Shown here: positions 1 through 64,000 of the stretch, in pieces
Layout: each line of letters starts with the position of its first letter
How positions within the stretch are numbered: position 1 is the first letter of the stretch
IMG/VR virus record: IMGVR_UViG_3300028025_004186
Location: 1-64,000 of that record
DNA length: 64,000 bases
Reading direction: 5' to 3' (one strand)
Source of the DNA: a virus
Notes under the pieces: model-generated
Seen by the model: the letters and a program-made list of their open reading frames with translations, nothing else
Database searches by the model: none
What the model was told of the DNA's origin: nothing
Translations under genes and position numbers: made by a program

Positions 1-74
1 CACCTGCAGTGGGTGAAGTACAAATGGTAAATGGTAAGAAGGCTCCTGCACAGCCCGACTTTCCAGAAATTTAA
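1..74 (+). CDS. C-terminal end of an unidentified protein (partial)
   Basis: An open frame enters from the left edge and stops at the TAA at 72-74. Only about 23 residues are visible, ending in PDFPEI. The fragment is too short to assign a family. It lies 66 bases upstream of the next gene on the same strand. Confidence 0.5.
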   Translation, partial: PAVGEVQMVNGKKAPAQPDFPEI

Positions 75-140
75 GGGTTAAAGTTGTAGTTAATAAGTAC
101 CAGGCTGGTCTTGCAGGACCATTAACCTATAGGAGATTTT

Positions 141-1052
141 ATGGCAATCAAAAAGCCCGTTGCAACCAAAGCTAAACCTGCTGCAAAAAAAGCAGCACCC
201 AAGAAAGTTCTGGCAAAGAAGCCAGTGGCAAAGAAAGCAAAACCTGTGCAAGTTGTAGAAGATCAGTTTGAGTTCAAGCCTGCCAGCAGTTTTCTCAGCA
301 TGCATGCTGGCATGGATCCCGAAGCACAGGCAGCAATGATTGCCGAACAGACACGTCGTGCTTTTGAAGTTGAAGCCTATGTGCAGTATAACGTAGCGCA
401 GACTCAAGTTGTTCGTAGTATTGTAGAAGAGAACGTCACTGACGCCATGCAGAGCTGGGCAATTAATGCCGGTGGTAATCGAGAAATGATCATGCGCACC
501 ACAGATGACGTTTATCGTAATCGCTTGATGACGTTGAATTTGCTCCGACCTGAAACTGCTGAGCACGCCACATTTCAAGAAAGCATGATCAACAAAACCA
601 AATTGGAATACCTCAATCATCGCAATACAATGAATCGTCGCATGGGTGAAATCGCATTTGAAATGGCCAACGCTATCAAAGCAATTGGTGCTGCATCGGA
701 AAAGTTTTACGCTGCCAATGAAGAAATGGCTGCATTTATTTCTGACGTAGCTGATGAAAATGCCGAATGGTTTGACGGTGAATTGGTCAAATTGATGCGT
801 GATGCCACCAACATCACCAATGATCAGCGCATTCAGCAGGCCATGGAAGTCAGTCAACTCCTGGCCAAAGACGCACAGGTCAGTCGTGCTCGTATCAAAG
901 AAGTGTCAGAGTTTGCACAGGGACTAGGCGACAGTCTACAAGAACTGCAGGAAAACGGCAATGACCTACGTGAGGAAGTCATTGGCTTGCGCGAGAGCAT
1001 TGACGCTAACCAACGTAGAATTGCTGACAGTATTGTTGGTAAGAAACGTTAA
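141..1052 (+). CDS. Unknown protein with a Lys/Ala/Pro-rich tail and long helical body
   Basis: I do not recognise the family. Residues 1-35 are built almost only of Lys, Ala, Pro and Val (repeats such as KKPVAKKAKP), like the tails of histone H1-like bacterial proteins, so this part should bind nucleic acid or another acidic partner. Residues 50-303 look all-helical, with heptad-like stretches near the C-terminus (roughly 250-295) that suggest a coiled coil; the protein ends in a basic GKKR. The ATG follows a clear ribosome site (AGGAG at 132-136). A virion or nucleoid-associated role is inference only. Confidence 0.75.
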   Translation: MAIKKPVATKAKPAAKKAAPKKVLAKKPVAKKAKPVQVVEDQFEFKPASSFLSMHAGMDPEAQAAMIAEQTRRAFEVEAYVQYNVAQTQVVRSIVEENVTDAMQSWAINAGGNREMIMRTTDDVYRNRLMTLNLLRPETAEHATFQESMINKTKLEYLNHRNTMNRRMGEIAFEMANAIKAIGAASEKFYAANEEMAAFISDVADENAEWFDGELVKLMRDATNITNDQRIQQAMEVSQLLAKDAQVSRARIKEVSEFAQGLGDSLQELQENGNDLREEVIGLRESIDANQRRIADSIVGKKR

Positions 1053-1060
1053 ATAACAGT

Positions 1061-1315
1061 GTGCCAACTGTGCAGTTTAGAGTAGATGTCCATAAGGGAT
1101 TCTCAGGTAGGACTAGAAATAGCCTGCGTAAAACAAGAATTCTCAATAGGCTTCGCGGTATGAAACGTTTGCACCCCACCTTGAACTTTGAAGTCAAGCG
1201 TGGGGTTGATTTTATTACTGTACACTTTGTTCACGACGCAGATCAAACAATGTTCGCATTGTTATGGCCAGCTGGTCATCCAGGTTGGGAGACAATAGAC
1301 AATGATATTTCCTGA
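1061..1315 (+). CDS. Hypothetical small basic protein
   Basis: Unrecognised protein of 84 residues. It begins at a GTG eight bases after the previous stop and no better start is visible. The N-terminal half is rich in Arg and Lys (positions 7-37); the C-terminal half has a short hydrophobic beta-like stretch. It overlaps the next frame by 14 bases, which fits the packed gene order of the window. No function can be given. Confidence 0.5.
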   Translation: MPTVQFRVDVHKGFSGRTRNSLRKTRILNRLRGMKRLHPTLNFEVKRGVDFITVHFVHDADQTMFALLWPAGHPGWETIDNDIS

Positions 1316-1547
1316 TTTACCTAGACAACATAATTTTTTTAAAATTCAACCGAGCCAGGTAGTATCTGCAACGGAAATTCAAATATCCACAAAACCCATT
1401 GTCAGGCAGTGGGATGAAACAAACCCATTGATTCGTCGCAGGTCCGGGTCTGTGAGATTTCAAGATGATCCCGTGGGATATTTCAAATTTTTTAGTATTT
1501 GTCTAGGGCTAATAGTCTGGGCATGGTATTGGCATCAATTTATATAA
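1302..1547 (+). CDS. Hypothetical protein with C-terminal membrane segment
   Basis: Unrecognised protein of 81 residues. The last 20 or so residues (from about position 60) form a hydrophobic stretch containing WAWYWH and could be a tail anchor. The ATG lies inside the end of the preceding gene, suggesting translational coupling. Function unknown. Confidence 0.5.
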   Translation: MIFPDLPRQHNFFKIQPSQVVSATEIQISTKPIVRQWDETNPLIRRRSGSVRFQDDPVGYFKFFSICLGLIVWAWYWHQFI

Positions 1548-1566
1548 TTAAACAAAAGGAGATAGT

Positions 1567-1764
1567 ATGAAAAATTTTATAGCATTTTCGGCGTTTGTGG
1601 TATGTTGTGCTGGCGTAGTGCCACTGGCTTTAGCCGAAGCCGAAACCAAAAAAGTCTGCACCAAACAAACGGATCCCAAAACCAAGAAAGAAAAAGAAGT
1701 ATGCAAGACAATCAAGATACATAAGAAACTAGAAGGAACTAAAATCCCTGACGGTAAGAAGTAA
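1567..1764 (+). CDS. Small exported Lys-rich protein
   Basis: A 65-residue protein with a typical Sec signal peptide: short basic start (MKNF), hydrophobic core about residues 5-22, and an ALA-E type cleavage site near residues 22-24. The mature part is about 42 residues, very rich in Lys and Thr, with two cysteines (in KKVCTK and KEVCKT) that could form a disulfide in the periplasm. An AAAGGAGA ribosome site precedes the ATG and a hairpin terminator follows. It may act on the envelope, but no family is recognised. Confidence 0.7.
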   Translation: MKNFIAFSAFVVCCAGVVPLALAEAETKKVCTKQTDPKTKKEKEVCKTIKIHKKLEGTKIPDGKK

Positions 1765-1783
1765 TTTACCTTTCGCACTGCAG

Positions 1784-1799
1784 GAGCCCTTCGGGGCTC
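1784..1799 (+). terminator. Hairpin terminator after the exported small protein
   Basis: GAGCCC and GGGCTC form a 6-bp stem closed by a TTCG tetraloop, followed by a short, imperfect T tract. It sits between the small exported protein and dnaJ and could separate two transcripts. Confidence 0.6.
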
Positions 1800-1815
1800 T
1801 TGCCACTTTAAATCT

Positions 1816-2595
1816 ATGGACCACTATACAACACTAGGCGTACAACGCACAGCATCACAAGACGAAATCAAACAGGCCTATCGCAGATTGGCCGCAAAGC
1901 ATCACCCTGATCGTGGCGGTGACACAGCTACATTTCAAAAGATACAGCAGGCCTATGATACCCTGGGCAATGATCAACAGCGAGCTGCTTATGATCAACC
2001 ACAGTCACCATTCCAAGGCTTCCAAGGTGGTGGACATTTCAACTTTGATGAAATCTTCAACATGTTTGGTGCACGATTCCATGCGGGTGGACATCAACAG
2101 CAGCATCGGCAAGTGCGCATGAGTCTTTGGATTACCCTGCGTGATGTGGCAGTGGGCGGATCAAGACCTGTGGCAGTGAGCACTCAGCAAGGATCGACTA
2201 CAATTGAAATCCAAATTCCCTCGGGCATTGAAGATGGTGATTCAGTACAGTATCCCAATTTGGCTCCAGGAGGCGGTGATCTTATTGTGACCTTCCGTAT
2301 CCAACCCGACGACCGTTGGCAGCGCAATGGCAACACTGTTCTGCGTGAAGAACCCATATCCATTTGGACATTGATCTCTGGTGGCTCGTTAACCATCACA
2401 ACTCTTGCCGATGAGCGTATCACTGTGGCTATTCCCAGCAATACACAACCCGGAACCATGCTGCGTGTACGCGGCAAAGGTCTGCCAAATCGGCAAGGGC
2501 AGCTGGGAGATCTAATAATAAAAGCACAGGCACAGATTCCTGCAAACATTTCTCCCCAACTGATGTCAGCGATTCGGCAAGAAACGGGCAGCTAA
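1816..2595 (+). CDS. dnaJ: DnaJ/CbpA-type Hsp40 co-chaperone
   Basis: J-domain protein of 259 residues that should stimulate the ATPase of an Hsp70. The J domain spans about residues 3-65 and has the essential HPD at 30-32. A Gly/Phe-rich linker (about 70-95) follows, then a C-terminal substrate-binding domain with the usual IPSGIEDGD and VRGKGLPN signatures. There is no CxxCxGxG zinc-finger region, so it is of the CbpA (class B) type. Its likely partner is the phage DnaK at 60.2 kb. It stands directly upstream of the ClpA-type unfoldase, so a phage chaperone/unfoldase unit is plausible. No GrpE is visible. Confidence 0.93.
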   Translation: MDHYTTLGVQRTASQDEIKQAYRRLAAKHHPDRGGDTATFQKIQQAYDTLGNDQQRAAYDQPQSPFQGFQGGGHFNFDEIFNMFGARFHAGGHQQQHRQVRMSLWITLRDVAVGGSRPVAVSTQQGSTTIEIQIPSGIEDGDSVQYPNLAPGGGDLIVTFRIQPDDRWQRNGNTVLREEPISIWTLISGGSLTITTLADERITVAIPSNTQPGTMLRVRGKGLPNRQGQLGDLIIKAQAQIPANISPQLMSAIRQETGS

Positions 2596-2598
2596 TAG

Positions 2599-2635
2599 TT
2601 GCAGTTAAATGGCAACCATGTTATACTTAAATACC
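2599..2635 (+). promoter_or_regulatory. Sigma70-like promoter plus TAAATA motif before clpA
   Basis: TTGCAG (2599-2604) and TATACT (2622-2627) are separated by 17 bases. The late-type motif CTTAAATACC overlaps at 2626-2635. Together they could give early and late transcription of the ClpA gene, which starts at 2674. Confidence 0.5.
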
Positions 2636-2673
2636 AAAACAAATAGTGGTTCCAATACTCAACGGGATATAAC

Positions 2674-4938
2674 ATGCAAAACAATCCAGAAATCGAACAA
2701 ATAGTTGATGCTGCTGTACGCATCGCACGTGACAAGAAAAACGCTTACATCACAGTAGAGCATGTGCTGTTGGCCATGGTGCGACATGCACCGTTTCGAA
2801 AAACTCTGGAAAAATTTGGCACCAATGTTGCGCTGCTGGAAGGCGATGTTGATGCTTACATTTCTGCACAGAGCAATCATTCAAAAGATCCCACAGATCA
2901 GCCCAAGAAGACCAATGCCTTGGAGCGATTGTTCAATCGTGCGCTGACTCAGGTGATGTTTACCGGCCGCCGACAAGTAGTGACATTGGATCTCTATCTG
3001 TCAATGATGACTGAAACCAACAGTCATGCACAGTATTTTTTACTCAAACACGGCGTTACTAAAATTGAGTTTGCCACGTTCTGGCAGAAACATTATGTTC
3101 AAAGTGATGTCAAAATTACAGACGAACAAGCCGATGAAATACTCAGCGAGTACTGCACCAATCTCACTGCACAGGCACAGAAGTCTCAGTTGGAGCCGTT
3201 GATTGGGCGTGAAACTGAACTGCAGGAAATGATCACTATTCTAGCCAAACGCTTCAAGGCCAATGTGTTGATGGTGGGCGATCCCGGCGTGGGCAAGACT
3301 TGTATTGTAGAAGGTCTGGCACAGGAGATTGCTGCCGGGCGTGTGCCGGAATTCCTCAAAGGACACGAAGTCTGGAGCCTGGAAGTTGGCACACTGTTGG
3401 CAGGATCCAAGTACCGTGGTGAGTTTGAAGAAAAGTTCAAGATGGTGATCACTGCACTAGAAGCCAAGAAGAAATGCGTGTTGTTTATTGACGAAGCACA
3501 CACCATCAAAGGTGCCGGTGCATCAGGATCAAACACCCTGGACATGGCCAATATGATCAAGCCTGCTATCACCAAGGGGCATTTGAAAGTTGTGGCGTCT
3601 ACAACTTGGGAAGAATACTACGAAAGTTTTGAAAAGGATCGTGCGCTGATGCGTAGGTTCTATCGCATTACTATTGACGAGCCCAACACCGAAACCACAG
3701 AAAAGATTCTTATTGGCTTGAGTCCTAGATTAGAAACATTCCACAATGTGGAGATAACCACCGAAGCCATTACATCTGCTGTGGAATTGGCCGAACGTTA
3801 CATACACGACAAAAAGAATCCTGACAAATCAATTGATGTAATTGATGCTGCCTGTGCTAGGGAACGTATCAAAGACATTGGTAATGTTGTACTCACACGC
3901 GATCTCATACAAGCACAGGTGGCCAAGATGACTGGTGTGCCCGTGGATCGTCTGCGCAACGAACAGAGCCTGAATGTAGTGAATCTTGAACCCAACATCA
4001 AATCTGCGCTGTACGGTCAGGATGAGGTGGTTGATCAGGTCTTGGAGCGAGTGTACATCAACTTTGCTGGCATTGCCAAAGCAGGTCGCCCCATGGCATC
4101 GTTTTTGTTTGTTGGCCCCACTGGCACAGGCAAAACTGAAATGGCCAAACTGTTGAGCAGTAACTTAGACATGAAACTGCTGCGCTATGACATGAGTGAA
4201 TATCAAGAAAAGCACACAGTATCCAGTTTGATTGGTGCTCCTCCGGGTTACGTGGGCTTTGAAGATGGCAACGTGGGCGGCGGTAAGTTGATCTCGGATC
4301 TCACCAAGAATCCTTTTGCTGTGATCTTGTTTGATGAAATTGAAAAAGCACACCCTGATGTCACCAACATTTTGTTGCAGTTGTTGGACGAAGGACGCAT
4401 CACCAGTTCCAATGGCAAGACTGTGGACTGTAAAAATACCATTGTGATTATGACATCTAACCTGGGATCACGCGACAACGAAAACAACAACATTGGCTTT
4501 GGCAACATGGAAAAAACCGGCGAAGAAGATCGTGCCATGCGTGAGTTCTTCAAACCTGAACTACGCAATCGTATTGATCAAATCTGCAAATTCAATCGTT
4601 TGGACCAATTGGCCATCAAGAAGATTGTTGTGAAGTTTATTGATGAACTGCGTGGCACATTGACAGAAAAGAATATTCGTATCAATCTCACAGAAGCTGC
4701 TGTGGAATATTTGGCTGACAAGGGCTATGACTCCAAGATGGGTGCAAGACCCCTGGGACGTAAGATTGATGAACTGATTCGTGTGCCGTTGTCCAAGCGT
4801 ATGTTGTTTGATCGACTCACTGATTGCACAGTAAATGTAGACGTCGTTGATGATGCCGTAGATTTTAATATTGTGCCTACAGTAACCCCCACAGTCAACA
4901 GTGAAGGATATATAGTTGTCGACAATATTACAATTTAA
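2674..4938 (+). CDS. clpA: ClpA-type AAA+ unfoldase
   Basis: Double-ring Hsp100 ATPase of 754 residues, almost the length of E. coli ClpA. An N-domain occupies about residues 1-145. The first AAA+ module has Walker A GDPGVGKT near 202-209 and Walker B LFIDEAH; the second has GPTGTGKT near 481-488 and LFDEIEKAHP. The long coiled-coil M-domain of ClpB is missing, so it is an unfoldase and not a disaggregase. An IGF tripeptide near 607-609 lies where ClpA carries its IGL loop for docking on ClpP, so the protein may plug into the host ClpP protease. No clpP or clpS is in the window. It follows dnaJ on the same strand. Confidence 0.93.
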   Translation: MQNNPEIEQIVDAAVRIARDKKNAYITVEHVLLAMVRHAPFRKTLEKFGTNVALLEGDVDAYISAQSNHSKDPTDQPKKTNALERLFNRALTQVMFTGRRQVVTLDLYLSMMTETNSHAQYFLLKHGVTKIEFATFWQKHYVQSDVKITDEQADEILSEYCTNLTAQAQKSQLEPLIGRETELQEMITILAKRFKANVLMVGDPGVGKTCIVEGLAQEIAAGRVPEFLKGHEVWSLEVGTLLAGSKYRGEFEEKFKMVITALEAKKKCVLFIDEAHTIKGAGASGSNTLDMANMIKPAITKGHLKVVASTTWEEYYESFEKDRALMRRFYRITIDEPNTETTEKILIGLSPRLETFHNVEITTEAITSAVELAERYIHDKKNPDKSIDVIDAACARERIKDIGNVVLTRDLIQAQVAKMTGVPVDRLRNEQSLNVVNLEPNIKSALYGQDEVVDQVLERVYINFAGIAKAGRPMASFLFVGPTGTGKTEMAKLLSSNLDMKLLRYDMSEYQEKHTVSSLIGAPPGYVGFEDGNVGGGKLISDLTKNPFAVILFDEIEKAHPDVTNILLQLLDEGRITSSNGKTVDCKNTIVIMTSNLGSRDNENNNIGFGNMEKTGEEDRAMREFFKPELRNRIDQICKFNRLDQLAIKKIVVKFIDELRGTLTEKNIRINLTEAAVEYLADKGYDSKMGARPLGRKIDELIRVPLSKRMLFDRLTDCTVNVDVVDDAVDFNIVPTVTPTVNSEGYIVVDNITI

Positions 4939-5614
4939 AACACGCAACCGGGATCGGTTATTCTTTGATCAGTTCCAGTATGCGCTGAGATGTGAAATAC
5001 CACATATCACAGCCATACGGAATTACACCGGAGACTTTGCTACAGACAGCGTACATACACATCGCATGTTGGAGATGATGAAACGTTGGCACAGTCATGT
5101 CCATGTCGTTGACTATGAATATGGCACAAAAAATCGGCACATGACTCCCAAAGAACGTGACAATGTTCTTGATTTCCTGTCACGGTTATGTGCTGCACCT
5201 GAATTAATACGTACTTCAGTGAGTGGCGGCGTGGCATATATCTACGGCAACAATCTTGACTTCTTAACCGGCCTCACAGACAGCGATTACATTCACAGCC
5301 CTGAAATCACCGAAGTTTATCTTGATCGTCCCAGAGACACTGTGATGCTTAAGAAAAGCAACTATCAATACCGCACGTATTTCAGGGACTGCAATATCAC
5401 CGCGGAGAATCGTCAGTATTTGCATAACTGGATCCGCAATCAGCAAGATATACGAGTGAGCCCAGGGCTACAAGAATGGCTCACAAACAATTGGCGTAAT
5501 CTATACTCCAATTACTTTTTTGATCACAATGACATACGTTTGACACAGATGCTGGGGCTGATTTTGCCCCGGGCGTTAAAAGCAACAAAAACTATTGTGA
5601 TTGCCGCTAAATAA
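4916..5614 (+). CDS. Hypothetical protein (about 232 aa)
   Basis: Unrecognised protein. The frame opens with a TTG at 4916 inside the end of clpA and no ATG is available until well into the protein, so the exact start is uncertain. It is rich in aromatic residues and Arg, with no signal peptide or membrane segment. Its stop codon overlaps a CTAAATA motif that precedes the next gene. Function unknown. Confidence 0.6.
   Translation: MSTILQFKTRNRDRLFFDQFQYALRCEIPHITAIRNYTGDFATDSVHTHRMLEMMKRWHSHVHVVDYEYGTKNRHMTPKERDNVLDFLSRLCAAPELIRTSVSGGVAYIYGNNLDFLTGLTDSDYIHSPEITEVYLDRPRDTVMLKKSNYQYRTYFRDCNITAENRQYLHNWIRNQQDIRVSPGLQEWLTNNWRNLYSNYFFDHNDIRLTQMLGLILPRALKATKTIVIAAK
5606..5613 (+). promoter_or_regulatory. 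Late-promoter-like GCTAAATA
   Basis: GCTAAATA overlaps the stop codon of the upstream gene and lies 8 bases before the next ATG. It matches the T4 late promoter core (TATAAATA) in its last six bases, and the same element recurs in front of many genes here. Confidence 0.4.
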
Positions 5615-5620
5615 TACACT

Positions 5621-5785
5621 ATGGCTAAAATACACGAAGAAATTATTGTTATCAAACTCTCAAAACTTGTGCGCAACGATCAAGGTGCAAGCACCCTAGC
5701 AAGTGAAGAGACTGTACAGGCACTGGAAGCAGTGGTACAGGAACTTGTGGGCAGTGATATTATTGTAGAAATTGAACGAGCATGA
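5621..5785 (+). CDS. Small acidic hypothetical protein (54 aa)
   Basis: A 54-residue frame beginning MAKIHEEI and ending IVEIERA. Its stop overlaps the next ATG (ATGA). It is acidic and probably helical, with a regular pattern of Val, Leu and Ile between about residues 28 and 51. No family is recognised. It is accepted because of the tight junction with the next gene and the TAAATA motif just upstream. Confidence 0.55.
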   Translation: MAKIHEEIIVIKLSKLVRNDQGASTLASEETVQALEAVVQELVGSDIIVEIERA

Positions 5786-6189
5786 CTCAGACAGTAACGC
5801 AAGAAGTTTTAATTCCGCGAACTGTTAACGGAGAACCATCGGGCAATTACGATGGCTCCAGTCTTGACTGGCAGTCAAATCCAGTCAAAGCAGGGAATTA
5901 TTATCGTGCATCATCATTACAGTCAGTTGTTGTCAACGTAGAAGATTTTGTGGGACTACTCACAATCCAAGGAACTCAAATGCAGGATGTTACTAGCTCA
6001 GTAAGTGCAAGATACATCCCACCGGGAACTGAAGTTTGGGTTAATTTGGACACTTACGGTGATCAAGGTGATTCTGTTCCGATCACTGACTATCGCTATA
6101 TTTCTGTTCTTGGTAATTTTACTTGGATACGCATTCAGGTGACAGGGTTTACTCAAGGTATTATAAACCAAGTTCAATTATTCTATTAA
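5782..6189 (+). CDS. Hypothetical beta-rich protein, possibly structural
   Basis: Unrecognised protein of 135 residues with alternating hydrophobic residues, many Thr, Ser, Gln and Asn, and few charges, as in small virion beta-sandwich proteins. It starts in the stop codon of the upstream small gene (ATGA) and lies 3 bases before a second protein of similar character. A virion role is a guess from composition and position. Confidence 0.6.
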   Translation: MTQTVTQEVLIPRTVNGEPSGNYDGSSLDWQSNPVKAGNYYRASSLQSVVVNVEDFVGLLTIQGTQMQDVTSSVSARYIPPGTEVWVNLDTYGDQGDSVPITDYRYISVLGNFTWIRIQVTGFTQGIINQVQLFY

Positions 6190-6192
6190 ACA

Positions 6193-6633
6193 ATGGCCAC
6201 AACACAATTCAGTTGTGAAATTTCAAATTCGGATCCCACAGTTCCGCTGGTGTTAAAAATTTATATTGACGGTGCCAACGTTTTAACCCTAGCACCAGTA
6301 CCTGCTGAATATTATTTTGAATCAACCTTTGAAGACAGTGAACTAACTCAAGCTCATACAATTGAGCTTGAGTTGCTGGGTAAATCACCTGAGCATACTG
6401 TTGTTGATGATCAGGGAAATATTGTAAAAGATGCCGTGATCACTATACGCAACAAAAAACTTGAAACCATACTCATTGATACTGTGTTTGATCAAAGCAC
6501 ACAATACTGGCATGATTTCAATGGTAGCAGCGAAACAATACGCGATGAATTCTTTGGAGTAATGGGCTGCAACGGTCGAACTCGTTTTGAATTTACCACT
6601 CCCGTTTACGTTTGGATGCTAGAGAATCTATAA
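6193..6633 (+). CDS. Hypothetical beta-rich protein
   Basis: Unrecognised protein of 146 residues, strongly beta in pattern and acidic, with a single Cys near residue 126. It directly follows another beta-rich gene, and a CATAAATA motif follows before the next gene. The pair may be virion decoration or tail proteins; this is inference only. Confidence 0.6.
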   Translation: MATTQFSCEISNSDPTVPLVLKIYIDGANVLTLAPVPAEYYFESTFEDSELTQAHTIELELLGKSPEHTVVDDQGNIVKDAVITIRNKKLETILIDTVFDQSTQYWHDFNGSSETIRDEFFGVMGCNGRTRFEFTTPVYVWMLENL

Positions 6634-6634
6634 C

Positions 6635-6641
6635 ATAAATA
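6635..6641 (+). promoter_or_regulatory. Late-promoter-like ATAAATA
   Basis: CATAAATATAG lies 8 bases upstream of the ATG of the nucleotidylyltransferase gene. It is the copy here closest to the T4 late consensus. Confidence 0.45.
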
Positions 6642-6648
6642 TAGAATC

Positions 6649-7479
6649 ATGCGCACAATTGTCATTTATCCCGGTCGTTTTCACCCCTTTCATCGTGGGC
6701 ACTTTAGTGTCTACAAAGATCTAACAAAGAAGTACGGTGCAGAAAATGTGTTTGTTGCTACATCAGACAAACAAGCACCGGTGACATCACCATTCTCTTT
6801 TGCTGACAAGCAGAACATGATGGCCAAACTAGGCGTGCCCACTGACCACGTGGTCAAAGTAAAGAATCCCTATCAAGCTCAGGAAATCACACAACATTTT
6901 GATGCCAACGACACTGTGTTGATATTTGCCCTGGGGCAGAAAGACGTTGAACGTATCAGCTTCAATCCCAAGAAGGATGGGTCGCCCAGTTACATGCAGC
7001 CCATGCCTGAGAATCCCAAGAAAATGAAACCCTTGAGTCAGCATGCCTATGTTGTGTTGGCTCCTACAATAACATTCCAAGTGCAGGGTGCTGATGCCAG
7101 TTCAGCCACACAGATACGCAATAGTTATATCAAGGGCAATGATGAATCACGCATGGGCATCATTCAAGATCTCTATGGTGAGGTCAACAAAAATCTCAAA
7201 GATATGTTTGATCAACGATTACTACCTGTGGAAAAGATGCAGGAGTTTGTGTATGAAATGCGTCAGCGTCCCACAGCCAAAGGTGTAGCACTGCTGGAAC
7301 GTGTGATGCGCATGGAACGTGCGGCATTGGATGAATTTGATGTACAACAAGATGAATACGATGAGTCTGCTGATTACATCGAAGAAAAGTGGAGCAAGAA
7401 ATACAAAAGCTCAATCAACTGCAACAATCCAAAAGGATTCAGCCAACGTGCGCATTGCCAGGGACGAAAGAAAAAATAA
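6649..7479 (+). CDS. Cytidylyltransferase-like nucleotidylyltransferase with C-terminal Cys/basic module
   Basis: A 276-residue protein of the HxGH nucleotidylyltransferase superfamily, which transfers NMP from an NTP to a small phosphorylated substrate. Visible motifs are GRFHPFHRGH near residues 9-18 and the second signature SSATQIR near 153-159. The middle is charged and helical. The last 30 residues form a separate basic segment with two cysteines (SINCNNPKGFSQRAHCQGRKKK region), similar in style to Cys/Lys-rich tails on other proteins in this window. The substrate cannot be told. The stop codon TAA overlaps the ATG of the next gene. Confidence 0.8.
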   Translation: MRTIVIYPGRFHPFHRGHFSVYKDLTKKYGAENVFVATSDKQAPVTSPFSFADKQNMMAKLGVPTDHVVKVKNPYQAQEITQHFDANDTVLIFALGQKDVERISFNPKKDGSPSYMQPMPENPKKMKPLSQHAYVVLAPTITFQVQGADASSATQIRNSYIKGNDESRMGIIQDLYGEVNKNLKDMFDQRLLPVEKMQEFVYEMRQRPTAKGVALLERVMRMERAALDEFDVQQDEYDESADYIEEKWSKKYKSSINCNNPKGFSQRAHCQGRKKK

Positions 7480-8054
7480 TGCGACTGGGCGAGATTGCAA
7501 TTGAAGAAAGCTCGGGCTACAGTCTTGAAGGCAGTTTTACTCCTGATTTAGTATTCAGCAAGTTGTGGCTCATGCGTGAACTTGGTGAGATACAGCGTGA
7601 CATTCCAGTGATGTACGTCCTGGGTTCGTGGTATGGTAATCTTGCGCTGATGATCAACAGATATCAAATACCCGTTGTTGATCGCATTGTCAATGTTGAA
7701 CCCAACAAAAAATTCCTCAGCAGTAGCCAAGATCTTTTAACGCAGGCCGGTGCAGATAATGTTGAATACATGGCCAAAGATGCCAATGCGTTAGATTATC
7801 GTCAACTGGGCGATCAAGGTGTTGTAGTCAACACCAGTCTCACTGACATGCCGGGACGCAAGTGGTTTGATCGTATTCCCCCTGGCACATTGGTTGTGTT
7901 ACAAGCACGTGATCATGATCCTGGTGAACAGTTTGACTCTCCTGAATCCATACAACAACGTTTCCCCTTGGAGCAAGTCTTGTACTCCGGCAGTTTAGAT
8001 CTTGAAGATCCTGAAACTCCCTACACTAGATTTATGGTCATTGGCACCAAATAG
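7479..8054 (+). CDS. SAM-methyltransferase-like protein with targeting-peptide-like start
   Basis: A 191-residue protein starting MRLGEIAIEE, close in form to the capsid-targeting starts found at 14-23 kb. The ATG at 7479 overlaps the upstream stop (TAATG); a longer frame back to 7389 would lie within the upstream gene. The fold looks Rossmann-like: a first strand and loop VMYVLGSWYGN in place of the usual glycine motif, an acidic residue ending the second strand (NVEP), then YMAKDANAL and VVVNTSLTDM. It probably binds SAM, but the target is unknown. Confidence 0.65.
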   Translation: MRLGEIAIEESSGYSLEGSFTPDLVFSKLWLMRELGEIQRDIPVMYVLGSWYGNLALMINRYQIPVVDRIVNVEPNKKFLSSSQDLLTQAGADNVEYMAKDANALDYRQLGDQGVVVNTSLTDMPGRKWFDRIPPGTLVVLQARDHDPGEQFDSPESIQQRFPLEQVLYSGSLDLEDPETPYTRFMVIGTK

Positions 8055-8087
8055 TCTAGAAAAAAATATCCATCTGTAGTATACTCT

Positions 8088-8096
8088 GTAAATACC
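8088..8096 (+). promoter_or_regulatory. Late-promoter-like GTAAATACC
   Basis: GTAAATACC lies just after a TATACT box (8080-8085) and 22 bases before the ATG of the glycosyltransferase gene, which also has an AGAGGAA ribosome site. Confidence 0.4.
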
Positions 8097-8117
8097 AGAC
8101 ACTTTTAAGAGGAACTT

Positions 8118-9059
8118 ATGGCTGAACAACAAATCCAAGTCAACGTAGATTATCTGCGTACAACTCGCGTACATATTTGCATGCCCTGCTACGGCGGACA
8201 GCTCACTGAGGCTTGCTTTATGAGTTATATCAAGTGGTCAAATACATGCCGTCAGTTGGGCATTGATTGGACCGTAGAAACAATGACCAATGAAAGCCTC
8301 ATTAGTCGTGCTAGAAATACCCTGGTGGCAAAGTTTCTTGCAAATCCTGAATCAACTCACCTGATGTTTATTGATGCTGACATTGGCTGGGAACCTTGGC
8401 ACTTGCTGGCACTGTTAAATCACGATGTTGATGTGATTGGCGGTCTCTACCCCATGAAAACTATTCCAGTGAAATGGTGCGTGAATGGCATCCCAGGTGC
8501 ACCAGACACCGATCCAAACGGCCTGCTGGAAGTAACAAAAACTGGCACAGGCTTTTTCCTGGTCAAACGCCACGTATTTGAAAAACTCAAAACGCATCCT
8601 GCTGTGAAACCATTTGCCAATGACATTGGCTTGGACAAGTCCTTGGATGAAAACATGAAAACTTATTTTGACACAGCAGTGCGTGAGAATCGCTACTATA
8701 GCGAAGACTGGACTTTCTGTGAAAACTGGCGTGACATTGGCGGTAAAGTCTTTGTTGACAAGCGAGTGTTGCTCAAGCACGTAGGTACCTATGTATTTGA
8801 TTTTGCCACACAAGATCAACTCTACAAAGACCTGCAAGCTCTGGCACAACAAAATGGTGCTGTTGCCCCTGTGGATACCACAGCAACTGTCAGTGCAGTG
8901 GGCGGTGATGCTGCAGTGGGAGAAATGATCCCGGCTACTGTAACCGAAGTTGAAACTCCCCCACCACCAAAAACTCGTGTTTTAGGCAGCAAAAAAGGTC
9001 GTGCAGCAAAAGACACCGCAGTTGATGTCGTTGTCGAGGAAACACCTGCAGCAGTTTAA
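8118..9059 (+). CDS. GT-A fold glycosyltransferase
   Basis: A 313-residue protein that should transfer a sugar from a nucleotide sugar. It has a GT-A start (VHICMPCYGG), a substrate loop with SLISRARN, and a metal-binding DxD within LMFIDADIGW near residues 76-85, followed by IGGLYPMK and a SEDWTFCENW segment typical of the acceptor side. From about residue 250 a low-complexity tail rich in Ala, Thr, Val and Pro with basic patches extends to the end. A clear AGAGGAA ribosome site precedes the ATG. The acceptor (DNA base, virion protein or host envelope) is not evident. Confidence 0.85.
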   Translation: MAEQQIQVNVDYLRTTRVHICMPCYGGQLTEACFMSYIKWSNTCRQLGIDWTVETMTNESLISRARNTLVAKFLANPESTHLMFIDADIGWEPWHLLALLNHDVDVIGGLYPMKTIPVKWCVNGIPGAPDTDPNGLLEVTKTGTGFFLVKRHVFEKLKTHPAVKPFANDIGLDKSLDENMKTYFDTAVRENRYYSEDWTFCENWRDIGGKVFVDKRVLLKHVGTYVFDFATQDQLYKDLQALAQQNGAVAPVDTTATVSAVGGDAAVGEMIPATVTEVETPPPPKTRVLGSKKGRAAKDTAVDVVVEETPAAV

Positions 9060-9061
9060 GC

Positions 9062-9069
9062 AATAAATA
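9062..9069 (+). promoter_or_regulatory. Late-promoter-like AATAAATA
   Basis: AATAAATA sits in the 15-base gap before the ATG of the 1652-residue multi-domain protein. Confidence 0.4.
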
Positions 9070-9074
9070 AGTTC

Positions 9075-12000
9075 ATGAACATTGATGAACTTGACAACTT
9101 TAACCTTGATGATGCAATAAGATTCCACAACCAGCTAAACCCTGGTTTGTGGGACCAAAAAGAGCATTTACGACCCGAAGTGCGCGAAGCATTGTTGCGT
9201 ATTGCTGATGACTTTCGCGAGTTCCTGGGCGTACAAGATCTTCAAGTCAAAGACATTACTATAAGTGGCAGCAACGCCGCTTACACCTATACCCCCCACA
9301 GCGACATTGATCTACATCTGGTAGTTGACATACCCGAGTTGTATGATCCGGTGTATCGTGAACTGTTCAATGCCAAGAAGTATGAATACAATGACCGTCA
9401 CAACATACGTGTTCGTGATGCTGATGTAGAGTTGTATGTGCAGCCCAGTGATGACACACATCACAGTCAGGGCATTTATTCAATCAAAGACAATAAATGG
9501 ATTCAGGTACCACGACGTCGTAAAGCCACAGTGGATGACCTTGCAGTGCGCCACAAGTACGAAGACCTAGTGGCACGTATTGATCAAGCCATCAAAGACA
9601 GCAACAATGAATCTGCTGCTGCGTTGATGAAAAAAATACGCAACATGCGTCAGACTGGACTAGATCAACACGGCGAGTTTGGTGCAGAAAATCTTGCGTT
9701 CAAGATGTTGCGCTCACAAGGGTATATTAAAAAGTTATCTGATGCAGTGGCAGCAGCCAAGGATCGTGAGCTAAGTCTTAAAGAACGTAAGAAACCCAAA
9801 AAGAAAAAACGCTATGGATATGGTGGCTATTGGTATCCTGGCTTCAGTTGGGGCGACAGCAGCGGATCGTCTGAAGGCGGTGACGGTGGTGGCGGCGGCG
9901 AGTCTGTGCGTGAAGATGCCGGCAGTACCTGGGATGGAGTAAGTCCCACCACTTGCATGTTTACCAACGAAGCTGACAGTGAAGACAGTCGTCGTGACAT
10001 CATAAAGAAGTTTGCCGGACTGTGCGCACAACATTTAAAACTTAAAAAAATTCCTCGTATCATATTGAAAAAGACTCCGCAGTGGAGTGAGGAAACTGGA
10101 AGCTTTGGCCAATACCAGCCAGATGAACATACACTGATCTTGAGTTTGCCAGGACGTCACATACTTGACGTGCTGCGCACCATGGCACATGAACTAACTC
10201 ATGCACAACAAGAAGAACGTGTGGGACTGCCAGTGGGTGCAGGCGACACTGGATCACCCTGGGAAAACGAAGCCAATGCTCGTGCTGGTATTCTCATGCG
10301 TCACTTTGCTGAACGTCATCCCGAATACTTCAGCAATGTCAGCATAGCCGAAGCCAGTGGTTATATTCCTACTCGAGCACAAGCCCGAGATCCTAGATTC
10401 AGCATGGCTCTGACTGCGGACATCCAACCTGGTGAACTGGGTCGTCAGGCCAACAAGCTGGGATTACAAACAGACTCACAAGGGCGTCCAGCACTCCTAA
10501 TGAAGAGTCTGGCTCGTCAGTTGCGTGAATACAAAGAAACACCGCGTAAAAAGAGCCTGGTGATATTTGACATTGATGATACCTTGTTACATACCACTGC
10601 CAAAATCAGAGTTGTGAGTCGTGGACGTGTGGTGCGTGAACTCACCAATCAACAGTTCAATCATTATAAACTGCAGCCCGATGAAGAGTTTGACTTTGGC
10701 GAATTTAGAAATGCTGAGAAGTTCAATCGCGAAAGCGAGCCCATCAAGCCCATGGTTCGCAAACTAAAAACTATATTGATCAACTCGCCTGACAGCGATG
10801 TGATCATGCTCACAGCACGAGCAGATTTTGATGACAAAGAATTATTTTTAAAAACATTCCGTGATCTTGGCATAGACATGAGTCGTGTGCATGTACATCG
10901 TGCTGGTAACTTGCCTGGTGATGCCATCCCTGCAGAAAAGAAAGCAGTATGGGTTCGCAAATATCTCAACACTGATCGTTATGACCATGTGAGACTGTAT
11001 GATGACTCTGTGACCAACCTCACTGTGTTCAAAGATCTACGTCAGGAATATCCTGGCGTGGACTTCCGTGCAATCTATGTTGGCCCTGAAGGCACAACCA
11101 AGCCCATAGAAGAAGATGAAGAATCTTATGAAATTGACGATGGCAATGATCCACCAGGACCAGAGTCACCGCCCCAGTTCCCCTCGGGTACTGTCAAGGT
11201 AGATGTGTCAGATGTGTATGATTGGTACAAACTAGGCCAAGGCATATCTGACATTGATGACATGAACAAGAAAGATTTTGGCCAAGGACCACCCAGCACT
11301 GTGTTGGCGTTTGGTTCTGAAGATCTGGAACATCAATACATCAAAGCCTTGAAATCTCTGGGATTGCCTGTGCATGATCTTGATGAACCCGGCGAAGAAG
11401 ACCTTGATGAATCTGCTGGCGTTGACTTGTTTGAAATCAACATGAGCCCCAGCAATCTTCGGAAGATGGCTGCCAAGACTGGCGCCATAGCCGGCATGGA
11501 ATTTGAAATGTATGTGCCCGGTGCTGCCGAAGCCGACGAAGATGAATATGGATCTGAGCCAGACTATGAAATGGACGAAAGTTTTCCAACTGGTCGTGGA
11601 TATCAAAGCGAGGTCATAGATTTCTTTAGAGGTGGCGATAATGGCAGTCCTAGAAGCACAATTCAACGTGCGCTTGATGTCTTAAGTGAAGATTACTGGT
11701 CATGGAAAGACGAAAACTTTGAGGAATGGTTAAATGACAATGATACATTGCTAGACTACTATCTCAGAGAAGAACTTCCTCAGGAAGATGATGAAAGCGA
11801 CGACCAATACACAGAACGATTGGGCAGCGACGATGAAGAAGTTCGGCAGGCACAAGATCGGGCCATGGATCGGGTGCGTGAAGAACACCAAAACGAAGAT
11901 CAATTTGAAGAATTTTTACAAGACGCCGACATCAGATCCATGGCCGACTTTGGTAGCAATTACGACGTAGAATGGCCTTATTATAACTACCCTGAAAGCA

Positions 12001-14033
12001 GAGGTGGTAGTATAGACATCGACGATGTCGCCAGCGACTTTCAATCAGCTATTGGTCGCAGAGTGACCACAGGCGGATATCACAGTGGTGCCAGCTCACA
12101 AACCAACAACTATCGTGTAGAAACAGACAGCAGTCTTAGCGATCCTGCCAATCCCGAAGACGGTGGCTTGGAGTTTATCAGTCCTCCACTGCCCTTGGAT
12201 GAAATGTTGTCAGATCTAGACAAGGTAGTTAAATGGGCGCAGCGCAACGACTGTTACACCAACGATACCACCGGCTTGCACATGAATGTCAGTGTTCCTG
12301 GCTTTGAACTCAGCAAACTTGACTATGTTAAGTTGGCTATATTCCTGGGCGATGAATATGTGTTGGATCAGTTTGGTCGTGCTGGTAATACCTACTGCGC
12401 CAGTGCCATGGAAAACATTAGAAAGATTGCTCGAACCAATCCTGACAAAGTCAAAACTATGTTGCAACAGATGCAGGGTAATCTCAGTGCCATGGCATCA
12501 AAGATTGTACACACCGGCACCACAAACAAATATACCAGTATCAACACCAAAGATGGTTACATTGAGTTTCGCAGTCCCGGCGGTGATTGGCTAGACGAAT
12601 ATGCCAACAACGAAGATAAAATCAACAATACCTTGCTGCGTTTTACAGTGGCATTGGACATTGCCATGAAGCCTGAGTTGTACAGACAAGAGTACATGAA
12701 GAAGTTGTACAAGACTCTGTCCCAGGGCGAGAGCGATGACACTATTCAATTCTTTGCACGTTATGCTGCTGGTGACTTGCCACAGTCAGCCCTGAAGAGT
12801 TTTGTCAAGCAAGCGCAAATACAGCGTAAAGCTAAAAAACTACTTCCTGGCGCAATCAAAGGGCAACAATTAATTAGATGGCAGGCCACTTCAGGAGCAG
12901 CTACCGGTACTGTTGTGGCACGTACCGAAGAGGAAGCTAGAAAGAAAGCTGCTGTCAATATTGGTATTCCTTTCACTGATCGTGCCATAGACACCATGAA
13001 CATACAGCCCTTGGATCTTTATACCGGACCTGTTAATCAATACAATATCATCAGAGACGATAGTGGGTTTGACCTTGGCGCTTTTGAAGGTATTGATGAA
13101 CGCGATGCTATCACAAACTTCCGAGTGCAAAAACCACAGTGGAGCAACACTGATGTAACTGCTCGATTAGTAACATCAACTCCAACTCCTCCAGATTATC
13201 CAGCAGCGACGAGCAATACCCCAGGTTCGTGGACCATTATGAATCAATCAACTCGTAATATGTTACAAGGTGTTGGTGGCACATTCATTTATGCCTCTCG
13301 TGCTGCACGGGAGATAGCCCAAGATAACAATATTCGTCATGCAGAGATCCGTATCATAAACACCGACAATGGTCAGGTCTTTGACATTGACGGAAATCCT
13401 GCTAGATACGGCACAGAATCAAATACTCGCGGTGGTGGATTTGCCCGAGCACCACACACCAGCATATATCAAGTGGTTGATAATAGAGACGGGCAAATAA
13501 TATTACGCGGCGCAACACGAACTTTTGCATACACGGTTGAAATGACCAACATATACATTGGTACTCCTAGATATAACCTTACCCCTGAAGATATTAGAAT
13601 TGTTGATCTTAATACCAACACTGCCTATAAAATAGATGGTTCACCTGCTAATGCATCTGCACCAGCAGCACAAACAGAACAACTTTATAATGTTAGATGG
13701 ACAGATGAAAATGGCGAGCACGACGTAAATCGTAGAGCCCCAAATGCCAATGCTGCCATGGAAGATGTTCGTAACAGTTTAGAAAGCGGTGGATTTAGAG
13801 TGGCCTCTATAGAAGCCAATCCCATAGGACAGACACAAGGTCAAGCACAAGGATCGGACAGTTTACCATCAGGGCAGGCTCGTTGGTTGATACTGGATCG
13901 CAATGATCGTGAAGTTTATTCGTTTGTAGGTAGTACAGCACAACGTGACGCCAATGATATTGCCAGGAACTGGCTAACTGCCAATGCTCAAGATGGACAA
14001 GGGCCTTTTACTGTGGTGCCGGTGTCAAGATGA
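9075..14033 (+). CDS. Giant multi-enzyme protein: nucleotidyltransferase, metalloprotease, HAD phosphatase, amidoligase-like, repeats
   Basis: A 1652-residue protein. Residues about 1-250 hold a Pol-beta-type nucleotidyltransferase (GS motif then HSDIDLHLV near 64-83). A Gly-rich linker near 255-275 follows. A zinc metalloprotease-like segment has HELTH at about 372-376 with a downstream NEANAR. A HAD-type phosphatase (VIFDIDDTLL near 495-505, later MLTAR and DDS) follows. An amidoligase-like domain spans about 800-1240 (GMEFEMYVPG, GGLEFISPPLP, GLHMNVSVPG, IEFRSPGGDW). The region from about 1270 to the end has about six imperfect beta-beta-alpha repeats. No capsid-targeting start is seen, but the array of such proteins begins directly downstream with a 4-base overlap. 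The combined action is unknown; a virion-associated modifying machine is plausible. Confidence 0.8.
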   Translation: MNIDELDNFNLDDAIRFHNQLNPGLWDQKEHLRPEVREALLRIADDFREFLGVQDLQVKDITISGSNAAYTYTPHSDIDLHLVVDIPELYDPVYRELFNAKKYEYNDRHNIRVRDADVELYVQPSDDTHHSQGIYSIKDNKWIQVPRRRKATVDDLAVRHKYEDLVARIDQAIKDSNNESAAALMKKIRNMRQTGLDQHGEFGAENLAFKMLRSQGYIKKLSDAVAAAKDRELSLKERKKPKKKKRYGYGGYWYPGFSWGDSSGSSEGGDGGGGGESVREDAGSTWDGVSPTTCMFTNEADSEDSRRDIIKKFAGLCAQHLKLKKIPRIILKKTPQWSEETGSFGQYQPDEHTLILSLPGRHILDVLRTMAHELTHAQQEERVGLPVGAGDTGSPWENEANARAGILMRHFAERHPEYFSNVSIAEASGYIPTRAQARDPRFSMALTADIQPGELGRQANKLGLQTDSQGRPALLMKSLARQLREYKETPRKKSLVIFDIDDTLLHTTAKIRVVSRGRVVRELTNQQFNHYKLQPDEEFDFGEFRNAEKFNRESEPIKPMVRKLKTILINSPDSDVIMLTARADFDDKELFLKTFRDLGIDMSRVHVHRAGNLPGDAIPAEKKAVWVRKYLNTDRYDHVRLYDDSVTNLTVFKDLRQEYPGVDFRAIYVGPEGTTKPIEEDEESYEIDDGNDPPGPESPPQFPSGTVKVDVSDVYDWYKLGQGISDIDDMNKKDFGQGPPSTVLAFGSEDLEHQYIKALKSLGLPVHDLDEPGEEDLDESAGVDLFEINMSPSNLRKMAAKTGAIAGMEFEMYVPGAAEADEDEYGSEPDYEMDESFPTGRGYQSEVIDFFRGGDNGSPRSTIQRALDVLSEDYWSWKDENFEEWLNDNDTLLDYYLREELPQEDDESDDQYTERLGSDDEEVRQAQDRAMDRVREEHQNEDQFEEFLQDADIRSMADFGSNYDVEWPYYNYPESRGGSIDIDDVASDFQSAIGRRVTTGGYHSGASSQTNNYRVETDSSLSDPANPEDGGLEFISPPLPLDEMLSDLDKVVKWAQRNDCYTNDTTGLHMNVSVPGFELSKLDYVKLAIFLGDEYVLDQFGRAGNTYCASAMENIRKIARTNPDKVKTMLQQMQGNLSAMASKIVHTGTTNKYTSINTKDGYIEFRSPGGDWLDEYANNEDKINNTLLRFTVALDIAMKPELYRQEYMKKLYKTLSQGESDDTIQFFARYAAGDLPQSALKSFVKQAQIQRKAKKLLPGAIKGQQLIRWQATSGAATGTVVARTEEEARKKAAVNIGIPFTDRAIDTMNIQPLDLYTGPVNQYNIIRDDSGFDLGAFEGIDERDAITNFRVQKPQWSNTDVTARLVTSTPTPPDYPAATSNTPGSWTIMNQSTRNMLQGVGGTFIYASRAAREIAQDNNIRHAEIRIINTDNGQVFDIDGNPARYGTESNTRGGGFARAPHTSIYQVVDNRDGQIILRGATRTFAYTVEMTNIYIGTPRYNLTPEDIRIVDLNTNTAYKIDGSPANASAPAAQTEQLYNVRWTDENGEHDVNRRAPNANAAMEDVRNSLESGGFRVASIEANPIGQTQGQAQGSDSLPSGQARWLILDRNDREVYSFVGSTAQRDANDIARNWLTANAQDGQGPFTVVPVSR

Positions 14034-14611
14034 GAGCTGCAGAATTCATCACCGAAGCCAATAGAAGTGGGCTACCAAGACTGTCAGTGCAGGATCAAAT
14101 TCGTGCTGCTGTGAAAAAAGATGGTGGCCGTGCTGACGAATACTTTGTGAGATTTACCGGTGTTGACCGTGTAGGCTTCAGTGCTCGTCAAGTGTTTGGT
14201 CGTACTCCTGATGCCGACGATCCCAAGTTTGATCCTGATTATATTGGTGCCGGCAAAGGTCGTCCAGCACTGTGGTTCTATCCTTTAAACACTTATCTCA
14301 AATCCCGCGATATTTTTGCCAGCGAACATCCTTACATATGGTTAGTGCGTATTCGTCCTGATGCTTGGTTACAACCTATTCGCAACAATACTCGAGGTAT
14401 ACAAGCAGCACCTCAAGGCAAGCATCGTGTGGGCATGATGCGGTTGACTGGCGGTTTTCCTGCTGCAATTTTCTTTGAACCGGCATTTGATGTTGTGGGA
14501 CGCTTTTACGACTATGCCAAAATGCATCAAAGACACGGTGAAGTGCAAGGCGCTCCCAAAACATCCACCTCTAAAAATCTGTTAAATAAGTTCAAAGGAT
14601 TGTTTAAATGA
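14030..14611 (+). CDS. Capsid-targeted protein of unknown function
   Basis: A 193-residue protein starting MRAAEFITEA, which closely matches the capsid-targeting peptide of T4 internal proteins (MKTYQEFIAEA in IPI/IPIII), with an I-T-E|A site for a prohead protease. The remaining domain, about residues 20-170, is mixed alpha/beta and not recognised. A Lys-rich C-terminus follows. The ATG overlaps the upstream stop (ATGA), and its own stop overlaps the next start in the same way. Packing into the head is inferred from the N-terminus. Confidence 0.75.
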   Translation: MRAAEFITEANRSGLPRLSVQDQIRAAVKKDGGRADEYFVRFTGVDRVGFSARQVFGRTPDADDPKFDPDYIGAGKGRPALWFYPLNTYLKSRDIFASEHPYIWLVRIRPDAWLQPIRNNTRGIQAAPQGKHRVGMMRLTGGFPAAIFFEPAFDVVGRFYDYAKMHQRHGEVQGAPKTSTSKNLLNKFKGLFK

Positions 14612-15228
14612 GAGCCGTTGAATTTATCGCTGAAATAGATCGTCGGGGGTTCCTAGGAGCCTTGGGTGCCGGTGCCATGGCTGCTGCTGGAGTTCCTGCA
14701 CAAGCAAAATCCAAGAAGCCCGAGCCAATGGCCTTCTTGAGTTCAAACATGGATGCCGAAGAAATGCTGCACAAGACTGCGCTTCGTGCTGGCATTCGTG
14801 GCACAGAACTAGCACAGTTTCTAGCACAGTGTTATCATGAATCAGCAGGCTTTGGTCGTATGCATGAATATGCCACGGGAAAAGAATACGAAGGACGTCA
14901 AGACTTAGGTAACATATACAAGGGCGACGGTGTTAGATACAAAGGGCGCGGCTTTATACAGATCACTGGCAGAGACAACTATCGTCGTGCTGGGCAGGCC
15001 TTGGGATTGCCACTAGAAGATAAGCCTGAGTTAGCCAGCAGACCCGACATTGCTGCAAAGATCGCTGTATGGTACTGGGCAAATCGTGTCAGACCCAATG
15101 TTGCTAACTTCAATGACACTCGTGCTGTCACACAACGTATTAATCCCAAGTTACTTGGTTTGGCAGACAGACACGAAAACTTTAAAGATTACAAGAATAT
15201 GTTTATTGCCACAAGGACCGGAACGTGA
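14608..15228 (+). CDS. GH19-like lysozyme/endolysin with capsid-targeting start and Tat-like signal
   Basis: A 206-residue protein. Residues 1-10 are the capsid-targeting peptide MRAVEFIAEI. Residues 11-35 look like a twin-arginine export signal (DRRGFLGALGAGA, ending VPAQA). The rest, from about residue 45, is a chitinase/lysozyme-like domain of glycoside hydrolase family 19 type, with the likely catalytic Glu in CYHESAGF, then YKGRGFIQITGRDNY and WYWANRVRPN. It should cut peptidoglycan. The double address is unusual: the enzyme may be packed in the head and used at entry, or exported by Tat for lysis. Starts and stops overlap with both neighbours (ATGA, GTGA). Confidence 0.85.
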   Translation: MRAVEFIAEIDRRGFLGALGAGAMAAAGVPAQAKSKKPEPMAFLSSNMDAEEMLHKTALRAGIRGTELAQFLAQCYHESAGFGRMHEYATGKEYEGRQDLGNIYKGDGVRYKGRGFIQITGRDNYRRAGQALGLPLEDKPELASRPDIAAKIAVWYWANRVRPNVANFNDTRAVTQRINPKLLGLADRHENFKDYKNMFIATRTGT

Positions 15229-16520
15229 GAGCTCAAGACTTTATCACAGAAGCACCACGTGACGTATTCCACTTTGTGGGACAGAGTCATAACGTCCCAC
15301 GTCCCACAGGTAGTTACTATAAATGGCGTGTGAGTCTCAGCAACGGACAATACTATCATGTCCGAGCTGGTGCCAATACTGACTTAGAAAAATTCAAGAA
15401 ATACTTTCAACGTAAATGGGGCGCAGAAATGCCTGACGTTGAAGTTGTCAAGGCCGAACGTCTGGAAAGACTCAGTGAAGAAGATTCTCAAAAAGAATGT
15501 CCGCCAGCCACGCAAGATATCACCATCAATCTTGAGAATAGACAAAAAGCCATTGATGAGTACGGATACGGTCCACTGAACCCAGACTTGCCCAATCGTA
15601 AGTTCTGGATGGCCAAAGTTGACGAGTGGAACCTGGACTCTGCAGAAGAAGCAAAACAAAGCCTGTGCGGTAACTGTGCAGCATTTGATCAACGTCAAGC
15701 AACCTTGGACTGTATTGCTCAAGGCATAGACAGTGACAATCCCGAAGACGCCGAAGGCGTTATTGACGCCGGCGAGTTAGGATATTGTAAATTTTTAAAA
15801 TTTAAATGTGCCAGTCGTAGAACCTGCGATGCATGGGTAACAGGTGGTCCACTCACAGACCAACAAGATGTAGATGAAATGGCCGGCACAATAAATGCTG
15901 GTATTAGTCAAGCATTGGCCAACAAAGGATACAAATATCTAGGCGGAGGAATTGACAAGCAAGCATACCTAGAGCCAGGTACCGGACAGGTGTTGATCAT
16001 ATTTGGCTATCGCAAAGGCCAAAAAGATTTTAGCCCTGATCAACGTATGTTTATAAACTGGATAAACTATTGCAATAAAAATAAAAATAATCCACACTTG
16101 CCTAGATTTTCAGGATTTGAAAGTTTCAAATTCCAAGGCAAAAACTATATTCAAGCAAGAATGGAACCACTGCAAGAGTTACCTGATGAAATAGGATATC
16201 TAGTTGGACACGCTGATGAAGTTATAAAGAAACGCAAAACAGATTACAAAAAAGAACTTAAAACAATGTCACAGTATGCTATGCATACGTTTAATGACGA
16301 AGGCGGCGGTACATGGTATGAGTTAAAAGACACCGTAAAGCATTTGGGTGGTAAAAAAGCAGCAGTGAATTTACTAAACACAGTGTATGATGTCAAACGT
16401 TTTGGACGTAAGCAAGGATACACAATTGATTTACACAAAGGAAATTACATGCGACGAGCCGACGGTACCATCGTTGTAAATGATCCTTATGTGTTATGGC
16501 TAGGAGGGCTGCTAGATTGA
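15225..16520 (+). CDS. Capsid-targeted protein with Cys-rich domain and kinase-like C-terminus
   Basis: A 431-residue protein beginning at GTG with MRAQDFITEA, a capsid-targeting start. Residues about 80-205 hold a Cys-rich domain (single Cys in KECPPATQD, then CGNC, DCIAQ, YCKFLKFKC and RTCDAW) likely to bind a metal or an iron-sulfur cluster. From about residue 215 the sequence resembles a protein-kinase or aminoglycoside-phosphotransferase fold: a Gly-rich loop (YLGGGIDKQAY) and, near the end, DLHKGN followed by VVNDPY, which match the catalytic loop and metal-binding Asp. An active, injected kinase is possible but unproven. GTGA and TTGA overlaps join it to its neighbours. Confidence 0.72.
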   Translation: MRAQDFITEAPRDVFHFVGQSHNVPRPTGSYYKWRVSLSNGQYYHVRAGANTDLEKFKKYFQRKWGAEMPDVEVVKAERLERLSEEDSQKECPPATQDITINLENRQKAIDEYGYGPLNPDLPNRKFWMAKVDEWNLDSAEEAKQSLCGNCAAFDQRQATLDCIAQGIDSDNPEDAEGVIDAGELGYCKFLKFKCASRRTCDAWVTGGPLTDQQDVDEMAGTINAGISQALANKGYKYLGGGIDKQAYLEPGTGQVLIIFGYRKGQKDFSPDQRMFINWINYCNKNKNNPHLPRFSGFESFKFQGKNYIQARMEPLQELPDEIGYLVGHADEVIKKRKTDYKKELKTMSQYAMHTFNDEGGGTWYELKDTVKHLGGKKAAVNLLNTVYDVKRFGRKQGYTIDLHKGNYMRRADGTIVVNDPYVLWLGGLLD

Positions 16521-17410
16521 GAGCCACTGAATTCATAGCAGAAGGTGCCACTGATATATTGTATCATTATACTGGCATCAATTCGGCTCTTAAAATACTC
16601 ACCAATGGCGAATTTGAGTTGAGCAGTGTCACAGGCAATCCGTCTGAAGAACAATATGCTCCCCCAGGTTATCCTTACTTTTTATCTACCACTCGCAGTC
16701 GTGTGGGCGATTATCATAGATGGGTTGGCAGCAGTGCTGTGATGTTTGTGTTGGATGGACAATGGCTGCAGCAGCGTTATCCAGTCAAGCCGGTTGATTA
16801 TTGGAATCGTTCTTGGTTACACAGTGGTGGCAGCAGAAGCAGAGAAAGCGAAGACCGAGTGTTCAGTCGTGATCCCACTATTGCCACTGGCGGTGTCAAG
16901 ATGATTCATGTTCTACTGAAAGAACAGCACGAAAATAGATCTCCAGAAGTTAGAAAATTATTGATACTGGCCAAACGATTGGACATACCTGCTTATTTGT
17001 ACGACGACGAGCAGGCCTGGAGATTACAAGACACACGCAAAGCCATCACTGTGGGGCAAGCTGCCTCACTGTTAAAAGGACAGGATCCTTCACCAAGAAG
17101 TTATGGAAGAAAATATCTATCAAAATGGCTGGAGTTGATACACAAGAAAGCCAGTGATGAGTTAAGCAAAGAAGCCAATCGCATGGCGTATAATATGAAA
17201 TACTATTCGCTTGATGGATTGTACAATCTGGACATTGATATGAGCAACGCCAGAAAACCCGGCTCCAGTGATCATGACCAAGCTGTTAAGATTATCAGTT
17301 ATATGCGAGCCAACAGAATCACAACATTGCAGCAACTACTGAATCATCTCCGAGACAAGTGGACAGCAATTGGCGAAAAAGAGCAAGCAGCGAAAAAGGC
17401 ACAGCAATGA
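16517..17410 (+). CDS. Capsid-targeted ADP-ribosyltransferase-like protein
   Basis: A 297-residue protein. The TTG at 16517, preceded by AGGAGG (16502-16507) and overlapping the upstream stop (TTGA), gives MRATEFIAEG, the capsid-targeting start; a longer in-frame start at 16496 would bury it. The next segment, ILYHYTGINSALKILTNGEF, then YPYFLSTTRS and, further on, SESEDRVFS, follow the H/Y, S-T and E order of ADP-ribosyltransferase folds. T4 Alt is a packaged, injected ADP-ribosyltransferase with the same kind of targeting start, so a functional parallel is attractive. The C-terminal half is helical and basic. Catalysis is inferred from motif order only. Confidence 0.7.
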   Translation: MRATEFIAEGATDILYHYTGINSALKILTNGEFELSSVTGNPSEEQYAPPGYPYFLSTTRSRVGDYHRWVGSSAVMFVLDGQWLQQRYPVKPVDYWNRSWLHSGGSRSRESEDRVFSRDPTIATGGVKMIHVLLKEQHENRSPEVRKLLILAKRLDIPAYLYDDEQAWRLQDTRKAITVGQAASLLKGQDPSPRSYGRKYLSKWLELIHKKASDELSKEANRMAYNMKYYSLDGLYNLDIDMSNARKPGSSDHDQAVKIISYMRANRITTLQQLLNHLRDKWTAIGEKEQAAKKAQQ

Positions 17411-18714
17411 GAGCCCAAGAATTTATTGTAGAAGCGTTTGATCAACCTTACGCGACAGATTTAGAAAAATCCGAACATGATGATTATGACTCATTGGTGC
17501 AATTGCCAGATGGTTCCCACTTGAGCATTATGTTTAATCACCAAGGCGATGACGAATATCAAGTTGAATTTTGGCGAGGGCCTAGTCAGGAAGTAACCGG
17601 CGAAGGTGATGCACAAAGAATATTTGCTACAGTTCTGAGTACTATACAAAAGTTTATTAAAGAACATAACCCGTGGCGGTTGACATTCTCAGCAACCAAA
17701 GACGTTGAGCCCGGGCAGAACAGTGAAAGCAGAGCCAAATTATATAATAGATTAGTTGATCGCTATGCTGCTGCTTGGGGGTATGATGCCCTTATTAATG
17801 ATCTTGGTGACCAAGTTGAATACGAGTTGACTAGATTAAAGCCGGGTGTGACGGAAGACGCAATGCGAGGTGTGATCTATATTAAACCCAATTTAGAAAA
17901 TGAATGGCCTGAAGCAAATCGTTATCCAGAATTTCATAAGTTAGGCAAGGATCAGTGGATTAAAATTGCTCGGCAAGGTAGTATGGCCAAGTGGTCAAGT
18001 TTAAAAGATGTTGGCAATTTTGATAGTGATTTATCTAATTTAGAACCAGGAAAAAGAAAAAGAGCGGCGGTACAGGTAAATCGTGGCAAAGTTGAACTAC
18101 CTATCGTGGGTCGTTGGCCTAACGGTGAGTTGGATCTAATTGCTGGCAACACTCGTACTGCTACACTATTAGATCAAGGACATGATCCTAAAGTTTGGGT
18201 TGTAGATGTTCCTGATGTTGATATCAAAGAAAACTTTGCTGATGGCAAGACGCCAGTCCAACCAGTGATTGCTGCCATACAAAAAGTCATGCCCATAGCA
18301 CAAGAAATATGGTTCCATGGCAGTCGTGCTACAGGTCGGCATCGTAGAAATAGCGACACTGACATCTTGGTGGTTGTGCCTGATGACCTCGTGGGAGATC
18401 AGTATCTTGGTGTGGTAAGAATATTACAAAACCTTTCTGCACATTTTGACAATTATGACATACAACCAACTAAGGCAGGAACCAATATACATCAAATTGC
18501 ACAAGAAGAAGGTAAATTACTGTGGTCAACAACAAATGAAAACTTTGCCGATGGCAAGGTCAAGGGCAAAAGTCGTCCGGGTCGTGTAAAACGTTCAGGT
18601 GCAAGTTGTGCAGGATCGGTAAGTAGTTTAAGAGCCAAGGCCAAACGCAGTGGAGGCGAACGTGGCAAGATGTATCACTGGTGTGCTAACATGAAGTCAG
18701 GAAAGAAAAAATGA
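17407..18714 (+). CDS. Capsid-targeted protein with ParB-like and nucleotidyltransferase domains and Cys/basic tail
   Basis: A 435-residue protein starting MRAQEFIVEA at the ATG overlapping the upstream stop. Residues 20-150 are unrecognised. Around residues 180-280 a ParB/sulfiredoxin-like segment ends in LDLIAGNTRTATLL. Residues about 300-380 hold a Pol-beta-type nucleotidyltransferase (WFHGSRATGRHRRNSDTDIL). The last 50 residues are a basic module with two Cys (SGASCAGS and YHWCANMK). The phrase ENFADGK occurs twice, at about 278 and 380, flanking the nucleotidyltransferase, as though domains were inserted at a repeated linker. Packing into the head is inferred from the N-terminus. Confidence 0.72.
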   Translation: MRAQEFIVEAFDQPYATDLEKSEHDDYDSLVQLPDGSHLSIMFNHQGDDEYQVEFWRGPSQEVTGEGDAQRIFATVLSTIQKFIKEHNPWRLTFSATKDVEPGQNSESRAKLYNRLVDRYAAAWGYDALINDLGDQVEYELTRLKPGVTEDAMRGVIYIKPNLENEWPEANRYPEFHKLGKDQWIKIARQGSMAKWSSLKDVGNFDSDLSNLEPGKRKRAAVQVNRGKVELPIVGRWPNGELDLIAGNTRTATLLDQGHDPKVWVVDVPDVDIKENFADGKTPVQPVIAAIQKVMPIAQEIWFHGSRATGRHRRNSDTDILVVVPDDLVGDQYLGVVRILQNLSAHFDNYDIQPTKAGTNIHQIAQEEGKLLWSTTNENFADGKVKGKSRPGRVKRSGASCAGSVSSLRAKAKRSGGERGKMYHWCANMKSGKKK

Positions 18715-19136
18715 GAATACGCGATATAGTTGAAGCAGCTGACTTGGATCTTGATGCCATGAAAACCAACATAGCTGCTGGCACCGATGCAGTTGATACC
18801 ACTAACCCAGTCAAGTCCCTTCCTGGGTCGTCTAAGTCCACAGCAAGTCTTGGCATGACCCCGGCACAGTCAGCAGTTATTTCTGCCAGCGATGTAGACA
18901 AGGCCATAAATCTTGGTAAATCAGTGCAGTCTAATTTAGAGAAACAAATTGCCGACACCACAACACAATTAAAAGTTGCGCAAACAATGCCAGCAGGTGC
19001 CACAGTCAAAGGCATGTCTGGGCCAGTGGGAGGTCCTGCTACCAATTGGGTTGGCAAGACTGCGCAAGGTGCCCCCGCAGGTGGAGGCATAGTAAAGAAA
19101 CCACCAACAACCAGTCAGAAATTTCCTTTAAAATGA
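18711..19136 (+). CDS. Small low-complexity protein with targeting-like start
   Basis: A 141-residue protein starting MRIRDIVEAA, a looser version of the capsid-targeting start with a V-E|A site. The remainder is rich in Ala, Thr, Gly, Ser and Pro with one helical segment (about 60-90), and looks largely disordered. Start and stop both overlap neighbours by 4 bases (ATGA). An internal scaffold-like or packed protein is possible; no domain is recognised. Confidence 0.65.
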   Translation: MRIRDIVEAADLDLDAMKTNIAAGTDAVDTTNPVKSLPGSSKSTASLGMTPAQSAVISASDVDKAINLGKSVQSNLEKQIADTTTQLKVAQTMPAGATVKGMSGPVGGPATNWVGKTAQGAPAGGGIVKKPPTTSQKFPLK

Positions 19137-19522
19137 GAGCCACTGAATTCATCGTTGAAACCCCGGTACGTGACTTGACTAGAGCACTGCGAGCCAACTC
19201 AAATCACGACTACAATACCATTGACGGTGAAATGACTGCCATCTCTCTACACTACGACATCACTCCCAAGCAGTTACATGATCGCTTTGTCAAACGCTAT
19301 GGCAAGACTCCCGACGAATGGATCAAATCACAAAGTGTTGATGAAGCCGGCACAGGATTGTTCTGGAGAACCTATCCCTGTACCAAAGATTGTTCAGGTC
19401 ATCAAGCCGGTGATCAATGGGCACAGATTCGCGGAATAAAAAATCCTGCACAATGCCCCTTGGGCAAGTCCAACAGTTGGTGGGAAGGCTGCAAAAGCGA
19501 AGCCGAAGGTCGCCCTTATTAA
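19133..19522 (+). CDS. Small capsid-targeted protein with Cys module
   Basis: A 129-residue protein starting MRATEFIVET at 19133, overlapping the upstream stop; a longer frame to 19046 has no support. Residues 10-65 are helical and basic. A V-D-E-A linker follows (in KSQSVDEAGTG), then a compact Cys module (YPCTKDCSGHQAGDQW, AQCPLG, EGCK) with four cysteines that could bind zinc. The linker resembles those that join modules in the 938-residue protein at 22.9 kb. Function unknown. Confidence 0.7.
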   Translation: MRATEFIVETPVRDLTRALRANSNHDYNTIDGEMTAISLHYDITPKQLHDRFVKRYGKTPDEWIKSQSVDEAGTGLFWRTYPCTKDCSGHQAGDQWAQIRGIKNPAQCPLGKSNSWWEGCKSEAEGRPY

Positions 19523-19543
19523 TTGTCTGCTACCTTGGGTAGC

Positions 19544-19550
19544 GTAAATA
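19544..19550 (+). promoter_or_regulatory. Late-promoter-like GTAAATA
   Basis: GTAAATA lies 6 bases upstream of the preferred ATG (19556) of the B12/radical SAM gene, in the short gap after the preceding stop. With this spacing the transcript would be leaderless or nearly so, and no ribosome site is seen. Confidence 0.35.
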
Positions 19551-19555
19551 TCCCC

Positions 19556-21400
19556 ATGCAGCGTAACGTCTATCTCTATGCCCCTAACTTCGTCTCAGGT
19601 CTTGGTTCTGTGACCACAGTGTGGTTGCCTTACACAGTGGGATGCCTGTGGAGTTATGCAGTGACCAATCCCACAGTGGCCAGTAACTATCGCCTGGCAG
19701 GCCTGGGTGTGTTGCGTGATCCCATTGAGCAAGTTGTTGGCAGTCTTGACAATCCTGCAGTGTGTGGATTCAGTACCTATGTCTGGAACGAACAGTACAA
19801 TCTTCAATTGGCACAGGCCATCAAACAACGTTGGCCTGACTGTGTAATTGTGTTTGGCGGACCCAACGTGCCCAATCAAGAACAAGACTATCGTGACTGG
19901 CGAGCTGCTGCACCTTGGATTGATGTCACCATACGCTACGAAGGTGAGCAGGCATTTCAACAGATGTTGCTGGACAACCTGTCAGGTGATCTCAAGAAAG
20001 ATTATGTGGCCACTAGACTTGAAGAGTTGGATATCCCCAGCCCCTATCTCACCGGTGTGTTTGACAGCATTGTACAGGATCAGAGTCATCAATATGCCAT
20101 GACATTTGAAACAAATCGTGGTTGTCCGTTTGCCTGTACGTTCTGTGACTGGGGGAGCCTGACTTACAGTAAAATTAAAAAGTTTTCCCTGGAGCGTGTG
20201 TTTGCAGAAATTGACTGGGCCGGAAAGAATCAAATTGAGTTTGTTATCATAGCCGATGCCAACTTCGGAGTGTTTCCAGATCGCGATCAAGCCATTGTTG
20301 ATCATCTCATTGCCACCAAACAACAGTGGGGATACCCACAACAGTTAAACACCAATTGGTATAAAAATTCCAATCAGGTAGTGTTAGACATCGCTGAAAA
20401 ACTCACCCAGCATGGATTAAATCGTGGACTCACACTCAGTGTGCAGAGCATGAACGATGCCACACTCACAGCAATCAAACGCAAGAACATGCGTATCAAT
20501 GATCTCAGTACACTGTTCCGTGACTGCAATCGCCGACAAATACCTTTCTATACTGAACTAATCCTGGGCTTGCCCTTGGAAACTCTAGACTCCTGGCAGC
20601 AAGGACATTATCAACTGTTGGAGATGGGACAACATGGATGCGTGTTTGTATTTCCTGTGGAGTTATTGCGCAACAGTGAGCTAGGCATCAATCATCAACA
20701 GTATCAAATACAGAGTGCAACCATTGATGACTACTGGCGTTGTGAGGTCACAGGTATCAATGAGAAGCAGCACATTGTAATGAGTCACAGCACCATGACT
20801 GCCAAAGATCATGTCGCTGCCACAATGTTCAGTTGGATGATTGTGACTTTTCATCATCACGGATGGACAGAAATCTATGCTAGATTTTTACACAGTCAGG
20901 GCTGGAGTTATCAACAGATATACTCAAGTCTGGAGCAATGGCTGCGCAACGACGAATTCTTTCTAGCTCAAATCAACACTATCCAACAGGGCGTTGAAGC
21001 ATTTTATCTACATCAGCAAAGCACAGATTATTATGGAATTTGGGACACAGTTCGGGCATTGTTTGCTGATCGTGACCAAAGTTGCCAACGCCTGACTCAG
21101 TGGTTCCTCTCTGTGTACACCGGAGAGTTGGCCTGGCAGGTAATTGAATTGCAACAAGCGTTTATCACAGACCCCAATTTTAGGAGCAAACTTGTGCTGA
21201 CACAGCCCAATAATTTATTGAGCGTGATACTGGAGTTTGATGCAGAATTACACAACAGCGAGCACAGTTATGAATTTTGCCCCACGTCTCAATGGCAGGA
21301 TACCGAGGAATTCATGGCCTATGTTGTGCTGAGAAGAAAAGAAGGCTTTGGTAAAAATCGTATTGTAGCACTGGGGCAGCAGTTAGAAAAACTATGCTAA
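19556..21400 (+). CDS. B12-binding-domain radical SAM enzyme
   Basis: A 614-residue protein with a cobalamin-binding-like Rossmann domain (about residues 60-140; CGFSTYVWNE and VIVFGGPNVPN) followed by a radical SAM core with the CxxxCxxC cluster motif CPFACTFC at about 190-197. Later core strands include FVIIADANFG, LSVQSMND and ELILGLP. Such enzymes often methylate or rearrange inert carbon centres, but the substrate is not visible. I start it at the ATG at 19556; an upstream non-ATG frame to 19523 is possible. It interrupts the capsid-targeting array and has no targeting start. Confidence 0.85.
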   Translation: MQRNVYLYAPNFVSGLGSVTTVWLPYTVGCLWSYAVTNPTVASNYRLAGLGVLRDPIEQVVGSLDNPAVCGFSTYVWNEQYNLQLAQAIKQRWPDCVIVFGGPNVPNQEQDYRDWRAAAPWIDVTIRYEGEQAFQQMLLDNLSGDLKKDYVATRLEELDIPSPYLTGVFDSIVQDQSHQYAMTFETNRGCPFACTFCDWGSLTYSKIKKFSLERVFAEIDWAGKNQIEFVIIADANFGVFPDRDQAIVDHLIATKQQWGYPQQLNTNWYKNSNQVVLDIAEKLTQHGLNRGLTLSVQSMNDATLTAIKRKNMRINDLSTLFRDCNRRQIPFYTELILGLPLETLDSWQQGHYQLLEMGQHGCVFVFPVELLRNSELGINHQQYQIQSATIDDYWRCEVTGINEKQHIVMSHSTMTAKDHVAATMFSWMIVTFHHHGWTEIYARFLHSQGWSYQQIYSSLEQWLRNDEFFLAQINTIQQGVEAFYLHQQSTDYYGIWDTVRALFADRDQSCQRLTQWFLSVYTGELAWQVIELQQAFITDPNFRSKLVLTQPNNLLSVILEFDAELHNSEHSYEFCPTSQWQDTEEFMAYVVLRRKEGFGKNRIVALGQQLEKLC

Positions 21401-21403
21401 ATA
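21396..21403 (+). promoter_or_regulatory. Late-promoter-like GCTAAATA
   Basis: GCTAAATA overlaps the stop codon of the radical SAM gene, 4 bases before the next ATG. Confidence 0.4.
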
Positions 21404-21407
21404 TGAT

Positions 21408-21713
21408 ATGCGCTGCGAATTTGTTCAAGTTGTGTGTGATGTGGACTGTAAATGGGAAGGGTTATCCCCAGCCTACAGGGCCTATATCAACGATGAATTA
21501 TTTGCCGAGCGTACTTGGATATGGACAGAACATTACCTAGAAGAAATGTTTCAAATTTCAGCACTGCCGGGCAAGTATCATATCAGATTTGAACTAGTAC
21601 AGCCTTGTTTGGCTGAATTAACAGTGACAAATATGCGTGTGGTACAAGGGCCAGGGCGCATGAAAAGCGGTGGATTATTGAAGATTGGAAGCACAGAACA
21701 TGAGAGCCAGTGA
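21408..21713 (+). CDS. Small hypothetical beta protein
   Basis: A 101-residue protein with alternating beta-like strands, a central ERTWIWTEHYLEE segment and two Cys near the N-terminus. No family with a known role is recognised. It begins right after a GCTAAATA motif and its 3' end overlaps the next gene, which starts at 21700. Confidence 0.6.
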   Translation: MRCEFVQVVCDVDCKWEGLSPAYRAYINDELFAERTWIWTEHYLEEMFQISALPGKYHIRFELVQPCLAELTVTNMRVVQGPGRMKSGGLLKIGSTEHESQ

Positions 21714-21891
21714 ATTTATCAATGAAAATGTCAGCGTAGGGGCAACAGGCGCAGGATCAATTGCCTCAACCATGGGCGGACTTAGTCACATGCCTGCTGT
21801 GAGCCGCTTAGGTGGAAACTTACTAACTGGTAAATATACAAACGTGGCTACGCCAAATACACCAAAGAAGAGGAAAAATCGTGCTAAGTGA
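21700..21891 (+). CDS. Small capsid-targeted protein (63 aa)
   Basis: Starts MRASEFINEN at 21700 inside the upstream gene. After the targeting peptide come a Gly/Ser/Ala-rich stretch and a basic end (TPKKRKNRAK). It has the character of the small T4 internal proteins: a targeting start plus a short basic body. The stop overlaps the GTG of the Dps-like gene. Confidence 0.7.
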   Translation: MRASEFINENVSVGATGAGSIASTMGGLSHMPAVSRLGGNLLTGKYTNVATPNTPKKRKNRAK

Positions 21892-22324
21892 TGCTTTGAA
21901 AACTTTACTCGCTACTGAGTATGCTTTTGCGACCAAGTCGCAGTACTTTCACTGGAATGTGGAAGGCCCGGACTTTGCACAATTGCATGAGTTCTTTGGT
22001 GAGCTGTATGAAGAAGTCAACGGCAATGCCATTGATCGCTGTGCTGAATTTATTCGTACCTTAGATGAATACGCTCCAGGTAGTTTTGAGAGATTTGCCG
22101 AACTCAGTGTTATTCAAGGACAGACCAAAGTACCCCGTGCTCGGTTAATGCTTGAAGAATTACTCAGCAACAACACCCAAGTTATTGACTTATTGAATCA
22201 ATGTTTTTCCGAAGCCGAACAAGAAAATCAGCAGGGCATTGCAAACTTCATTGCTGAACGTTTGGACGCACACGGCAAACACGGATGGATGTTGCGTAGC
22301 TTCTTGAAAGACAACCGCGCATGA
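21881..22324 (+). CDS. Dps/ferritin-like protein
   Basis: A 147-residue helical protein of the Dps family, which stores iron, consumes peroxide and shields DNA. It carries the family's helix-1 and helix-2 pattern: SQYFHWNVEGPDFAQLHEFFGELYEEV, read in two parts around residues 20-46, with the ferroxidase-type His and Glu/Asp residues. The start is a GTG overlapping the end of the small targeted protein. It lies within the capsid-targeting array but has no targeting start, so it more likely acts in the infected cell. Family assignment is good; activity is untested. Confidence 0.82.
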   Translation: MLSDALKTLLATEYAFATKSQYFHWNVEGPDFAQLHEFFGELYEEVNGNAIDRCAEFIRTLDEYAPGSFERFAELSVIQGQTKVPRARLMLEELLSNNTQVIDLLNQCFSEAEQENQQGIANFIAERLDAHGKHGWMLRSFLKDNRA

Positions 22325-22902
22325 GCAACATCCGTGACATCATTGACCGTTTGAATTTAATTGAAGGCAGTGCAACCTCTGCGGCATTGCCTAAGTCTGG
22401 ACTCAATGCTCAACAAAAGTCAGTGCCTGAATTGCCGGCATTGTTCAAGCCCAAGAACATCAGCCCAGTGTTGGGCAGCAAGAAAGATCCTAAGCACCCC
22501 ACAGCAGGATACTTTGTGGGTGGTGAAAGCCAGGACATGAGTCATCCACAAAACGAAGATCTATTGAGCAAAGTTAAAAAAGGTCTCAACGACTATCTCA
22601 AGAGTGTGGAAGATCAATTGGTAGGCCAGGATCGCCAGCTCATCAACAAAGCCAAGGCCAACATACAAAAAGATCCCTTGGAAAAATTATTACCAGTCAA
22701 AACAATTCGCACCGACGATGGCAATGAAATTAAAATTCATGGCAACGAAGATGATGGGTTCCGCATCACAGTCAAAGGCAAGCCACTTAAATCAAAGTTT
22801 GATTCATTGGATGAAGCTGCCATGGCCTGTGAAATGTATCTAGCACGCCGCAGTGCAATGGCACCAGCAATGCCGGATCAAGATTACATAGAAGAACGAT
22901 AG
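22321..22902 (+). CDS. Hypothetical protein with targeting-like start
   Basis: A 193-residue protein starting MSNIRDIIDRLNLIEG, which resembles a capsid-targeting helix with an L-I-E|G cleavage-type site. The middle is Lys/Pro-rich and probably flexible; residues about 80-165 contain a helical then a beta segment (RTDDGNEIKIHGNEDDG). It starts in the stop of the Dps-like gene (ATGA) and precedes the large modular protein. Function unknown. Confidence 0.65.
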   Translation: MSNIRDIIDRLNLIEGSATSAALPKSGLNAQQKSVPELPALFKPKNISPVLGSKKDPKHPTAGYFVGGESQDMSHPQNEDLLSKVKKGLNDYLKSVEDQLVGQDRQLINKAKANIQKDPLEKLLPVKTIRTDDGNEIKIHGNEDDGFRITVKGKPLKSKFDSLDEAAMACEMYLARRSAMAPAMPDQDYIEER

Positions 22903-22911
22903 GACACGCCA

Positions 22912-25728
22912 ATGAATTTCCGACAACTGTTTGAAAATAAAACACCAGTCACAGACTATGGCACCTGGCGTGACGAGATTAATGCTCAGGGCGGTGAGAT
23001 ACATCCTCAGCAGGATAGAAATCGTTTGGTGGCACAACGCTGGGACGGTGACGTCATTGGTGAATTTAATCTTAGAACCAATCAAGGTTATATTAACAGA
23101 CAGCAAGGTGTGGCAGAAGGCAAAGGTGATTTTGCACAAGCCATTGAAAATCTACACGGTTGGCATGAAGTAGAATCAAACAATCCTGACATAAGAATTT
23201 GGGAGTTTGATGATCGTGAAGGCGGTCACTACGCTCAAGGAACAGTGTATTACATTGAGAAAACTGGTCGCATACAAATAGAGTTTGAAGACCGAGATGG
23301 TTATCACGGCGGTGATGTAACTGATGCTTTCAATTCCATTGGTGGTGCCATGAATGTGTTGAAGAATATCACAGTACAGGTTAGACCAAACACCGGCAAA
23401 GCACGAGATTTTGATAAACTTGGTGGAAGAACTGTTGCAGGTCCAGATGATCTATATAAAACTGATCGTGCAGGCCGGAAAGGTACCTTGAATAAGAGTC
23501 GCATGGATACTATGAAAGCATCTAGTCCATATCGTAAGACAGGCCCCGAAGGCCAATTACCCGAGTCTGGCGTAGAAGAAGCCACAGGTGATCCAAAGTT
23601 TGACAAGATGCTTAAAGGTATTACAGGTAAAAGACAAGTAGCCAAACAACAAAAAACAGATACTAAGCAACAGGCACGTGATGCTTTTGGTGGTATGTTT
23701 GGTGGTGGCAATCCTGCTGATAAACTCAGCATCAGAAACAAAGGTGTGGCGGAAGGCTCAGATGATGGCTACGGTTATAAGTCATTGTCAACCGAACAAA
23801 TCATGAAGTTGATCAAATCAGGCAACTGGGAGGCCGTGCAAGACGTTGTACCGGGCAAGCACATTCAATTACGAAACAACAGAAATGGAAAGAGCACCAC
23901 CATCCATGTCAAGCAAGATGTAGATGAAGGCCTAAAAAGTAAAATAGCAGGTGCAGCTCTTGCTGCTGCCAATCTCTTAGGAAGTCCTGCTCAGGCAGCG
24001 GAAGAACCAGTTAAGCCTATAACAATTGCCTATGTACAAATTGACGGTGAAGTCAGGAAATACAATCTAGGAGATAAATTTTCTAGTGCCAAAGAAGCCG
24101 AACAATTTATTTCTGGTGTCTTAGACAAGCAAGGTATATCAGGATATACCTTAGATATTAAACACGGATATCCCAAACAGAAGCAAAGTGTAGATGAAAA
24201 TCTACGTGATTGGTTCAAAGAAAAGTGGGTGAGATTTGGCCCTGATGGCAAGATTCGCGGCGACTGTGCCAGAGGCAGTGAATCCGAAGGCAAGCCTAAA
24301 TGCTTACCACAGGCCAAAGCACATGCACTGGGCAAAAAAGGTCGTGCATCAGCTGCAGCCCGCAAGCGCAAAGAAGATCCCAACGCCAATCGCACAGGTG
24401 CTGCAATAAATGTTGCAACCAAAAAGAAAACCAACGAAGTGCAACTTGACGAAAAATGCTGGGATACACACAAACAAGTAGGGATGAAGAAAAAAAGCGG
24501 TCGCATGGTCCCCAACTGTGTGCCAAGAGAAAGTGTAGAACAATCAGAAATGTGCCCTGAGTGCGGCGGCGCAATGTATTCTGAAGCTATGATCAATGAA
24601 AAGAAAGATGCCTGTTATTACAAAGTCAAAGCATCAGCCAAGGTATGGCCCAGTGCTTATGCATCAGGCCGCTTGGTACAGTGTCGCAAACGCGGTTCCG
24701 CCAACTATGGCAAAAAATCAGAAAGTAAAATACCCGAAGATGCCAATATGTCACAGGCCGCTGTGAGAAAATTACAGAACATGCTCAACACTAAAGGTGC
24801 AAATTTAGATGTTGACGGCGTAATGGGACCGTTGACTACAAAGTCGGTAGAAAAATATCTGCCAGCAGTGGCCAAACGGTTGGCGCCAGATCCAAGTCGT
24901 ACCACCGGAGTACAAGGACAAAAGCCCAAGCACAAAGACATGGCCGAAGGCTTGCCACCAATGGGTTTTGTTAGGTCTGAGATAAAACGCGATCCTTTGA
25001 AAAATCCAACAAGAACTTATATAGAAATATCAAAAATGTTAGGTATTACACCTAGACAATTGCAAGGTTTTACTTTACGCAATGCAGGGTTTCCGTCTCC
25101 TATTAAAGGGATAGGAAGACAAGCAGGGCGTGGCACTAATAATTATTATGAATTAAACCAAGTAAAGCAATGGATTAAAGATAATAATATTAAAGATCAA
25201 ATTGCAGCACTGGTTAGTAAAAATGTTGCAAAAGATCAAGGCGTAGACGAAGGCGAATACAAAGACACAGTTGACAAGAGCAAGATTCCGGCAGTGCAAC
25301 GCAAAGCCCAAGGTGGTGATTGGAAAGTGTCCACCCGAGATCTTGAGCACGAACGCAGCAAGAGCCCCACTGGCGCAGCTGGGCTGGCCAAAGCCAAAGA
25401 ACGTTTAGGCATGAATGAAAATCAACAGTTGCCACCCGAAGTCATTGAACTGCTTAAAAAGGTAGCGCAGAGCGATGCTGCTCCTGAACATAAAAAGGCC
25501 ATCATCAACTCTATCATGGCCAAGTACCAGCCCGTCAAGGATATTGCTGAAACACCAACACGAACCGCACGTGAAAAGTTCAACCAGGGCCTGAAACGTG
25601 CAGGCTTTGATCCTGATGCAGCAGCCAAAAGACTTACTGATTTGATTGCCAAGCAAAAAGCCGAGCGTGAACAATTTGAAAAAGAGAATCCCGCAGTGTA
25701 TGGTGATACTTCCAAGGCACCCAAATGA
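22912..25728 (+). CDS. 938-residue modular protein joined by V-x-E-G linkers
   Basis: Starts MNFRQLFENK, a targeting-like peptide. The body is a string of unrelated modules, each introduced by a G/S-V-A/D-E-G/N linker: GVAEG at about 66 and 278, DVDEG at 336, SVDEN at 427, DMAEG near 677 and GVDEG at 777. SGVEEA near 220 and VQLDE near 510 look like variants. Modules seen include a Cys/Lys-rich one (KWVRFGPDGKIRGDC, then PKCLPQAKAHALGKKG), one with CWDTHKQVGMKKK, one with CPECGG plus CYYKVKASAKVWPSAYA, a peptidoglycan-binding-like helical one (near 610-665) and a helix-turn-helix-like one (near 680-760). The linkers fit the h-x-E|G rule of T4-type prohead proteases. Processing into separate packed peptides is inference. 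Confidence 0.75.
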   Translation: MNFRQLFENKTPVTDYGTWRDEINAQGGEIHPQQDRNRLVAQRWDGDVIGEFNLRTNQGYINRQQGVAEGKGDFAQAIENLHGWHEVESNNPDIRIWEFDDREGGHYAQGTVYYIEKTGRIQIEFEDRDGYHGGDVTDAFNSIGGAMNVLKNITVQVRPNTGKARDFDKLGGRTVAGPDDLYKTDRAGRKGTLNKSRMDTMKASSPYRKTGPEGQLPESGVEEATGDPKFDKMLKGITGKRQVAKQQKTDTKQQARDAFGGMFGGGNPADKLSIRNKGVAEGSDDGYGYKSLSTEQIMKLIKSGNWEAVQDVVPGKHIQLRNNRNGKSTTIHVKQDVDEGLKSKIAGAALAAANLLGSPAQAAEEPVKPITIAYVQIDGEVRKYNLGDKFSSAKEAEQFISGVLDKQGISGYTLDIKHGYPKQKQSVDENLRDWFKEKWVRFGPDGKIRGDCARGSESEGKPKCLPQAKAHALGKKGRASAAARKRKEDPNANRTGAAINVATKKKTNEVQLDEKCWDTHKQVGMKKKSGRMVPNCVPRESVEQSEMCPECGGAMYSEAMINEKKDACYYKVKASAKVWPSAYASGRLVQCRKRGSANYGKKSESKIPEDANMSQAAVRKLQNMLNTKGANLDVDGVMGPLTTKSVEKYLPAVAKRLAPDPSRTTGVQGQKPKHKDMAEGLPPMGFVRSEIKRDPLKNPTRTYIEISKMLGITPRQLQGFTLRNAGFPSPIKGIGRQAGRGTNNYYELNQVKQWIKDNNIKDQIAALVSKNVAKDQGVDEGEYKDTVDKSKIPAVQRKAQGGDWKVSTRDLEHERSKSPTGAAGLAKAKERLGMNENQQLPPEVIELLKKVAQSDAAPEHKKAIINSIMAKYQPVKDIAETPTRTAREKFNQGLKRAGFDPDAAAKRLTDLIAKQKAEREQFEKENPAVYGDTSKAPK
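23107..25254 (+). repeat. Dispersed GVAEG/VDEG linker repeats inside the modular protein
   Basis: The linkers are alike in DNA as well as protein. GGTGTGGCAGAAGGC at 23107-23121 and GGTGTGGCGGAAGGC at 23743-23757 differ by one base. Related copies are near 23917 (GATGTAGATGAAGGC), 24187 (AGTGTAGATGAAAAT), 24940 (ATGGCCGAAGGC) and 25240 (GGCGTAGACGAAGGC). Low divergence of the first pair points to duplication or module insertion at a shared site. Confidence 0.6.
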
Positions 25729-25874
25729 TCACTTACACATTAGAAGCCGTGATTGGGGTTGATCCACAAGGCAATCCAGTGTCCCAAACGTTTGACATTC
25801 AGGCCAGTAACTGGAACGAAGCACGTCATAAGTTAGAACAGTTGGTGCAAGATGCTCAACTAAATAGAGAATAA
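25725..25874 (+). CDS. Small hypothetical protein (49 aa)
   Basis: A 49-residue frame starting MITYTLEAVIG in the stop of the modular protein (ATGA) and ending QDAQLNRE. It is predicted as two short strands followed by a helix (NWNEARHKLEQLVQD). Not recognised. The junction and the downstream ribosome site of the next gene support it. Confidence 0.55.
   Translation: MITYTLEAVIGVDPQGNPVSQTFDIQASNWNEARHKLEQLVQDAQLNRE
25859..25866 (+). promoter_or_regulatory. Late-promoter-like ACTAAATA
   Basis: ACTAAATAG lies at the end of the 49-residue frame, 21 bases before the next ATG, which has a TAGGAG ribosome site. Confidence 0.35.
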
Positions 25875-25887
25875 TAGGAGTTGTTAA

Positions 25888-26640
25888 ATGATATTAGTTC
25901 ACAGTCCACTAGTACAACGAGGAATTTTACCACTTGCTGCCATACATAAAAATTGGATGACAGAGTTTGGTCATTCAACTGATGCAGATGTATTTGCTGC
26001 AGAATACGACTTGGTCCTTAACAATGCATCTGACATCACTGTTGAACAATTGAATACTTTGAGAACTCTAGCATCACAATCAGGTAAAATTGTACTGACT
26101 GCATCATTAGATACGATCCCTGCTGATATTAAGTCACTTAGTTTATCTAGTGGAAAGTTAGTTGGAATCGTTGGCGACGAATCTCGTCGTGCCACAGAAA
26201 CTTATTTAAATTTACACAAATTTAAATTTCAGTTTAGTTTTGCTGCCACTCAAACGTCAGAAATGACTTTTTATCAAGCCATGTATCAACAGTTGGGTAT
26301 TCTAATTTTTAACGAAGTTGCCACGTCAGAACAGTACAGTGTCACTGTCACTGCCATGGACACCTTGGATAAATTAAGTGGGCTGATGACTGTGATCCAA
26401 ACAGACTATGAATTCTCAGCTCCGGCACAGGACTGGTCTACTTGGTATACAACTCAAGTTACTCCTTCAGAATTACTGACAAATAATGCTCAGATGGCGG
26501 CAGATTTTGTCACTTGTTGGAACACAATTAAAACAGCTGGGTCCAATGCGCAATTTCAATCTTATCAGTCTGTCTTGAGTCAAGAAAATGCCGCTAAATT
26601 TGAATCCGTAATTGATTACCTTCGTACTGCAACTGCTTAA
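25888..26640 (+). CDS. Hypothetical protein (250 aa)
   Basis: Unrecognised protein. The N-terminal half has an alternating strand-helix pattern (ILVHSPLV, YDLVLNNAS, KIVLTASLD, KLVGIVGDE) like a Rossmann or receiver fold; the C-terminal half is helical. Preceded by TAGGAG eight bases upstream. It closes the head-protein region, since a gene-poor gap follows. Function unknown. Confidence 0.6.
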   Translation: MILVHSPLVQRGILPLAAIHKNWMTEFGHSTDADVFAAEYDLVLNNASDITVEQLNTLRTLASQSGKIVLTASLDTIPADIKSLSLSSGKLVGIVGDESRRATETYLNLHKFKFQFSFAATQTSEMTFYQAMYQQLGILIFNEVATSEQYSVTVTAMDTLDKLSGLMTVIQTDYEFSAPAQDWSTWYTTQVTPSELLTNNAQMAADFVTCWNTIKTAGSNAQFQSYQSVLSQENAAKFESVIDYLRTATA

Positions 26641-26743
26641 CAAACATAACCTTAGGACCGCTGGGGTTACGTAGGGCGGCTGCTGCCTGACGCTACAGAT
26701 CGCTACCCTGTAGTACAAAGTGAGCATTAAAATAATAATAACA
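26641..26743 (+). other. Gene-poor gap with inverted repeats
   Basis: This gap holds CTACAG (26693-26698) paired with CTGTAG (26708-26713) and a GC-rich GGGCGGCTGCTGCC stretch just before. It could form a hairpin that ends transcription from the head-protein block, but there is no T tract, so a terminator is not certain. Confidence 0.3.
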
Positions 26744-26968
26744 ATGCTTTATGTCAGCGAAGATGATTGTGGATTGCCCATGTACATGGTCACCAATAAC
26801 GAAGGACTGTGTTTAATTCGCACCACCAATGGTGGCATGGCACTCTATATCAACGCCTTTACCAAGAATATCAATCCCAATCTTCGCATCAATGTGGGCG
26901 GAGATCCCAGTACTAGGAATGTTTTGAGTCCAAGAATTTTCCATCACGTTCGACGATACCACTGTTGA
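26744..26968 (+). CDS. Doubtful small hypothetical protein
   Basis: A possible 74-residue protein starting MLYVSEDDCGLPMYM; a GTG at 26720 could extend it. No ribosome site or recognised domain is seen, and the gene stands alone between two gaps. The beta-like pattern (GLCLIRTTNGGMALYINAF) makes a real protein conceivable. Low confidence. Confidence 0.35.
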   Translation: MLYVSEDDCGLPMYMVTNNEGLCLIRTTNGGMALYINAFTKNINPNLRINVGGDPSTRNVLSPRIFHHVRRYHC

Positions 26969-26999
26969 CTCTAGTGTTGTTTTACTGTATAACTGTTAG

Positions 27000-28028
27000 A
27001 TGAAATCCGAGACACTTGTTTACTACAAATACAAACCTACAGTAAAACCAAATCTTGCAGGTAAATTCTGCGCAATACCATTTTCAATGATTGAAATTGA
27101 TGAAGATGGAGATGTGATGTTATGTGGGTGTCAGTACCATATGCCCTACGTGATTGGCAATATATATCACGATTCTATCAGTGACATATGGCAAAACCCA
27201 TCAGCAAAAACAGTGCGTGATAGTGTGGTTGCAGGAGAGTTTACTTACTGCAATTGGACTTGTCCAAATCTTCAAAATGCCCCGCAGCGACCGGACGTAA
27301 TCCCAGATCCAGGAGTATTTCCAGTTTGGGTTAAAATTGATCTTGATCGTAGCTGTAATTTACGATGTCCATCATGTCGTGAAACTGTAATTCAAGAAAA
27401 AGACAATGCACGTATTGCCAAACAACAAGAAATTTTTTCTGAAATCGTCACTCGAGCGGCCGGTGACCCTGATGTCAGCTACACTGTATTCCCAATCGGC
27501 AGCGGTGAAGTATTTGCTAGTCGAAGCGGATTGCATTTTTTAAAATCTTTGACCAATTATCCACACAATAATATACAACTGGCAATATGTACCAATGGTA
27601 CATTGTTATGGCACCACCGCGAACTAGTTGATCAACTTCAACATCACATGTCATTTACTGTCAGTATTGATGCTGCCACAGCTGAAACCTATGCTCTAGT
27701 ACGCGGAGGTAACTGGGAAGAATTACAATTGGGCATAGACAGGTATCAAAAAAACATTCAGCACTTTACTTTTGTAGTACAGGAAAAAAATTGGCATGAG
27801 ATTGAGTTGATTGCTGAATACGCCGATCAACTGGGCAAACGAGTTGATTATCAAAAGTTTTTAGATTGGGGGCATTGGACCAATGACTGGTGGCACGAAA
27901 ATAATCCCTTGGATCGACATAAAGCTCACTATCAAACTGTGCTTGGCGCATTGAATCAGGTGCGGCAACGCTATCCAAAATGTACGTTTTCTACTGAGAT
28001 AATAAATTTAATGAACAAGGTCAAATAG
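27000..28028 (+). CDS. Radical SAM protein with an N-terminal SPASM-like Cys domain
   Basis: A 342-residue protein. The core cluster motif CNLRCPSC lies at about 119-126. Before it, residues about 20-90 contain FCAIPFSMIEIDEDGDVMLCG, then CQYH and a further CNWTC, like the SPASM/twitch auxiliary cluster domain that normally follows the core; here it comes first. The later core has IGSGEV, LAICTNGTLL and FTVSIDAATAE. It could modify a peptide or a small molecule. A sigma70 promoter follows its stop. Confidence 0.82.
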   Translation: MKSETLVYYKYKPTVKPNLAGKFCAIPFSMIEIDEDGDVMLCGCQYHMPYVIGNIYHDSISDIWQNPSAKTVRDSVVAGEFTYCNWTCPNLQNAPQRPDVIPDPGVFPVWVKIDLDRSCNLRCPSCRETVIQEKDNARIAKQQEIFSEIVTRAAGDPDVSYTVFPIGSGEVFASRSGLHFLKSLTNYPHNNIQLAICTNGTLLWHHRELVDQLQHHMSFTVSIDAATAETYALVRGGNWEELQLGIDRYQKNIQHFTFVVQEKNWHEIELIAEYADQLGKRVDYQKFLDWGHWTNDWWHENNPLDRHKAHYQTVLGALNQVRQRYPKCTFSTEIINLMNKVK

Positions 28029-28030
28029 TG

Positions 28031-28059
28031 TTGACTATGCCCAAATTATTTGCTATATT
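28031..28059 (+). promoter_or_regulatory. Strong sigma70-type promoter before the replication genes
   Basis: TTGACT (28031-28036), a 17-base spacer and TATATT (28054-28059). An AAGGAGGT ribosome site and the ATG at 28080 follow. It should be read by host RNA polymerase and drive the regulator, DNA polymerase and downstream genes. Confidence 0.7.
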
Positions 28060-28079
28060 GTATATCTAAGGAGGTGTAT

Positions 28080-28340
28080 ATGAACGATCGTATTTTTACA
28101 TCAGAACAAAAAGCCAAGCTCACGCAGCTCATCAACGAAGGCATGCAGGTTATGCACGAAGTTGAAACACTCAACGGTGGACTTGCCGACACAGTCAAAG
28201 CCATTGCCGAAGAGTTGGAGATCAAACCAGCTGTGTTAAAGAAAGCAATTAAAATTGCACACAAAGCTGAGTTTGGTAAGGCACAACAAGACCATGAACT
28301 ATTAGAAACTATTCTTACAACGGTTGGTAAAACACTTTGA
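28080..28340 (+). CDS. Small helical regulator, T4 DsbA-like (tentative)
   Basis: An 86-residue, all-helical protein starting at the ATG after AAGGAGGT. It resembles the small double-strand DNA-binding late transcription co-activator DsbA of T4-like phages in size and layout: a helix of about residues 8-35, a loop with GGLADTVKAIAEEL, then a helix rich in Lys (KPAVLKKAIKIAHKAEF). Its position directly before the DNA polymerase, with a 4-base overlap (TTGA), fits a regulator of replication or late transcription. The identity is a judgement from pattern. Confidence 0.55.
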   Translation: MNDRIFTSEQKAKLTQLINEGMQVMHEVETLNGGLADTVKAIAEELEIKPAVLKKAIKIAHKAEFGKAQQDHELLETILTTVGKTL

Positions 28341-31003
28341 GTTACATTGATGCACTGTTTGATCGTGAACACGATCGCATACATGTAGTGGAACGACGTG
28401 AGGGTATTCGTCAATATCAAGAGTATCCGGCCAACTATATTTTCTACTATGATGACCCTCGTGGAAAGTTCCAGAGTATCTATGGCACACCAGTGTCTAG
28501 ATTCTCCACACGTAGCAACAAGGAGTTTCGCAAAGAACTACGTATACAAAACGGTAAACGATTCTATGAGTCTGATATCAATCCGGTGTTTCGTTGCCTA
28601 GAAGAAAACTACAAAGGGCATGACGCACCTCGATTACATGCAGCATTCTTTGACATCGAAGTAGACTTTGATCCTGAAAAAGGCTATTCAAAGCCCGACG
28701 ATCCATTCAACCCTATCACAGCAATATCAGTGTATCTGAGCTGGTTAGATCAACTTGTGACATTGGCTATCCCTCCGCGTCATATGAGCATTGAAACTGC
28801 TGAAGAACTTGTGGCAGACTTTGACAACACTTTCTTGTTTGACAACGAAGCAGAAATGTTGAAGATGTTTTTAGATCTCATTGACGACGCAGACGTGTTG
28901 AGTGGTTGGAACAGCGAGGGCTATGATATTCCTTATACCGTAAATCGTGTGATTAGAGTGCTCAGCAAGGATGACACACGCAAATTTTGTCTATGGGGAC
29001 AATTGCCCAAACAGCGCACATTTGAACGTTTTGGCGCCGAAGCACAAACATATGACCTCATAGGCCGCGTACACATGGACTATATGCAATTGTATCGCAA
29101 GTACACATATGAAGAACGTCACAGTTATAGCTTGGATGCCATTGGTGAGTACGAAGAGGTTGGTGGCAAGACAGCATTTGAAGGTACACTAGATCAACTC
29201 TACAATCAAAACTTTAAACTGTTTATTGACTACAACAGACAAGACGTTGCGTTGCTGGCCAAACTAGACAAGAAACTCAAGTTCTTGGATCTTGCTAACA
29301 CACTGGCACATGAAAATACTGTGTTGCTGCAGACCACCATGGGTGCTGTGGCAGTGACTGAACAAGCAATTATTAACGAAGCCCATGAACGTGGATTGGT
29401 AGTGCCTAACCGTAGAGAAAGACTCACAGATGAAGACACACAAGCCGCAGGTGCCTATGTTGCTTATCCCAAAAAAGGTCTCCACGACTGGATTGGATCA
29501 ATTGACATCAACTCGCTTTATCCCTCGGCGATCCGTGCTCTTAACATGGCCGCCGAAACAATTGTTGGTCAACTCCGACCAACAATGACTGACAGGTATA
29601 TTGCAGACAAAATGCAAAGTGGCTCAAGTTTTGCTGCTGCGTGGGAAGGTTTGTTTGGCAGTTTAGAATACACGGCTGTGATGGAACAACAACGTGGCAC
29701 TGAAATTACCATTGACTGGGAAGACGGTGAAGAAACTGTGTACTCAGCAGCTGAAATTTGGCGGATGATCTTTGACAGTAACCAACCTTGGATACTGTCG
29801 GCCAATGGTACTATTTTTACTTACGAACGCGAAGGTGTGGTTCCAGGCTTGCTCAAACGTTGGTATGCTGAACGTAAAGACATGCAGAAGAAAGCAAGAG
29901 AATATGAAGGAACAGATGACGTACAATTTGAATACTGGGACAAACGACAGTTGGTCAAGAAGATTAATCTCAATAGTTTGTATGGTGCTATTCTTAATCC
30001 TGGCTGTAGGTTTTTTGATAAACGAATTGGTCAATCAACCACACTTACTGGAAGAGCCGTGGCCAAGCATATGGACGCTTACGTCAACGAGTGTCTCACA
30101 GGAAAATATGATCACACAGGTGAAACTATCATCTACGGTGACACAGACTCATGTTACTTTTCAGCTTGGCCAGTACTGAAGCGAGAAGTAGAAGAAGGTC
30201 GTATGATCTGGAACAAAGATGTCTGTGTGCAGCTATATGATGGCATTGCTGATCAAGTCAATGATAGTTTTCCGGGGTTCATGGAACAGGCATTTCACAT
30301 ACCCCGAGACATGGGTGCAGTGATACGTGGCGGTCGAGAACTTGTGGCATCCAAAGGTTTGTTTATCACAAAGAAACGTTATGCTGTGCTATATTATGAC
30401 AAAGAAAACAAACGCACAGATGTCAACGGCAAACCTGGCAAAGTCAAGGCCATGGGCTTGGATCTCAAGCGTAGTGATACACCCAAAGTGATTCAAGACT
30501 TTTTGTCGGATGTTTTAAACGATGTGTTGACTGGTGCTGAGAAAGACGCTGTGATTGAAAAAATCAAAGAGTTCAAATATGTGTTCAAAGAACGTCCAGG
30601 TTGGGAGAAAGGTACTCCCAAACGTGTAAACAATCTCACCAAGTTTGTCAAGGCCGAAGAGCGCGAAGGTAAAACCAACATGCCCGGACATGTACGTGCT
30701 GCAATGAATTGGAATACCATGCGACGTATGCACTCGGACAACTACAGCATAGCCATTGTTGATGGCATGAAAACTATTGTGTGCAAACTTAGAAGCAATG
30801 CCCTGGGATGGACATCAATTGGCTATCCCACTGATGAGTTGCATTTGCCTGCATGGTTCAAAGAGTTACCGTTTGATGACAGTGAAATGGAATCAACAGT
30901 AATTGATGCCAAGATTGATAACTTGTTGGGTGTACTTGATTGGGAATTAGCAGCCGCAACAAACACAGAAAATACATTCCAAAGCCTATTTGAATTTTCA
31001 TGA
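28337..31003 (+). CDS. Family B DNA polymerase (T4 gp43-like)
   Basis: Replicative DNA polymerase with 3'-5' exonuclease, 888 residues. The exonuclease domain has FFDIEVDF near residues 100-110 and a WNSEGYDIP segment near 194. Polymerase motif A is INSLYPSAIRALN near 393-405, motif B is KKINLNSLYGA near 540, and motif C is YGDTDSCYF near 600. The start is the TTG at 28337, overlapping the stop of the regulator. The 3' end overlaps the next gene by 4 bases. The sliding clamp is two genes downstream. Confidence 0.97.
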   Translation: MSYIDALFDREHDRIHVVERREGIRQYQEYPANYIFYYDDPRGKFQSIYGTPVSRFSTRSNKEFRKELRIQNGKRFYESDINPVFRCLEENYKGHDAPRLHAAFFDIEVDFDPEKGYSKPDDPFNPITAISVYLSWLDQLVTLAIPPRHMSIETAEELVADFDNTFLFDNEAEMLKMFLDLIDDADVLSGWNSEGYDIPYTVNRVIRVLSKDDTRKFCLWGQLPKQRTFERFGAEAQTYDLIGRVHMDYMQLYRKYTYEERHSYSLDAIGEYEEVGGKTAFEGTLDQLYNQNFKLFIDYNRQDVALLAKLDKKLKFLDLANTLAHENTVLLQTTMGAVAVTEQAIINEAHERGLVVPNRRERLTDEDTQAAGAYVAYPKKGLHDWIGSIDINSLYPSAIRALNMAAETIVGQLRPTMTDRYIADKMQSGSSFAAAWEGLFGSLEYTAVMEQQRGTEITIDWEDGEETVYSAAEIWRMIFDSNQPWILSANGTIFTYEREGVVPGLLKRWYAERKDMQKKAREYEGTDDVQFEYWDKRQLVKKINLNSLYGAILNPGCRFFDKRIGQSTTLTGRAVAKHMDAYVNECLTGKYDHTGETIIYGDTDSCYFSAWPVLKREVEEGRMIWNKDVCVQLYDGIADQVNDSFPGFMEQAFHIPRDMGAVIRGGRELVASKGLFITKKRYAVLYYDKENKRTDVNGKPGKVKAMGLDLKRSDTPKVIQDFLSDVLNDVLTGAEKDAVIEKIKEFKYVFKERPGWEKGTPKRVNNLTKFVKAEEREGKTNMPGHVRAAMNWNTMRRMHSDNYSIAIVDGMKTIVCKLRSNALGWTSIGYPTDELHLPAWFKELPFDDSEMESTVIDAKIDNLLGVLDWELAAATNTENTFQSLFEFS

Positions 31004-31947
31004 AACTCAGTGACGTCGTTCGTTATAAAAACACCATAGATCAATTGCAAAGTGATCAGAGTTATCGTCGCGAAGTTGACTTTCGTCTTGATGATCTTAT
31101 GCGAGCAGTTCGCACTGAAGTCAATATCCGCAATAAGTTTGAACTTGATGTTCAACACACCGTTGATACTGTTTATTCTTCGCTGCAAAAGCTAGAAGAA
31201 GAAATGCTTAATGTCGCCCGAGGCGTTGATGCGTTGATAGAAGAAATACAACCTCAGTATTTTGAACAAAGTTATAGATGGTATACCAATGAGATGGTGC
31301 ACGAAACTGCACAGTATATTTTAGATCGAAAATTAATTATCAAACCAGAAGAGTACGAAGTTTTATCAGCTAGGATAAAAACCTGGGCCGATTGGAAATA
31401 TCCTGTGTTATGTATTAGACCAGGCACGGAAGAATTTGTCAATCATTTGGTAGCCGGCAGTCCTCTATACATTGTTGATCAATTCCACGAACTGCTAACG
31501 CCAACGCTGGAAAGATTCAATGAAAAGTACCGCCGCCACATAAGACCTTATGTATTCAAAGAAAAAGAAACTGAACCTATATTTCCCTTCTTACCAGATA
31601 ATCAATTTGGATTAGTATTTGCCTATAACTTTTTTAATTTTAGGCCACTGGAGTCTATCAAGCATCACCTTGCTGAAATTTTTAAAAAACTTAGACCTGG
31701 TGGTGTGATTATTTTTACCATAAACAATTGCGACAATGCACACCCAGTGGCTCTAGCTGAAAAAAATTACAATTGTTATACCCCTGGTGGAATGATCATA
31801 AATCTTGCAAAACTTCTGGGCTACGAACATCGGTACACATTTGATGCCCTGGATCATTTTTGTTGGATTGAACTTGCCAAACCCGGAGAACTTACTACCT
31901 TGCGTGGTGGTCAAAGTCTTGCAAAAATTGTACCAAAACAGTTGTAA
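31000..31947 (+). CDS. SAM-methyltransferase-like protein
   Basis: A 315-residue protein. Residues 1-80 are a long helical region. The C-terminal half, from about residue 125, resembles a class I methyltransferase in its later part: LVFAYNFFNFRPLESIKHHLAEIFKKLRPGGVIIF, read as the acidic/aromatic strand 4 and the PGG turn before strand 5. The usual Gly-rich motif I is not clear (PLYIVDQFHELL may stand there). The target is unknown. It sits between polymerase and clamp. Confidence 0.65.
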   Translation: MKLSDVVRYKNTIDQLQSDQSYRREVDFRLDDLMRAVRTEVNIRNKFELDVQHTVDTVYSSLQKLEEEMLNVARGVDALIEEIQPQYFEQSYRWYTNEMVHETAQYILDRKLIIKPEEYEVLSARIKTWADWKYPVLCIRPGTEEFVNHLVAGSPLYIVDQFHELLTPTLERFNEKYRRHIRPYVFKEKETEPIFPFLPDNQFGLVFAYNFFNFRPLESIKHHLAEIFKKLRPGGVIIFTINNCDNAHPVALAEKNYNCYTPGGMIINLAKLLGYEHRYTFDALDHFCWIELAKPGELTTLRGGQSLAKIVPKQL

Positions 31948-31970
31948 AATCTAAATACCCCTGTTACAAT
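31942..31970 (+). promoter_or_regulatory. Sigma70-like promoter with TAAATA motif before the clamp gene
   Basis: TTGTAA (31942-31947), a 17-base spacer and TACAAT (31965-31970). The late-type CTAAATACC lies inside the spacer at 31951. A TGGAGAA ribosome site precedes the ATG at 31993. Confidence 0.5.
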
Positions 31971-31992
31971 AACACATCACATTGGAGAACCT

Positions 31993-32718
31993 ATGAGAGA
32001 TAATCTGTTGGATTTAGTAGAACACACTTTTGATCTTGGTTGTATTGACCTGATCAAAATCACAGGCACTGACAAAGAAACTTTGGTTTCAGGCCTTGAC
32101 GACAAAGAACGTAAAGTAGTAATTGAAGCACGATTTGCCAATCCTGCTGCAGAATTTATTGGAACGTTTGGCATGCCTAATCTCAATAAACTAAAAATTC
32201 TTTTGAACTTACAAGAATATCGTGAGAATGCCAAGCTGTCTATCACAAAGAAAAGCACAGGCGAGCCCGATGGTATTGCATTTGAAAACGCCACTGGTGA
32301 CTTTAAAAACAGTTATCGCTTTATGAGCAGCGAGATTGTTTCGGACAAACTAAAGGCAGTGACGTTCAAAGAGCCCAAGTGGCACATTGAGTTTGAGCCA
32401 ACTGTTGCCGGTATTCAGCGATTGAAGATGCAGGCACAGGCCAATGCCGAGGAAACATTGTTCCAGGCCAAAACTGAAGGCACAGACTTGAAGTTCTTCT
32501 TTGGTGATCATTCAACTCACGCTGGTAACTTTGTGTTTCAACCAAACGTCACTGGACAGCTCAAACGTGCCTGGGCTTGGCCAGTGGCTACTTTTATTTC
32601 AATTATGAATCTCAGTGGTGACAAGAAAATCAAGATCAGTGATGATGGCGCAGCGGAGATTACTGTGGATTCAGGATTGGCTGTGTATCGTTACATTCTT
32701 CCAGCACACACAAAATGA
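31993..32718 (+). CDS. DNA polymerase sliding clamp (T4 gp45-like)
   Basis: A 241-residue protein resembling the T4 gp45 clamp, which forms a trimeric ring and also activates late transcription in T4. The N-terminal part has DLGCIDLIKITG and a FGMPNLNKLKILLNL segment; the C-terminal half ends with TVDSGLAVYRYILPAH, as expected for the last clamp strands. It has its own promoter-like sequence and starts 45 bases after the methyltransferase-like gene. The 4-base overlap with the following gene suggests coupling. Confidence 0.85.
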   Translation: MRDNLLDLVEHTFDLGCIDLIKITGTDKETLVSGLDDKERKVVIEARFANPAAEFIGTFGMPNLNKLKILLNLQEYRENAKLSITKKSTGEPDGIAFENATGDFKNSYRFMSSEIVSDKLKAVTFKEPKWHIEFEPTVAGIQRLKMQAQANAEETLFQAKTEGTDLKFFFGDHSTHAGNFVFQPNVTGQLKRAWAWPVATFISIMNLSGDKKIKISDDGAAEITVDSGLAVYRYILPAHTK

Positions 32719-33092
32719 TCAAGGGCATCTATCAGTCCGGCAAGTATGTCACTGTGGCGGGCGGAACAGCGACTAGTCTCAATGTCTATTATACCAACGC
32801 TGCGCCGCAGAGCAGTGGTGCACATGGAGTTGCCGGACAGGTTCGCTACAGTACCATAGGTCAATGCCTGGAAATTTTTAATGGCAACAGCTGGCAAACG
32901 TGGTACCCCAGTACCGCTACCGTGGGTCTCACAACCGACGCCGAAGAGATTATTGACTGGGCCAAGAATAAAATGCAACAAGAACAACGGCTCCTGGCAC
33001 TGATGGAGCAGCATCCAGGTCTTAAAGACTTGCATGAAAAACTAGAAATTATGAAAGCACTGGTCACCAAGGAGACACAAGATGCCAATTAG
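32715..33092 (+). CDS. Hypothetical protein (125 aa)
   Basis: Unrecognised. The first 70 residues are Gly/Ser/Thr-rich and beta-like (YVTVAGGTATSLNVYY, then VRYSTIGQCLEIFNGNSWQTW), similar in style to small virion or tail-associated proteins. From about residue 75 it is a charged helix. It overlaps the clamp gene (ATGA) and the following kinase gene by 11 bases. Confidence 0.55.
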   Translation: MIKGIYQSGKYVTVAGGTATSLNVYYTNAAPQSSGAHGVAGQVRYSTIGQCLEIFNGNSWQTWYPSTATVGLTTDAEEIIDWAKNKMQQEQRLLALMEQHPGLKDLHEKLEIMKALVTKETQDAN

Positions 33093-33888
33093 AATTTTAA
33101 TCATGGGACTACCTGGGTCAGGTAAGACTTTTATGGCTCGGGCTTTACAACAACTGCTCAGTAGTTTTCAGCACGAAGGACATGGCATCTCTGTAGAATG
33201 GTTTAATGCCGATGACGTGAGAAAAAAATTCAATGACTGGGATTTCAGTGAAGCTGGGCGTATCCGCCAAAGTCACAGGATGCGCGAATTAGCCGATGCC
33301 AGTGATGCTGACTACGTAATTGTGGACTTTGTGGCGCCTTTACCAGAGCAACGGCACAATTTCAAAGCCGATTGGACCATTTGGATAGACACTATTCGTG
33401 AAGGTCGTTACGCTGATACCAATGCTATGTTTGCTGAACCAGATGTGTATGATTTTCGCATCACTGAACAGAATGCTGAAAAGTGGGCAGAATTTATTGC
33501 CGAGCACATTTTAGATAATCGGCGTCGTCCTACTTTTGACTGGCAGCGAGAAACTGTGCAAATGTTGGGTCGCTGGCAACCTTGGCACGATGGTCATAGA
33601 GCTTTGTTCGAAAGAGCTATTGCCAAGACAGGTCAAGTGTGTATAATGATTAGAGATTGCCAGGGATGGCAAGGATCAAATCCTTTTGAAATTGACAAAG
33701 TTAAAAGTTTTATACAGAGAGACTTAGATCCTATATACCAAGGCCAGTATGAAATTCAAGTTGTACCAAACATTGTAAACATCACTTATGGTAGAGATGT
33801 TGGATATAAAATTGAACAAGAAACGTTTGATGATCAAATATCTTCTATCAGTGCAACAAACATAAGAAAACAATTAGGTATTCAATGA
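33082..33888 (+). CDS. Fusion of an APS-kinase-like P-loop domain and a nucleotidylyltransferase
   Basis: A 268-residue two-domain protein. Residues 1-150 resemble adenylylsulfate kinase: Walker A GLPGSGKT near 9-16, then WFNADDVRKKF and a YVIVDFVAP strand. Residues about 155-268 are an HxGH-type nucleotidylyltransferase with GRWQPWHDGHRALF and a terminal SATNIRKQLG. Together they could phosphorylate and then activate a small molecule. The gene overlaps the DpdA-like gene by 4 bases, so its product may work with base modification. The substrate is not visible. Confidence 0.8.
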   Translation: MPIRILIMGLPGSGKTFMARALQQLLSSFQHEGHGISVEWFNADDVRKKFNDWDFSEAGRIRQSHRMRELADASDADYVIVDFVAPLPEQRHNFKADWTIWIDTIREGRYADTNAMFAEPDVYDFRITEQNAEKWAEFIAEHILDNRRRPTFDWQRETVQMLGRWQPWHDGHRALFERAIAKTGQVCIMIRDCQGWQGSNPFEIDKVKSFIQRDLDPIYQGQYEIQVVPNIVNITYGRDVGYKIEQETFDDQISSISATNIRKQLGIQ

Positions 33889-35417
33889 CTGAACAGCATG
33901 ACTTAACAGCAGCACAGCATGATTATGCTGTGTTTCTTCCTGCAGTATCAAGTTTCTACAGTACGTATGTTGGACGTCAACGGTTTGAACCCTATGTTGA
34001 TGCTACACGCATGCCTGCTAAATTACCAGACATGGAAATGCTGAACATTTTCAATGACCAAGCAGGATTGTTTCCGTATTGTTGGGCATTGTATTCAGCA
34101 GGACATGCCAATTTAGATTTAACCAAACACGATCCTCGAGAAGATATGATGCGTAATCGGGGCAAACACACAACCTTGCTATGCGACTCTGGCGGATTCC
34201 AGATTGCCAAAGGGGTATGGGAAGGCGACTGGAAAGACCCCAAGTGTCCTCGAGCACAAAAGAAACGTGACGCTGCTTTGAAGTGGTTAGATGGTATGGC
34301 CGACTATGGCATGACACTGGATATTCCCACATGGACCGCCAACGTTCCTGGTGCCACTGAGAAAACTGGTATTAGGGATTATGATGATGCTGTGCGAGCT
34401 ACACACTACAACAACGAATACTTTATCAAGCATCGGCGTGGGGTTGACCAAGGTGGCACAAAGTTCTTGAATGTTTTGCAAGGTGCCAATCACGGTGAAG
34501 CTGATGGTTGGTATGACTTAATGAAACAGTATTGCGATCCCAAACAATATCCCGGACGTCATTTTAATGGCTGGGGCATGGGTGGTCAGAATATGTGTGA
34601 CGCACATCTTGTGATGCGCAGAATTGTCACATTGATACATGATGGCCTACTGGAGCAGGGTACGCATGACTGGATGCACTTCCTGGGCACATCAAGACTG
34701 GAATGGGCATTGCTGTTGACTGACATCATGCGAGCAGTACGCCGCTATCACAATCCTGACTTTACCATCAGTTTTGACTGTGCGTCACCATTTCTGGCCA
34801 CTGCCAATGGACAGTTGTATCACAGCATTGGAATAGAAGATCGTGGACGTTTCAACTACTTCATGGAACCCACAGCAGACAACAAGAAGTATGCCACAGA
34901 CTCACGCAGTTTCCGTGATGCAGTGATGCAGGATGGTATTCACAAACAGTTTGAAGATTCACCTATCAGCGCACGCCTAAAGATATCAGATATCTGTGTG
35001 TACAAACCCGGCGACCTAAATAAGATTGGCAAGGAAGGCAAAACATCCTGGGATAGTTTCTCCTATGCATTGTTGATGGGGCATAATGTTTGGATGCATC
35101 TTGAATCAGTGCAACGTGCCAATCGTGCATATGACTCAGGTATTGTGCCCAGTATGTTACTACAAGAATCATTTGATCGCATAAAAGTCCGAGACATTGT
35201 TGATGAGGTTTTTGCCAAAAAAGACCGCCAACAAAGTTTGGCATTGGTTGATCATCACAAGAAACTCTGGGAACAGATAATTGGTACTCGAGGACACACC
35301 GGAAAACGGGCAAACAATGCCCATACTATGTTTAACAGCCTTTTCTCAATAGAAGAAAAGGATTCAGAAGGAGATTTGGATGAATCAAGACTTGACCAAC
35401 TTGAACAACAGCATTAA
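33885..35417 (+). CDS. dpdA: DpdA-like DNA guanine transglycosylase
   Basis: A 510-residue protein of the tRNA-guanine transglycosylase superfamily. It has DSGGFQ at about residues 101-106, with the Asp matching the base-binding catalytic Asp, and FDCASPF near 297-303, matching the nucleophile region (FDCV.P in Tgt). Phage members of this type (DpdA) swap guanine in DNA for 7-deazaguanines. FolE, QueD-like and QueE-like genes in the same window support supply of the precursor. A tRNA-modifying role cannot be excluded. The 3' end overlaps the small DUF465-like gene by 38 bases. Confidence 0.85.
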   Translation: MTEQHDLTAAQHDYAVFLPAVSSFYSTYVGRQRFEPYVDATRMPAKLPDMEMLNIFNDQAGLFPYCWALYSAGHANLDLTKHDPREDMMRNRGKHTTLLCDSGGFQIAKGVWEGDWKDPKCPRAQKKRDAALKWLDGMADYGMTLDIPTWTANVPGATEKTGIRDYDDAVRATHYNNEYFIKHRRGVDQGGTKFLNVLQGANHGEADGWYDLMKQYCDPKQYPGRHFNGWGMGGQNMCDAHLVMRRIVTLIHDGLLEQGTHDWMHFLGTSRLEWALLLTDIMRAVRRYHNPDFTISFDCASPFLATANGQLYHSIGIEDRGRFNYFMEPTADNKKYATDSRSFRDAVMQDGIHKQFEDSPISARLKISDICVYKPGDLNKIGKEGKTSWDSFSYALLMGHNVWMHLESVQRANRAYDSGIVPSMLLQESFDRIKVRDIVDEVFAKKDRQQSLALVDHHKKLWEQIIGTRGHTGKRANNAHTMFNSLFSIEEKDSEGDLDESRLDQLEQQH

Positions 35418-35586
35418 TATAGAAGAACTCAGCATTGAAGAACTTGAACGAGAACATCACAGATTGGAAAAACAACTAGGCAAATTGGAAAAACATCCCA
35501 TTGCCGATCATGATCGAATACGCGATATCAAAAAACTCAAACTACAACTCAAAGATCACATCGAAGAACTAAAACGTCAGCCATGA
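35380..35586 (+). CDS. Small coiled-coil protein, DUF465/YdcH-like
   Basis: A 68-residue, highly charged helical protein (ELSIEELEREHHRLEKQL, then DIKKLKLQLKDHIEEL) that resembles the DUF465 (YdcH) family. The ATG lies inside dpdA and has a good AGAAGGAG ribosome site at 35363-35370. It ends in the start of the radical SAM gene (ATGA). Role unknown. Confidence 0.65.
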   Translation: MNQDLTNLNNSINIEELSIEELEREHHRLEKQLGKLEKHPIADHDRIRDIKKLKLQLKDHIEELKRQP

Positions 35587-36827
35587 CTGCCACTGTTGAA
35601 ACTGTAAAGAATCAAATCCCCGAAGTGCCACCCCGTCGTTTTTGTGTGGCACCATTCATCAGTACCATGCAAACTACTATTGGTAAAACCAGTCCCTGTG
35701 CGTATGGTATAACTGAATGGCAGTTTGGAGAGTTGACTCCCAAACAACGTTGGACCAGTACTGAACTAAATCAGTTTAGATTAGATTTCTTACAAGGAAC
35801 TCCACCTGAACCTTGTAGCAAATGTTTTGATGAAGAAACAGCAGGCAAACAAAGTCTACGGCAACGTATGCTTGAATGGTATCCGCAGGCCTATGAAGAA
35901 CTGATATTGAGCGGGCAATGGGAACATGGCCCTCAACATATCAGCAGCAAAGTCAGCAATGTCTGCAACCTTGCCTGTAGAAGCTGCGGTGGCTATGACA
36001 GCAACACCTATCATCGTGAAGGTGTGCATTATACTGAAAAATATAAAACCATAAACTTTGTTGGTGAACCCGGCAATAGATTTGTCGCAAGGTTCTCGGC
36101 CAAGCACACTGATTATTCAGGCTTCCGTGACATTGACGCCAACATCACTAAATTAGAATTCTACGGTGGGGAACCACTGCTTAACTTATCGCATCTTGAC
36201 TTGCTGGAACATCTAGTCAACACAGGCCGTAGTAAAAATATCACGCTGTTCTATAGCACCAACTGTACACAGCCCATCAACAATCGTCATCGCAAGGTCT
36301 GGGATAAGTTCAAACGAGTTGAATTTAGTTTGAGTATTGATCACATTGGTGATAAGTTTCATTACCTACGCTGGCCTGGCAATTGGGATGAAGTACAAAC
36401 CAATGTTGATAGCCTGTTGGCATTGCGCAACACGTTAGATGCCGAAGTCACACATGTGGTATCACCATGCTGCACCATGCTCAATGTCTACTACATTGAT
36501 GAGATTTTGGATTGGGCACAGAGTTATGTGGGTGCTAGTTATATCAACATGGTGGCGAATCCATCCTATTTGTCTGTACATATTGCTCCAGATCATGTAA
36601 AATCCGCTATACTGGATCAAATAAAAGCACCTGAGGTTCGAGGATTTTTACAACTCAAACCGCACAACAAGATTGATTGGCGACAATTTATTATATGGAC
36701 CAAACGTCAAGACCTATATAGACAACAAGACTTTACTAAAACTTTTCCCGAATTTTATCAACTGTTCAAATCTGACTGGGATAGCATAACTGACCTTTCA
36801 GAAGAGAACTTCTTATGTGAGAGTTAA
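35583..36827 (+). CDS. Radical SAM protein with twitch-type Cys domain
   Basis: A 414-residue protein. The cluster motif CNLACRSC is at about 128-135. An N-terminal segment has FCVAPFISTMQTTIGKTSPC and EPCSKCFDEE, as in twitch-domain proteins. Core strands include LEFYGGEPLL, LFYSTNCTQP and VEFSLSIDHIG. A cofactor or base-modifying reaction is possible, given its place directly after dpdA, but the substrate is unknown. The start overlaps the upstream stop. Confidence 0.85.
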   Translation: MTATVETVKNQIPEVPPRRFCVAPFISTMQTTIGKTSPCAYGITEWQFGELTPKQRWTSTELNQFRLDFLQGTPPEPCSKCFDEETAGKQSLRQRMLEWYPQAYEELILSGQWEHGPQHISSKVSNVCNLACRSCGGYDSNTYHREGVHYTEKYKTINFVGEPGNRFVARFSAKHTDYSGFRDIDANITKLEFYGGEPLLNLSHLDLLEHLVNTGRSKNITLFYSTNCTQPINNRHRKVWDKFKRVEFSLSIDHIGDKFHYLRWPGNWDEVQTNVDSLLALRNTLDAEVTHVVSPCCTMLNVYYIDEILDWAQSYVGASYINMVANPSYLSVHIAPDHVKSAILDQIKAPEVRGFLQLKPHNKIDWRQFIIWTKRQDLYRQQDFTKTFPEFYQLFKSDWDSITDLSEENFLCES

Positions 36828-37337
36828 ATGGAACGAGCCGGGCACAAAAATGTCACTATTTTTACTGGTATAGAAGTTGAACAAACTGCACAATACAAAC
36901 AGCCAACTGTGTTTGTAGTGGGCGTACAAAACATCAACGAGATTGAAAGACGTGCTGAAAGTTTTGGTGCTCGTCATATCTACCTTGGTGCCAATCACAG
37001 CTTTCCACGCGATGCCAGTGCCGAAAACTGGAGTTACTTTGAAGGCATGGCCAAATACTTTCTCAAGAAGGATTATTGGGTCACCTTGGATCTTGACATT
37101 GCTGAAGTGGAAGGCCTATTGGAATCCGCACTGCCTGAGTATCGCAGATTCATTCCCATGATTTCAGCCAAGTTACCCTATATCAATCAACTGGGGTACA
37201 ATGCTGTGTTGAAAATAGATGACACGGACTTTGATCACAGTAATTTTGGCGTGTGGTGTCACAGACTACACGATTTACAATCAGCGTCAACCTTTACTGG
37301 ATGGGACGCCTACAAAGACGACGAGGTATGGCAATGA
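36828..37337 (+). CDS. Hypothetical protein (169 aa)
   Basis: Unrecognised alpha/beta protein. Visible pieces are TVFVVGVQNINE, ARHIYLGANHSFP, DYWVTLDLDIAEVE and a conserved-looking end, DDTDFDHSNFGVWCH. It begins directly after the radical SAM stop with no gap, so the two are probably coupled. The many Asp and His residues could hold a metal; that is speculation. Confidence 0.6.
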   Translation: MERAGHKNVTIFTGIEVEQTAQYKQPTVFVVGVQNINEIERRAESFGARHIYLGANHSFPRDASAENWSYFEGMAKYFLKKDYWVTLDLDIAEVEGLLESALPEYRRFIPMISAKLPYINQLGYNAVLKIDDTDFDHSNFGVWCHRLHDLQSASTFTGWDAYKDDEVWQ

Positions 37338-37645
37338 AATGGTTTGATCGGTGGTTCGTACGCAAAAGCAAATGGGCATGGCAAAACAAGCATTTTGCTG
37401 ATGGTGCATATTCATCAGATGCTATATCATCCAACCGGGTACGGGATATAGAAGAAGACCCACACGAGCTCAATGATGGCTTGCGTATCAATCTAAAAAA
37501 AGTCATAGGTGGATCACTAGTGACATTTAGGACCTATGATAGAAAATTAGATCGCAATGAAAACAAGACCTATATAATCACATCTGAACAAGATTTCAAT
37601 GTAGAACTTGCCAAGATCATCACAATGGAAAGCCTAAGGCAATGA
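37334..37645 (+). CDS. Small hypothetical protein with MKWFDRWF start
   Basis: A 103-residue protein beginning MKWFDRWFVRKSKW, an amphipathic basic/aromatic start like that of the protein at 50926 (MKLFDRFFKKKP). The rest is charged and mixed alpha/beta. The ATG at 37334 overlaps the upstream stop. Function unknown; a membrane-surface contact through the start is possible. Confidence 0.6.
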   Translation: MKWFDRWFVRKSKWAWQNKHFADGAYSSDAISSNRVRDIEEDPHELNDGLRINLKKVIGGSLVTFRTYDRKLDRNENKTYIITSEQDFNVELAKIITMESLRQ

Positions 37646-38118
37646 CCGTAGAAGCTGACGATCGTGTGTATCAACTGACACCGTTGAATGCCAACAGTAT
37701 CAAGATAACCTACACCATTGTCAAAGTCAAAGGCGTCACTGAAAAGATTGCCCGGATTGATGAATGGTATCGTTGGGGTCGTGGGCGAGTTCCTGTGGCA
37801 GATCGAATTAATGTTGACGATAGTTATATCAAATGCAACGTTGAATTAGGGTGTGAACTTGATGATTGTGTTTCGGTAAGTTACAATTACGGTGGTGATG
37901 GATGGACTGACAAAGATCGTCACCGAATTCAAAAGGACTATGTACGTGGTGGTATAGAAAAGATACAAGAGAACGACTCAGATTGGCATGTAAAAGAGTC
38001 GGCTCTTTATATTAATGCACCGTTTCAGGTTGATCTTATACCAAAACCTATGTATAATGATGTTATTCGTAGTCATGTCAGAGCACCAAAAAAGTTATTA
38101 AAACAGGAGAAGTTATGA
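37642..38118 (+). CDS. Hypothetical protein (158 aa)
   Basis: Unrecognised protein with a beta-rich first half (KITYTIVKVKGVTEKIARI) and a middle rich in Tyr, Asp and Gly (VSYNYGGDGWTD). It overlaps both neighbours by 4 bases (ATGA junctions), forming a run of small unknown genes from 36.8 to 39.7 kb. Confidence 0.55.
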   Translation: MTVEADDRVYQLTPLNANSIKITYTIVKVKGVTEKIARIDEWYRWGRGRVPVADRINVDDSYIKCNVELGCELDDCVSVSYNYGGDGWTDKDRHRIQKDYVRGGIEKIQENDSDWHVKESALYINAPFQVDLIPKPMYNDVIRSHVRAPKKLLKQEKL

Positions 38119-38561
38119 ATCAAGAACTACGTGATCAAGCCGACCGTATCATGGCAGCAGCCAAACGCCAAATTTGGGTCACGTTCCGTCGGGAAGGCAT
38201 TCATCGTTATCCAGATGCAGCCTTAAATCCCGCACTGGCCACCGGAGACCAATATGATGTTTCGTTCCTTGCTAATTCTCATAGGCATATTTTCCATTTT
38301 CGTGTCGGTATTGATGTTTATCATAACGACCGCGACATTGAGTTCATCCAGTTCAAACGTTGGTTGGATGCGTTGTATTCCACTGACGCAGTTCTGTCGT
38401 TAGATTATAAATCATGCGAGATGATTGCCGATGACCTATATATTCAAATAGCCAGTCGTTATCCTGAACGTTCAGTGACTATTGAAGTCAGTGAGGATGG
38501 CGAGAACGGCTGTGTCATAGAATACCCCACCCATAAACCTTATCAATCAATCAAAATCTAA
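38115..38561 (+). CDS. Hypothetical protein (148 aa)
   Basis: Unrecognised alpha/beta protein. It has WVTFRREGIHRYPDA near the start and HIFHFRVGIDVYHNDRDIEFIQFKRWLDALY in the middle (given here in part). No catalytic motif is clear. It is preceded by an AGGAGA ribosome site and overlaps the upstream gene by 4 bases. Confidence 0.55.
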   Translation: MNQELRDQADRIMAAAKRQIWVTFRREGIHRYPDAALNPALATGDQYDVSFLANSHRHIFHFRVGIDVYHNDRDIEFIQFKRWLDALYSTDAVLSLDYKSCEMIADDLYIQIASRYPERSVTIEVSEDGENGCVIEYPTHKPYQSIKI

Positions 38562-38570
38562 GGAGCTACC

Positions 38571-39497
38571 ATGCCCCGAACAAAAAAGTCTGTTGAACTC
38601 ATAGCCGAGCAAGAACGACTCATTGCAATGTTGAAATTTACGCCATGCACCTATAAGATTAGTCTTTGGGGCTACGGCGGTGAGTCTGTGATGGGCACAG
38701 TGAAGCGTGAAATCTACGATTACTTTAGAAGTCGTAGATTAGATGTCAGTGACTTTGCCTGGAACAGTGACTACGCCGAAGTACATGCTATCCCCGAAGA
38801 CATGTGGCCATTCTCTCCTGGTTCATGGTATGAATGCGACGACATGGCACATACCAATGGTGTTGTGCTGGATAGCGGCACTGTACACATTGAAGATGAA
38901 AACGGTGACGAAGTACTCCGACGCGGGCTTGAAGATTTCCAAGATGAAGATTGTCCGGAGTTTGATTACGCAGATGCAGTGTTTATTGATAACCAGCCCC
39001 CGGGTACTGTGGTGTTCATTGGCAACAGCAACGAAAAGGGTACGTTCTTTGAAGGTAGTATTGATCTCACTGCTCCGTTTGATATCAACAAACTAACTTT
39101 CCATGTTGAAGATGTAGACGGCAGCGATGTTGTTGTTGGCGTAAGTTACGGTGATGAGTCTATTGATAACTGGGGCGGAGACACCACTGGCAAGAGTTCA
39201 GAATTTGGATTCTATGTTGCAGGATCGTTGAAAGACGGTAAGTGGGAACGTTATCGTGACAGTGACGACTGCACTTATGAAATGACAGACTGGTTCTCAA
39301 AGAAAGTCACGCCAGCACGTGAAGGCATTTATGAAATTGACACAGGCAAAAAGAACGAATGGCCAAATACCGTTGCAACAACAGCACGGTGGACTGGCAC
39401 ACGATGGGTTCCAGTTTGGGGCGACGATACTCCCGACATAGAAGAGGTAAAAATCAAACAGTGGCGTGGCATTGCCTACGACCCTGATGCTGTATAA
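38571..39497 (+). CDS. Hypothetical acidic protein (308 aa)
   Basis: Unrecognised, strongly acidic protein with many Asp, Glu, Gly and Trp residues. Residues 20-75 look like one small domain (YKISLWGYGGESVMG); the remainder is beta-rich with repeated VEDVDGSDVVVGVSYGDE-like segments. The acidity would suit a DNA-mimic or calcium-binding protein, but neither is shown. An AAGGAG ribosome site precedes the ATG. Confidence 0.55.
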   Translation: MPRTKKSVELIAEQERLIAMLKFTPCTYKISLWGYGGESVMGTVKREIYDYFRSRRLDVSDFAWNSDYAEVHAIPEDMWPFSPGSWYECDDMAHTNGVVLDSGTVHIEDENGDEVLRRGLEDFQDEDCPEFDYADAVFIDNQPPGTVVFIGNSNEKGTFFEGSIDLTAPFDINKLTFHVEDVDGSDVVVGVSYGDESIDNWGGDTTGKSSEFGFYVAGSLKDGKWERYRDSDDCTYEMTDWFSKKVTPAREGIYEIDTGKKNEWPNTVATTARWTGTRWVPVWGDDTPDIEEVKIKQWRGIAYDPDAV

Positions 39498-39519
39498 AAT
39501 TGCAAACTAGGAGATACAA

Positions 39520-39726
39520 ATGGCAAAGATAGTAATTAAATCAAACCCAAAAACTACACAAATACTAGATGACCTTGAACAGTTTTTAGAATTCTGTCGT
39601 AACTATGGGTACAAGTTCAACGAAGCTGATCTTTACAACTGGAAGAGTTATGCCTACCAGCAGTTCAACAAACTGCAGCAAGGTAAATCAGTGAAGAACA
39701 TGTGGATGCAAGACAGCCGTCGATAA
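39520..39726 (+). CDS. Small hypothetical helical protein (68 aa)
   Basis: A 68-residue basic protein with two predicted helices (TTQILDDLEQFLEFCRNYG and EADLYNWKSYAYQQFNKL) and no recognised function. It has a good TAGGAGAT ribosome site and sits just before the glycosyltransferase gene. Confidence 0.6.
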   Translation: MAKIVIKSNPKTTQILDDLEQFLEFCRNYGYKFNEADLYNWKSYAYQQFNKLQQGKSVKNMWMQDSRR

Positions 39727-39735
39727 GGAAACGTC

Positions 39736-40941
39736 ATGAGAAAATTATTTTACATGGGGCTTGAGAGTTACGAGTCCCGCTATACTCTACAACTAACAGA
39801 GTGGAATCGGCGTGTGTTTGATGCACGTGGACTTGATGTTGTGTATGTGCCAGGTACAACCATTGACACCACTCAAGCTATATCAGTAGGGCAAGTGTTA
39901 GATGCACATGGTCGCAGCTTCTTTGGCATGAGTCAGATCATGAATCTTGTCCAAATGCATAAAAATGGCGAGATCACCAACGAAGACGTCATCTACTTTG
40001 AAGACATGTTCCAACCCGGCATTGAAAGTCTCCCTTATATCTTTGATCAAGTTGATCCTAGCCAGCGTCCTCGTGTTTTTGTTCGTTGCCTGGCTCAGAC
40101 TATTGACCCTGACGATTTTGTACATGTGTGGGGCCTGGAGCGGTGGATGGCAGCATATGAAAAGATGGTCAATGAATTTGTCACAGGTGTTCTTGCCACC
40201 AACGAGGAAATGGTAGCTCACATGCGTATTGCAGGCTGGACTGCTCCAATCTACAACATATCTGGTCTGGCATTTGGCAAAGCAGAAGTGCTGGAACGTA
40301 TTGGTGGCGCCGGCAATATAAAGCCGTTTGATCAGCGTCCGATGCGTGTGGGATTTGCAGCAAGATTTGATCAAGAGAAACAACCAGAGTTTTACATGGA
40401 TCTTATTGAGATGTGGCATCGTCAAGGTGGCTACCCTGTGGAGTTCTGTGTGTACTCAGGTGGACCATTGCGCTCAAACAATCCCTTGCATCTACAACGA
40501 GCACGACAGATGCAAGAAGCCGGGCAGTTGACAATCCATGAGGGGCTAAATAAAAACGAGTACTACAATCTTCTCAACGACACTAGAGTATTGTTTAACT
40601 GTGCATTGCAAGATTGGGTATCTAACACAGTAAGTGAAGCCGACACACTTGGCGCCAATGTATTGTATCCTGCGTATCGTAGTTTTCCCGAAACTTTTGC
40701 CAATGACCCAGACCGCTTGTATGTTCCTTGGTCGATAGATGATGCATTCAATAAGTTGGGTAATCTACTAAAGACTCCGCATCACAACATGGGGCTAATA
40801 AGCGACTGGAACAACGGTACTGTTGATCGTGTTGTTGATATTATTTCGCACCCTACTAAAAATCGTCTATGGTACAGAGGAAGCAATCGCTATCGCGAGA
40901 ACGTTGCCGAAGCCAAGTATGCAGTAAACAAAATAGAATAA
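39736..40941 (+). CDS. GT-B-like glycosyltransferase
   Basis: A 401-residue protein with the two-Rossmann layout of GT-B glycosyltransferases. The second half has VGFAARFDQEKQPEFYMDLIE (read in part), a FCVYSGG strand, then LTIHEGLNKNEYYNLLNDTRVLFNCALQDWVSNTVSEADTLG, whose E-x(n)-E style corresponds to the sugar-nucleotide site. It lies next to an SDR epimerase, suggesting a sugar pathway. Acceptor unknown. Confidence 0.75.
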   Translation: MRKLFYMGLESYESRYTLQLTEWNRRVFDARGLDVVYVPGTTIDTTQAISVGQVLDAHGRSFFGMSQIMNLVQMHKNGEITNEDVIYFEDMFQPGIESLPYIFDQVDPSQRPRVFVRCLAQTIDPDDFVHVWGLERWMAAYEKMVNEFVTGVLATNEEMVAHMRIAGWTAPIYNISGLAFGKAEVLERIGGAGNIKPFDQRPMRVGFAARFDQEKQPEFYMDLIEMWHRQGGYPVEFCVYSGGPLRSNNPLHLQRARQMQEAGQLTIHEGLNKNEYYNLLNDTRVLFNCALQDWVSNTVSEADTLGANVLYPAYRSFPETFANDPDRLYVPWSIDDAFNKLGNLLKTPHHNMGLISDWNNGTVDRVVDIISHPTKNRLWYRGSNRYRENVAEAKYAVNKIE

Positions 40942-40942
40942 T

Positions 40943-41863
40943 ATGAAAATATTTGTAACTGGAGCATCCGGATTCATTGGGTCACATCTTGTTCCTCTGC
41001 TTGATCAGGATCATGATGTGTACTCAATGAAATCTGACCTTTTGAATTTTCAAGATGTAGAACAAGAAGTACTGGCTTATCAACCAGATATCATTGTTCA
41101 CTTGGCTGCCAGAACCGAAGTAGAAAAAAGTTTCACCGAACAGATTACGTTTAGTCAAATCAACTATGTGGGATCAGTCAATCTAATTGAAGCAGCATCA
41201 AAGCTAACGAATCTAAAGAACTTTGTGTTTGCATCAACTATGGAAGTATATGGTTGGCAACCCATAAGTGATGTAGTTCGTGAGATAGGTCGTCCCACGG
41301 TATTACCGGCGTTTAACGAAGATACGCCACCTAATCCCAATGCACCCTATGCAGTGGCCAAATATGCTGTGGAAAAATATTTAGAGTACGCACATCGTTC
41401 TCTTATGTTGCCTTTTACAGCCATACGCCAAACCAACTCATATGGTCGTCAAGACAATGACTTTTTTGTAACCGAGCAAATTATAACGCAAATGTTACAA
41501 AATCCCAACGAGATACATTTAGGGTATGGTGAACCTTATCGTAATTTTATTTTTGTTTCGGACTTGCTGGATGCTTGGATACAAGTAATCAACAATCCGC
41601 AAAAAGTAAACGATGGTAAGATTTTTACTATCGGTCCCAACAATCCCATTAAAATCAGTGACTACGCTGACATGATTGCCAAGAAACTTGGTTGGCAAGG
41701 TACAATACACTGGAATACCAAGCCCCCTAGGCCTGGCGAAATCTATTGTCTTAACAGTGACAACCAACTGATAACAGATGTTTTGGGATGGGAACCACAG
41801 GTGGATCTTGACACTGGACTTGACAAGACCATTGAGATCTGGCGAAGCAAGTTATGCAAGTAA
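40943..41863 (+). CDS. NAD-dependent epimerase/dehydratase (extended SDR)
   Basis: A 306-residue extended short-chain dehydrogenase. It has the cofactor motif GASGFIGSHL near residues 8-17, HLAARTEVEKS, a catalytic YAVAKYAVEK (YxxxK) near 133-142, and YRNFIFVSDLLDAW, as in nucleotide-sugar epimerases and dehydratases. It probably makes the donor for one of the glycosyltransferases here. The start is 1 base after the upstream stop and the 3' end overlaps the next gene by 10 bases. Confidence 0.88.
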   Translation: MKIFVTGASGFIGSHLVPLLDQDHDVYSMKSDLLNFQDVEQEVLAYQPDIIVHLAARTEVEKSFTEQITFSQINYVGSVNLIEAASKLTNLKNFVFASTMEVYGWQPISDVVREIGRPTVLPAFNEDTPPNPNAPYAVAKYAVEKYLEYAHRSLMLPFTAIRQTNSYGRQDNDFFVTEQIITQMLQNPNEIHLGYGEPYRNFIFVSDLLDAWIQVINNPQKVNDGKIFTIGPNNPIKISDYADMIAKKLGWQGTIHWNTKPPRPGEIYCLNSDNQLITDVLGWEPQVDLDTGLDKTIEIWRSKLCK

Positions 41864-42342
41864 CCGGTCATATTGTACCAGTCTGGAACGAAGACTTTAA
41901 AACATTATTGTTCGCACGTCACCCTGATCCATATCGAGGGTTTGATCTTGTTGATGCCAAAGATAAAAATCGATACAATGAGATTGGAGTGTTTGTGGCA
42001 CCTGGTGACGTGTTCGGATATCTAGGCGGGCATTGGCCCGAACTGTCAACCAAGGTATTTCAAATCAGTAAAATGACCACAGGTATGATATTGCCGCAGC
42101 ACGTTGATCGATATCAGACTTATCGTCAAAAAAACAACATTGAAGATATCAACAGCATACACAGGATAATAGTGTTCCTTGACGATTGGCAAGCCGGGCA
42201 TTATCTAGAAGTCAATGGGAAACCTTTTATCAATTGGCGAGCCGGGGATTGGGTGCGTTGGCAAGGACAAACTCCCCATCTCGCGGTAAATTTAGGCAAA
42301 GAAGATCGTTATACACTGCAAATTACAGGAATAAAAAATTGA
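41854..42342 (+). CDS. Cupin-fold, Fe(II)/2-oxoglutarate oxygenase-like protein
   Basis: A 162-residue protein with a double-stranded beta-helix pattern. A possible metal triad is H-x-D in LPQHVDRYQ (about residues 87-95) plus the His in TPHLAVNLG (about 147); an Arg in EDRYTLQITG could bind 2-oxoglutarate. It resembles aspartyl/asparaginyl hydroxylase-like proteins in layout. It is placed with the sugar genes and just before folE. Activity is inferred. Confidence 0.6.
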   Translation: MQVTGHIVPVWNEDFKTLLFARHPDPYRGFDLVDAKDKNRYNEIGVFVAPGDVFGYLGGHWPELSTKVFQISKMTTGMILPQHVDRYQTYRQKNNIEDINSIHRIIVFLDDWQAGHYLEVNGKPFINWRAGDWVRWQGQTPHLAVNLGKEDRYTLQITGIKN

Positions 42343-42367
42343 CTTCTGATCTAAATAACTTTATAAT
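42339..42367 (+). promoter_or_regulatory. Strong sigma70-type promoter before folE, with internal TAAATA
   Basis: TTGACT (42339-42344), a 17-base spacer and TATAAT (42362-42367). CTAAATA lies in the spacer at 42351-42357. folE starts 39 bases further on with a CGGAGAA ribosome site. Confidence 0.7.
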
Positions 42368-42405
42368 TTAAATATAGACATCCACGTCTATAACTCGGAG
42401 AAAAT

Positions 42406-43158
42406 ATGGTTTACGAAAAAATGTATCAAGACAACGACGAGCCGGCGTCAAATGCAATAGCAGGCAATGTTGGATATCTTAGTGAAGCCCTTCGTGCTAG
42501 GATGAAACGTGACGGTAAACGTTTCTGGGCAGGTGACAACATCAGTGATTATCTACACGACAGTGACAAAGAACATCTAATCAACGAAGCAACAGAAGCG
42601 TTCGAACTAGTTCTGGATCGCTTGCTAATTGATCGCGAAAACGATCCTAATAGCAAAGGCACAGCACGTCGCCTTGCTAAAATGTACTTTAACGAAATAA
42701 TGGCAGGTAGATATGAACCGGAACCAGATTGCACAGCGTTCCCTAATGATAGCGAGGAAAGATATGAAGGTATGCTTGTGGTTAGAAGTGAACTTCGCAG
42801 TATGTGTAGTCATCATCACCAGCCCGTTACTGGTGTTGCTTACATCGGTATTATCGCCGCTAATAAACTCATTGGTCTTAGCAAGTACACTCGTATTGCT
42901 CAGTGGTGCGCTCGTCGTGGCACACTACAAGAAGAGTTGTGTAATGATATCGCTAGAGAGATCATGAAGGCAACTGGCAGTAAAAACGTAGGTGTGTACA
43001 TACAAGCCACACATGGTTGCTGTGAGAATCGCGGCATCATGGCACATAGTTCATTGACACAAACCACTGTACTGACAGGTGCATTCAAAGATGATCCCAG
43101 TGTCAAGAAAGAGTTCATGGACAATATCAAACTACAACAAGAGTTTGCGCCAAGATAA
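42406..43158 (+). CDS. folE: GTP cyclohydrolase I
   Basis: A 250-residue enzyme that turns GTP into dihydroneopterin triphosphate, the first step to 7-deazaguanines and folate. The zinc and active-site motifs are present: MCSHHHQPVTG with C134 and H137, IGLSKYTRIAQWCARR, and THGCCENRG with Cys near 205-206. The N-terminal 60 residues differ from bacterial FolE. It should feed the QueD-like and QueE-like enzymes encoded downstream. It has its own strong promoter and abuts the next radical SAM gene. Confidence 0.95.
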   Translation: MVYEKMYQDNDEPASNAIAGNVGYLSEALRARMKRDGKRFWAGDNISDYLHDSDKEHLINEATEAFELVLDRLLIDRENDPNSKGTARRLAKMYFNEIMAGRYEPEPDCTAFPNDSEERYEGMLVVRSELRSMCSHHHQPVTGVAYIGIIAANKLIGLSKYTRIAQWCARRGTLQEELCNDIAREIMKATGSKNVGVYIQATHGCCENRGIMAHSSLTQTTVLTGAFKDDPSVKKEFMDNIKLQQEFAPR

Positions 43159-44285
43159 TGGAATGGTATTGCCCATTGCCGTTTAAACATGCTTTTGTTG
43201 ACAGCACTGGCATAAGTTCTTGTTGTCAACTCACACGACAGCCAACCAGTTTAGATCAATGGCACAGCAATGCTCGACTTATTGAGCTACAGAAGCAAAC
43301 TCTATCAGGCGTTGCGCCAGTTGAATGTAACGCCTGTGTAACTCAAGAAAAGTTGCAAGGGCATAGTTTGCGCACAGACAGCTGGAGAGACTACAACTAT
43401 GAAAAATTTCATGACACTGATATTGATTTTATAGATTATCGCAGCAGTAACATCTGCAATTTTAAATGTCGCAGTTGTGCCCCAGAATTCAGTCATGGTA
43501 TTGCACGGGAAACCCGCACTGACAGCAGATTGCAAAAATTTAATGTTGTCATTGACAATAAAACAGTTGGTGTAGATGAACACAATCGCCAGTGGATCAT
43601 TGACAATCTTTCCTCTGTCAAGAGGTTGATGTTTACTGGTGGTGAACCCACTGCGATACCCGAAGTTAGATCAATACTTGAAGAAGTCCATCGGCGTCAA
43701 CTGGATAGTTTGTCTGTGTTGATAACCACCAATGGTAGTTTTACTGATCAATTCTGGTATGACATAACTCGTGAGTTTAAAAACTTACACTGGACCGTGA
43801 GTGTTGATGCTGTGGGTCACGCTGCTGAGATAATTAGACATGGTACTGATTGGTCAACTGTTGAATACAATCTTCAGTGGCTGGCCACTAACGCTCAGAG
43901 CATGGACGTCAACACAGTAGTATCTAATTTAAATGTTTTTCAGTTGGCCCCACTGTTACAATTGATTCGCGCAACACAGTTACGGTCTATTGAATCTGCT
44001 CAAATGGGCAGCGATGGATGCAGACATCAGTTTTTTGTATGCCAGCGTCCTTATATGTTAGCTGCAGACAACTGGCCAGATCCGAACATTGCCATAGAGT
44101 ATTTGAATCATTGTTTAACATTGGATCTAGACGCAAGTCAAAGATCAATGCTGGAACTTTTGTTGGATTCAATACACAACAGTGAATTTAACAGTGAGCT
44201 GTGGGCTCGCAGTGAAGAATACAACGCAACACTAGATGATATTCGAGGCGAGGATCATAATATGCTGAGATATCCAACCTGGTAA
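43158..44285 (+). CDS. Radical SAM protein with twitch-type Cys domain
   Basis: A 375-residue protein. The cluster motif CNFKCRSC is at about 100-107, preceded by an N-terminal segment with WYCPLPFKHAFVDSTG, SSCCQL and ECNACVTQEK. The core has LMFTGGEPTAIP, SVLITTNGSF and WTVSVDAVGHA. It is a paralog of the protein at 35583. Its start shares one base with the folE stop. Substrate unknown. Confidence 0.85.
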   Translation: MEWYCPLPFKHAFVDSTGISSCCQLTRQPTSLDQWHSNARLIELQKQTLSGVAPVECNACVTQEKLQGHSLRTDSWRDYNYEKFHDTDIDFIDYRSSNICNFKCRSCAPEFSHGIARETRTDSRLQKFNVVIDNKTVGVDEHNRQWIIDNLSSVKRLMFTGGEPTAIPEVRSILEEVHRRQLDSLSVLITTNGSFTDQFWYDITREFKNLHWTVSVDAVGHAAEIIRHGTDWSTVEYNLQWLATNAQSMDVNTVVSNLNVFQLAPLLQLIRATQLRSIESAQMGSDGCRHQFFVCQRPYMLAADNWPDPNIAIEYLNHCLTLDLDASQRSMLELLLDSIHNSEFNSELWARSEEYNATLDDIRGEDHNMLRYPTW

Positions 44286-44303
44286 AATAACGTTTTTGTT
44301 ATA

Positions 44304-44329
44304 TATAAAATGGTAGTTGACATTTTATA
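44304..44329 (+). promoter_or_regulatory. Operator-like inverted repeat
   Basis: TATAAAATG (44304-44312) and CATTTTATA (44321-44329) form a 9-base perfect inverted repeat with an 8-base gap, upstream of the ATG at 44343. It could be a regulator site or an AT-rich promoter element; no regulator is known. Confidence 0.35.
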
Positions 44330-44342
44330 GGGAATAAAAACC

Positions 44343-44624
44343 ATGTCCACAGAAGACAGCCCAGAAGAGTTTAAAAAGAAGTTAAACGCATTAAAGCCCA
44401 AGAAAAAGAAGTTAGCAGTACCTGAAGGATTCTTAGATCAAGCTAAAAGTTATGAAGGTAAGGTAGAAGCTGTTAAAATAATTTCAGAGCGAGAGAAGGA
44501 TCGAGTTATTTTAATATTTAAAAAATTGCTTGAACCAGAACCACCCCGGCAGCAAATAGAACCACCAGCTGATGTAAAGCCCAAAGAACCCCCCAAGAAG
44601 AAAGGGTTGTTTGGGAAAAAATAA
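44343..44624 (+). CDS. Small charged hypothetical protein (93 aa)
   Basis: Unrecognised protein rich in Lys, Glu and Pro, with a helical centre and a disordered basic tail (PKEPPKKKGLFGKK). It follows an inverted repeat and a GGGAATAAAAACC leader. Function unknown. Confidence 0.55.
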   Translation: MSTEDSPEEFKKKLNALKPKKKKLAVPEGFLDQAKSYEGKVEAVKIISEREKDRVILIFKKLLEPEPPRQQIEPPADVKPKEPPKKKGLFGKK

Positions 44625-44639
44625 ACTCAAGGAGAAAAC

Positions 44640-44834
44640 ATGGCAACAACAATCAGTGACAAGCTAACAAAGGTAAATGAAGCATTTACTATCAACATGT
44701 ACGACAACGGATTTATGATTGAAGTTGGCGGGCGTGATGACAACGACGAATGGAAGAACACTAAAATTATAGTGCCAACCGTTGAAGAACTCGTAGCACT
44801 AGTCAAAGAAGCAGCATCAATGCCGCGGGACTGA
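44640..44834 (+). CDS. Small hypothetical protein (64 aa)
   Basis: A 64-residue protein with two strands (AFTINMYDNGFMIEVGG) and a C-terminal helix (TVEELVALVKEA). It has a clear AAGGAGAA ribosome site. No known role. Confidence 0.6.
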   Translation: MATTISDKLTKVNEAFTINMYDNGFMIEVGGRDDNDEWKNTKIIVPTVEELVALVKEAASMPRD

Positions 44835-44835
44835 T

Positions 44836-45063
44836 ATGAAAACAGCAGCCGACTACACTCAAGAAATCATAAGCCGAGCACAGCAAATGCGCAGCTACAA
44901 AGTTCGTTTGCGAGTTGACGATGGCTGGTTGCCCATGGGCCGTGTGCCGTTTGACATACACATCAAAAACGGTGTTGCTACTCTCACCGTTGTTGCAGAG
45001 AGCATAGAATCTGCTCGCGAACAAGCATCTGTTTACATGGAAAGCGATGACTGGTGTGATTGA
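44836..45063 (+). CDS. Small hypothetical protein (75 aa)
   Basis: A 75-residue protein, helical at the start (ADYTQEIISRAQQM) and then beta-rich (YKVRLRVDDG, VATLTVVAES). It starts 1 base after the upstream stop and overlaps the HIT gene by 17 bases. Unrecognised. Confidence 0.55.
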   Translation: MKTAADYTQEIISRAQQMRSYKVRLRVDDGWLPMGRVPFDIHIKNGVATLTVVAESIESAREQASVYMESDDWCD

Positions 45064-45457
45064 TCTAGAACAAGCTCAACGACACGGTGTGGCTCCTTGG
45101 GACGACATTGTATGGGAAGACTTTCATGTGGTAGTTTATCGTGATCGCTACCCAGTCACCCCAGGCCACTTGTTATTTGTGCCACGATACAATAATGTGG
45201 GCATAATCAATGAAGCAGTTTATTCGGCCATGACACATGGCAACAAAATAGTTAATCAAGGTGAGTGCGATGGATTCAATATTGGTATCAACTTTGGTGA
45301 GGCTGCTGGGCAAACTGTGATGTATCCGCATGTGCATATGATACCACGTCGCAAAGGTGATTGTGCAGATCCAGTTGGCGGAGTGCGTGGTGTAATTACC
45401 GGACAGGCCAATTACAAAAAAGATGGTTATAAAAACCCCAATGGTCACAGTATATAA
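45047..45457 (+). CDS. HIT-family nucleotide hydrolase or transferase
   Basis: A 136-residue histidine-triad protein. The family signature is YPHVHMIPRRKGD near residues 103-115 (H-x-H with the third position changed to Pro after M-I). Earlier pieces, FHVVVYRDRYPVTPGHLLFVP and FNIGINFGEAAGQTV (each read in part), also fit. These enzymes cleave phosphoramidates or dinucleoside polyphosphates. Position among base-modification genes suggests a nucleotide substrate. Confidence 0.85.
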   Translation: MTGVIDLEQAQRHGVAPWDDIVWEDFHVVVYRDRYPVTPGHLLFVPRYNNVGIINEAVYSAMTHGNKIVNQGECDGFNIGINFGEAAGQTVMYPHVHMIPRRKGDCADPVGGVRGVITGQANYKKDGYKNPNGHSI

Positions 45458-46130
45458 AAACCTATTGACGTCTGAATCAGTTCTGGAGTTAATTGATTAC
45501 CTTACCCTTGAAGATTCACGCAGCGATATTAGACCGGGAATATCAAGCAAACATCCGCGATGGGATATTGATGACTGGCCACAAAATATTGTGAGCGATT
45601 GTCTCAACGAATTAATAGACTATCAGTGGGCGGTTGATGAGCTTGTGATGTTTTCTACTTACAATCATACCCAGAGCCCGCATGTTGACTCACACCGTGA
45701 GTGGCCAATATCAATGCTGGGTCCTGCATTTTTATTCCCGTTAGAATTTAGCCCACGTGCATCAACAGTGTTCTTTGATAACTATTGGACTGGAGATACT
45801 GGAAAATTTTCAAGGCAAGCTGCCAAAAAGCCAATTAATTCAACCCCAGCGGCATTGGGGCAAGGGCAAAATCTAATATCTGACTATACAGGTATTGTCA
45901 ACATCAACGATCAACCGTTTGATGAAAACATGTATTACCAATATCTAGACTATTTGCCCATTGAAGATCTACATGGGCTAACTGTTGATACTGTGGTAGA
46001 TTGGCATGTTGGTGATGTGATTTCTTGGGATCGGACTCAAATACATTGCAGTAGTAATCAGCACCACTACAAAAAATATCTAACTGTGTTTACCTATAAA
46101 CTAGACCAAGTTGCAGCAAATCATATATAA
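45423..46130 (+). CDS. 2-oxoglutarate/Fe(II) oxygenase-like protein
   Basis: A 235-residue protein with the layout of prolyl-4-hydroxylase-type oxygenases. The N-terminal helix (SESVLELIDYLT) is followed by a possible H-x-D in SPHVDSHREWP and a distal His in TQIHCSSNQHHYKKYLTVFTYKL (read in part), where a basic residue before the last strand would hold 2-oxoglutarate. The ATG at 45423 is used; one at 45441 is equally possible. Substrate unknown. Confidence 0.6.
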   Translation: MVIKTPMVTVYKNLLTSESVLELIDYLTLEDSRSDIRPGISSKHPRWDIDDWPQNIVSDCLNELIDYQWAVDELVMFSTYNHTQSPHVDSHREWPISMLGPAFLFPLEFSPRASTVFFDNYWTGDTGKFSRQAAKKPINSTPAALGQGQNLISDYTGIVNINDQPFDENMYYQYLDYLPIEDLHGLTVDTVVDWHVGDVISWDRTQIHCSSNQHHYKKYLTVFTYKLDQVAANHI

Positions 46131-46131
46131 T

Positions 46132-46212
46132 AGTTCTTCAACAGCGGTCTTTAGAGCATTCATCCCGCTATACAAATTCTGCAAGCCTATATTAACTTAT
46201 AGGAGAATCATT
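46132..46212 (+). promoter_or_regulatory. queD leader with hairpin
   Basis: An 80-base leader lies between TATAAT (46126-46131, weak -35 TAGACC) and the queD ATG. AGCGG near 46143 can pair with CCGCT near 46166, and a TAGGAGAA ribosome site follows. A regulatory element is possible, but it does not match the preQ1-I core well. Confidence 0.3.
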
Positions 46213-46743
46213 ATGACAATCGTTAGCAAAGACAATGTTTGGGGCAGGCCGCCTAAACAATACAAATATACCAGTACCAAAGAGTACCACGATGCATTTC
46301 CTTGTGCATACAGACAATGGCGTGCTGATAGTCACTGTAATCTAATTCATGGTTATAGTTTCAGCATGAAGTTTTACTTTGGTACAGATAACTTAGATGT
46401 ACGCAATTGGGCCGCTGACTACGGTGGTCTCAAAGAACTTAAAAAGACTCTAGAAGATCAATTTGATCATACTTTACTTGTGGCCGAAGATGATCCAGAA
46501 TTGGCGACATTCAAACTGCTACAAGAACGTAATATGGCTAAACTAACCATCTTGCCTAGATTGGGCTGTGAAGGACTAGCCGATATGCTGTACAAATATG
46601 TCAATGGAGTGTATATTCCAGACATGTGGGGGCCTGGTGAAGCAGAACGTTTGTGGTGTTATCGAGTAGAAGTACGTGAAACACAAAGTAACATGGCGTA
46701 TCGTGAAGGACATCGCGAATGGCACGAAGATTTATTTGCATGA
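46213..46743 (+). CDS. queD: QueD-like 6-carboxytetrahydropterin synthase
   Basis: A 176-residue member of the 6-pyruvoyl-tetrahydropterin synthase family, acting after FolE on the way to 7-deazaguanines. It has the DSHCNLIHGYSF segment (about 39-50), where the usual C-x3-H-G-H has become C-N-L-I-H-G-Y, and FPCAY (29-33) where F-x-A-A-H is expected; so at least two canonical zinc His positions look replaced by Tyr. Further on, DYGGLKELKKTLEDQFDHTLL fits the family's acidic motif and DHT. The start is set by TAGGAGAA. The reaction may be altered or the zinc held differently. Confidence 0.8.
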   Translation: MTIVSKDNVWGRPPKQYKYTSTKEYHDAFPCAYRQWRADSHCNLIHGYSFSMKFYFGTDNLDVRNWAADYGGLKELKKTLEDQFDHTLLVAEDDPELATFKLLQERNMAKLTILPRLGCEGLADMLYKYVNGVYIPDMWGPGEAERLWCYRVEVRETQSNMAYREGHREWHEDLFA

Positions 46744-46758
46744 AATTTTGAGGAACAA

Positions 46759-47592
46759 ATGGAAAAACAACATTCATATGAATATGACATAGCAGTTTTG
46801 TTGCCCACACGTGGACGCACGGTGGCATTGACACGCAGTGTAATGAGCCTGGTTAATCGTGTACGCGATATATCAAAAATACAATTTTTGCTGGGGTTTG
46901 ACGACGACGATGAAGTTGGAATCAAACACTGGGAAGAAAATCTACAACCGTTGTTAGACGATCGTGGTGTACACTACACTATTTTAAGTTTTGAGCCCTT
47001 GGGGTATATTCGTCTCAATGAATATGTAAGTGAACTGGCAAGAAACACCGATGCGTCTTGGTTTATGTTCTGGAATGATGATGCTGTGATGCAAAGTCAG
47101 AACTGGGACGAAGAAATTATGAAGCATCAAGGACAATTTAAGTGTCTGGCTGTTCATACACATCGCGAACATCCTTATTCAATCTTCCCTATTATTCCTA
47201 GAGAGTGGCTTGATGTATTTGGCTATCTCAGTCCACATCAGATCAACGATGCTTGGATCTCACAAGTTAGTTACATGCTTGATATTTTAGAACGTATCCC
47301 TGTGTGGGTCGAGCATGATCGATTTGATCTCACTGGCAACAACCATGACGAAACATTCCTTAATCGTCCCATGTTGGAAAATCAACCCGACAATCCTGAA
47401 GATTTTCACAGTGATAAATGGCACGCCAAGCGATTGCAAGACACTGAAAAACTTGCACAGTATCTAAGAGAAAAAGGTGCTGACATGACTTTTTGGGAAA
47501 ATGTCAAAGCACAAAAGCAAGATCCCTGGGTCAAACTTGAAGCCAATGACATCAACCGACAGATGACCACCACTAGGAAAAAGTATGGATAA
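46759..47592 (+). CDS. GT-A fold glycosyltransferase-like protein
   Basis: A 277-residue protein with a GT-A start (DIAVLLPTRGRTVALTRSV), a strand FLLGFDDDDEVG, and an FMFWNDDAVM motif near residues 110-118 in the place of DxD. The C-terminal third is charged and helical. It overlaps the next gene by 8 bases. The acceptor is unknown. Confidence 0.72.
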   Translation: MEKQHSYEYDIAVLLPTRGRTVALTRSVMSLVNRVRDISKIQFLLGFDDDDEVGIKHWEENLQPLLDDRGVHYTILSFEPLGYIRLNEYVSELARNTDASWFMFWNDDAVMQSQNWDEEIMKHQGQFKCLAVHTHREHPYSIFPIIPREWLDVFGYLSPHQINDAWISQVSYMLDILERIPVWVEHDRFDLTGNNHDETFLNRPMLENQPDNPEDFHSDKWHAKRLQDTEKLAQYLREKGADMTFWENVKAQKQDPWVKLEANDINRQMTTTRKKYG

Positions 47593-48370
47593 GTTAGAAT
47601 GGAAAATACAAGACTACTGGAATCGGCAGCCTTGTAACATTCGCCACAGTCAGAAACCCGTTGGATCTGTTGAATACTTTGAAGAAGTCACTGCACGCCG
47701 ATATCGTGTGGAGCCACACATACTTGATTTTGCACAGTTTCATCGTTGGCAAGGTAAGAAGGTGCTGGAAATTGGCTGCGGTATTGGCACTGATGCTGAA
47801 CAATTTGTACGCCACGGTGCTGACTATACAGGCATTGATATCAGTGATGCTAGTTTAAACATCTGTCGTGACCGATTCCAAACTCTAGATTTACATGGCG
47901 ATTTCCGCAACATCAATTTACTTGATCCAGATGATACAACAGCAATAGAAAATCTTGGCAAGTTTGATCTTGTGTACAGTTATGGTGTAATACATCATTC
48001 ACCCAATATTGCACAACACATTCAAGAGATTCACAGTTTAGTGGCGCCGGGAGGCGAGTTTCGTTTTATGGTGTATGCTAAAAACTCCTGGAAGTATGCA
48101 ATGATTCAAAAGGGGCTGGATCAGTTTGAAGCACAGGCTGAATGTCCATACGCCGAAGCATTCTCTAGAGGTGAAATTTATCAGATGCTTAATGGTCAGT
48201 TTGAAATAGAACGTATTAGGCAGGATCACTGTTTTATGTATAACATACCAGCATATCGCGAAGGTCGCTATGAATTGGAACCTTGGTTTGCTGCCATGGA
48301 TGATACCATGCGTGATGCAGTGAAAGAATACCTGGGTTGGCATTTACTAGTCAAAGCAAGGAAACTATGA
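47585..48370 (+). CDS. Class I SAM-dependent methyltransferase
   Basis: A 261-residue protein with a full methyltransferase pattern: motif I VLEIGCGIGTDAEQF near 58-72, motif II YTGIDISDASL, LVYSYGVIHH as motif IV, and VAPGGEFRFMVY. It resembles small-molecule methyltransferases of the UbiE type. It sits between a glycosyltransferase and a phosphoribosyltransferase. Target unknown. Confidence 0.88.
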   Translation: MDKLEWKIQDYWNRQPCNIRHSQKPVGSVEYFEEVTARRYRVEPHILDFAQFHRWQGKKVLEIGCGIGTDAEQFVRHGADYTGIDISDASLNICRDRFQTLDLHGDFRNINLLDPDDTTAIENLGKFDLVYSYGVIHHSPNIAQHIQEIHSLVAPGGEFRFMVYAKNSWKYAMIQKGLDQFEAQAECPYAEAFSRGEIYQMLNGQFEIERIRQDHCFMYNIPAYREGRYELEPWFAAMDDTMRDAVKEYLGWHLLVKARKL

Positions 48371-48918
48371 AACGTGTATACTACACCTGGCGTGATGTAG
48401 AAAACTTCACGCAAGAAATTATCAGACAGATTCATCATGATGGCTGGCGACCGGACTATGTTGTGGGTATCACTCGTGGAGGACTTGTTCCGGCCAATCT
48501 CATCAGTCAATACTTGGGTGTGCGTATGGAAACACTCAAAGTGAGTCTAAGAGATGGTGGAGACTGTGAAAGCAATTTATGGATGGCCGAAGATGCATTT
48601 GGGTATGTGCCCGAAGATAGTCGTGGGGAGTCAGGCACACAGACTGATCCGGCATATCGTAAAAACATTTTGATCGTTGATGACATCAATGACTCGGGTG
48701 CTACATTAAATTGGATCCAACAAGATTGGCCCAGTAGTTGCTTGCCTACTCATACTGCATGGGATGCAGTATGGAATAAAAATGTGCGTGTGGCCACTCT
48801 CGTTGACAACGAATCCAGTGAAGCTAAACTTGATGTCAACTACACTGGTTGTGCTATTAACAAAGCAGCCGATCCGCAATGGATTGTATTTCCCTGGGAA
48901 CAATGGTGGACCAAATGA
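48367..48918 (+). CDS. Phosphoribosyltransferase
   Basis: A 183-residue type I phosphoribosyltransferase with the PRPP signature ILIVDDINDSGATL near residues 98-111 and an N-terminal DYVVGITRGGLVPA loop. It is similar to xanthine/guanine-type enzymes, so it could attach a purine or deazapurine base to ribose-5-phosphate. The ATG overlaps the upstream stop (ATGA) and its own stop overlaps the MazG-like start. Confidence 0.88.
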   Translation: MKRVYYTWRDVENFTQEIIRQIHHDGWRPDYVVGITRGGLVPANLISQYLGVRMETLKVSLRDGGDCESNLWMAEDAFGYVPEDSRGESGTQTDPAYRKNILIVDDINDSGATLNWIQQDWPSSCLPTHTAWDAVWNKNVRVATLVDNESSEAKLDVNYTGCAINKAADPQWIVFPWEQWWTK

Positions 48919-49289
48919 CAAATATTTTTGAAGATCAAAAACGATTCATGCTGGCATGTGATCAAACAGTGGGTGAATTCAAACCCAAGCAGTATCGCAT
49001 GTATGTGAATCTCATCAAAGAAGAATGGCATGAACTCAAAGAAGCTGTTCAGGCAGCGGACCGAGTGGAACAATTGGATGCATTGATTGACTTGTTGGTT
49101 GTGACCACTGGGGCATTGCACAGCATGGGAATAGATGCCGAAGCGGCTTGGAATGAGGTTATGCGTACCAACTTTGCCAAAATTGATCCTGAAACTGGCA
49201 AAGTCAACAAGCGCAAAGATGGCAAAGTTCTCAAACCCGAAGGTTGGAAACCTCCCAAATTAAAACCTTTCTTAAAAGACATTGACTAA
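48915..49289 (+). CDS. MazG-like nucleotide pyrophosphohydrolase
   Basis: A 124-residue helical protein of the MazG/PRA-PH type. The motif IKEEWHELKEAVQAAD with the ExxE of helix 2, followed by EQLDALIDLLVVTTGAL, where E and D bind magnesium, is present. A Lys/Pro-rich tail follows. Such enzymes hydrolyse NTPs to NMPs and could clean or shape the nucleotide pool. It starts in the stop of the phosphoribosyltransferase gene. Confidence 0.8.
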   Translation: MTNIFEDQKRFMLACDQTVGEFKPKQYRMYVNLIKEEWHELKEAVQAADRVEQLDALIDLLVVTTGALHSMGIDAEAAWNEVMRTNFAKIDPETGKVNKRKDGKVLKPEGWKPPKLKPFLKDID

Positions 49290-49310
49290 TTTTATTTCTT
49301 GTGCTATACT
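49282..49310 (+). promoter_or_regulatory. Sigma70-type promoter before queE
   Basis: TTGACT (49282-49287), a 17-base spacer and TATACT (49305-49310). The -35 overlaps the upstream stop codon. queE starts 25 bases downstream with a CAAGGAA ribosome site. Confidence 0.65.
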
Positions 49311-49334
49311 CGCACAAAACTCTCAAGGAATATC

Positions 49335-50204
49335 ATGCAACTTAAAATAGCTGAAATATTTTATAGTCTACAAGGTGAAGGACGTTGGGCCGGTGTGCCC
49401 AGTGTTTTCATGCGTACATTTGGTTGTAATTTTCAATGTCGTGGATTTGGATTGCCGCGTGGTGAGAAGACCACTGAACCCGACGAAATCGCAGCCAACG
49501 TACACCTTTACAAAACCTACAACGACTTGCCGTTGGCTCGAACTGGCTGTGACAGTTATGCATCATGGCATCCGGCGTTCAAACATCTGTCACCATTTAT
49601 GACCTTAGATGAAATTGCTGATCGTATGCATGGCATGATTCCCAAAAACAAGTGGAGTCCAGACACCATCAGTGATGATGTACATTTGGTTATCACTGGT
49701 GGCGAACCATTGCTGGGCTATCAGGTTGAATATCCTGAACTTATTGAAAAATGTCGCCAGCAAGGCCTGCGCAACATTACATTTGAAACCAATGGCACTC
49801 AGTTTTTACATGAAGACGTTAGAGAATATTTGTTTGAAGAATTCACCAGACATGGTAGAGATTATGATCGCCTGACTTTCAGTGTCAGTGCCAAACTGCC
49901 ATGCTCGGGTGAGCGGTGGGAAGATGCTATACGTCCCGAAGTTGTAAAAAGTTATGAGATGGTGGGCATGACCTATCTCAAGTTTGTTGTATCCAATGAT
50001 GATGATTTGAAAGATGTCAACGAAGCAGTGTATCAATTCCGCAGAGCTGGATTTGGCGGGCCTGTTTACTTGATGCCAACAGGTGGTGTCGCTGACTTAT
50101 ACAACTTCAATGTACCACAAGTGGCCGAACTGGCTATGAAACATGGATACAGATACAGTCCTAGATTGCAGGTAGATATCTGGCGCAATGCCTGGGGAAC
50201 CTAA
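49335..50204 (+). CDS. queE: QueE-like 7-carboxy-7-deazaguanine synthase
   Basis: A 289-residue radical SAM protein of the QueE type, expected to make the 7-deazaguanine ring. It starts KIAEIFYSLQGEGRWAGVP, the QueE signature, and has HLVITGGEPLLGYQ and TFETNGTQ. The cluster region is unusual: C31 and C35 are in FGCNFQCRGFG, but the third Cys expected at 38 is Phe, and the next Cys is C72 in TGCDSYASW. C72 may supply the third ligand through the intervening insertion. The start is chosen after CAAGGAA. Substrate CPH4 would come from the QueD-like enzyme. Confidence 0.87.
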   Translation: MQLKIAEIFYSLQGEGRWAGVPSVFMRTFGCNFQCRGFGLPRGEKTTEPDEIAANVHLYKTYNDLPLARTGCDSYASWHPAFKHLSPFMTLDEIADRMHGMIPKNKWSPDTISDDVHLVITGGEPLLGYQVEYPELIEKCRQQGLRNITFETNGTQFLHEDVREYLFEEFTRHGRDYDRLTFSVSAKLPCSGERWEDAIRPEVVKSYEMVGMTYLKFVVSNDDDLKDVNEAVYQFRRAGFGGPVYLMPTGGVADLYNFNVPQVAELAMKHGYRYSPRLQVDIWRNAWGT

Positions 50205-50398
50205 TGGAATTACATAAACGAACCATAGTAAGAGCAATTACCTGGCGTGTGGTGGCAACATTGATTACTGCAGTATGGACTGGATTAAGTGGTGCAATTA
50301 TAATCAATATTTTTATGACACTGGCACATTACATACACGAGCGTGTATGGTTGAAAATCAATTGGGGTAAAGAATGGAAACAAAACAACGAACAATAG
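50204..50398 (+). CDS. DUF2061 small membrane protein, copy 1
   Basis: A 64-residue protein starting MELHKRTIVRAITWRVVATL, then a hydrophobic segment and HYIHERVWLKINWG, which fit the DUF2061 family. One or two membrane helices are predicted. It overlaps queE by one base and the second copy by 25 bases. Function unknown. Confidence 0.75.
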   Translation: MELHKRTIVRAITWRVVATLITAVWTGLSGAIIINIFMTLAHYIHERVWLKINWGKEWKQNNEQ

Positions 50399-50580
50399 CA
50401 CGTATGGTATCATATAGAATCACAGCATGGTTGTTCACAATTTTTTGGACATACATGTTTACTGGTGATGTTGCATCGGCCACTGGATTTGCAACAACGT
50501 TGCATATTTTATTGAGCATTGACTATTATATACACGAACGTATATGGTTAAAAATTAAATGGGGACGAAATGACTATTAA
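50374..50580 (+). CDS. DUF2061 small membrane protein, copy 2
   Basis: A 68-residue paralog of the preceding gene (KQRTIARMVSYRITAWLFT, then YYIHERIWLKIKWG), with a stronger membrane helix pattern. The tandem arrangement shows a local duplication. It overlaps the next membrane protein by 11 bases. Confidence 0.75.
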   Translation: METKQRTIARMVSYRITAWLFTIFWTYMFTGDVASATGFATTLHILLSIDYYIHERIWLKIKWGRNDY

Positions 50581-50923
50581 TCAAATTCTATTTGCTGTTG
50601 GGGTTTGGGCTGTGTTAATCGGCGTAATTTATACATTCACTGGTTGGGGTAAAATCAGAGAGTGTTATACAATGTGGTTTACTCGGGAATATTGGACTAA
50701 TTACAATATCGTTGAAGCTGCCAGTTGGCTGGCCAAAGCAGTGATTATTATTCCAGGATTGATTTTTGGTATTCAGCTTTGGTGGCTATACTTTTTCACA
50801 TTAATAACCAGTCTTACCTTAATCTGGGCATCAAACAAAAAACTGTTACCAACACTGGTAGGATTTAACACCATGTGGGTATGGTTGAGTATGATGGTAA
50901 TTGCACAACATGTAATCAACTAA
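50570..50923 (+). CDS. Small multi-pass membrane protein
   Basis: A 117-residue protein with three to four hydrophobic segments (about 5-22, 58-78, 82-96 and 98-115). No family recognised. It continues the run of overlapping membrane genes after queE and may act at the cell membrane. Confidence 0.65.
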   Translation: MTINQILFAVGVWAVLIGVIYTFTGWGKIRECYTMWFTREYWTNYNIVEAASWLAKAVIIIPGLIFGIQLWWLYFFTLITSLTLIWASNKKLLPTLVGFNTMWVWLSMMVIAQHVIN

Positions 50924-50925
50924 CT

Positions 50926-51327
50926 ATGAAATTATTTGATCGTTTTTTCAAGAAGAAACCACAACAAAAAATAGAGACACCTGAGCCGGTGATTCCTAAG
51001 CCGGTGGTTTCTAAAAAGAAAACAGCCAAAGAACTTGCCACCGAACGCGATGAACCTTACATTGCTATACTCAGCATGGATATTGATCCCAACAATATCA
51101 ATCAAGGAGCATTTGAGCTAGATTGGAACGAGAAGTTTATATCTAATTTGGTACGTGCAGGATACATGATGAAAAAAGAGGATTCTGATTCAGACATCGT
51201 TGATCGTTGGTTTCAGAATGTATGTCGTAATGTAGTGTTAGAAACATACGAACAAGAACAAGCAATGAATCCACAACGCTATGTTCGCAGCAAAGACATC
51301 GGTGACGGCCGCAGTGAGGTTAGTTAA
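50926..51327 (+). CDS. Hypothetical protein with MKLFDRFF start
   Basis: A 133-residue protein. The start MKLFDRFFKKKP resembles that of the protein at 37334. A Pro/Lys-rich stretch (EPVIPKPVVSKKK) follows, then a folded part from about residue 40 (EPYIAILSMDIDPNN, a central WNEKFISNLVRAGYMM). The ATG at 50926 is two bases after the upstream stop. Function unknown. Confidence 0.6.
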   Translation: MKLFDRFFKKKPQQKIETPEPVIPKPVVSKKKTAKELATERDEPYIAILSMDIDPNNINQGAFELDWNEKFISNLVRAGYMMKKEDSDSDIVDRWFQNVCRNVVLETYEQEQAMNPQRYVRSKDIGDGRSEVS

Positions 51328-52428
51328 ATGAAAATTACAAAAATACCCGGACTTGGTAGTCGAGGAATCTACATTGATGATGTAGATCTCAATCACATCA
51401 GTGATGAAGAGTGGCTGGAGATCGGACATCTCTACATGCAGAATCTTGTGACTATCCTACGCAACGTCACAGTGACCAAAGAGCGATATCCTGAGCTGAT
51501 GGCCAAGTGGGGCCAATCACGTGTGCCCACTGGTATGGGGAAAAAATTCAAACAAAAGTATGGGTATGGTGTCAAAGATATATTTCAACTTGCCAAAACC
51601 AATCCAGAATTAATTGACGAACAAGATCAGTTATGGATTAAATCAATTGAAGAAGCCACTGAAAGAACCAGCAATGGTTATGTGATGATGAAAGTAGCTG
51701 GTGGATACACTGCCGACGGAGTGCCCAATGGCATGTTCAGCGAGGGAGAACTACTGTGGCACAGCAATGAGTCAGGTACATTGACCTTTACTCCCAGTGT
51801 ATCTTTGCTGGGCTGGAAAAACATGGTAGGATCATCAACTGGCTTTGTGCAAACTGCCGACTACTATGAAAATATTTCCAACAGTTTTCGCAGTGAACTT
51901 GATGACATGATTGTAGTACATCGCTTTATACCCAACAAGATTGGGCCAGGTATATCAAAGTCACAAGATGATTTATTGGGCATAAACATGGTGCCCGAAA
52001 ACAACAAAGAAGTTCCGCTGGTGCTGACCAGTCCTGGTGGCATACGTGGATTACATTACAGCATCAATACTGCCTGGCAAATCAAAGACATGAGTGTACC
52101 TGACAGTCATATACTGTTTGAGAGACTCAATAAAGAACTGTTTACTGAGGCAAACATTTATGATCACTGGTATCAGCAAGACAACGACTTATTGCTATTT
52201 GATAACACAATAACTCTGCATCGCAGAATTGGTTACATTGATGGTCGTGTGGCTCTAAGAAATCCACATGACTTCACAAATCTTCAAACTGGCCCTTGGC
52301 TACCCTATTCTGACAAACCAAAATATCAAAGACAGTACAACAGAGAGATTAGAAAAATTGTACGTCAACTTGGCATCACTGATTTTAAACTTCCACCAAC
52401 CGGCTTGTTAGAAATCCTAGGTCTTTGA
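51328..52428 (+). CDS. TauD/clavaminate-synthase-like oxygenase
   Basis: A 366-residue protein of the TauD superfamily (Fe(II)/2-oxoglutarate dioxygenases). It has NLVTILRNV at the start, LLWHSNESG near 147-155 as the metal motif, PGGIRGLHYS, and DNDLLLFDNTITLHRR near 285-300 with the distal His and Arg. The usual H-x-D/E reads H-S-N-E, so the carboxylate is shifted or replaced by Asn. It may hydroxylate a small molecule, a base or an amino acid. Confidence 0.78.
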   Translation: MKITKIPGLGSRGIYIDDVDLNHISDEEWLEIGHLYMQNLVTILRNVTVTKERYPELMAKWGQSRVPTGMGKKFKQKYGYGVKDIFQLAKTNPELIDEQDQLWIKSIEEATERTSNGYVMMKVAGGYTADGVPNGMFSEGELLWHSNESGTLTFTPSVSLLGWKNMVGSSTGFVQTADYYENISNSFRSELDDMIVVHRFIPNKIGPGISKSQDDLLGINMVPENNKEVPLVLTSPGGIRGLHYSINTAWQIKDMSVPDSHILFERLNKELFTEANIYDHWYQQDNDLLLFDNTITLHRRIGYIDGRVALRNPHDFTNLQTGPWLPYSDKPKYQRQYNREIRKIVRQLGITDFKLPPTGLLEILGL

Positions 52429-52429
52429 C

Positions 52430-52642
52430 ATGACACCGGTGCATTTGAGTTGGTGCGAGGGAGATACTCACATCACTCATGCCAACATTTATAGTTGGAC
52501 TGTAGAAATGTTTGGACTTCCAGGTAATAGATTTATGTTTCATCCCACAAGTCGCGCCATGGAGTTTGAATTTACGGACTCCGATGATGCTTTATTATTT
52601 GCTTTGAGATTCAGTGAGAGAGTGATCAATGAACCCCATTAA
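52430..52642 (+). CDS. Small hypothetical protein (70 aa)
   Basis: A 70-residue protein that starts one base after the TauD-like stop. The second half (RAMEFEFTDSDDALLFALRFSERV) is a strand followed by a helix. Unrecognised. It overlaps the next frame by 14 bases. Confidence 0.55.
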   Translation: MTPVHLSWCEGDTHITHANIYSWTVEMFGLPGNRFMFHPTSRAMEFEFTDSDDALLFALRFSERVINEPH

Positions 52643-52931
52643 ACTTACTCCCCGGCAGTGGCGCATAATTCGCGAGCGCATGATTGAAGAATATCGCGAT
52701 ACCCCCAGTGTGATAATGATGCGCAGCAAGATGCGTGAAGTCTTGGGGTTCACTCCACGAGAACACACAGAGTATACTGATCATCCAGAATTTCTCCTGG
52801 AGACACGAGGTGAAAGGCCTTATTCTGTTGAGCGAAATATCATGCTTGACTTTTACAGTGAACCCATGCGTACAATGTTTTTGTTGAAATACTCACACCT
52901 AATCAATGACAATGAATCATCTTTACGTTAA
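52629..52931 (+). CDS. Hypothetical basic protein (100 aa)
   Basis: A 100-residue basic protein, helical at the start (TPRQWRIIRERMIEEYRD) and with many Arg and Met. No family recognised. It overlaps both neighbours. Confidence 0.55.
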   Translation: MNPIKLTPRQWRIIRERMIEEYRDTPSVIMMRSKMREVLGFTPREHTEYTDHPEFLLETRGERPYSVERNIMLDFYSEPMRTMFLLKYSHLINDNESSLR

Positions 52932-53556
52932 CGGAGATAGTCACAGTGCAGGCGTGGCAGTGGAATCTGCCACTCAGTCTTTTGGTGCATTGGTAGCACA
53001 ACATTTTAAATTGCCATTGGTGAATCAGGCCTTGGCCGGTGCTAGTAATAACTATATCATCCGTATCACACAAGATTGGATCCGCACTCGCAATGACAAA
53101 TATTTTGTGCTGATAGGTTGGAGCAGTTGGGAACGAGAAGAATGGCCGTATCGTGGAGATTTTTTTCAAGCCAATAGCAGTGCCGACACCTTTGGTGATC
53201 CAGAATTAGATCAGCGTTATAAAATCTGGGTCAACGGGCTTGACGAAACCAGTCTACCCAGACTGGGTCAGGAGTGGCATGAGCGTATCTGGCAGTTTCA
53301 TGAAAAACTCAAAACAAGAAATATCCCACATTTGTTTTTTAACTGCTTTTATGATTTCTTAATAGATTCCAAGTATCAACGAGATTGGGGTGCAAATTTT
53401 TTTCATCCCTATGAAAATGACTGGAGCTACTGGTACTACCTTCAACATCAGCAGTTCCAGCCTGCGCAACATGAATTGTATCACTATGGTGCAGATGCAC
53501 ACCAAGTCTGGGCAGACTTGCTAATACAACATATCAAAAAACACAAGCTATTATGA
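52906..53556 (+). CDS. SGNH-hydrolase-like protein, copy 1
   Basis: A 216-residue protein. The start VNGDSHSAG matches block I of SGNH hydrolases with Ser in GDS; AGASNNYI gives the block III-like G-x-S-N; YHYGADAHQVWADLL near the end gives block V with Asp and His. The segment IGWSSWEREEW is shared with the next gene. It may be an esterase acting on a glycan or modified group. A second in-frame ATG lies two codons in. Confidence 0.72.
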   Translation: MTMNHLYVNGDSHSAGVAVESATQSFGALVAQHFKLPLVNQALAGASNNYIIRITQDWIRTRNDKYFVLIGWSSWEREEWPYRGDFFQANSSADTFGDPELDQRYKIWVNGLDETSLPRLGQEWHERIWQFHEKLKTRNIPHLFFNCFYDFLIDSKYQRDWGANFFHPYENDWSYWYYLQHQQFQPAQHELYHYGADAHQVWADLLIQHIKKHKLL

Positions 53557-54260
53557 TAATTTACGTAAATGGTGATAGCCACAGTGCTGCTGCCGAAGCA
53601 GTAAACCCGCATTGCTTTGCTGAAGATGATCCATTCTTCTGGGGTATGGGACGACGTCCACACCCTGAAAACGAACGTGTGAGCTATGGCTGTGAGATAG
53701 CCAATGCTCTATATGCTATACTTTGGTGCGACGCAGAATCGGCTAGTTCAAATCAACGTATCATGCGTACCACACGCAGTTGGATCAACGAACAAACTCC
53801 GCAAGCACTCAAAGATACCTTTATGATCATCCAATGGTCAACTTGGGAACGCGAGGAATGGTTGGACGAGGGTGTGTACTACCAAGTCAATGCGTCGGGC
53901 ATAGATCATGTGCCCGAACATTTACAATCACGTTATCAACAATTCATTGCCGATGTTAACTGGCAACAATGTACTGAACAAGCTCATCAGACGATTTGGG
54001 AATTCCATCAAGAGTTACAGCAGCTCAATATACGTCATGTAATGTTCAATGGTAATTCGGATTTTAGTAAAATCACAACTCAACAGGACTGGGGCAACCA
54101 TTACCTCTCACCTTATGATCCCACACAGACCTATGATAGTGTGCTAAAAAACAACGGATTTTCCACAGTAAAGCCTGATAGTTGGCATTTTGGTGCTGAT
54201 GCTCATTGCTTTTGGGCCAATCATGTGCTACAATATGTACGTACTCACAACATAATCTAA
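53553..54260 (+). CDS. SGNH-hydrolase-like protein, copy 2
   Basis: A 235-residue paralog of the preceding gene, starting IYVNGDSHSAAAEA, with IQWSTWEREEW in the middle and WHFGADAHCFWANHVL near the end. It has an insertion of about 25 residues after block I. The pair arose by tandem duplication and has diverged. Overlap with copy 1 is 4 bases. Confidence 0.72.
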   Translation: MIIYVNGDSHSAAAEAVNPHCFAEDDPFFWGMGRRPHPENERVSYGCEIANALYAILWCDAESASSNQRIMRTTRSWINEQTPQALKDTFMIIQWSTWEREEWLDEGVYYQVNASGIDHVPEHLQSRYQQFIADVNWQQCTEQAHQTIWEFHQELQQLNIRHVMFNGNSDFSKITTQQDWGNHYLSPYDPTQTYDSVLKNNGFSTVKPDSWHFGADAHCFWANHVLQYVRTHNII

Positions 54261-54262
54261 TC

Positions 54263-55312
54263 ATGCGCTACTTACTCATTGATACTGCCAACATGTTCTT
54301 TCGTGCCCGACACGTGGCTTTTCGCGCCACCAGTGCTGAAGAAAAAGTAGGCTATGCCCTGCACATCACACTGGCAGCAATCAACAAAGTTCACAAGAAA
54401 TTCTCTGCGGATCACGTGATATTTGCCCTTGAGGGAAGGAGCTGGCGCAAGGACTTTTACGAGCCCTACAAAAAGAACCGTGCTGTGGCCCGTGCTGCTC
54501 AGACAGAAAAAGAGCAAGAAGAAGATAAATTGTTTTGGGAAACTTTTGATCTGTTCACTAAATACTTGGGTGAGCAGACCAACTGCTCCGTAATACGGCA
54601 TCCTGAAGCCGAAGCTGATGACGTTATTGCTCGCTGGATCGCTTTACATCCCCAAGATCAACATTTTATTGTAAGTTCCGACACAGACTTTGTACAACTT
54701 CTAGCACCCAACGTTCAGCAATTTAACGGTATCACCGACGAGCTCATCACATTAGAAGGAATTTTTGATGCCAAGGGCAAACAGATTATTGACAAGAAGA
54801 CCAAAGAACCAAAAACGGTTCCAGATCCTACGTGGCTTCTCTTTGAAAAATGTATGCGAGGCGATGCGTCGGATAATGTGTTCTCGGCGTATCCAGGCGT
54901 TAGGACCAAAGGCACTAAGAATAAAGTTGGGCTCCAAGAGGCCTATGCGGATCGCAATACAAAAGGCTATGCGTGGAACAATCTAATGCTACAGCGTTGG
55001 ACAGATCACAACGGCACCGAACATCGTGTGTTGGATGACTACAATCGCAATGTTGCCCTGGTTGATTTAACTGCACAGCCCACAGAGATTAAACAAAAAG
55101 TGGATCTAGCCATTGCCCAGCAGATTTCACACCGAGACATTGGGCAGGTAGGTGTACGTTTCATGAAGTTCTGTGGACGTTACGACTTGCAAAAGATTTC
55201 TGAGTCAGCCGAGCAATATGCTCAATGGCTCAATGCTACATACAAAGGAGTTCTTGATGATAATAGCCAAACCCATAGTGCCCAACCAATACTGGATACT
55301 GCGTCACAATGA
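54263..55312 (+). CDS. 5'-3' exonuclease / RNase H (T4 RNase H-like)
   Basis: A 349-residue FEN-type nuclease that would remove RNA primers or trim flaps at the replication fork. It begins MRYLLIDTANMFFRAR with the first metal-binding Asp, then EAEADDVIARW, IVSSDTDFVQLL and MRGDASDNV, the four acidic motifs of this family. The start at 54263 follows the upstream stop by two bases. The 3' end overlaps the next gene by 56 bases. Confidence 0.9.
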   Translation: MRYLLIDTANMFFRARHVAFRATSAEEKVGYALHITLAAINKVHKKFSADHVIFALEGRSWRKDFYEPYKKNRAVARAAQTEKEQEEDKLFWETFDLFTKYLGEQTNCSVIRHPEAEADDVIARWIALHPQDQHFIVSSDTDFVQLLAPNVQQFNGITDELITLEGIFDAKGKQIIDKKTKEPKTVPDPTWLLFEKCMRGDASDNVFSAYPGVRTKGTKNKVGLQEAYADRNTKGYAWNNLMLQRWTDHNGTEHRVLDDYNRNVALVDLTAQPTEIKQKVDLAIAQQISHRDIGQVGVRFMKFCGRYDLQKISESAEQYAQWLNATYKGVLDDNSQTHSAQPILDTASQ

Positions 55313-55691
55313 TGAAAAAATAGGTAACATTCAAGCCACTGACAATGGCTTTCAGGTAAAGATCAACAATCAAATACAGAGTTTCAAATCCATGCGCATG
55401 ATTCGTCAGCGTGTGGGCATTGACTTTGAACCTGCAGTCAAAACCGCTAGCCCTGCACAAGATGAAATCTATGGATTTAAAACTGGCTGTCGCGCCTACA
55501 ATGGTATTTTTGAAGTGCGCAAACAGTTGCCACTGTTTACCAAAACACGCAAATCAAAATCATGGTATGCGGCCGGTTGGTATCTCATACAACAAAATCG
55601 CAACTGGGAAATAGTACAAAATCCCAAACTCATCACACTGCAACGATACACTTATCGAGGTCCATTCAAAACCAAGGAACAAGCACAATGA
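55257..55691 (+). CDS. Hypothetical protein (144 aa)
   Basis: A 144-residue basic protein with a possible small beta domain at the start (NQYWILRHNDEKIGNIQATDNG) and a second one near the end (NRNWEIVQNPKLITLQRYTYRG, read in part). The ATG at 55257 has a good AAAGGAG site inside the nuclease gene. Unrecognised. Confidence 0.6.
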   Translation: MIIAKPIVPNQYWILRHNDEKIGNIQATDNGFQVKINNQIQSFKSMRMIRQRVGIDFEPAVKTASPAQDEIYGFKTGCRAYNGIFEVRKQLPLFTKTRKSKSWYAAGWYLIQQNRNWEIVQNPKLITLQRYTYRGPFKTKEQAQ

Positions 55692-55891
55692 GTTTACACA
55701 TCAATCGGTTTGTAGATCGTATCAAGGCACATGAGTCACGAGCGTCTCGTGACTTCTCAATGCCCATGCAGGATGCCCGAGACCTACATGCAGACATAAC
55801 CAAACTACTTGCTCAAGTTCAGGAATTACATGAACAGGCAACACAAAAATCAGAAACTGTTCAAGTAGAGATCACCGGCGGCTCGTTCTAA
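55688..55891 (+). CDS. Small helical hypothetical protein (67 aa)
   Basis: A 67-residue protein, mostly one long helix (DARDLHADITKLLAQVQELHEQA), then a short strand (VQVEITGGSF). It starts in the stop of the upstream gene (ATGA). Unrecognised. Confidence 0.6.
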   Translation: MSLHINRFVDRIKAHESRASRDFSMPMQDARDLHADITKLLAQVQELHEQATQKSETVQVEITGGSF

Positions 55892-55909
55892 AACTGCTTA
55901 GATTACGGA

Positions 55910-55917
55910 CTAAATAA
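55910..55917 (+). promoter_or_regulatory. Late-promoter-like CTAAATAA
   Basis: CTAAATAATAG lies in the 51-base gap before the next gene, 26 bases ahead of its start. Confidence 0.4.
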
Positions 55918-55942
55918 TAGTGTTATATTATTGGAGACTCCG

Positions 55943-56245
55943 TTGTCTAGACCCAAACCTCAAGTATTAGTTGAACTAACCAACAAGACCACTTACAAAA
56001 CCGAGCAGGTGTTGGCATCTGACGGTATTTGGGCTGTGTTCTTTGATAGTGCCCCAATCAATCTCAAGACTTCGAACATGCTGCAACAATTTCCTGGACC
56101 CAAGTACAAAAAAGTAAGTTTCTCAAATCCTGGACATGCCATTAACTTGGCTCGAAAGCTCAACACCCAGTTCAAAACTGATAAATTTTCAGTGGTGTTG
56201 CTCACAGCCGGGGAAAGGATTTTCCCTAATGGCACGACGGGCTGA
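55943..56245 (+). CDS. Hypothetical protein (100 aa), TTG start
   Basis: A 100-residue protein. The TTG at 55943 is chosen because TTGGAG lies at the right distance upstream; a TTG at 55931 overlaps that site. The body has an alpha/beta pattern with GIWAVFFDSAPINL, PGPKYKKVSFSNPGHAINLARKL (read in part) and FSVVLL. Function unknown. It overlaps the next gene by 17 bases. Confidence 0.6.
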   Translation: MSRPKPQVLVELTNKTTYKTEQVLASDGIWAVFFDSAPINLKTSNMLQQFPGPKYKKVSFSNPGHAINLARKLNTQFKTDKFSVVLLTAGERIFPNGTTG

Positions 56246-56588
56246 AATCACACAACGAGTTTTAGAAGTAATTCCTGCTGAACATCAGATATCATTTGAA
56301 ACGGCCATGCTGCATTGGTGGCAAAATTTACGTGCTGAAGGTGGGCTACGTCTCACTGACGCTGGAGTGATTGCATTTCGTGATCATGCTGAGTTAGAAT
56401 GTTATACTCATGAGTTACCAACCAAACAACCTCTCACCAAGTTGATGCTGTTGAAGTTGGATCGCAGTATCACCATGCCTTACTATATTGGGCCAAAACG
56501 CACCATTGTGTTTTTTGGCAGTCGCGAAGCAATGATGGCAGCATTGTATGGAGACTTAGCAAAATATATACAAAATCTCAGCACTTGA
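56229..56588 (+). CDS. Hypothetical protein (119 aa)
   Basis: A 119-residue protein starting at the ATG at 56229, with GGGGAAAGGA upstream. It is helical at the start, has a GLRLTDAGVIAFRDH segment in the middle, and ends in strands and a helix (TIVFFGSREAMMAALYGD). The middle resembles a winged-helix fold, so DNA binding is possible but not shown. Confidence 0.55.
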   Translation: MARRAEITQRVLEVIPAEHQISFETAMLHWWQNLRAEGGLRLTDAGVIAFRDHAELECYTHELPTKQPLTKLMLLKLDRSITMPYYIGPKRTIVFFGSREAMMAALYGDLAKYIQNLST

Positions 56589-56613
56589 CCAATTATTGGT
56601 GGTCTGCTATAAT
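56585..56613 (+). promoter_or_regulatory. Strong sigma70-type promoter before the phosphoesterase
   Basis: TTGACC (56585-56590), a 17-base spacer and the perfect TATAAT (56608-56613). The ATG at 56657 has a CAGGAGAA site. Confidence 0.75.
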
Positions 56614-56656
56614 AGCAGTATAGTTGAGTTAGTTGTTAAAATTGCAACAGGAGAAT

Positions 56657-57241
56657 ATGATGCCAGCAGTATTTTTAGTCAGCGACACACACTTTGGACA
56701 CGCCGGCGTCTGCAGATTCCTACGCAACGACGGGGTGACCAAACTGCGCCCTTGGGACAACCCAGAGGACATGGACGAAGAAATGGTCAAGCGTTGGAAC
56801 GAGCGTGTTCGACCCAACGACAAGGTGTATCATCTGGGCGATGTTGTGATTAACCGTCGAGCACTGGCTACAATGGCTCGACTGAACGGCGACAAGGTGC
56901 TGATACGTGGTAACCACGACATCTTCCGTGATGACGAATATAGAAAGTACTTTCGTGAACTACGTGCGTACCATGTGATGAACGGAATGATACTGAGTCA
57001 TATTCCTATCCACACTGATAGTTTGGCAAGATTTGGCACCAACATACACGGACACTTGCATGCCAATCGTGTAATGGCCGAAGCATGGGGCGAGTACAAG
57101 ATTGATCCCCGCTATCATTGCGTATGTGTGGAGCAAACAGACTTTACACCTATACTGTTTGAAGATGTTATCAAACGTATTGAGGCAGAAGGTGGTACTA
57201 TAGGTTTTAAAAATGGCAACGGCCCTACTGGACCTACATAA
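56657..57241 (+). CDS. Calcineurin-like metallophosphoesterase
   Basis: A 194-residue two-metal phosphoesterase. The motif chain is complete: SDTHFGH (about 9-15), HLGDVV, IRGNHD, LSHIPIH and HGHLHANR. It could hydrolyse a nucleotide or phosphomonoester. Two adjacent ATG codons at 56657 and 56660 both follow CAGGAGAA. It has its own strong promoter and is followed by another. Confidence 0.92.
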   Translation: MMPAVFLVSDTHFGHAGVCRFLRNDGVTKLRPWDNPEDMDEEMVKRWNERVRPNDKVYHLGDVVINRRALATMARLNGDKVLIRGNHDIFRDDEYRKYFRELRAYHVMNGMILSHIPIHTDSLARFGTNIHGHLHANRVMAEAWGEYKIDPRYHCVCVEQTDFTPILFEDVIKRIEAEGGTIGFKNGNGPTGPT

Positions 57242-57248
57242 TCTGAGG

Positions 57249-57277
57249 TTGACTTAATATGCAACTTCAAGTAAAAT
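57249..57277 (+). promoter_or_regulatory. Sigma70-type promoter before a small membrane gene
   Basis: TTGACT (57249-57254), a 17-base spacer and TAAAAT (57272-57277). It may drive the small membrane protein and the tRNA cluster behind it. Confidence 0.6.
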
Positions 57278-57313
57278 ATAGGTTCAGTAGTTAATTTATT
57301 GAAAGGAAAAGAA

Positions 57314-57523
57314 ATGTATTTGAAACTCAGAGCAGCAGCAATCACCTTGGGCGTGATCAGCAGTGGGTTGTTGGCAGGATTCTTGTTGAGTTATTTGCCT
57401 AACTGGGCGGTGTTGACAATTGCAGTAGCAGTGATTTGTTATTTTGTATATGTCACAGCACTGGCTGGATTGAAGTTTGATGAGAGCATTGAGAAAATGA
57501 ACTCAAAGCACAATGACAAATAA
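57314..57523 (+). CDS. Small membrane protein, two helices
   Basis: A 69-residue protein with two membrane segments (about 7-27 and 32-52) and a charged C-terminal tail. The ATG at 57314 follows GAAAGGAAAAG. Not recognised; it has the size of a holin or of a small accessory membrane protein, but the position gives no support for lysis. Confidence 0.65.
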   Translation: MYLKLRAAAITLGVISSGLLAGFLLSYLPNWAVLTIAVAVICYFVYVTALAGLKFDESIEKMNSKHNDK

Positions 57524-57537
57524 TTTTATAAGGTAAC

Positions 57538-57684
57538 ATGAAGGAACAAGATCAGAAACAACCGCAGAAATCTGAGCACGAACTCACTGCCAAGCAATTG
57601 GCAGAGTTACTCGAGGCCAAGCTCGAACGTGCCAGATTGATGCAACAAAGTTTTAGACAAGTACAACAGTTGGTTGACCAGTAA
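57538..57684 (+). CDS. Small helical protein (48 aa)
   Basis: A 48-residue frame starting MKEQDQKQPQK and then a continuous charged helix (ELTAKQLAELLEAKLERARL). It is preceded by ATAAGGTAAC, a fair ribosome site. It is the last protein gene before the tRNA cluster. Unrecognised. Confidence 0.5.
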   Translation: MKEQDQKQPQKSEHELTAKQLAELLEAKLERARLMQQSFRQVQQLVDQ

Positions 57685-57715
57685 TGTATTATCATTTAAA
57701 ATGTATTTTTTTGAT

Positions 57716-57793
57716 GCATCAGTACCAAAGTGGTTTAATGGCTCCGCCTGCAAAGCGGTTGATTCGTAGGTTCAAATCCTACCTGATGCTCCA
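57716..57793 (+). tRNA. tRNA-Cys (GCA)
   Basis: A full cloverleaf: acceptor GCATCAG pairs with CTGATGC, the anticodon loop CTGCAAA gives anticodon GCA, and the T arm is GTAGG-TTCAAAT-CCTAC. The CCA end is encoded (57791-57793). The top pair of the anticodon stem is a T-T mismatch. Confidence 0.92.
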
Positions 57794-57968
57794 GATTAAA
57801 ACGATTGAGTGCGAATCGTCCCGCAAGGGTTCAGCAAGGGTTTGATGCAGTAATATGACTTCGGCATCATGTAATAGTCAGTTCCTTGTTAGCATTAGAT
57901 CAGATGGTAGGCAACTACCCAATGGTTGTAGGTGACGATGGGCTTTATAGGAACCTTCACTTTTTTAT
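57794..57968 (+). ncRNA. Structured non-coding stretch A between tRNA-Cys and tRNA-Glu
   Basis: There is no coding frame of note here. Several stems can form: ACGATT/AATCGT (57801-57806 with 57814-57819), TGATGC/GCATCA (57843-57848 with 57864-57869), and an outer GTTCC/GGAAC (57881-57885 with 57950-57954) enclosing GGTAG-GCAA-CTACC, a hairpin with a GNRA tetraloop (57906-57919). The density of pairing suggests a functional RNA. It matches no family I know. Confidence 0.45.
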
Positions 57969-58043
57969 GCACCGTTCATCTAGTGGTTAGGATACCGCCC
58001 TTTCACGGCGGGTACACGAGTTCGAATCTCGTACGGTGTACCA
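57969..58043 (+). tRNA. tRNA-Glu (TTC)
   Basis: The acceptor GCACCGT pairs with ACGGTGT. The anticodon stem CCGCC/GGCGG holds the loop CTTTCAC, giving anticodon TTC. The T loop is TTCGAAT. CCA is encoded (58041-58043). Confidence 0.93.
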
Positions 58044-58345
58044 TATTAAAGCACATTACGGCCAAGGTCTAGAGATAACTTCATACTACGCCGTGACAGG
58101 ATATAGAAGCAGACCTAAACCTGTCGTATAGTGTGTTTTAATATGGTAGAGTCTACCAAAAGAACGTTCCAGCGTCACTGGATACTCTGACCCAGAGGAT
58201 GAGAAGTGGTGTGACAACCACGGGTGGTACACTTCAAACCGAAAGTGCGCTGGCAATGCGAGAACGGTCCCGGTCGGGGAGCGGGTGGAGGCTGTAGAAG
58301 TATTCCCCTTGAAAGAGGACATGTTTACTGATGCAGTATAATTAC
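58044..58345 (+). ncRNA. Large structured non-coding RNA B after tRNA-Glu
   Basis: Two structured parts. Part 1 (58043-58144) is a three-way junction: a 13-bp closing stem (58043-58055 with 58132-58144, one G-U), arm 2 TTACGGC/GCCGTGA (58056-58062 with 58090-58096) and arm 3 ACAGG/CCTGT (to 58124). The loops of arms 2 and 3 contain AGGTCT (58065-58070) and AGACCT (58111-58116), which are fully complementary and could kiss. Part 2 has an outer stem CGTTC/GAACG and CCAGCG/CGCTGG (58165-58174 with 58248-58266) enclosing three hairpins: CTCTG-CAGAG, GTGGT-ACCAC and CACTT-AAGTG. No known family is recognised. Confidence 0.55.
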
Positions 58346-58386
58346 CGCCGCGGGACGCAGAGCATTTTACTTTTAAAGGAAATATC

Positions 58387-58614
58387 ATGGGCCGTTATAT
58401 AACTATATCACAAGAAGTTGATGTTGATATTGATATGGAAGACTTTGACACCAGCGAACTAGTTCAAGAACTTGAGCGTCGCGGAGCAGGTGCCACAGAC
58501 TACGGCGATGGTAAAGACATATTAAGAGCTATCTACGAAAAACGTAGACTAGGCAAAGATTATCAAGCAGACCTAGACCAACTTATCTGGATGGGCCTAG
58601 GTAAAACATTATAA
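58387..58614 (+). CDS. Small acidic hypothetical protein (75 aa)
   Basis: A 75-residue protein, very acidic at the start (VDVDIDMEDFDTSELVQEL) and basic in the middle. An AAAGGA site precedes the ATG. It stands among tRNA genes directly after the structured RNA. Unrecognised. Confidence 0.6.
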   Translation: MGRYITISQEVDVDIDMEDFDTSELVQELERRGAGATDYGDGKDILRAIYEKRRLGKDYQADLDQLIWMGLGKTL

Positions 58615-58626
58615 GAATAGATGTAT

Positions 58627-58721
58627 GGAGCGTTGGCCGAGTCGGTCGAAGGCACTTTCCTGCTAAGAAAGCATCGGGGCTAAAACTCTGATCGTTGGTT
58701 CGAATCCAACACGCTCCGCCA
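58627..58721 (+). tRNA. tRNA-Ser (GCT)
   Basis: A class II tRNA with a long variable arm. The acceptor GGAGCGT pairs with ACGCTCC, the anticodon stem CTTTC/GAAAG holds CTGCTAA (anticodon GCT), and CCA is encoded (58719-58721). Confidence 0.93.
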
Positions 58722-58728
58722 AAACAAT

Positions 58729-58802
58729 TCCGGTGTAGTATAGTGGCAGTGCAACGGTCTCCAAAACCGTGAGTGGCAGTTCGATTCTGTCCACCGGAGC
58801 CA
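58729..58802 (+). tRNA. tRNA-Trp (CCA)
   Basis: The acceptor TCCGGTG pairs with CACCGGA. The anticodon stem ACGGT/ACCGT holds CTCCAAA (anticodon CCA). The 3' CCA is encoded (58800-58802). It starts 7 bases after tRNA-Ser. Confidence 0.93.
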
Positions 58803-58821
58803 ATAAAATAGTGAGACATCC

Positions 58822-59850
58822 ATGCAAGACAATAGCAACACAGGTGAACAACTCATTAAAAGTTATTATAACTTCACCGAAGATCAATGGAATCACATAC
58901 TATCAAAAACCTTTGACAAACGCTATTATGAGTATGCCAGTCGCAAGGCTTGGTTTCTTGAGCAATCTGATGACCAGCGCGATCGAAGATATGATATCAA
59001 TCCTTTACGTAGTTGGAAAAAATCATATGATGCAATTAGAGATGTATCCTGGCCAAACTGTGACACAGTGGAAGAATTTAAAAATCTTCCTGAAGCAATA
59101 AAGCATGAATGCATCAATGTGCATAATTTCAGTGCAGATCAATGGCTCAACAAAGATATTGCATTTGATCAATGGCAAGAAGACACAACCTGGAACATTC
59201 AGACATTTGACTTAATTAGACTCAACTATATTATTGTAGAAAACTTAGAATTTATCACTGGTAAAAAAGTTGTTGATTTTGCCGGGCACATAGGATTTTT
59301 TGCTGGGTGCTGTTTACACAATGGTGCCAGCACTGTGACATTTACCAATATCAAAGAAGAATGTGTTGCAATTGGTGATGAGATGTTGAGTCTTATAGAA
59401 CCCAACACACACCGGCATCAATCAATGGTTGCCGACATCCATGATTACGATTACAATCGTCAGATCTGTCAGGAACAAGATACTGTTATGTTATTGGGCA
59501 TCATGGATATTGTGTATGATCACTACAAGATATTAGAATCAATTGCCAACTGTGCGCCTAAAACTATTATCATCGAACATGTAGAACCAATAAAAATTCT
59601 TGATCATCCTGAGCCGCTGGTGTATTGGTGGTCTGAAGTTACTCATACCACCTGGAAAGGGTATCACAAAGATTTAAAACCAATTGTAGTTGGTAGTCCA
59701 AACTCAAGTTGGTTTGATCTTGCCATGGATAGACTTGGATATACAAAACTCAAGCAAACACGATTTAAAATTTGGGAGGCAGCGGCCCAAGATTTTAGCA
59801 ATGAAGAAGATTTATCTCACCATACTGTGTATGTGTATGTGAAGCAATAA
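58822..59850 (+). CDS. SAM-methyltransferase-like protein
   Basis: A 342-residue protein. Residues 1-140 are charged and helical with many Trp and Tyr. From about residue 145 a class I methyltransferase pattern is seen: KKVVDFAGHIGFFAGCCLHNGAS (read in part) as motif I, TFTNIKEECVAIG, and DTVMLLGIMDIVYDHYKIL as the later strand. The layout resembles two-part tRNA-wobble methyltransferases, and tRNA genes lie beside it, but this is inference. It starts 19 bases after tRNA-Trp. Confidence 0.7.
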   Translation: MQDNSNTGEQLIKSYYNFTEDQWNHILSKTFDKRYYEYASRKAWFLEQSDDQRDRRYDINPLRSWKKSYDAIRDVSWPNCDTVEEFKNLPEAIKHECINVHNFSADQWLNKDIAFDQWQEDTTWNIQTFDLIRLNYIIVENLEFITGKKVVDFAGHIGFFAGCCLHNGASTVTFTNIKEECVAIGDEMLSLIEPNTHRHQSMVADIHDYDYNRQICQEQDTVMLLGIMDIVYDHYKILESIANCAPKTIIIEHVEPIKILDHPEPLVYWWSEVTHTTWKGYHKDLKPIVVGSPNSSWFDLAMDRLGYTKLKQTRFKIWEAAAQDFSNEEDLSHHTVYVYVKQ

Positions 59851-59864
59851 CCAAGGATATTGTT

Positions 59865-60110
59865 ATGACGACCGATTGGATAAGACGACATGTCAAAGCT
59901 AACCTTGTGGCCCGGTACGAACGAGAAATGCACAAGCTTCGTGGTGATCACAGTGATCAGCACACCATCGAAGAAAACATTAAAAAGTTATCCACCGAAG
60001 TAGAAATTATAGAGACTGAAGAAGAGCGTCGTGCTAGAATATTAGCCGAGGATGAGGAAGAGGAAAAACATTATCAAGAACAACGTGAAAGAATGAACAA
60101 AAATAAGTAG
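59865..60110 (+). CDS. Small charged helical protein (81 aa)
   Basis: An 81-residue protein of almost only charged residues, a long helix (KANLVARYEREMHKLRG, then TEEERRARILAEDEEEEKHYQEQ, read in part). Probably a coiled coil. Unrecognised; it is just upstream of dnaK. Confidence 0.6.
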   Translation: MTTDWIRRHVKANLVARYEREMHKLRGDHSDQHTIEENIKKLSTEVEIIETEEERRARILAEDEEEEKHYQEQRERMNKNK

Positions 60111-60130
60111 AAATATGTTATAATGTAAAA

Positions 60131-60137
60131 TAAATAG
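60131..60137 (+). promoter_or_regulatory. TATAAT and TAAATAG motifs before dnaK
   Basis: A TATAAT (60119-60124) and then TAAATAG lie about 60-80 bases before the dnaK ATG. No good -35 box and no heat-shock sigma32 consensus are seen. Confidence 0.35.
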
Positions 60138-60198
60138 TTACTTGTAAATGTGCCGACAGGGCATTTACAAAATCTTGCTTAATTCAAAGGAGAAAACA

Positions 60199-62076
60199 AT
60201 GAGCACAATTATAGGTATTGACCTCGGAACCACCAACTCATGCGTGGCTATTGTAGAAAACGGAACCCCAAAAGTAATTGAAAATTCAGAAGGCGCACGT
60301 ACTACGCCATCAATCGTCGCTTACACTGACGCCGAAGTGTTGGTTGGCGCACCAGCCAAACGTCAGGCAGTCACAAACCCCAAGAATACAATCCATGCAG
60401 CCAAGCGGTTGATTGGACGTAAGTTCAAAGAACAGGCTGTGCAAAAAGACCTTGATCTAATGCCATACAAAATCATGGCGGCCGCCAATGGTGATGCCTG
60501 GGTTGAAGCCAATGGAAAAGAACTAGCACCACCGCAAATTTCAGCAGAAGTATTGCGTAAGATGAAAAAGACTGCGGAAGACTATCTTGGTCACGAAGTC
60601 ACACAGGCCGTCATCACAGTACCCGCTTACTTCAATGACAGCCAGCGTCAAGCCACCAAAGACGCTGGTAAGATTGCTGGCCTGGAAGTGCTGCGTATTA
60701 TCAATGAACCAACAGCGGCTGCGCTGGCATATGGGGTAGACAAACAAGACAAAGTGGATCGCAAGGTTGCTGTGTATGACTTAGGTGGCGGCACGTTTGA
60801 CGTCAGTATTATTGAGATTGCCAATGTTGATGGCGACAAGCAAATTGAAGTGTTGTCAACAAACGGTGACACATTTCTAGGCGGAGAAGACTTTGATAAT
60901 CGTATCATGGACTATCTTGTTTCTGAATTTAAAAAGGATTCTGGTGTTGACCTCAGTAAAGATGTCATGGCACTACAACGTCTAAAAGAAGCAGCAGAGC
61001 GCACCAAGATTGAACTATCAAACAGCGCACAAACAGATGTAAACTTGCCGTATGTCACTGCTGATGCATCAGGTCCTAAACATTTAAATGTCAAGATGAC
61101 TCGTGCCAAGTTGGAAAGTCTTGTTGAAGACTTGATTCAACGCAGCCTAGAGCCATGCCGTCAGGCCATGACAGATGCCAAAGTATCGGCCGCAGACATT
61201 GACGAAGTTATTCTTGTGGGCGGCCAGACACGTATGCCCAAGGTGCAAGAAGCAGTGGAAAAGCTGTTTGGTAAAGCACCACGACGTGATGTCAATCCAG
61301 ACGAAGCAGTGGCTGCAGGTGCTGCCTTGCAAGGTGCTGTGCTAGGCGGTGAACGCAAAGACCTACTGTTGCTTGATGTAACACCATTGAGTCTTGGCAT
61401 TGAAACACAGGGTGGAGTGTTTACTAAGTTGATCAATAAGAACACCACTATTCCCACAAAGCATAGCCAAGTGTTCTCCACTGCTGACGACAATCAACCT
61501 GCTGTGACTATCAAAGTTGCGCAAGGCGAACGTGAACTATTCCAATACAACAAGTCATTGGGTGAATTTAATCTTGAAGGCATTGCACCAGCACGTCGTG
61601 GTGTGCCACAGATTGAAGTTACACTAGATATTGATGCCAATGGTATCATGCACGTATCAGCCAAAGACAAAAACACCGGCAAAGAAAACAAGATCACTAT
61701 CAAATCCAACTCAGGGCTAAGTGATGCTGAAGTTGAACAGATGATCAAGGATGCTGAACTCAATGCTGAAGCCGACAAGAAGCAACGTGAATCTATTGAA
61801 ACACGCAATCAAGCCGAATCACAGTTACACATGATTCGTGCCGAACTCAAGGAAGTGGAATCGCAGTTAACTGAGGAACAAAAAACCTCTGTCAACACTG
61901 CAATCACTGCGGTTGAAACTGCTGTGCAAGGCGATGACTTGGAAGCAATTAAATCTAGTCTGGATGAATTATTCAAGGCCGCTGCTCCGGTCTTTGAGGC
62001 CAAAGCCAAAGCATCTGAGCCCGCAGAACCTGTAGATGAAACAGTGGTTGACGCTGACTTCAAAGAAAGCAAATAA
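60199..62076 (+). CDS. dnaK: Hsp70 chaperone DnaK
   Basis: A full DnaK of 625 residues, started at the ATG at 60199 after CAAAGGAGA. The ATPase domain has [56 protein letters not shown] and [10 protein letters not shown]. The [16 protein letters not shown] linker and substrate-binding domain follow, and the helical lid ends with a DADFKESK tail. Sequence style is close to betaproteobacterial DnaK, suggesting capture from a host of that group. With phage DnaJ it could fold virion proteins or protect replication; GrpE would come from the host. Confidence 0.97.
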
Positions 62077-62082
62077 AATCAA

Positions 62083-62106
62083 AGCCCAGCATGTCTGGGC
62101 TTTTTC
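62083..62106 (+). terminator. Rho-independent terminator after dnaK
   Basis: AGCCCAG (62083-62089) pairs with CTGGGCT (62095-62101) around the loop CATGT, followed by a T tract. It ends the dnaK transcript just before tRNA-Arg. Confidence 0.85.
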
Positions 62107-62116
62107 CTAAAAACAC

Positions 62117-62191
62117 CTGGCGTTCGTTCAATGGATAGGACATAGAGCTTCTACCTCTAGAATGTGGGTTCGATTCCTGCACGCCGGACCA
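62117..62191 (+). tRNA. tRNA-Arg (TCT)
   Basis: The acceptor CTGGCGT pairs with ACGCCGG (one T-G pair). The anticodon stem TAGAG/CTCTA holds CTTCTAC (anticodon TCT). CCA is encoded (62189-62191). Confidence 0.9.
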
Positions 62192-62201
62192 AAAAAACCA
62201 G

Positions 62202-62238
62202 CTAAATAGTAAACAGGGTTTTTGCCTGAACTATTTAG
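62202..62238 (+). promoter_or_regulatory. Inverted repeat holding TAAATA on both strands
   Basis: CTAAATAGT (62202-62210) and ACTATTTAG (62230-62238) are perfect inverted copies; inside, CAGG and CCTG also pair around GTTTTTG. So the late-type motif occurs on both strands, just before the TTG-started carboxypeptidase gene. It may be a regulatory hairpin, a two-way promoter or both. Confidence 0.5.
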
Positions 62239-62250
62239 ACGAGGTAACCA

Positions 62251-63093
62251 TTGAAAAAAATATTACTAATAGTTATTGCATTGTTATGTTTTGTCAGCAC
62301 TGCTGAAGCAAAAAAACGTCACCATCATCATCCACATCGCGCAGCAGTTAAAAAAGCAAAACATCATCCTGTTCGCACTGCAAATCCCATCAGTGTATGG
62401 GCATATGACATTAAGACACAATCACCCATTGTTGGGCATGGCACACAACTTGTTAGGCCCATGGCTAGTTTAACCAAGTTAATGACTGCCATGGTAAGTC
62501 TTGACCACAACAACAATCTTCAACAGACAATGTATTATCAAGGTCGGCCAGTGACTAGAGAACGATTATTTCAACGCCTGTTGATTCGCAGCGACAACAA
62601 CGTAGCAGAATTTCTAAGTCAAGATTATCCAGGTGGCCGTACTGCATTTCTCAATGCCATGAATCACAAGGCATCACGGTTGGCTATGTTGAACACACAC
62701 TTTGATGACCCATCGGGTCGTATTCAAACCAATGTCAGCACTGCTGAGGATGTTGGTAGAATGTTGGAAGCAGCACACGGATATCAAATCATACGTAGGA
62801 TTTCCACTTACCAAGATTTAGAAACCACCACAGTGGTACATCGTCGACACAAAACCTACACCAGCGTCAGTCATACCCCCAATACCAACACCATGGTACT
62901 GTCGGCTTTTCCTGAAGTAGTTGTAAGCAAAACTGGGTTTACCAATCCAGCTGGTTATTGCGTGGGAGTAGTGGTTGAACAAAACGGTCGCACTTATGCC
63001 GTGGTCATTATGGGTGCTCAAAATCGTTATCAAAGATTTGACAAAGTAAAAGAAGTCATGCATAATCATATTGTAACGGCTTCAAACATATAA
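62251..63093 (+). CDS. Exported D-alanyl-D-alanine carboxypeptidase-like protein (peptidase S11)
   Basis: A 280-residue protein with a Sec signal peptide (residues 1-20, ending STAEA), then a basic His/Lys stretch (KKRHHHHPHRAAVKK) and a penicillin-binding-protein domain of S11 type. The three catalytic motifs are visible: S-L-T-K at 73-76, S-D-N at 114-116 and K-T-G at 227-229. It should trim or cut cross-links of peptidoglycan in the periplasm (PBP7-like). The start is the TTG at 62251 after GAGGT. It may alter the envelope during infection, aid lysis or block other phages. Confidence 0.9.
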   Translation: MKKILLIVIALLCFVSTAEAKKRHHHHPHRAAVKKAKHHPVRTANPISVWAYDIKTQSPIVGHGTQLVRPMASLTKLMTAMVSLDHNNNLQQTMYYQGRPVTRERLFQRLLIRSDNNVAEFLSQDYPGGRTAFLNAMNHKASRLAMLNTHFDDPSGRIQTNVSTAEDVGRMLEAAHGYQIIRRISTYQDLETTTVVHRRHKTYTSVSHTPNTNTMVLSAFPEVVVSKTGFTNPAGYCVGVVVEQNGRTYAVVIMGAQNRYQRFDKVKEVMHNHIVTASNI

Positions 63094-63101
63094 AGAACGA
63101 T

Positions 63102-63175
63102 GCGGGGTTCGTATAATGGTAATACCTTAGCCTTCCAAGCTAAAGCCGAGGGTTCGATTCCCTTACCCCGCTCCA
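63102..63175 (+). tRNA. tRNA-Gly (TCC)
   Basis: The acceptor GCGGGGT pairs with ACCCCGC. The anticodon stem TTAGC/GCTAA holds CTTCCAA (anticodon TCC). CCA is encoded (63173-63175). Confidence 0.93.
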
Positions 63176-63183
63176 TAATTTAA

Positions 63184-63190
63184 GTAAATA
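63184..63190 (+). promoter_or_regulatory. Late-promoter-like GTAAATA
   Basis: GTAAATAAG lies 5 bases upstream of the ATG of a small membrane protein gene. Confidence 0.35.
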
Positions 63191-63195
63191 AGTGC

Positions 63196-63327
63196 ATGGG
63201 CACTGAACAGTTATACTTCGTTATTGGGTTCTTACTTGGCACAATGTTAACGGGCTGCTTGGTGGTATTTGCCTATGCACTCTGGCATGAATACTTGTTT
63301 AAACCCACCCCAGAGAAAGAAGAATAA
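63196..63327 (+). CDS. Small single-pass membrane protein (43 aa)
   Basis: A 43-residue frame starting MGTEQLYFVIG, with one membrane segment (about residues 5-28) and a charged end (KPTPEKEE). It lies between tRNA-Gly and the tmRNA. No ribosome site is clear. Unrecognised. Confidence 0.5.
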   Translation: MGTEQLYFVIGFLLGTMLTGCLVVFAYALWHEYLFKPTPEKEE

Positions 63328-63353
63328 AAGAATTGTTGTAATTCCTTTGGAGT

Positions 63354-63626
63354 AAAGGCATTCTGGACGTGGGTTCGACTCCCACCTGGTCCACCAGAAA
63401 CATATTTGCAGACCGTGCGACTCTTTGTGAAAAGGACCGTACTGCAGGACGAAGTGTGTTTCTGATGGGCCAGACCTGGCTTCGACAGGGTGAGATAGCA
63501 AAGAAGGCAACACGCCAGGCGATGGACGTAATCCAAGCAAACTAGTAACTGCAAACGCAGCTAACGACGAGGTTTTCGCTCTCGCAGCGTAATCTCCGGG
63601 GCAACTATGCCTTGTAACCCAAAATA
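63354..63626 (+). ncRNA. ssrA: Permuted two-piece tmRNA (ssrA)
   Basis: The acceptor piece comes first: T arm GTGGG-TTCGACT-CCCAC (63369-63385), then CTGGTCC, A and an encoded CCA ending at 63396. The coding piece starts with GGGCCAG at 63467, which pairs with CTGGTCC over 7 bp with a G3-U70 pair, the alanine identity mark. It continues with the conserved TGGCTTCGAC, and the tag reading frame is 63551-63592: GCA AAC GCA GCT AAC GAC GAG, then GTT to GCG and TAA, giving ANAANDEVFALAA. The intervening 70 bases (63397-63466) extend the acceptor stem (CAGAAACA with TGTTTCTG) and should be cut out. Exact 5' and 3' ends are approximate. Confidence 0.9.
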
Positions 63627-63629
63627 GTA

Positions 63630-63651
63630 AGCCCGCTTCGGCGGGCTTTTT
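63630..63651 (+). terminator. Rho-independent terminator after the tmRNA
   Basis: GCCCGC (63631-63636) and GCGGGC (63641-63646) pair around a TTCG loop, followed by five T. It ends the tmRNA precursor. Confidence 0.9.
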
Positions 63652-63671
63652 CACATCTGCAGATTTGCATT

Positions 63672-63680
63672 CTTAAATAC
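63672..63680 (+). promoter_or_regulatory. Late-promoter-like CTTAAATAC
   Basis: CTTAAATAC lies 15 bases before the final ATG of the window, followed by an AAGGAGA ribosome site. Confidence 0.4.
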
Positions 63681-63694
63681 AGCAAGGAGAGTAT

Positions 63695-64000
63695 ATGGGC
63701 GCACGAAGTCATCATTTAATTGTGGAATATCTTGATCAGTTGCAAGGATCAATTGTAGAGATTGGAGCTGGTCGTAATGAAGGCAGTACTGATTTTTTTG
63801 CTGGTATCGCAGCCTGCAGATCTGATTTACAATATCACAGTGTTGACTTTGACCCTGAGGCCCACAAAGTCATGGACAACTATGCTCTCAAAATATCCAA
63901 CATGCATTCGCATCTGATGCTGGGTGAAGATTTTCTAACAAATGTCCTTATTCCTTCAGGTGAGCGAGTATGTTGGGCATATCTTGACAATTTTGATTGG
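63695..64000 (+). CDS. SAM-methyltransferase-like protein (partial)
   Basis: The frame starts at the ATG at 63695, after AAGGAGA, and runs off the right edge with 102 residues visible. The stretch SIVEIGAGRNEGSTDFFAGI resembles methyltransferase motif I, and YHSVDFDPEAH resembles the acidic second motif. The rest is missing, so the target cannot be judged. Confidence 0.65.
   Translation, partial: MGARSHHLIVEYLDQLQGSIVEIGAGRNEGSTDFFAGIAACRSDLQYHSVDFDPEAHKVMDNYALKISNMHSHLMLGEDFLTNVLIPSGERVCWAYLDNFDW

Follow-up and report, generated by a model that had tools for sequence, protein, structure and literature searches.

How can one phage lysozyme carry a capsid-targeting peptide and an export signal in tandem, and in what order would they act? 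The question is raised by a gene at positions 14608–15228 (+) of the window, a stretch of 64,000 nucleotides that is part of a 65,168-base IMG/VR virus record. A preliminary description of this DNA had noted here an open reading frame with a capsid peptide, a Tat-like signal and a GH19 domain, and analysis of the reading frame, of the repeated capsid-targeting peptides (CTS), of Pfam matches and of the predicted fold confirmed all of these at this position and strand. We lean towards the reading that the protein is a head-packed cargo lysozyme with an export signal that the prohead protease would expose, for use in the next host. At the level of sequence, the evidence comprises the CTS, the protease site, the signal and the domain with their conserved order, together with a prohead protease and a second, plain endolysin encoded by relatives.

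The lysozyme gene and its protein

The gene consists of 206 codons for a 206-aa protein; its ATG overlaps the stop of the preceding gene (ATGA), and a Shine-Dalgarno-like AAAGGA (14594–14599, +) can be read 8 nt upstream. From the N-terminus, the protein is composed of the capsid-targeting-like peptide MRAVEFIAE (residues 1–9; 14608–14634, +), the Tat-type signal IDRRGFLGALGAGAMAAAGVPAQA (14635–14706, +), a short linker and the GH19 lysozyme domain (residues 47–197; 14746–15198, +). The preliminary description had proposed that a cut at I-A-E leaves the Tat signal as the new N-terminus; this held, with the exact boundary corrected, as the predicted prohead-protease cut falls after E9 (I-A-E/I, the slash marking the cut) and the N-terminus would be IDRRGFLG. 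The twin arginines are residues 12–13 (14641–14646), within DRRGFLG, and are followed by an Ala/Gly-rich h-region and an AxA site, VPAQA/K (residues 29–33), that ends at residue 33. The protein thus has the (S/T)RRxFLK-like motif, weak h-region and AxA site expected of a Tat substrate, while the Pfam TAT_signal model matches residues 9–27 with an E of 0.0096 and 16.3 bits, under its cutoff of 22.7.

The GH19 domain matched PF00182 well over the cutoff (E 1.7e-11), and AlphaFold2 gave a pLDDT >90 across most of it, with low values over about residues 1–40. Phage GH19 endolysins were the top matches in both Foldseek and phmmer searches, and those of SPN1S (4OK7) and PWe2 (9MS7), as well as 7R6S, share the catalytic fold and sequence of the window lysozyme; to our knowledge, none of these three has a CTS or a Tat signal. 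H77, E78 (within HES) and E87 are invariant among 24 aligned relatives, by which the active site is judged intact, and the spacing of E78 and E87 is presumably that of E49 and E58 in SPN1S. The mature lysozyme is basic, with a computed pI of 9.6.

Taken by itself, the window protein could be a plain Tat protein that is never cleaved by a prohead protease, since residue 12 is a normal position for RR in Tat signals. The whole 33-residue N-terminus would then be an ordinary Tat signal, with an accidental resemblance to a CTS, and the enzyme an unusual endolysin exported folded in the infected cell. A leader of 33 residues is normal for Tat signals, which average 37 (PMC1182353), Tat exports the host amidases AmiA and AmiC (PMC7317946), and fusion to a Tat signal can lead to export of an endolysin (PMC9527704). 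We nevertheless regard this explanation as rather unlikely: the n-region is identical in kind to the peptide of six neighbouring genes, a sister protein has the same Tat signal deep within its chain, and relatives encode a second endolysin without any such leader.

Capsid-targeting peptides and the gene cluster

A loose CTS pattern was matched by nine ORF starts in the window, compared with 1.0 in shuffled sequences (maximum 4 in 300 shuffles). Seven of the nine are MRAx[ED]FIxE genes that lie together at 14.0–21.9 kb, so that the lysozyme shares its CTS-like peptide with six neighbours, all on the + strand. These encode proteins of 193 aa (14030–14611; MRAAEFITEA..., without Pfam match), 431 aa (15225–16520; MRAQDFITEA..., GTG start, without Pfam match), 297 aa (16517–17410; MRATEFIAEG..., with a TTG start overlapping the preceding stop), 435 aa (17407–18714; MRAQEFIVEA..., with a Pol-beta-type nucleotidyltransferase domain), 129 aa (19133–19522; MRATEFIVET...) and 63 aa (21700–21891; MRASEFINEN...). 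Genes of the cluster recur near the lysozymes of relatives in shuffled order.

We take the window peptide to be close to that of T4 IPIII, and MRAVEFIAE/I has the short N-terminal CTS and L/I-x-E site of a T4-type internal protein. The T4 protease gp21 cuts on the C-terminal side of L/I-x-E; ten IPIII residues are enough for packaging, residues 8 and 10 control cutting, and D at P1 inhibited processing (PMC9026906).

Two long proteins flank this region. Directly upstream of the cluster, at 9075–14033 (+), is a 1652-aa multidomain protein with nucleotidyltransferase-like and amidoligase-like stretches; in three relatives (L030, L035 and L038), the lysozyme forms the end of a long protein that starts similarly. 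Downstream, a 938-aa protein (22912–25728, +) has a V-D-E/G site, with the cut at 23929, followed by the signal-like GLKSKIAGAALAAANLLGSPAQA (23929–23997); with about eight [ILV]xE-[GANSD] sites, it resembles a polyprotein that comprises small cargo units.

A predicted protease site before the signal in relatives

A scan of viral contigs yielded 80 lysozyme loci, from which 52 distinct proteins with a recognisable segment were analysed; in all 52, a weakly hydrophobic, Ala/Gly-rich, signal-like stretch lies upstream of the lysozyme. The motif [ILV]xE, which we take to be that of the gp21 prohead protease, ends 1–7 residues before this segment in 43 of the 52, compared with an expectation of 2.9 calculated from the remaining positions of these proteins (never more than 12 in 200,000 simulations); the 52 lysozymes are related by descent, hence the 43 are not independent events. 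Near-variants occur among the nine misses, namely VTE eight residues off (L009), TDE (L033), and I-A-D (L021, with an internal signal) and L-N-D (L055); the last two carry D where the predicted cut calls for E, which counts against our reading. Chance matching of the motifs was rejected on the basis of these placement simulations and the CTS shuffles.

The preliminary description had named a lack of RR conservation among relatives as refuting its proposal, and this applies in part. Tat-type segments with RR are present in 15 of the 52 (e.g., VLE/DISRRGFLGG, LEE/MNRRGFLG and VDE/DMSRRGFLG), while 32 carry a GW[KR][DE]-type segment (e.g., LEE/GWKDWVAGAALGAAAL) and RR is absent in 37; because of this division, Tat would, as far as these sequences tell, share the task with at least one other route. 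The two types are alike in mean hydropathy and in A+G content, and the mean h-region hydropathy of the RR type is 1.3. Within the RR lineages the RRxFL motif is kept, and AxA-like sites are found in 13/15. On the lysozyme tree, at least seven changes between RR and GW are needed, five of them forced by well-supported branches. The closest relative reads MRSYEFISE/IDRRGFLG, and the window protein groups with L002, in which the CTS also stands directly before the Tat signal, and with L004. The latter, the sister mentioned above, is a 525-aa protein that starts with MRASEFIVE and has the same Tat signal as the window protein at residue 324, behind an LEE site.

Alternatively, the lysozyme could be packed and cut, with its hydrophobic N-terminus inserting in the inner membrane during DNA ejection, which would make it an ejection protein with an incidental RR. 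Murein hydrolases ejected from the head exist, e.g., T7 gp16, and GW-type segments without RR are the majority. These also resemble the weakly hydrophobic Ala/Gly segments of SAR type (PMC9239132). Retention of RRxFL in the RR lineages and the AxA-like sites in most of them argue against this explanation, as does the entry of T4 internal proteins into the cytoplasm (PMC9026906), and we find it decidedly unlikely. A further alternative, that the protein is packed and injected with no export and that the hydrophobic segment has its role in assembling the head or associating with membranes, is very improbable. CTS packaging needs no export and the export role of the segment is putative; however, the cut site is kept while one export-like kind of segment takes the place of the other, and we know of no cytoplasmic substrate for a lysozyme.

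Internal signals

Tat signals work at the N-terminus of a protein. In 10 of the 15 RR-type lysozymes, the RR is internal, at about residue 86–395; L013, counted as N-terminal by the chosen start, is probably an eleventh case. The combination of site and Tat signal was also found on three other cargo proteins and, as an additional module, in the polyprotein of L035; across these cases it lies at residues 203–625. Judged from their position, internal Tat signals could work only after cleavage of the chain.

Internal translation starts just before RR might instead produce a separate Tat lysozyme, with no need for a protease. In L004, L028, L046 and L081, an ATG does lie immediately upstream of the residue that precedes RR, although no clear Shine-Dalgarno sequence precedes these ATGs, except perhaps in L046. 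No start codon is present there in L008, L010, L013, L015, L019, L021, L038, L039 and L040, nor in the two genes of L035, so that most internal-RR proteins lack ATG, GTG or TTG just upstream of RR. Separate translation therefore does not explain most of the internal signals; internal start codons were rejected for this majority, and we give this alternative hardly any credence. A cut at the predicted PhixE site does explain the internal Tat signals. The earlier proposal that the export signal becomes N-terminal once the capsid peptide is removed is likewise supported, as [ILV]xE stands directly before the signal wherever the signal is located, internal positions included.

The L035 polyprotein (L035:2959-6510; 1183 aa) carries two export-like modules separated by a deaminase domain, namely a Tat signal within the chain (residue 625) and, ahead of the lysozyme, a segment of GW type. 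Three cargo proteins without a lysozyme domain have PhixE followed by a Tat signal (L035:992-1957, L038:1434-2936 and L040:2537-4540), and those of L035 and L038 show a weak cytidylyltransferase-like match upstream of the signal. A genome-wide scan for PhixE combined with a hydrophobic segment of any kind returned largely noise, the lysozyme protein excepted. When mechanical gene sets of the relatives G004 (374 kb, ~534 ORFs) and G008 (352 kb, ~445 ORFs) were scanned for Tat signals, the only convincing one was that of the CTS lysozyme protein.

Prohead protease and capsid genes

A gp21-family prohead protease (Peptidase_S77) scored above the cutoff in 8 of the 15 longer relative records, where it sits with portal, core-protein, scaffold and MCP genes. 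All eight relative MCPs that were read have a conserved L-x-E-[NS] near residue 40–45, which would be a fitting cut site. Neither the protease nor the capsid cassette was found in the window's own 65-kb record, and because this fragment is without the cassette, we infer a protease in the window phage from its kin.

A second endolysin in relatives

More than one GH19 match was obtained in 10 of the 15 relative records, one being the form with CTS and signal and the other a plain GH19 protein of about 204–219 aa that starts without either. In seven of these ten (G001–G006 and G012), the plain gene adjoins spanin-like or holin-like membrane genes; the remaining five records, which may be fragments, have one GH19 match each. 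Because relatives encode this second, plain endolysin, the window lysozyme is probably not the ordinary endolysin, and that function was rejected as its main role, although a second GH19 gene was not found in the window's 65-kb record. Canonical holin-dependent endolysins have no export signal and belong to a lysis cassette, while the window protein has a signal and lies within the CTS cluster. Its RR and AxA site also set it apart from SAR endolysins, which are exported by Sec and keep an uncleaved, weakly hydrophobic TM segment at the N-terminus; SAR-type export is possible for the GW-type relatives.

Several candidate examples among isolates were discarded, and no cultured example came out of the comparison. 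The endolysin of PA5oct detected in virions (gp311) has a SAR-like N-terminus without CTS, and the GH19 lysozymes of the isolates Motura and MaMV have no CTS-signal leader upstream of the domain. The GH19 lysozymes of cyanophage isolates lie among baseplate genes and were judged by this location. GH19 was not matched in the six isolates with the nearest MCP, PA5oct with its virion mass-spectrometry notes included, in a search that ran without a positive control.

A proposed route from head to periplasm

The arrangement of peptide, site and signal leads us to infer packaging, cleavage, injection, export and a role early in infection. The phage would be a large T4-related myovirus with the lysozyme as virion cargo, drawn into the prohead core by residues 1–9 acting as CTS, and a gp21-family protease would cut after E9, placing the twin-arginine signal at the new N-terminus. 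Injected with the DNA, the mature lysozyme would refold in the cytoplasm of the new host, be exported by the host Tat machinery and be cut by signal peptidase at VPAQA/K, and the GH19 domain would attack peptidoglycan from within the periplasm at an early stage of infection. In relatives, a GW[KR][DE]-Ala/Gly segment, perhaps Sec- or SAR-like, replaces the Tat signal behind the same predicted protease site. With the signal buried in longer cargo of many relatives, head cleavage may be an export switch that takes effect only in the next cell. Early periplasmic lysozyme might remodel the wall after entry, exclude later phages or prime lysis. We see a nearly even chance for a broader proposition, in which a viral maturation protease is the switch for secretion in the next host. 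Large phages would embed latent Tat- and Sec/SAR-type signals in polyproteins packed into the head and unmask them by prohead cleavage; the enzymes would be injected into the cytoplasm and then exported to the periplasm by the host, reaching the envelope from inside in two steps. CTS-driven packaging has precedents in T4 (PMC9026906) and P1 (PMC9024508). No earlier report of Tat signals on injected phage proteins was found among the open-access papers searched.

If the proposed route is true, proteins injected by a phage can reach beyond the cytoplasm, and host export machinery could bring enzymes to the periplasm ahead of all phage gene expression. Masking of the export signal until cleavage in the head would account for bulk production of a secretable lysozyme without lysis of the factory cell. 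Capsid assembly would acquire a testable link with protein targeting, and an export signal immediately after [ILV]xE would be a sequence rule for finding such cargo in other large phages.

Comparison with known systems

We know of no T4 internal protein described with an export signal exposed by a cut. IPI, IPII, IPIII and Alt of T4 resemble the window system in their short N-terminal L/I-x-E peptide and several cargo genes (PMC9026906); the internal proteins are cleaved by gp21 and injected, and a T4-like protease is present in relatives of the window phage. The window cargo differs in being a lysozyme, with a substrate outside the cytoplasm. Polyvalent phage proteins are large, injected and multidomain, and like the cargo of the relatives they combine several domains per predicted virion protein (PMC9503650, PMC7824862), but in the relatives the domains are separated by prohead-protease-like sites, which export signals follow. 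The SAR endolysins P1 Lyz and Mu gp22 have a weakly hydrophobic Ala/Gly N-terminal segment like that of the GW-type relatives (PMC9239132), although at the true N-terminus, with no capsid peptide or protease site, and they are not head cargo. Among host cell-wall hydrolases, export routes vary within one family, with AmiA and AmiC exported by Tat and AmiB by Sec (PMC7317946), as they may among relatives of the window lysozyme; in contrast to the latter, AmiA and AmiC are encoded on the host chromosome and are not virion cargo.

Other genes in the window

A D-alanyl-D-alanine carboxypeptidase-like protein, recognised by eye at 62251–63093 (+), combines a His-rich stretch with a conventional signal peptide at the N-terminus, and may be a further cell-wall enzyme destined for the periplasm. 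Genes recognised by eye also include DnaJ-like, Clp ATPase-like and DnaK-like ones (1816–4938 and 60148–62076, +) and those of a queuosine-type pathway (at 42406, 46111 and 49299). A predicted tmRNA gene at 63304–63683 (+), with the tag peptide ANAANDEVFALAA, is preceded by six tRNA genes from 57.7 kb on.

Follow-up and report, generated by a model that had tools for sequence, protein, structure and literature searches.

The structured RNA that lies directly behind the tRNA-Glu gene of this phage is built on a stem that, on the basis of sequence comparison, is shown to be homologous to the hairpin in the intervening sequence (IVS) of betaproteobacterial permuted pre-tmRNAs; transfer may have gone from host to phage or the reverse. 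The reading that is put forward here, and that is considered fairly likely, is that a tmRNA-type IVS hairpin here serves as a platform on which structured-RNA payloads can be exchanged; in this case it is placed behind the tRNA-Glu CCA and probably excised during maturation. The window, i.e., the whole stretch of 64,000 nucleotides that was analysed, belongs to an IMG/VR virus contig of 65 kb and covers most of it. Its RNAs comprise tRNA-Cys, Glu, Ser, Trp, Arg and Gly as well as a permuted tmRNA (ARAGORN, Rfam).

The tRNA-Glu(TTC) gene occupies positions 57969–58043 of the plus strand, which also carries the stem, the payload and the second copy of the platform described below (ARAGORN and Rfam). 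Its CCA (58041–58043) is situated inside the 5′ arm of closing stem P1, which consists of 20 pairs between TACCATATTAAAGCACATTA (58039–58058) and TAGTGTGTTTTAATATGGTA (58129–58148) and contains a conserved U.G wobble, T58056.G58131. P1 encloses a two-armed domain of exactly 72 nt, called payload b (58058–58129). Arm P2 (58059–58093) is formed by CGGC (58059–58062) and GCCG (58090–58093) with a 27-nt loop, and arm P3 (58095–58125) by GACAGG (58095–58100) and CCTGTC (58120–58125) with a 19-nt loop. Immediately 3′ of tRNA-Glu, a three-way junction forms in the fold of 58033–58154, the energy of which is -40.9 kcal/mol; shuffled versions give -24.9 ± 3.3 kcal/mol, none of 200 being as stable (z = -4.8). 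The inner 72 nt folded alone reach a z of -2.2. The three-way junction with two arms that had been predicted behind tRNA-Glu is thus borne out. The original prediction of a 13-bp closing stem and a span of 58043–58144 holds for the existence of the structure, but the stem measures 19–20 bp, starts inside the tRNA with the CCA included and runs past both ends of that span. The predicted absence of a coding frame agrees with the ORFs found in the element region, which are of chance length only. A coding function was rejected, the antisense 100-aa ORF at 58086–58388 extending into a separately conserved non-coding element. The element behind tRNA-Glu is real, and it is a non-coding RNA that is both structured and conserved.

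DNA-pattern scans identified the 72-nt domain in 17 further IMG/VR contigs and, among GTDB genomes, on a single contig, which belongs to a Lake Pavin MAG. That contig (L168:14-213) carries two tandem IVS-type hairpins with near-identical stems and no tRNA between them; it probably comes from a phage and was wrongly binned with a Planctomycetia genome. Searches of INPHARED and PLSDB for payload b returned nothing beyond chance-level short matches, and two other payloads of the family are likewise absent from isolated phages. No intermediate relatives of payload b were found either, as the matches in 49 records score either above 127 bits, being payload b, or less than 42 bits, where just the stem matches.

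Among 13 distinct homologous sequences, 12 pairs are changed on both sides, compared to a mean of 4.3 in shuffles (0 of 500 as high) and at most 6 in slid controls. Ten of these pairs belong to P1 and two to P3, in which C-G alternates with T-A and the outer pair varies between A-T, G-T and G-C. These substitutions show P1 and P3 to be, as far as an alignment can tell, RNA helices under pairing constraint. P2 is nearly invariant and is intact in all homologues, with a single change to a U-G pair, which leaves it neutral with respect to covariation. The fourth pairing tested, a kissing contact between AGGTCT (58065–58070) and AGACCT (58111–58116), fares worse. The two segments of this putative loop–loop region (58065–58116), which includes further complementary segments CTTC (58079–58082) and GAAG (58106–58109), do exist as predicted. 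The core GGTC/GACC is invariant across the 13 homologues and is therefore uninformative, and L135, L136 and L137 have lost outer pairs with no compensatory change, which leaves 4–5 pairs. In addition, a 6-nt complement between two such loops arises in 5.3% of composition-preserving shuffles, and RNAalifold pairs the GGU of columns 31–33 inside its own arm, in competition with the kissing. The loop–loop pairing may form, but covariation does not support it.

The link of the stem to permuted tmRNA is indicated by a second copy of the platform in the window, at 63397–63466, which forms the intervening sequence of the permuted tmRNA and carries a different payload (TGCAG...CGA). The stem of this copy, GAAACATATT (63397–63406) paired with AGTGTGTTTC (63453–63462), starts directly after the tmRNA CCA. 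The tmRNA intervening sequence is absent from mature tmRNA, the transcript being cut by tRNA-processing enzymes (PMC11915505). Plasmid-borne permuted tmRNAs of Cupriavidus read CCA-GAAGCACATT-GCACGGGC-AGTGCGCTTC-TGATGG or a close variant, with the same arms, the same U.G wobble and the same place right after the CCA as the phage stem. Covariance model R1, which was built from phage element b only, matches the Cupriavidus tmRNAs precisely at the intervening sequence (E-values of 1.5e-6 and 2e-5) and the Pandoraea version with an E-value of 0.005; the bacterial side of the comparison comprises three plasmid-borne tmRNAs and one Rfam consensus. This consensus, beta_tmRNA, has an IVS with a CAUU...aGUg signature, and the stem behind tRNA-Glu has the corresponding CAUU...AGUG, with U.G and U-A inner pairs, starting at the CCA end. 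The element itself follows tRNA-Glu and is not located between tmRNA pieces. A position between the 3′ and 5′ pieces of a tmRNA is seen for the copy at 63397–63466 and, with payload b, in L009 and L010. In phage tmRNAs the intervening site is occupied by payload b (L009/L010), payload c (L169/L171) or the TGCAG type (the window, L170 and L172). The permuted tmRNA of L203 (record G018) has an apparently minimal intervening sequence, with a few nucleotides between the acceptor CCA and the 5′ piece.

The stem is not restricted to payload b. The inner part of the 5′ arm of P1 is present in at least 120 IMG/VR contigs when the left arm CATATTNAAGCACATT is searched alone, the sizes given for the stem family being lower bounds. 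Of 134 left-arm matches in the loci compared, 82 have a right arm no more than 160 nt away with at least 14 of its 16 positions paired, compared to 0.25% in random sequence. AGTG, which keeps the U.G wobble, occurs in 70 of 79 unique members, these having been selected on the left arm, and another stem pair is G-T in 60 of the 79. A structural search without arm sequence yielded 117 unique stem elements, although it demanded ATT...AGT at the inner end and so cannot test those pairs. Forty of the 117 start exactly in a tRNA CCA, where approximately 0.5 would be expected by chance according to our own estimate, and 23 end at the next tRNA. The tRNA-linked elements share the orientation of their tRNA. 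In the phages concerned, all of them uncultivated and most represented by fragments, the stem follows tRNA CCAs, lies within permuted tmRNAs or forms tandem arrays. It encloses payloads of 18–133 nt in approximately 80 sequence clusters, 63 of which are singletons, and identical payload types recur behind different tRNAs. A description of such elements was not found in the open-access library that was searched.

Some members of the family show additional features. The payloads of L045, L041, L082 and L101 contain T-arm-like sequences (GGTTCGAATCC), which suggests that tRNA remnants have been captured within the stem. Kilobase-scale non-coding arrays of many structured modules are present at L043:11200-12900 and L129:1-1150 (minus strand), in which minihelices with NCCA ends precede IVS-type hairpins and tRNAs are scattered among them. 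In these arrays Rfam recognises tRNAs only, with a group I intron nearby at L043:13185-13378. Possibly each represents one giant RNA, or else an array of modules.

Further conserved elements flank the tRNA-Glu element. Just downstream of payload b, the non-coding element 58160–58372 (GTTCCAGCGTCACTGGATACTCTGACC...ATTACCGCCGCGGGACGCAGAGCA) is 74–94% identical in at least 10 other phage contigs and has no Rfam match; in several relatives its 3′ end continues directly into an IVS-type hairpin. On the other side, the element between tRNA-Cys and tRNA-Glu (57794–57968) is 97–98% identical in L003 and L004, and its 75-nt core is present in three tandem copies in L007 with a period of approximately 111 nt. 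Protein-coding genes of the window include a phage-encoded Hsp70 adjoining the tRNA cluster (60148–62076; Pfam E-value 4e-260), a D-Ala-D-Ala carboxypeptidase (62251–63093; PF00768) and a 1652-aa protein with an amidoligase_2 domain (9075–14033; PF12224, E-value 9e-8).

Payload b is found behind tRNA-Glu, tRNA-Lys and tRNA-Arg, within tmRNA or alone. In the 13 other loci compared it measures 72 nt without exception and is 89–99% identical to the window copy, whereas the 75 nt upstream are 47–92% identical. The phages concerned can be close or distant relatives, with DNA polymerases that are 96–97% (G001/G002), 79% (G009/G012) or only about 32–36% (G006/G013) identical to the one of the window; phages L008 and L015 are in the latter range. 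The same discordance is seen inside tmRNAs. Those of L178 and L184 are 90–93% identical and have unrelated intervening sequences, while those of the window and L178 are approximately 71% identical and have an intervening sequence that is 91% identical. Such comparisons indicate different histories for tmRNA bodies and payloads. In L003, an insertion of approximately 236 bp between payload b and the next element adds a second hairpin with the same stem, carrying payload c, and its junctions lie at the repeated right arms, as would be expected from homologous recombination between stems. Taken at the level of sequence, these cases show that payloads have been exchanged among tRNA, tmRNA and array sites and between distantly related phages. 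Recent spread, and not constraint, might account for part of the conservation of payload b.

In the mechanism that is proposed, the apical loop of the IVS hairpin would have been replaced by the 72-nt two-armed domain directly behind the tRNA-Glu CCA. The hairpin would be co-transcribed with tRNA-Glu, as the scanned region showed no terminator-like site on the strand of the tRNA; the hairpin was rejected as an intrinsic terminator of the tRNA operon, no U-run following it. The machinery for tRNA/tmRNA 3′-end maturation may then clear the hairpin as it clears the tmRNA IVS, with RNase P making the following 5′ end, an endonuclease cutting on or next to the stem, and subsequent trimming to the CCA. 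This removal would free the 3′ end of the tRNA and release the payload-bearing hairpin. A search of 30 records of these phages found no RNase III domain, which means that the enzyme would have to come from the host. Maturation of the 3′ end cannot be the sole role, as copies exist without an adjacent recognisable tRNA (L015, L135, L136, L137 and L168), and the tandem or tRNA-free copies (L135, L136, L137 and L168) favour a role for the payload itself. The invariant loops likewise suggest that the payload may work as a small RNA in its own right. A broader proposal, which is held only tentatively, is that large phages use the IVS hairpin as a socket for RNA cargo, i.e., for exchangeable, independently functional RNAs that are excised by the tRNA/tmRNA maturation machinery of the host during infection.

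The extreme diversity of the payloads, with 63 singletons among 80 clusters, could instead point to a mere processing spacer, in which the stem directs 3′-end cleavage and the payload is neutral filler exchanged by recombination between stems. Repeats of the stem would indeed readily seed homologous recombination, and in L003 the insertion sits between two right arms. Nevertheless, payload b retains its length, loops and arms next to diverging flanks, and the payload of the window tmRNA is more conserved than the surrounding tmRNA, which makes a mere spacer rather unlikely. Conserved ends around approximately 80 unrelated interiors and spread among distant phages would also fit a MITE-type mobile DNA element with 17-bp terminal inverted repeats that inserts behind tRNA genes, the RNA structure being a by-product; tRNA 3′ ends are classic insertion sites. 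This explanation is improbable, since the two arms differ consistently in a way that preserves G.U pairs (AGTG with U.G in 70/79, G-T elsewhere in 60/79) and change in a compensatory manner. In L135, for example, the arm, free of a tRNA, swaps CC/GG pairs for TT/AA together. Furthermore, tRNA-linked elements follow the orientation of their tRNA, and what corresponds to them in bacteria is a hairpin that intervenes in a precursor RNA.

The invariant loop nucleotides, the fixed length of 72 nt and the three-way junction with complementary loops are features that a riboswitch-like sensor could have, one that binds a ligand or protein and controls tRNA-Glu maturation via a loop–loop contact. However, the same domain lies behind Lys and Arg tRNAs, in tmRNA and alone, and is not tied to one gene, the loop–loop pairing is unsupported and no riboswitch family matches, so that such a switch appears very unlikely. 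An equally slim chance is given to a counter-defence decoy, in which diverse hairpins titrate host nucleases or RNA-guided defence systems that attack phage tRNAs or transcripts. Anticodon nucleases target tRNAs, and hypervariable, swappable structured cargo would suit an arms race, but the payload resembles no RNA family in Rfam. The IVS-derived platform for exchangeable payloads thus remains the preferred reading.

This reading gives an orphan RNA of phages a concrete counterpart in bacteria, and its function thereby becomes testable. The permuted-tmRNA IVS, which is usually viewed as a discarded linker, appears in uncultivated phages as a portable module whose payloads are of approximately 80 kinds. 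Should these be released and active, the tRNA arrays of phages would double as small-RNA factories, which would bear on the many tRNA genes of large phages; the platform-bearing relatives include contigs of 260–350 kb. Even as mere processing spacers, the hairpins would offer a route for the exchange of RNA modules between distant phages and constitute an unrecognised element class for genome annotation.

Several known RNA systems invite comparison. GOLLD and ROOL are structured RNAs of unknown role that are found near tRNA genes in phages. The structures of such ornate RNAs have been described (PMC12286853). The element of the window differs from them in being far smaller and in having a tmRNA-type stem with many unrelated payloads, and neither GOLLD, ROOL nor other ornate RNAs yield an Rfam model match. 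It shares with purine-riboswitch-like junctions a closing stem, two arms and complementary loops, but differs by the lack of a family match, the unsupported loop pairing and the occurrence in several gene contexts. As had been predicted, it does not match the cores of known riboswitch-type RNAs: no Rfam riboswitch or ribozyme, including the purine riboswitch, reaches its gathering score, and none appears in the region even at E<10. The suggested layout of a ligand-binding or RNase-resistant RNA is backed by no evidence towards either and is better explained by the permuted-tmRNA IVS hairpin. An integron attC site was set aside as well, the arm sequences differing from the attC core sites. Phage T4 produces two stable small RNAs, species 1 and 2, that are processed from its tRNA-cluster transcript. 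By their general description they resemble the present element as small RNAs of a phage tRNA transcript; they are not known as interchangeable payloads carried by a stem of tmRNA type. The closest counterpart is the permuted pre-tmRNA IVS hairpin (RF01850 / RF04321), with which the element shares the stem GAAGCACATT...AGTGYGCTTC, the U.G wobble and the start after the CCA. The Cupriavidus IVS lies between two tmRNA pieces and has approximately 10 bp and an 8-nt loop, whereas the element of the window lies behind tRNA-Glu and has a 20-bp stem with a 72-nt two-armed payload. The likeness extends to the phages' own tmRNAs, which also use the stem as their IVS.

Follow-up and report, generated by a model that had tools for sequence, protein, structure and literature searches.

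The window analysed here (64,000 nucleotides, positions 1 to 64,000 of the linear, 65,168-base IMG/VR record G000) carries a permuted tmRNA gene that is best read as an intact phage two-piece tmRNA maintained by selection, predicted to make use of the SmpB, AlaRS and RNase P of its host and to mark proteins for Clp proteolysis. We give this reading a probability of about 0.85, and the RNA is real and conserved, and probably functional. Phage genomes, most of them aquatic, had already yielded 53 two-piece tmRNAs in a published study (PMC9004378), so that the kind is known; judging from the sequences compared, the novelty is the tag, which exceeds those of the bacteria searched by three residues and differs from them chemically. 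The evidence lies in the anatomy of the gene, the spacing of its resume codon, a tag that is near-invariant across divergent RNAs, and the absence of that tag from the bacterial sets searched.

Both permuted covariance models exceeded their gathering scores in the window. With cmscan against Rfam, RF01850 (beta_tmRNA) was matched over the whole model at 63281-63653 (159.1 bits, E 3.7e-49) and RF04321 (tmRNA_permuted), also over the whole model, at 63334-63592 (139.6 bits, E 2.3e-27), while ARAGORN called a tmRNA* at 63304-63683 with the tag ANAANDEVFALAA. The assignment to the beta type rests on beta_tmRNA being the only clade model that cmscan reported for the window. An earlier note, made by reading the letters of this DNA, had proposed an acceptor-first gene with a 7-bp stem, a G3-U70 pair and a 13-residue tag frame, all of which are present, with matches far above chance; it had also held that the lack of an acceptor-first covariance match would speak against the gene, and when this search was run both permuted models matched. 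The tag length and the beta-like tag end that it described were correct. The proposed start at 63354 truncates the acceptor piece, whose true start is at about 63334 (Table 1).

Table 1. Features of the tmRNA gene, its surroundings and the chaperone and Clp-type genes in the window
Feature	Position	Strand	Basis
DnaJ-like co-chaperone	1816..2595	+	DnaJ and DnaJ_C domains
ClpA-like unfoldase, both Walker A motifs, IGF loop	2674..4938	+	581 bits to E. coli ClpA
Phage DnaK, probable start 60199	60148..62076	+	HSP70 864 bits; TIGR02350 913 bits, above cut-off
Promoter-like TTGACA-17-CATAAT	63038-63066		such sites no commoner than in shuffles
tRNA-Gly(TCC), just upstream of tmRNA	63102..63175	+	ARAGORN
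43-codon ORF, small hydrophobic protein (probable membrane), between tRNA-Gly and tmRNA; also in L123	63196..63327	+	
Gene for the permuted pre-tmRNA, extent of the full Rfam match	63281..63653	+	RF01850, RF04321, ARAGORN
Acceptor piece: T arm, 3' acceptor-stem strand, discriminator A, encoded CCA	63334..63396	+	covariance match and sequence
70-nt spacer between the two pieces, predicted to be excised	63397..63466	+	position from stem analysis; removal predicted
Coding piece, opening with GGGCCAG (5' strand of the acceptor stem) and containing the conserved UUCGACAGGG region, a pseudoknot, the tag frame and a helical 3' region	63467..63628	+	
Tag frame ANAANDEVFALAA and TAA, 13 codons, resume codon GCA at 63551	63551..63592	+	ARAGORN, spacing
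GC hairpin AAGCCCGC-TTCG-GCGGGCTT and T run, likely terminator	63629..63652	+	sequence; hairpin scan lists - strand only

The acceptor piece ends in CTGGTCC-A-CCA (63386-63396), with the discriminator A and CCA at 63393-63396, and all seven positions of the acceptor stem are paired (63467-63473 with 63386-63392), the G3-U70 pair being formed by 63469 and 63390. A stem could be recognised in 57 viral loci; in these, positions 4-6 covaried (G-C, C-G, T-A, A-T) and positions 1, 2, G3-U and 7 were invariant, a biased count in which the best-pairing offset was chosen and loci with at least 6 of 7 pairs were kept; another 64 loci fell outside the strict stem motifs and are evidence for neither side. 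This compensated variation supports the existence of a real acceptor stem in the viral genes.

GCAAA stands 9-11 nt ahead of the resume codon in 13 long-tag tmRNAs that allowed the measurement, in 49 with short tags and in 11 from bacteria, and the GCA at 63551 fits this range. A tag start at the GCT at 63560 was considered and rejected, given that the spacing would grow by 9 nt. Since the spacing to the GCA resume codon is normal, the three extra codons lie inside the tag, 3' of the normal resume point. Once the charged alanine is included, the tag carried by the product is an entire AANDEVFALAA with AAN in front of it.

An exact search for A[N/T]AANDExFALAA followed by a TAA stop recovered 22 viral contigs, and the same tag had no match in the 84,980 bacterial and archaeal species of genome_contigs, in a search fixed to FALAA and TAA that bacterial relatives with other ends could escape. 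The canonical short form ANDExFALAA had at least 120 matches in that 84,980-species set; in viral contigs at least 120 matches to this pattern were also listed, most of these listed contigs having a permuted tmRNA according to ARAGORN, with a subset confirmed by Rfam. Five of 399 Burkholderiales genomes gave matches to the looser pattern ANAANDE, which were set aside as chance, the four inspected being without a tag frame or an ARAGORN gene. When the tmRNA was searched by blastn, no match was found among INPHARED phages, and plasmids gave only short stretches of bacterial tmRNA-like DNA; a text search for the tag strings returned unrelated words only. Across the sets searched, the long tag form looks specific to phages.

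The residue preceding F (x) in the long tags is V or I. Among the 120 bacterial ANDExFALAA tags listed, x was R in 100, T in 11, N in 4, K in 3 and S in 2, and among the 120 viral tags listed it was K in 31, Q in 29, R in 18, L in 14, V in 10, T in 6, A in 4, S in 3, M in 3 and I in 2, counts whose rows are not independent samples. An ANDxx[F/Y]ALAA tag was found in 280 of 399 Burkholderiales genomes, and none of the 399, including these 280, had an NTN (hydrophobic) codon at x. These counts provide a strong lead that a hydrophobic x is a viral and not a bacterial trait. The suggestion of the earlier note that phage-tagged proteins could be told apart from host-tagged ones is strengthened, as both the AAN extension and a hydrophobic residue before F/Y are absent from the bacterial sets searched. 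Because the last 10 tag residues match the host pattern, mass spectrometry, and not a C-terminal antibody, would separate the two populations.

Thirteen distinct DNA versions of the tag were found in 23 contigs, in which 10 of the 14 codons vary and residue changes are confined to two positions (N/T and V/I). The RNA bodies diverge down to 56% identity, and tag differences that are almost only synonymous over such divergence point to selection on the peptide. The tmRNA body of the window's record (represented by L122, a slice of that record) shares 99.5% identity with the one in L124, a contig of 114 kb whose upstream sequence differs. In a FastTree tree of the RNA bodies, the long tags fell in one clade (support 0.997, three label changes), some inner branches of the tree having modest support. 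A 10-residue tag with V at x (L003) and a 26-residue tag (L019, ANVSTFKFWQSPVSVAANDEAFALAA) nest within this clade, so at least two changes in tag length probably took place there, always on the N-terminal side of DExFALAA. The 26-residue form of the tag, ANVSTFKFWQSPVS[V/I]AANDEAFALAA, was observed with normal resume spacing in the permuted phage tmRNAs of L019, L055, L067 and L119, and the records of L019 and L055 also encode DnaK.

The tree bears as well on the alternative that the benefit of the gene is ribosome rescue alone and that the longer tag and its V/I are products of neutral drift within a single lineage of phage tmRNAs. Three changes suffice to account for the long tags, so origins would be few, and the C-terminal FALAA, likely the main degron, is unaltered. 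We regard this alternative as a tentative one that deserves some weight, but it sits uneasily with tag residues that stay near-constant despite divergent codons and RNA bodies, with a 26-residue N-terminal extension of the same clade that retains AANDExFALAA, and with the hydrophobic x shown by viral tags overall and not by bacterial ones.

It is established that two-piece tmRNAs mature through tRNA enzymes, RNase P among them, and work with AlaRS and SmpB. If the phage gene is a selected tmRNA, a single precursor transcript would be cut by host tRNA-processing enzymes, with RNase P predicted to cleave at 63466/63467, and the acceptor piece, bearing the CCA end, and the coding piece would pair through the 7-bp G3-U70 stem and be charged by host AlaRS. 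During infection, host SmpB would bring this tmRNA to ribosomes that had stalled on broken mRNA, where translation would resume at the GCA at 63551, appending A(charged)-ANAANDEVFALAA, a sequence that would present the full AANDExFALAA degron behind an extra AAN. The released protein, with a tagged C-terminus expected to be normal for ClpX or ClpA, would be directed to Clp proteolysis by host and/or phage-encoded unfoldases. SmpB was absent from the window's record and from 44 other tmRNA-bearing viral records, most of which are fragments, so host SmpB would be needed.

Identity between the phage DnaK and the DnaK proteins of Burkholderiales reaches 73%, in a comparison that pointed to no single host. 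In L127, L128 and L137 the dnaK gene follows the tag at a distance of about 0.8 kb, and in the window (60148-63653) and in L123 it precedes the tag; dnaK and tmRNA are linked, and their order is not fixed. The ClpA-like protein scored 797 bits with TIGR02639, below the equivalog cut-off of 993, hence its designation as ClpA-like only; its ClpP-docking loop is present, NIGFGN aligning to the IGL of E. coli ClpA. The DnaJ, DnaK and ClpA-like proteins would fit a phage that manages protein quality, and a phage tag-and-degrade route is possible.

Among the 45 tmRNA-bearing records, ClpA-like proteins were found in seven, including the window's record and that of L126, which has the same tag, and the IGF loop was intact in all seven; ClpX-like proteins with a zinc domain also occurred in seven of the 45. 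Strong ClpP matches were found in G024, G028, G033 and G036, a list from which matches near 100 bits, which may be prohead-type proteases, were left out. It was observed that the huge-phage records G024, G028 and G033 (those of L013, L045 and L071; 320-353 kb) combine an ANDExFALAA tmRNA tag with ClpA-like, ClpX-like and strong ClpP proteins.

ClpAP is able to degrade ssrA-tagged proteins in E. coli. Together with the seven ClpA-like records, their intact loops and the tag shared by the window and L126, this is in line with a tag tuned for a phage ClpA-like unfoldase working on host ClpP, or for the evasion of a host adaptor such as SspB. A longer sequence preceding ALAA was found to improve SspB-independent degradation in E. 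coli (PMC8512704), and by that token a longer lead could aid adaptor-free capture. Such tuning is nonetheless unlikely, considering that no ClpA was seen in most long-tag records, although these are mostly fragments, and that INPHARED phages chosen without regard to tmRNA include 163 records with ClpA relatives, so the link may just mirror genome size. A bolder proposal, which we rate as rather improbable, is that large Burkholderiales phages rewrote their tags, by N-terminal extension and a hydrophobic pre-F residue, into a phage-handled mark that is routed to a phage Clp unfoldase and not through the usual route of the host.

It has been discussed that phages acquire host ssrA fragments (PMC9004378), and since such fragments can enter phages, the gene might be a non-functional relic of a host; this is very improbable in view of the complete models, the intact stem, the mostly synonymous drift of tag codons and the recurrence across many phage contigs. 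The T4-type DNA polymerase (645 bits), phage exonuclease family, QueE-like protein and six tRNAs of the record mark it as a fragment of a large phage; nearly all of its long ORFs lie on one strand, and the contigs nearest to it when neighbouring proteins are compared are viral, with lengths of 42 to 136 kb. That a bacterial fragment was misfiled as viral, as the host-like DnaK, DnaJ and D-Ala-D-Ala peptidase encoded in the record might suggest, is scarcely credible against that polymerase and exonuclease, the one-strand ORFs, the closest relatives in IMG/VR and the absence of the tag from the bacterial genomes searched.

The window also encodes the QueE-like protein at 49299-50204, a TauD-type dioxygenase at 51328-52428 and radical SAM proteins at 27000-28028 and 35583-36827. 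In other tmRNA-bearing phage contigs, CUA-anticodon tRNAs, labelled 'Pyl' by ARAGORN, were found in L074 (1932-2007), L135 (613-688), L136 (8008-8081) and L143 (13168-13243), for which amber suppression or TAG recoding is possible. L061, whose contig has the tag ANAANDEIFALAA, carries at 6731-7801 an ORF that by eye resembles a periplasmic phosphate-binding protein (PstS-like).

An apparently phage-specific tag would constitute a natural label, bearing on the unsettled purpose of phage tmRNAs, and mass spectrometry of infected cells could reveal which proteins the phage RNA tags, at what time, and by which protease they are removed. Such a tag would also extend the spectrum of natural degrons known so far.

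Phage-encoded rescue components are shared with huge phages, in which tmRNA occurs with SmpB (PMC7162821), unlike the window's record and the 44 related records. The ClpA-like protein shares with E. coli ClpA (PDB 1ksf) the two AAA domains and the ClpP-docking loop, but is divergent and falls below the NCBIfam ClpA cut-off. As in the methylophage Melnitz and other aquatic phages (PMC9004378), a permuted tmRNA is encoded by a large myophage; however, the ssrA of Melnitz is of the alphaproteobacterial type and accompanied by a glutamine riboswitch, whereas that of the window is of the beta type, with a lengthened tag, and the Rfam scan found no riboswitch in the window. With the betaproteobacterial two-piece tmRNA (RF01850) the gene shares the acceptor-first order, a full-length model match, G3-U70 and the ANDExFALAA core, while differing in being phage-borne, in its three extra tag codons and in the V before F, where the bacterial tags have R, T, N, K or S.
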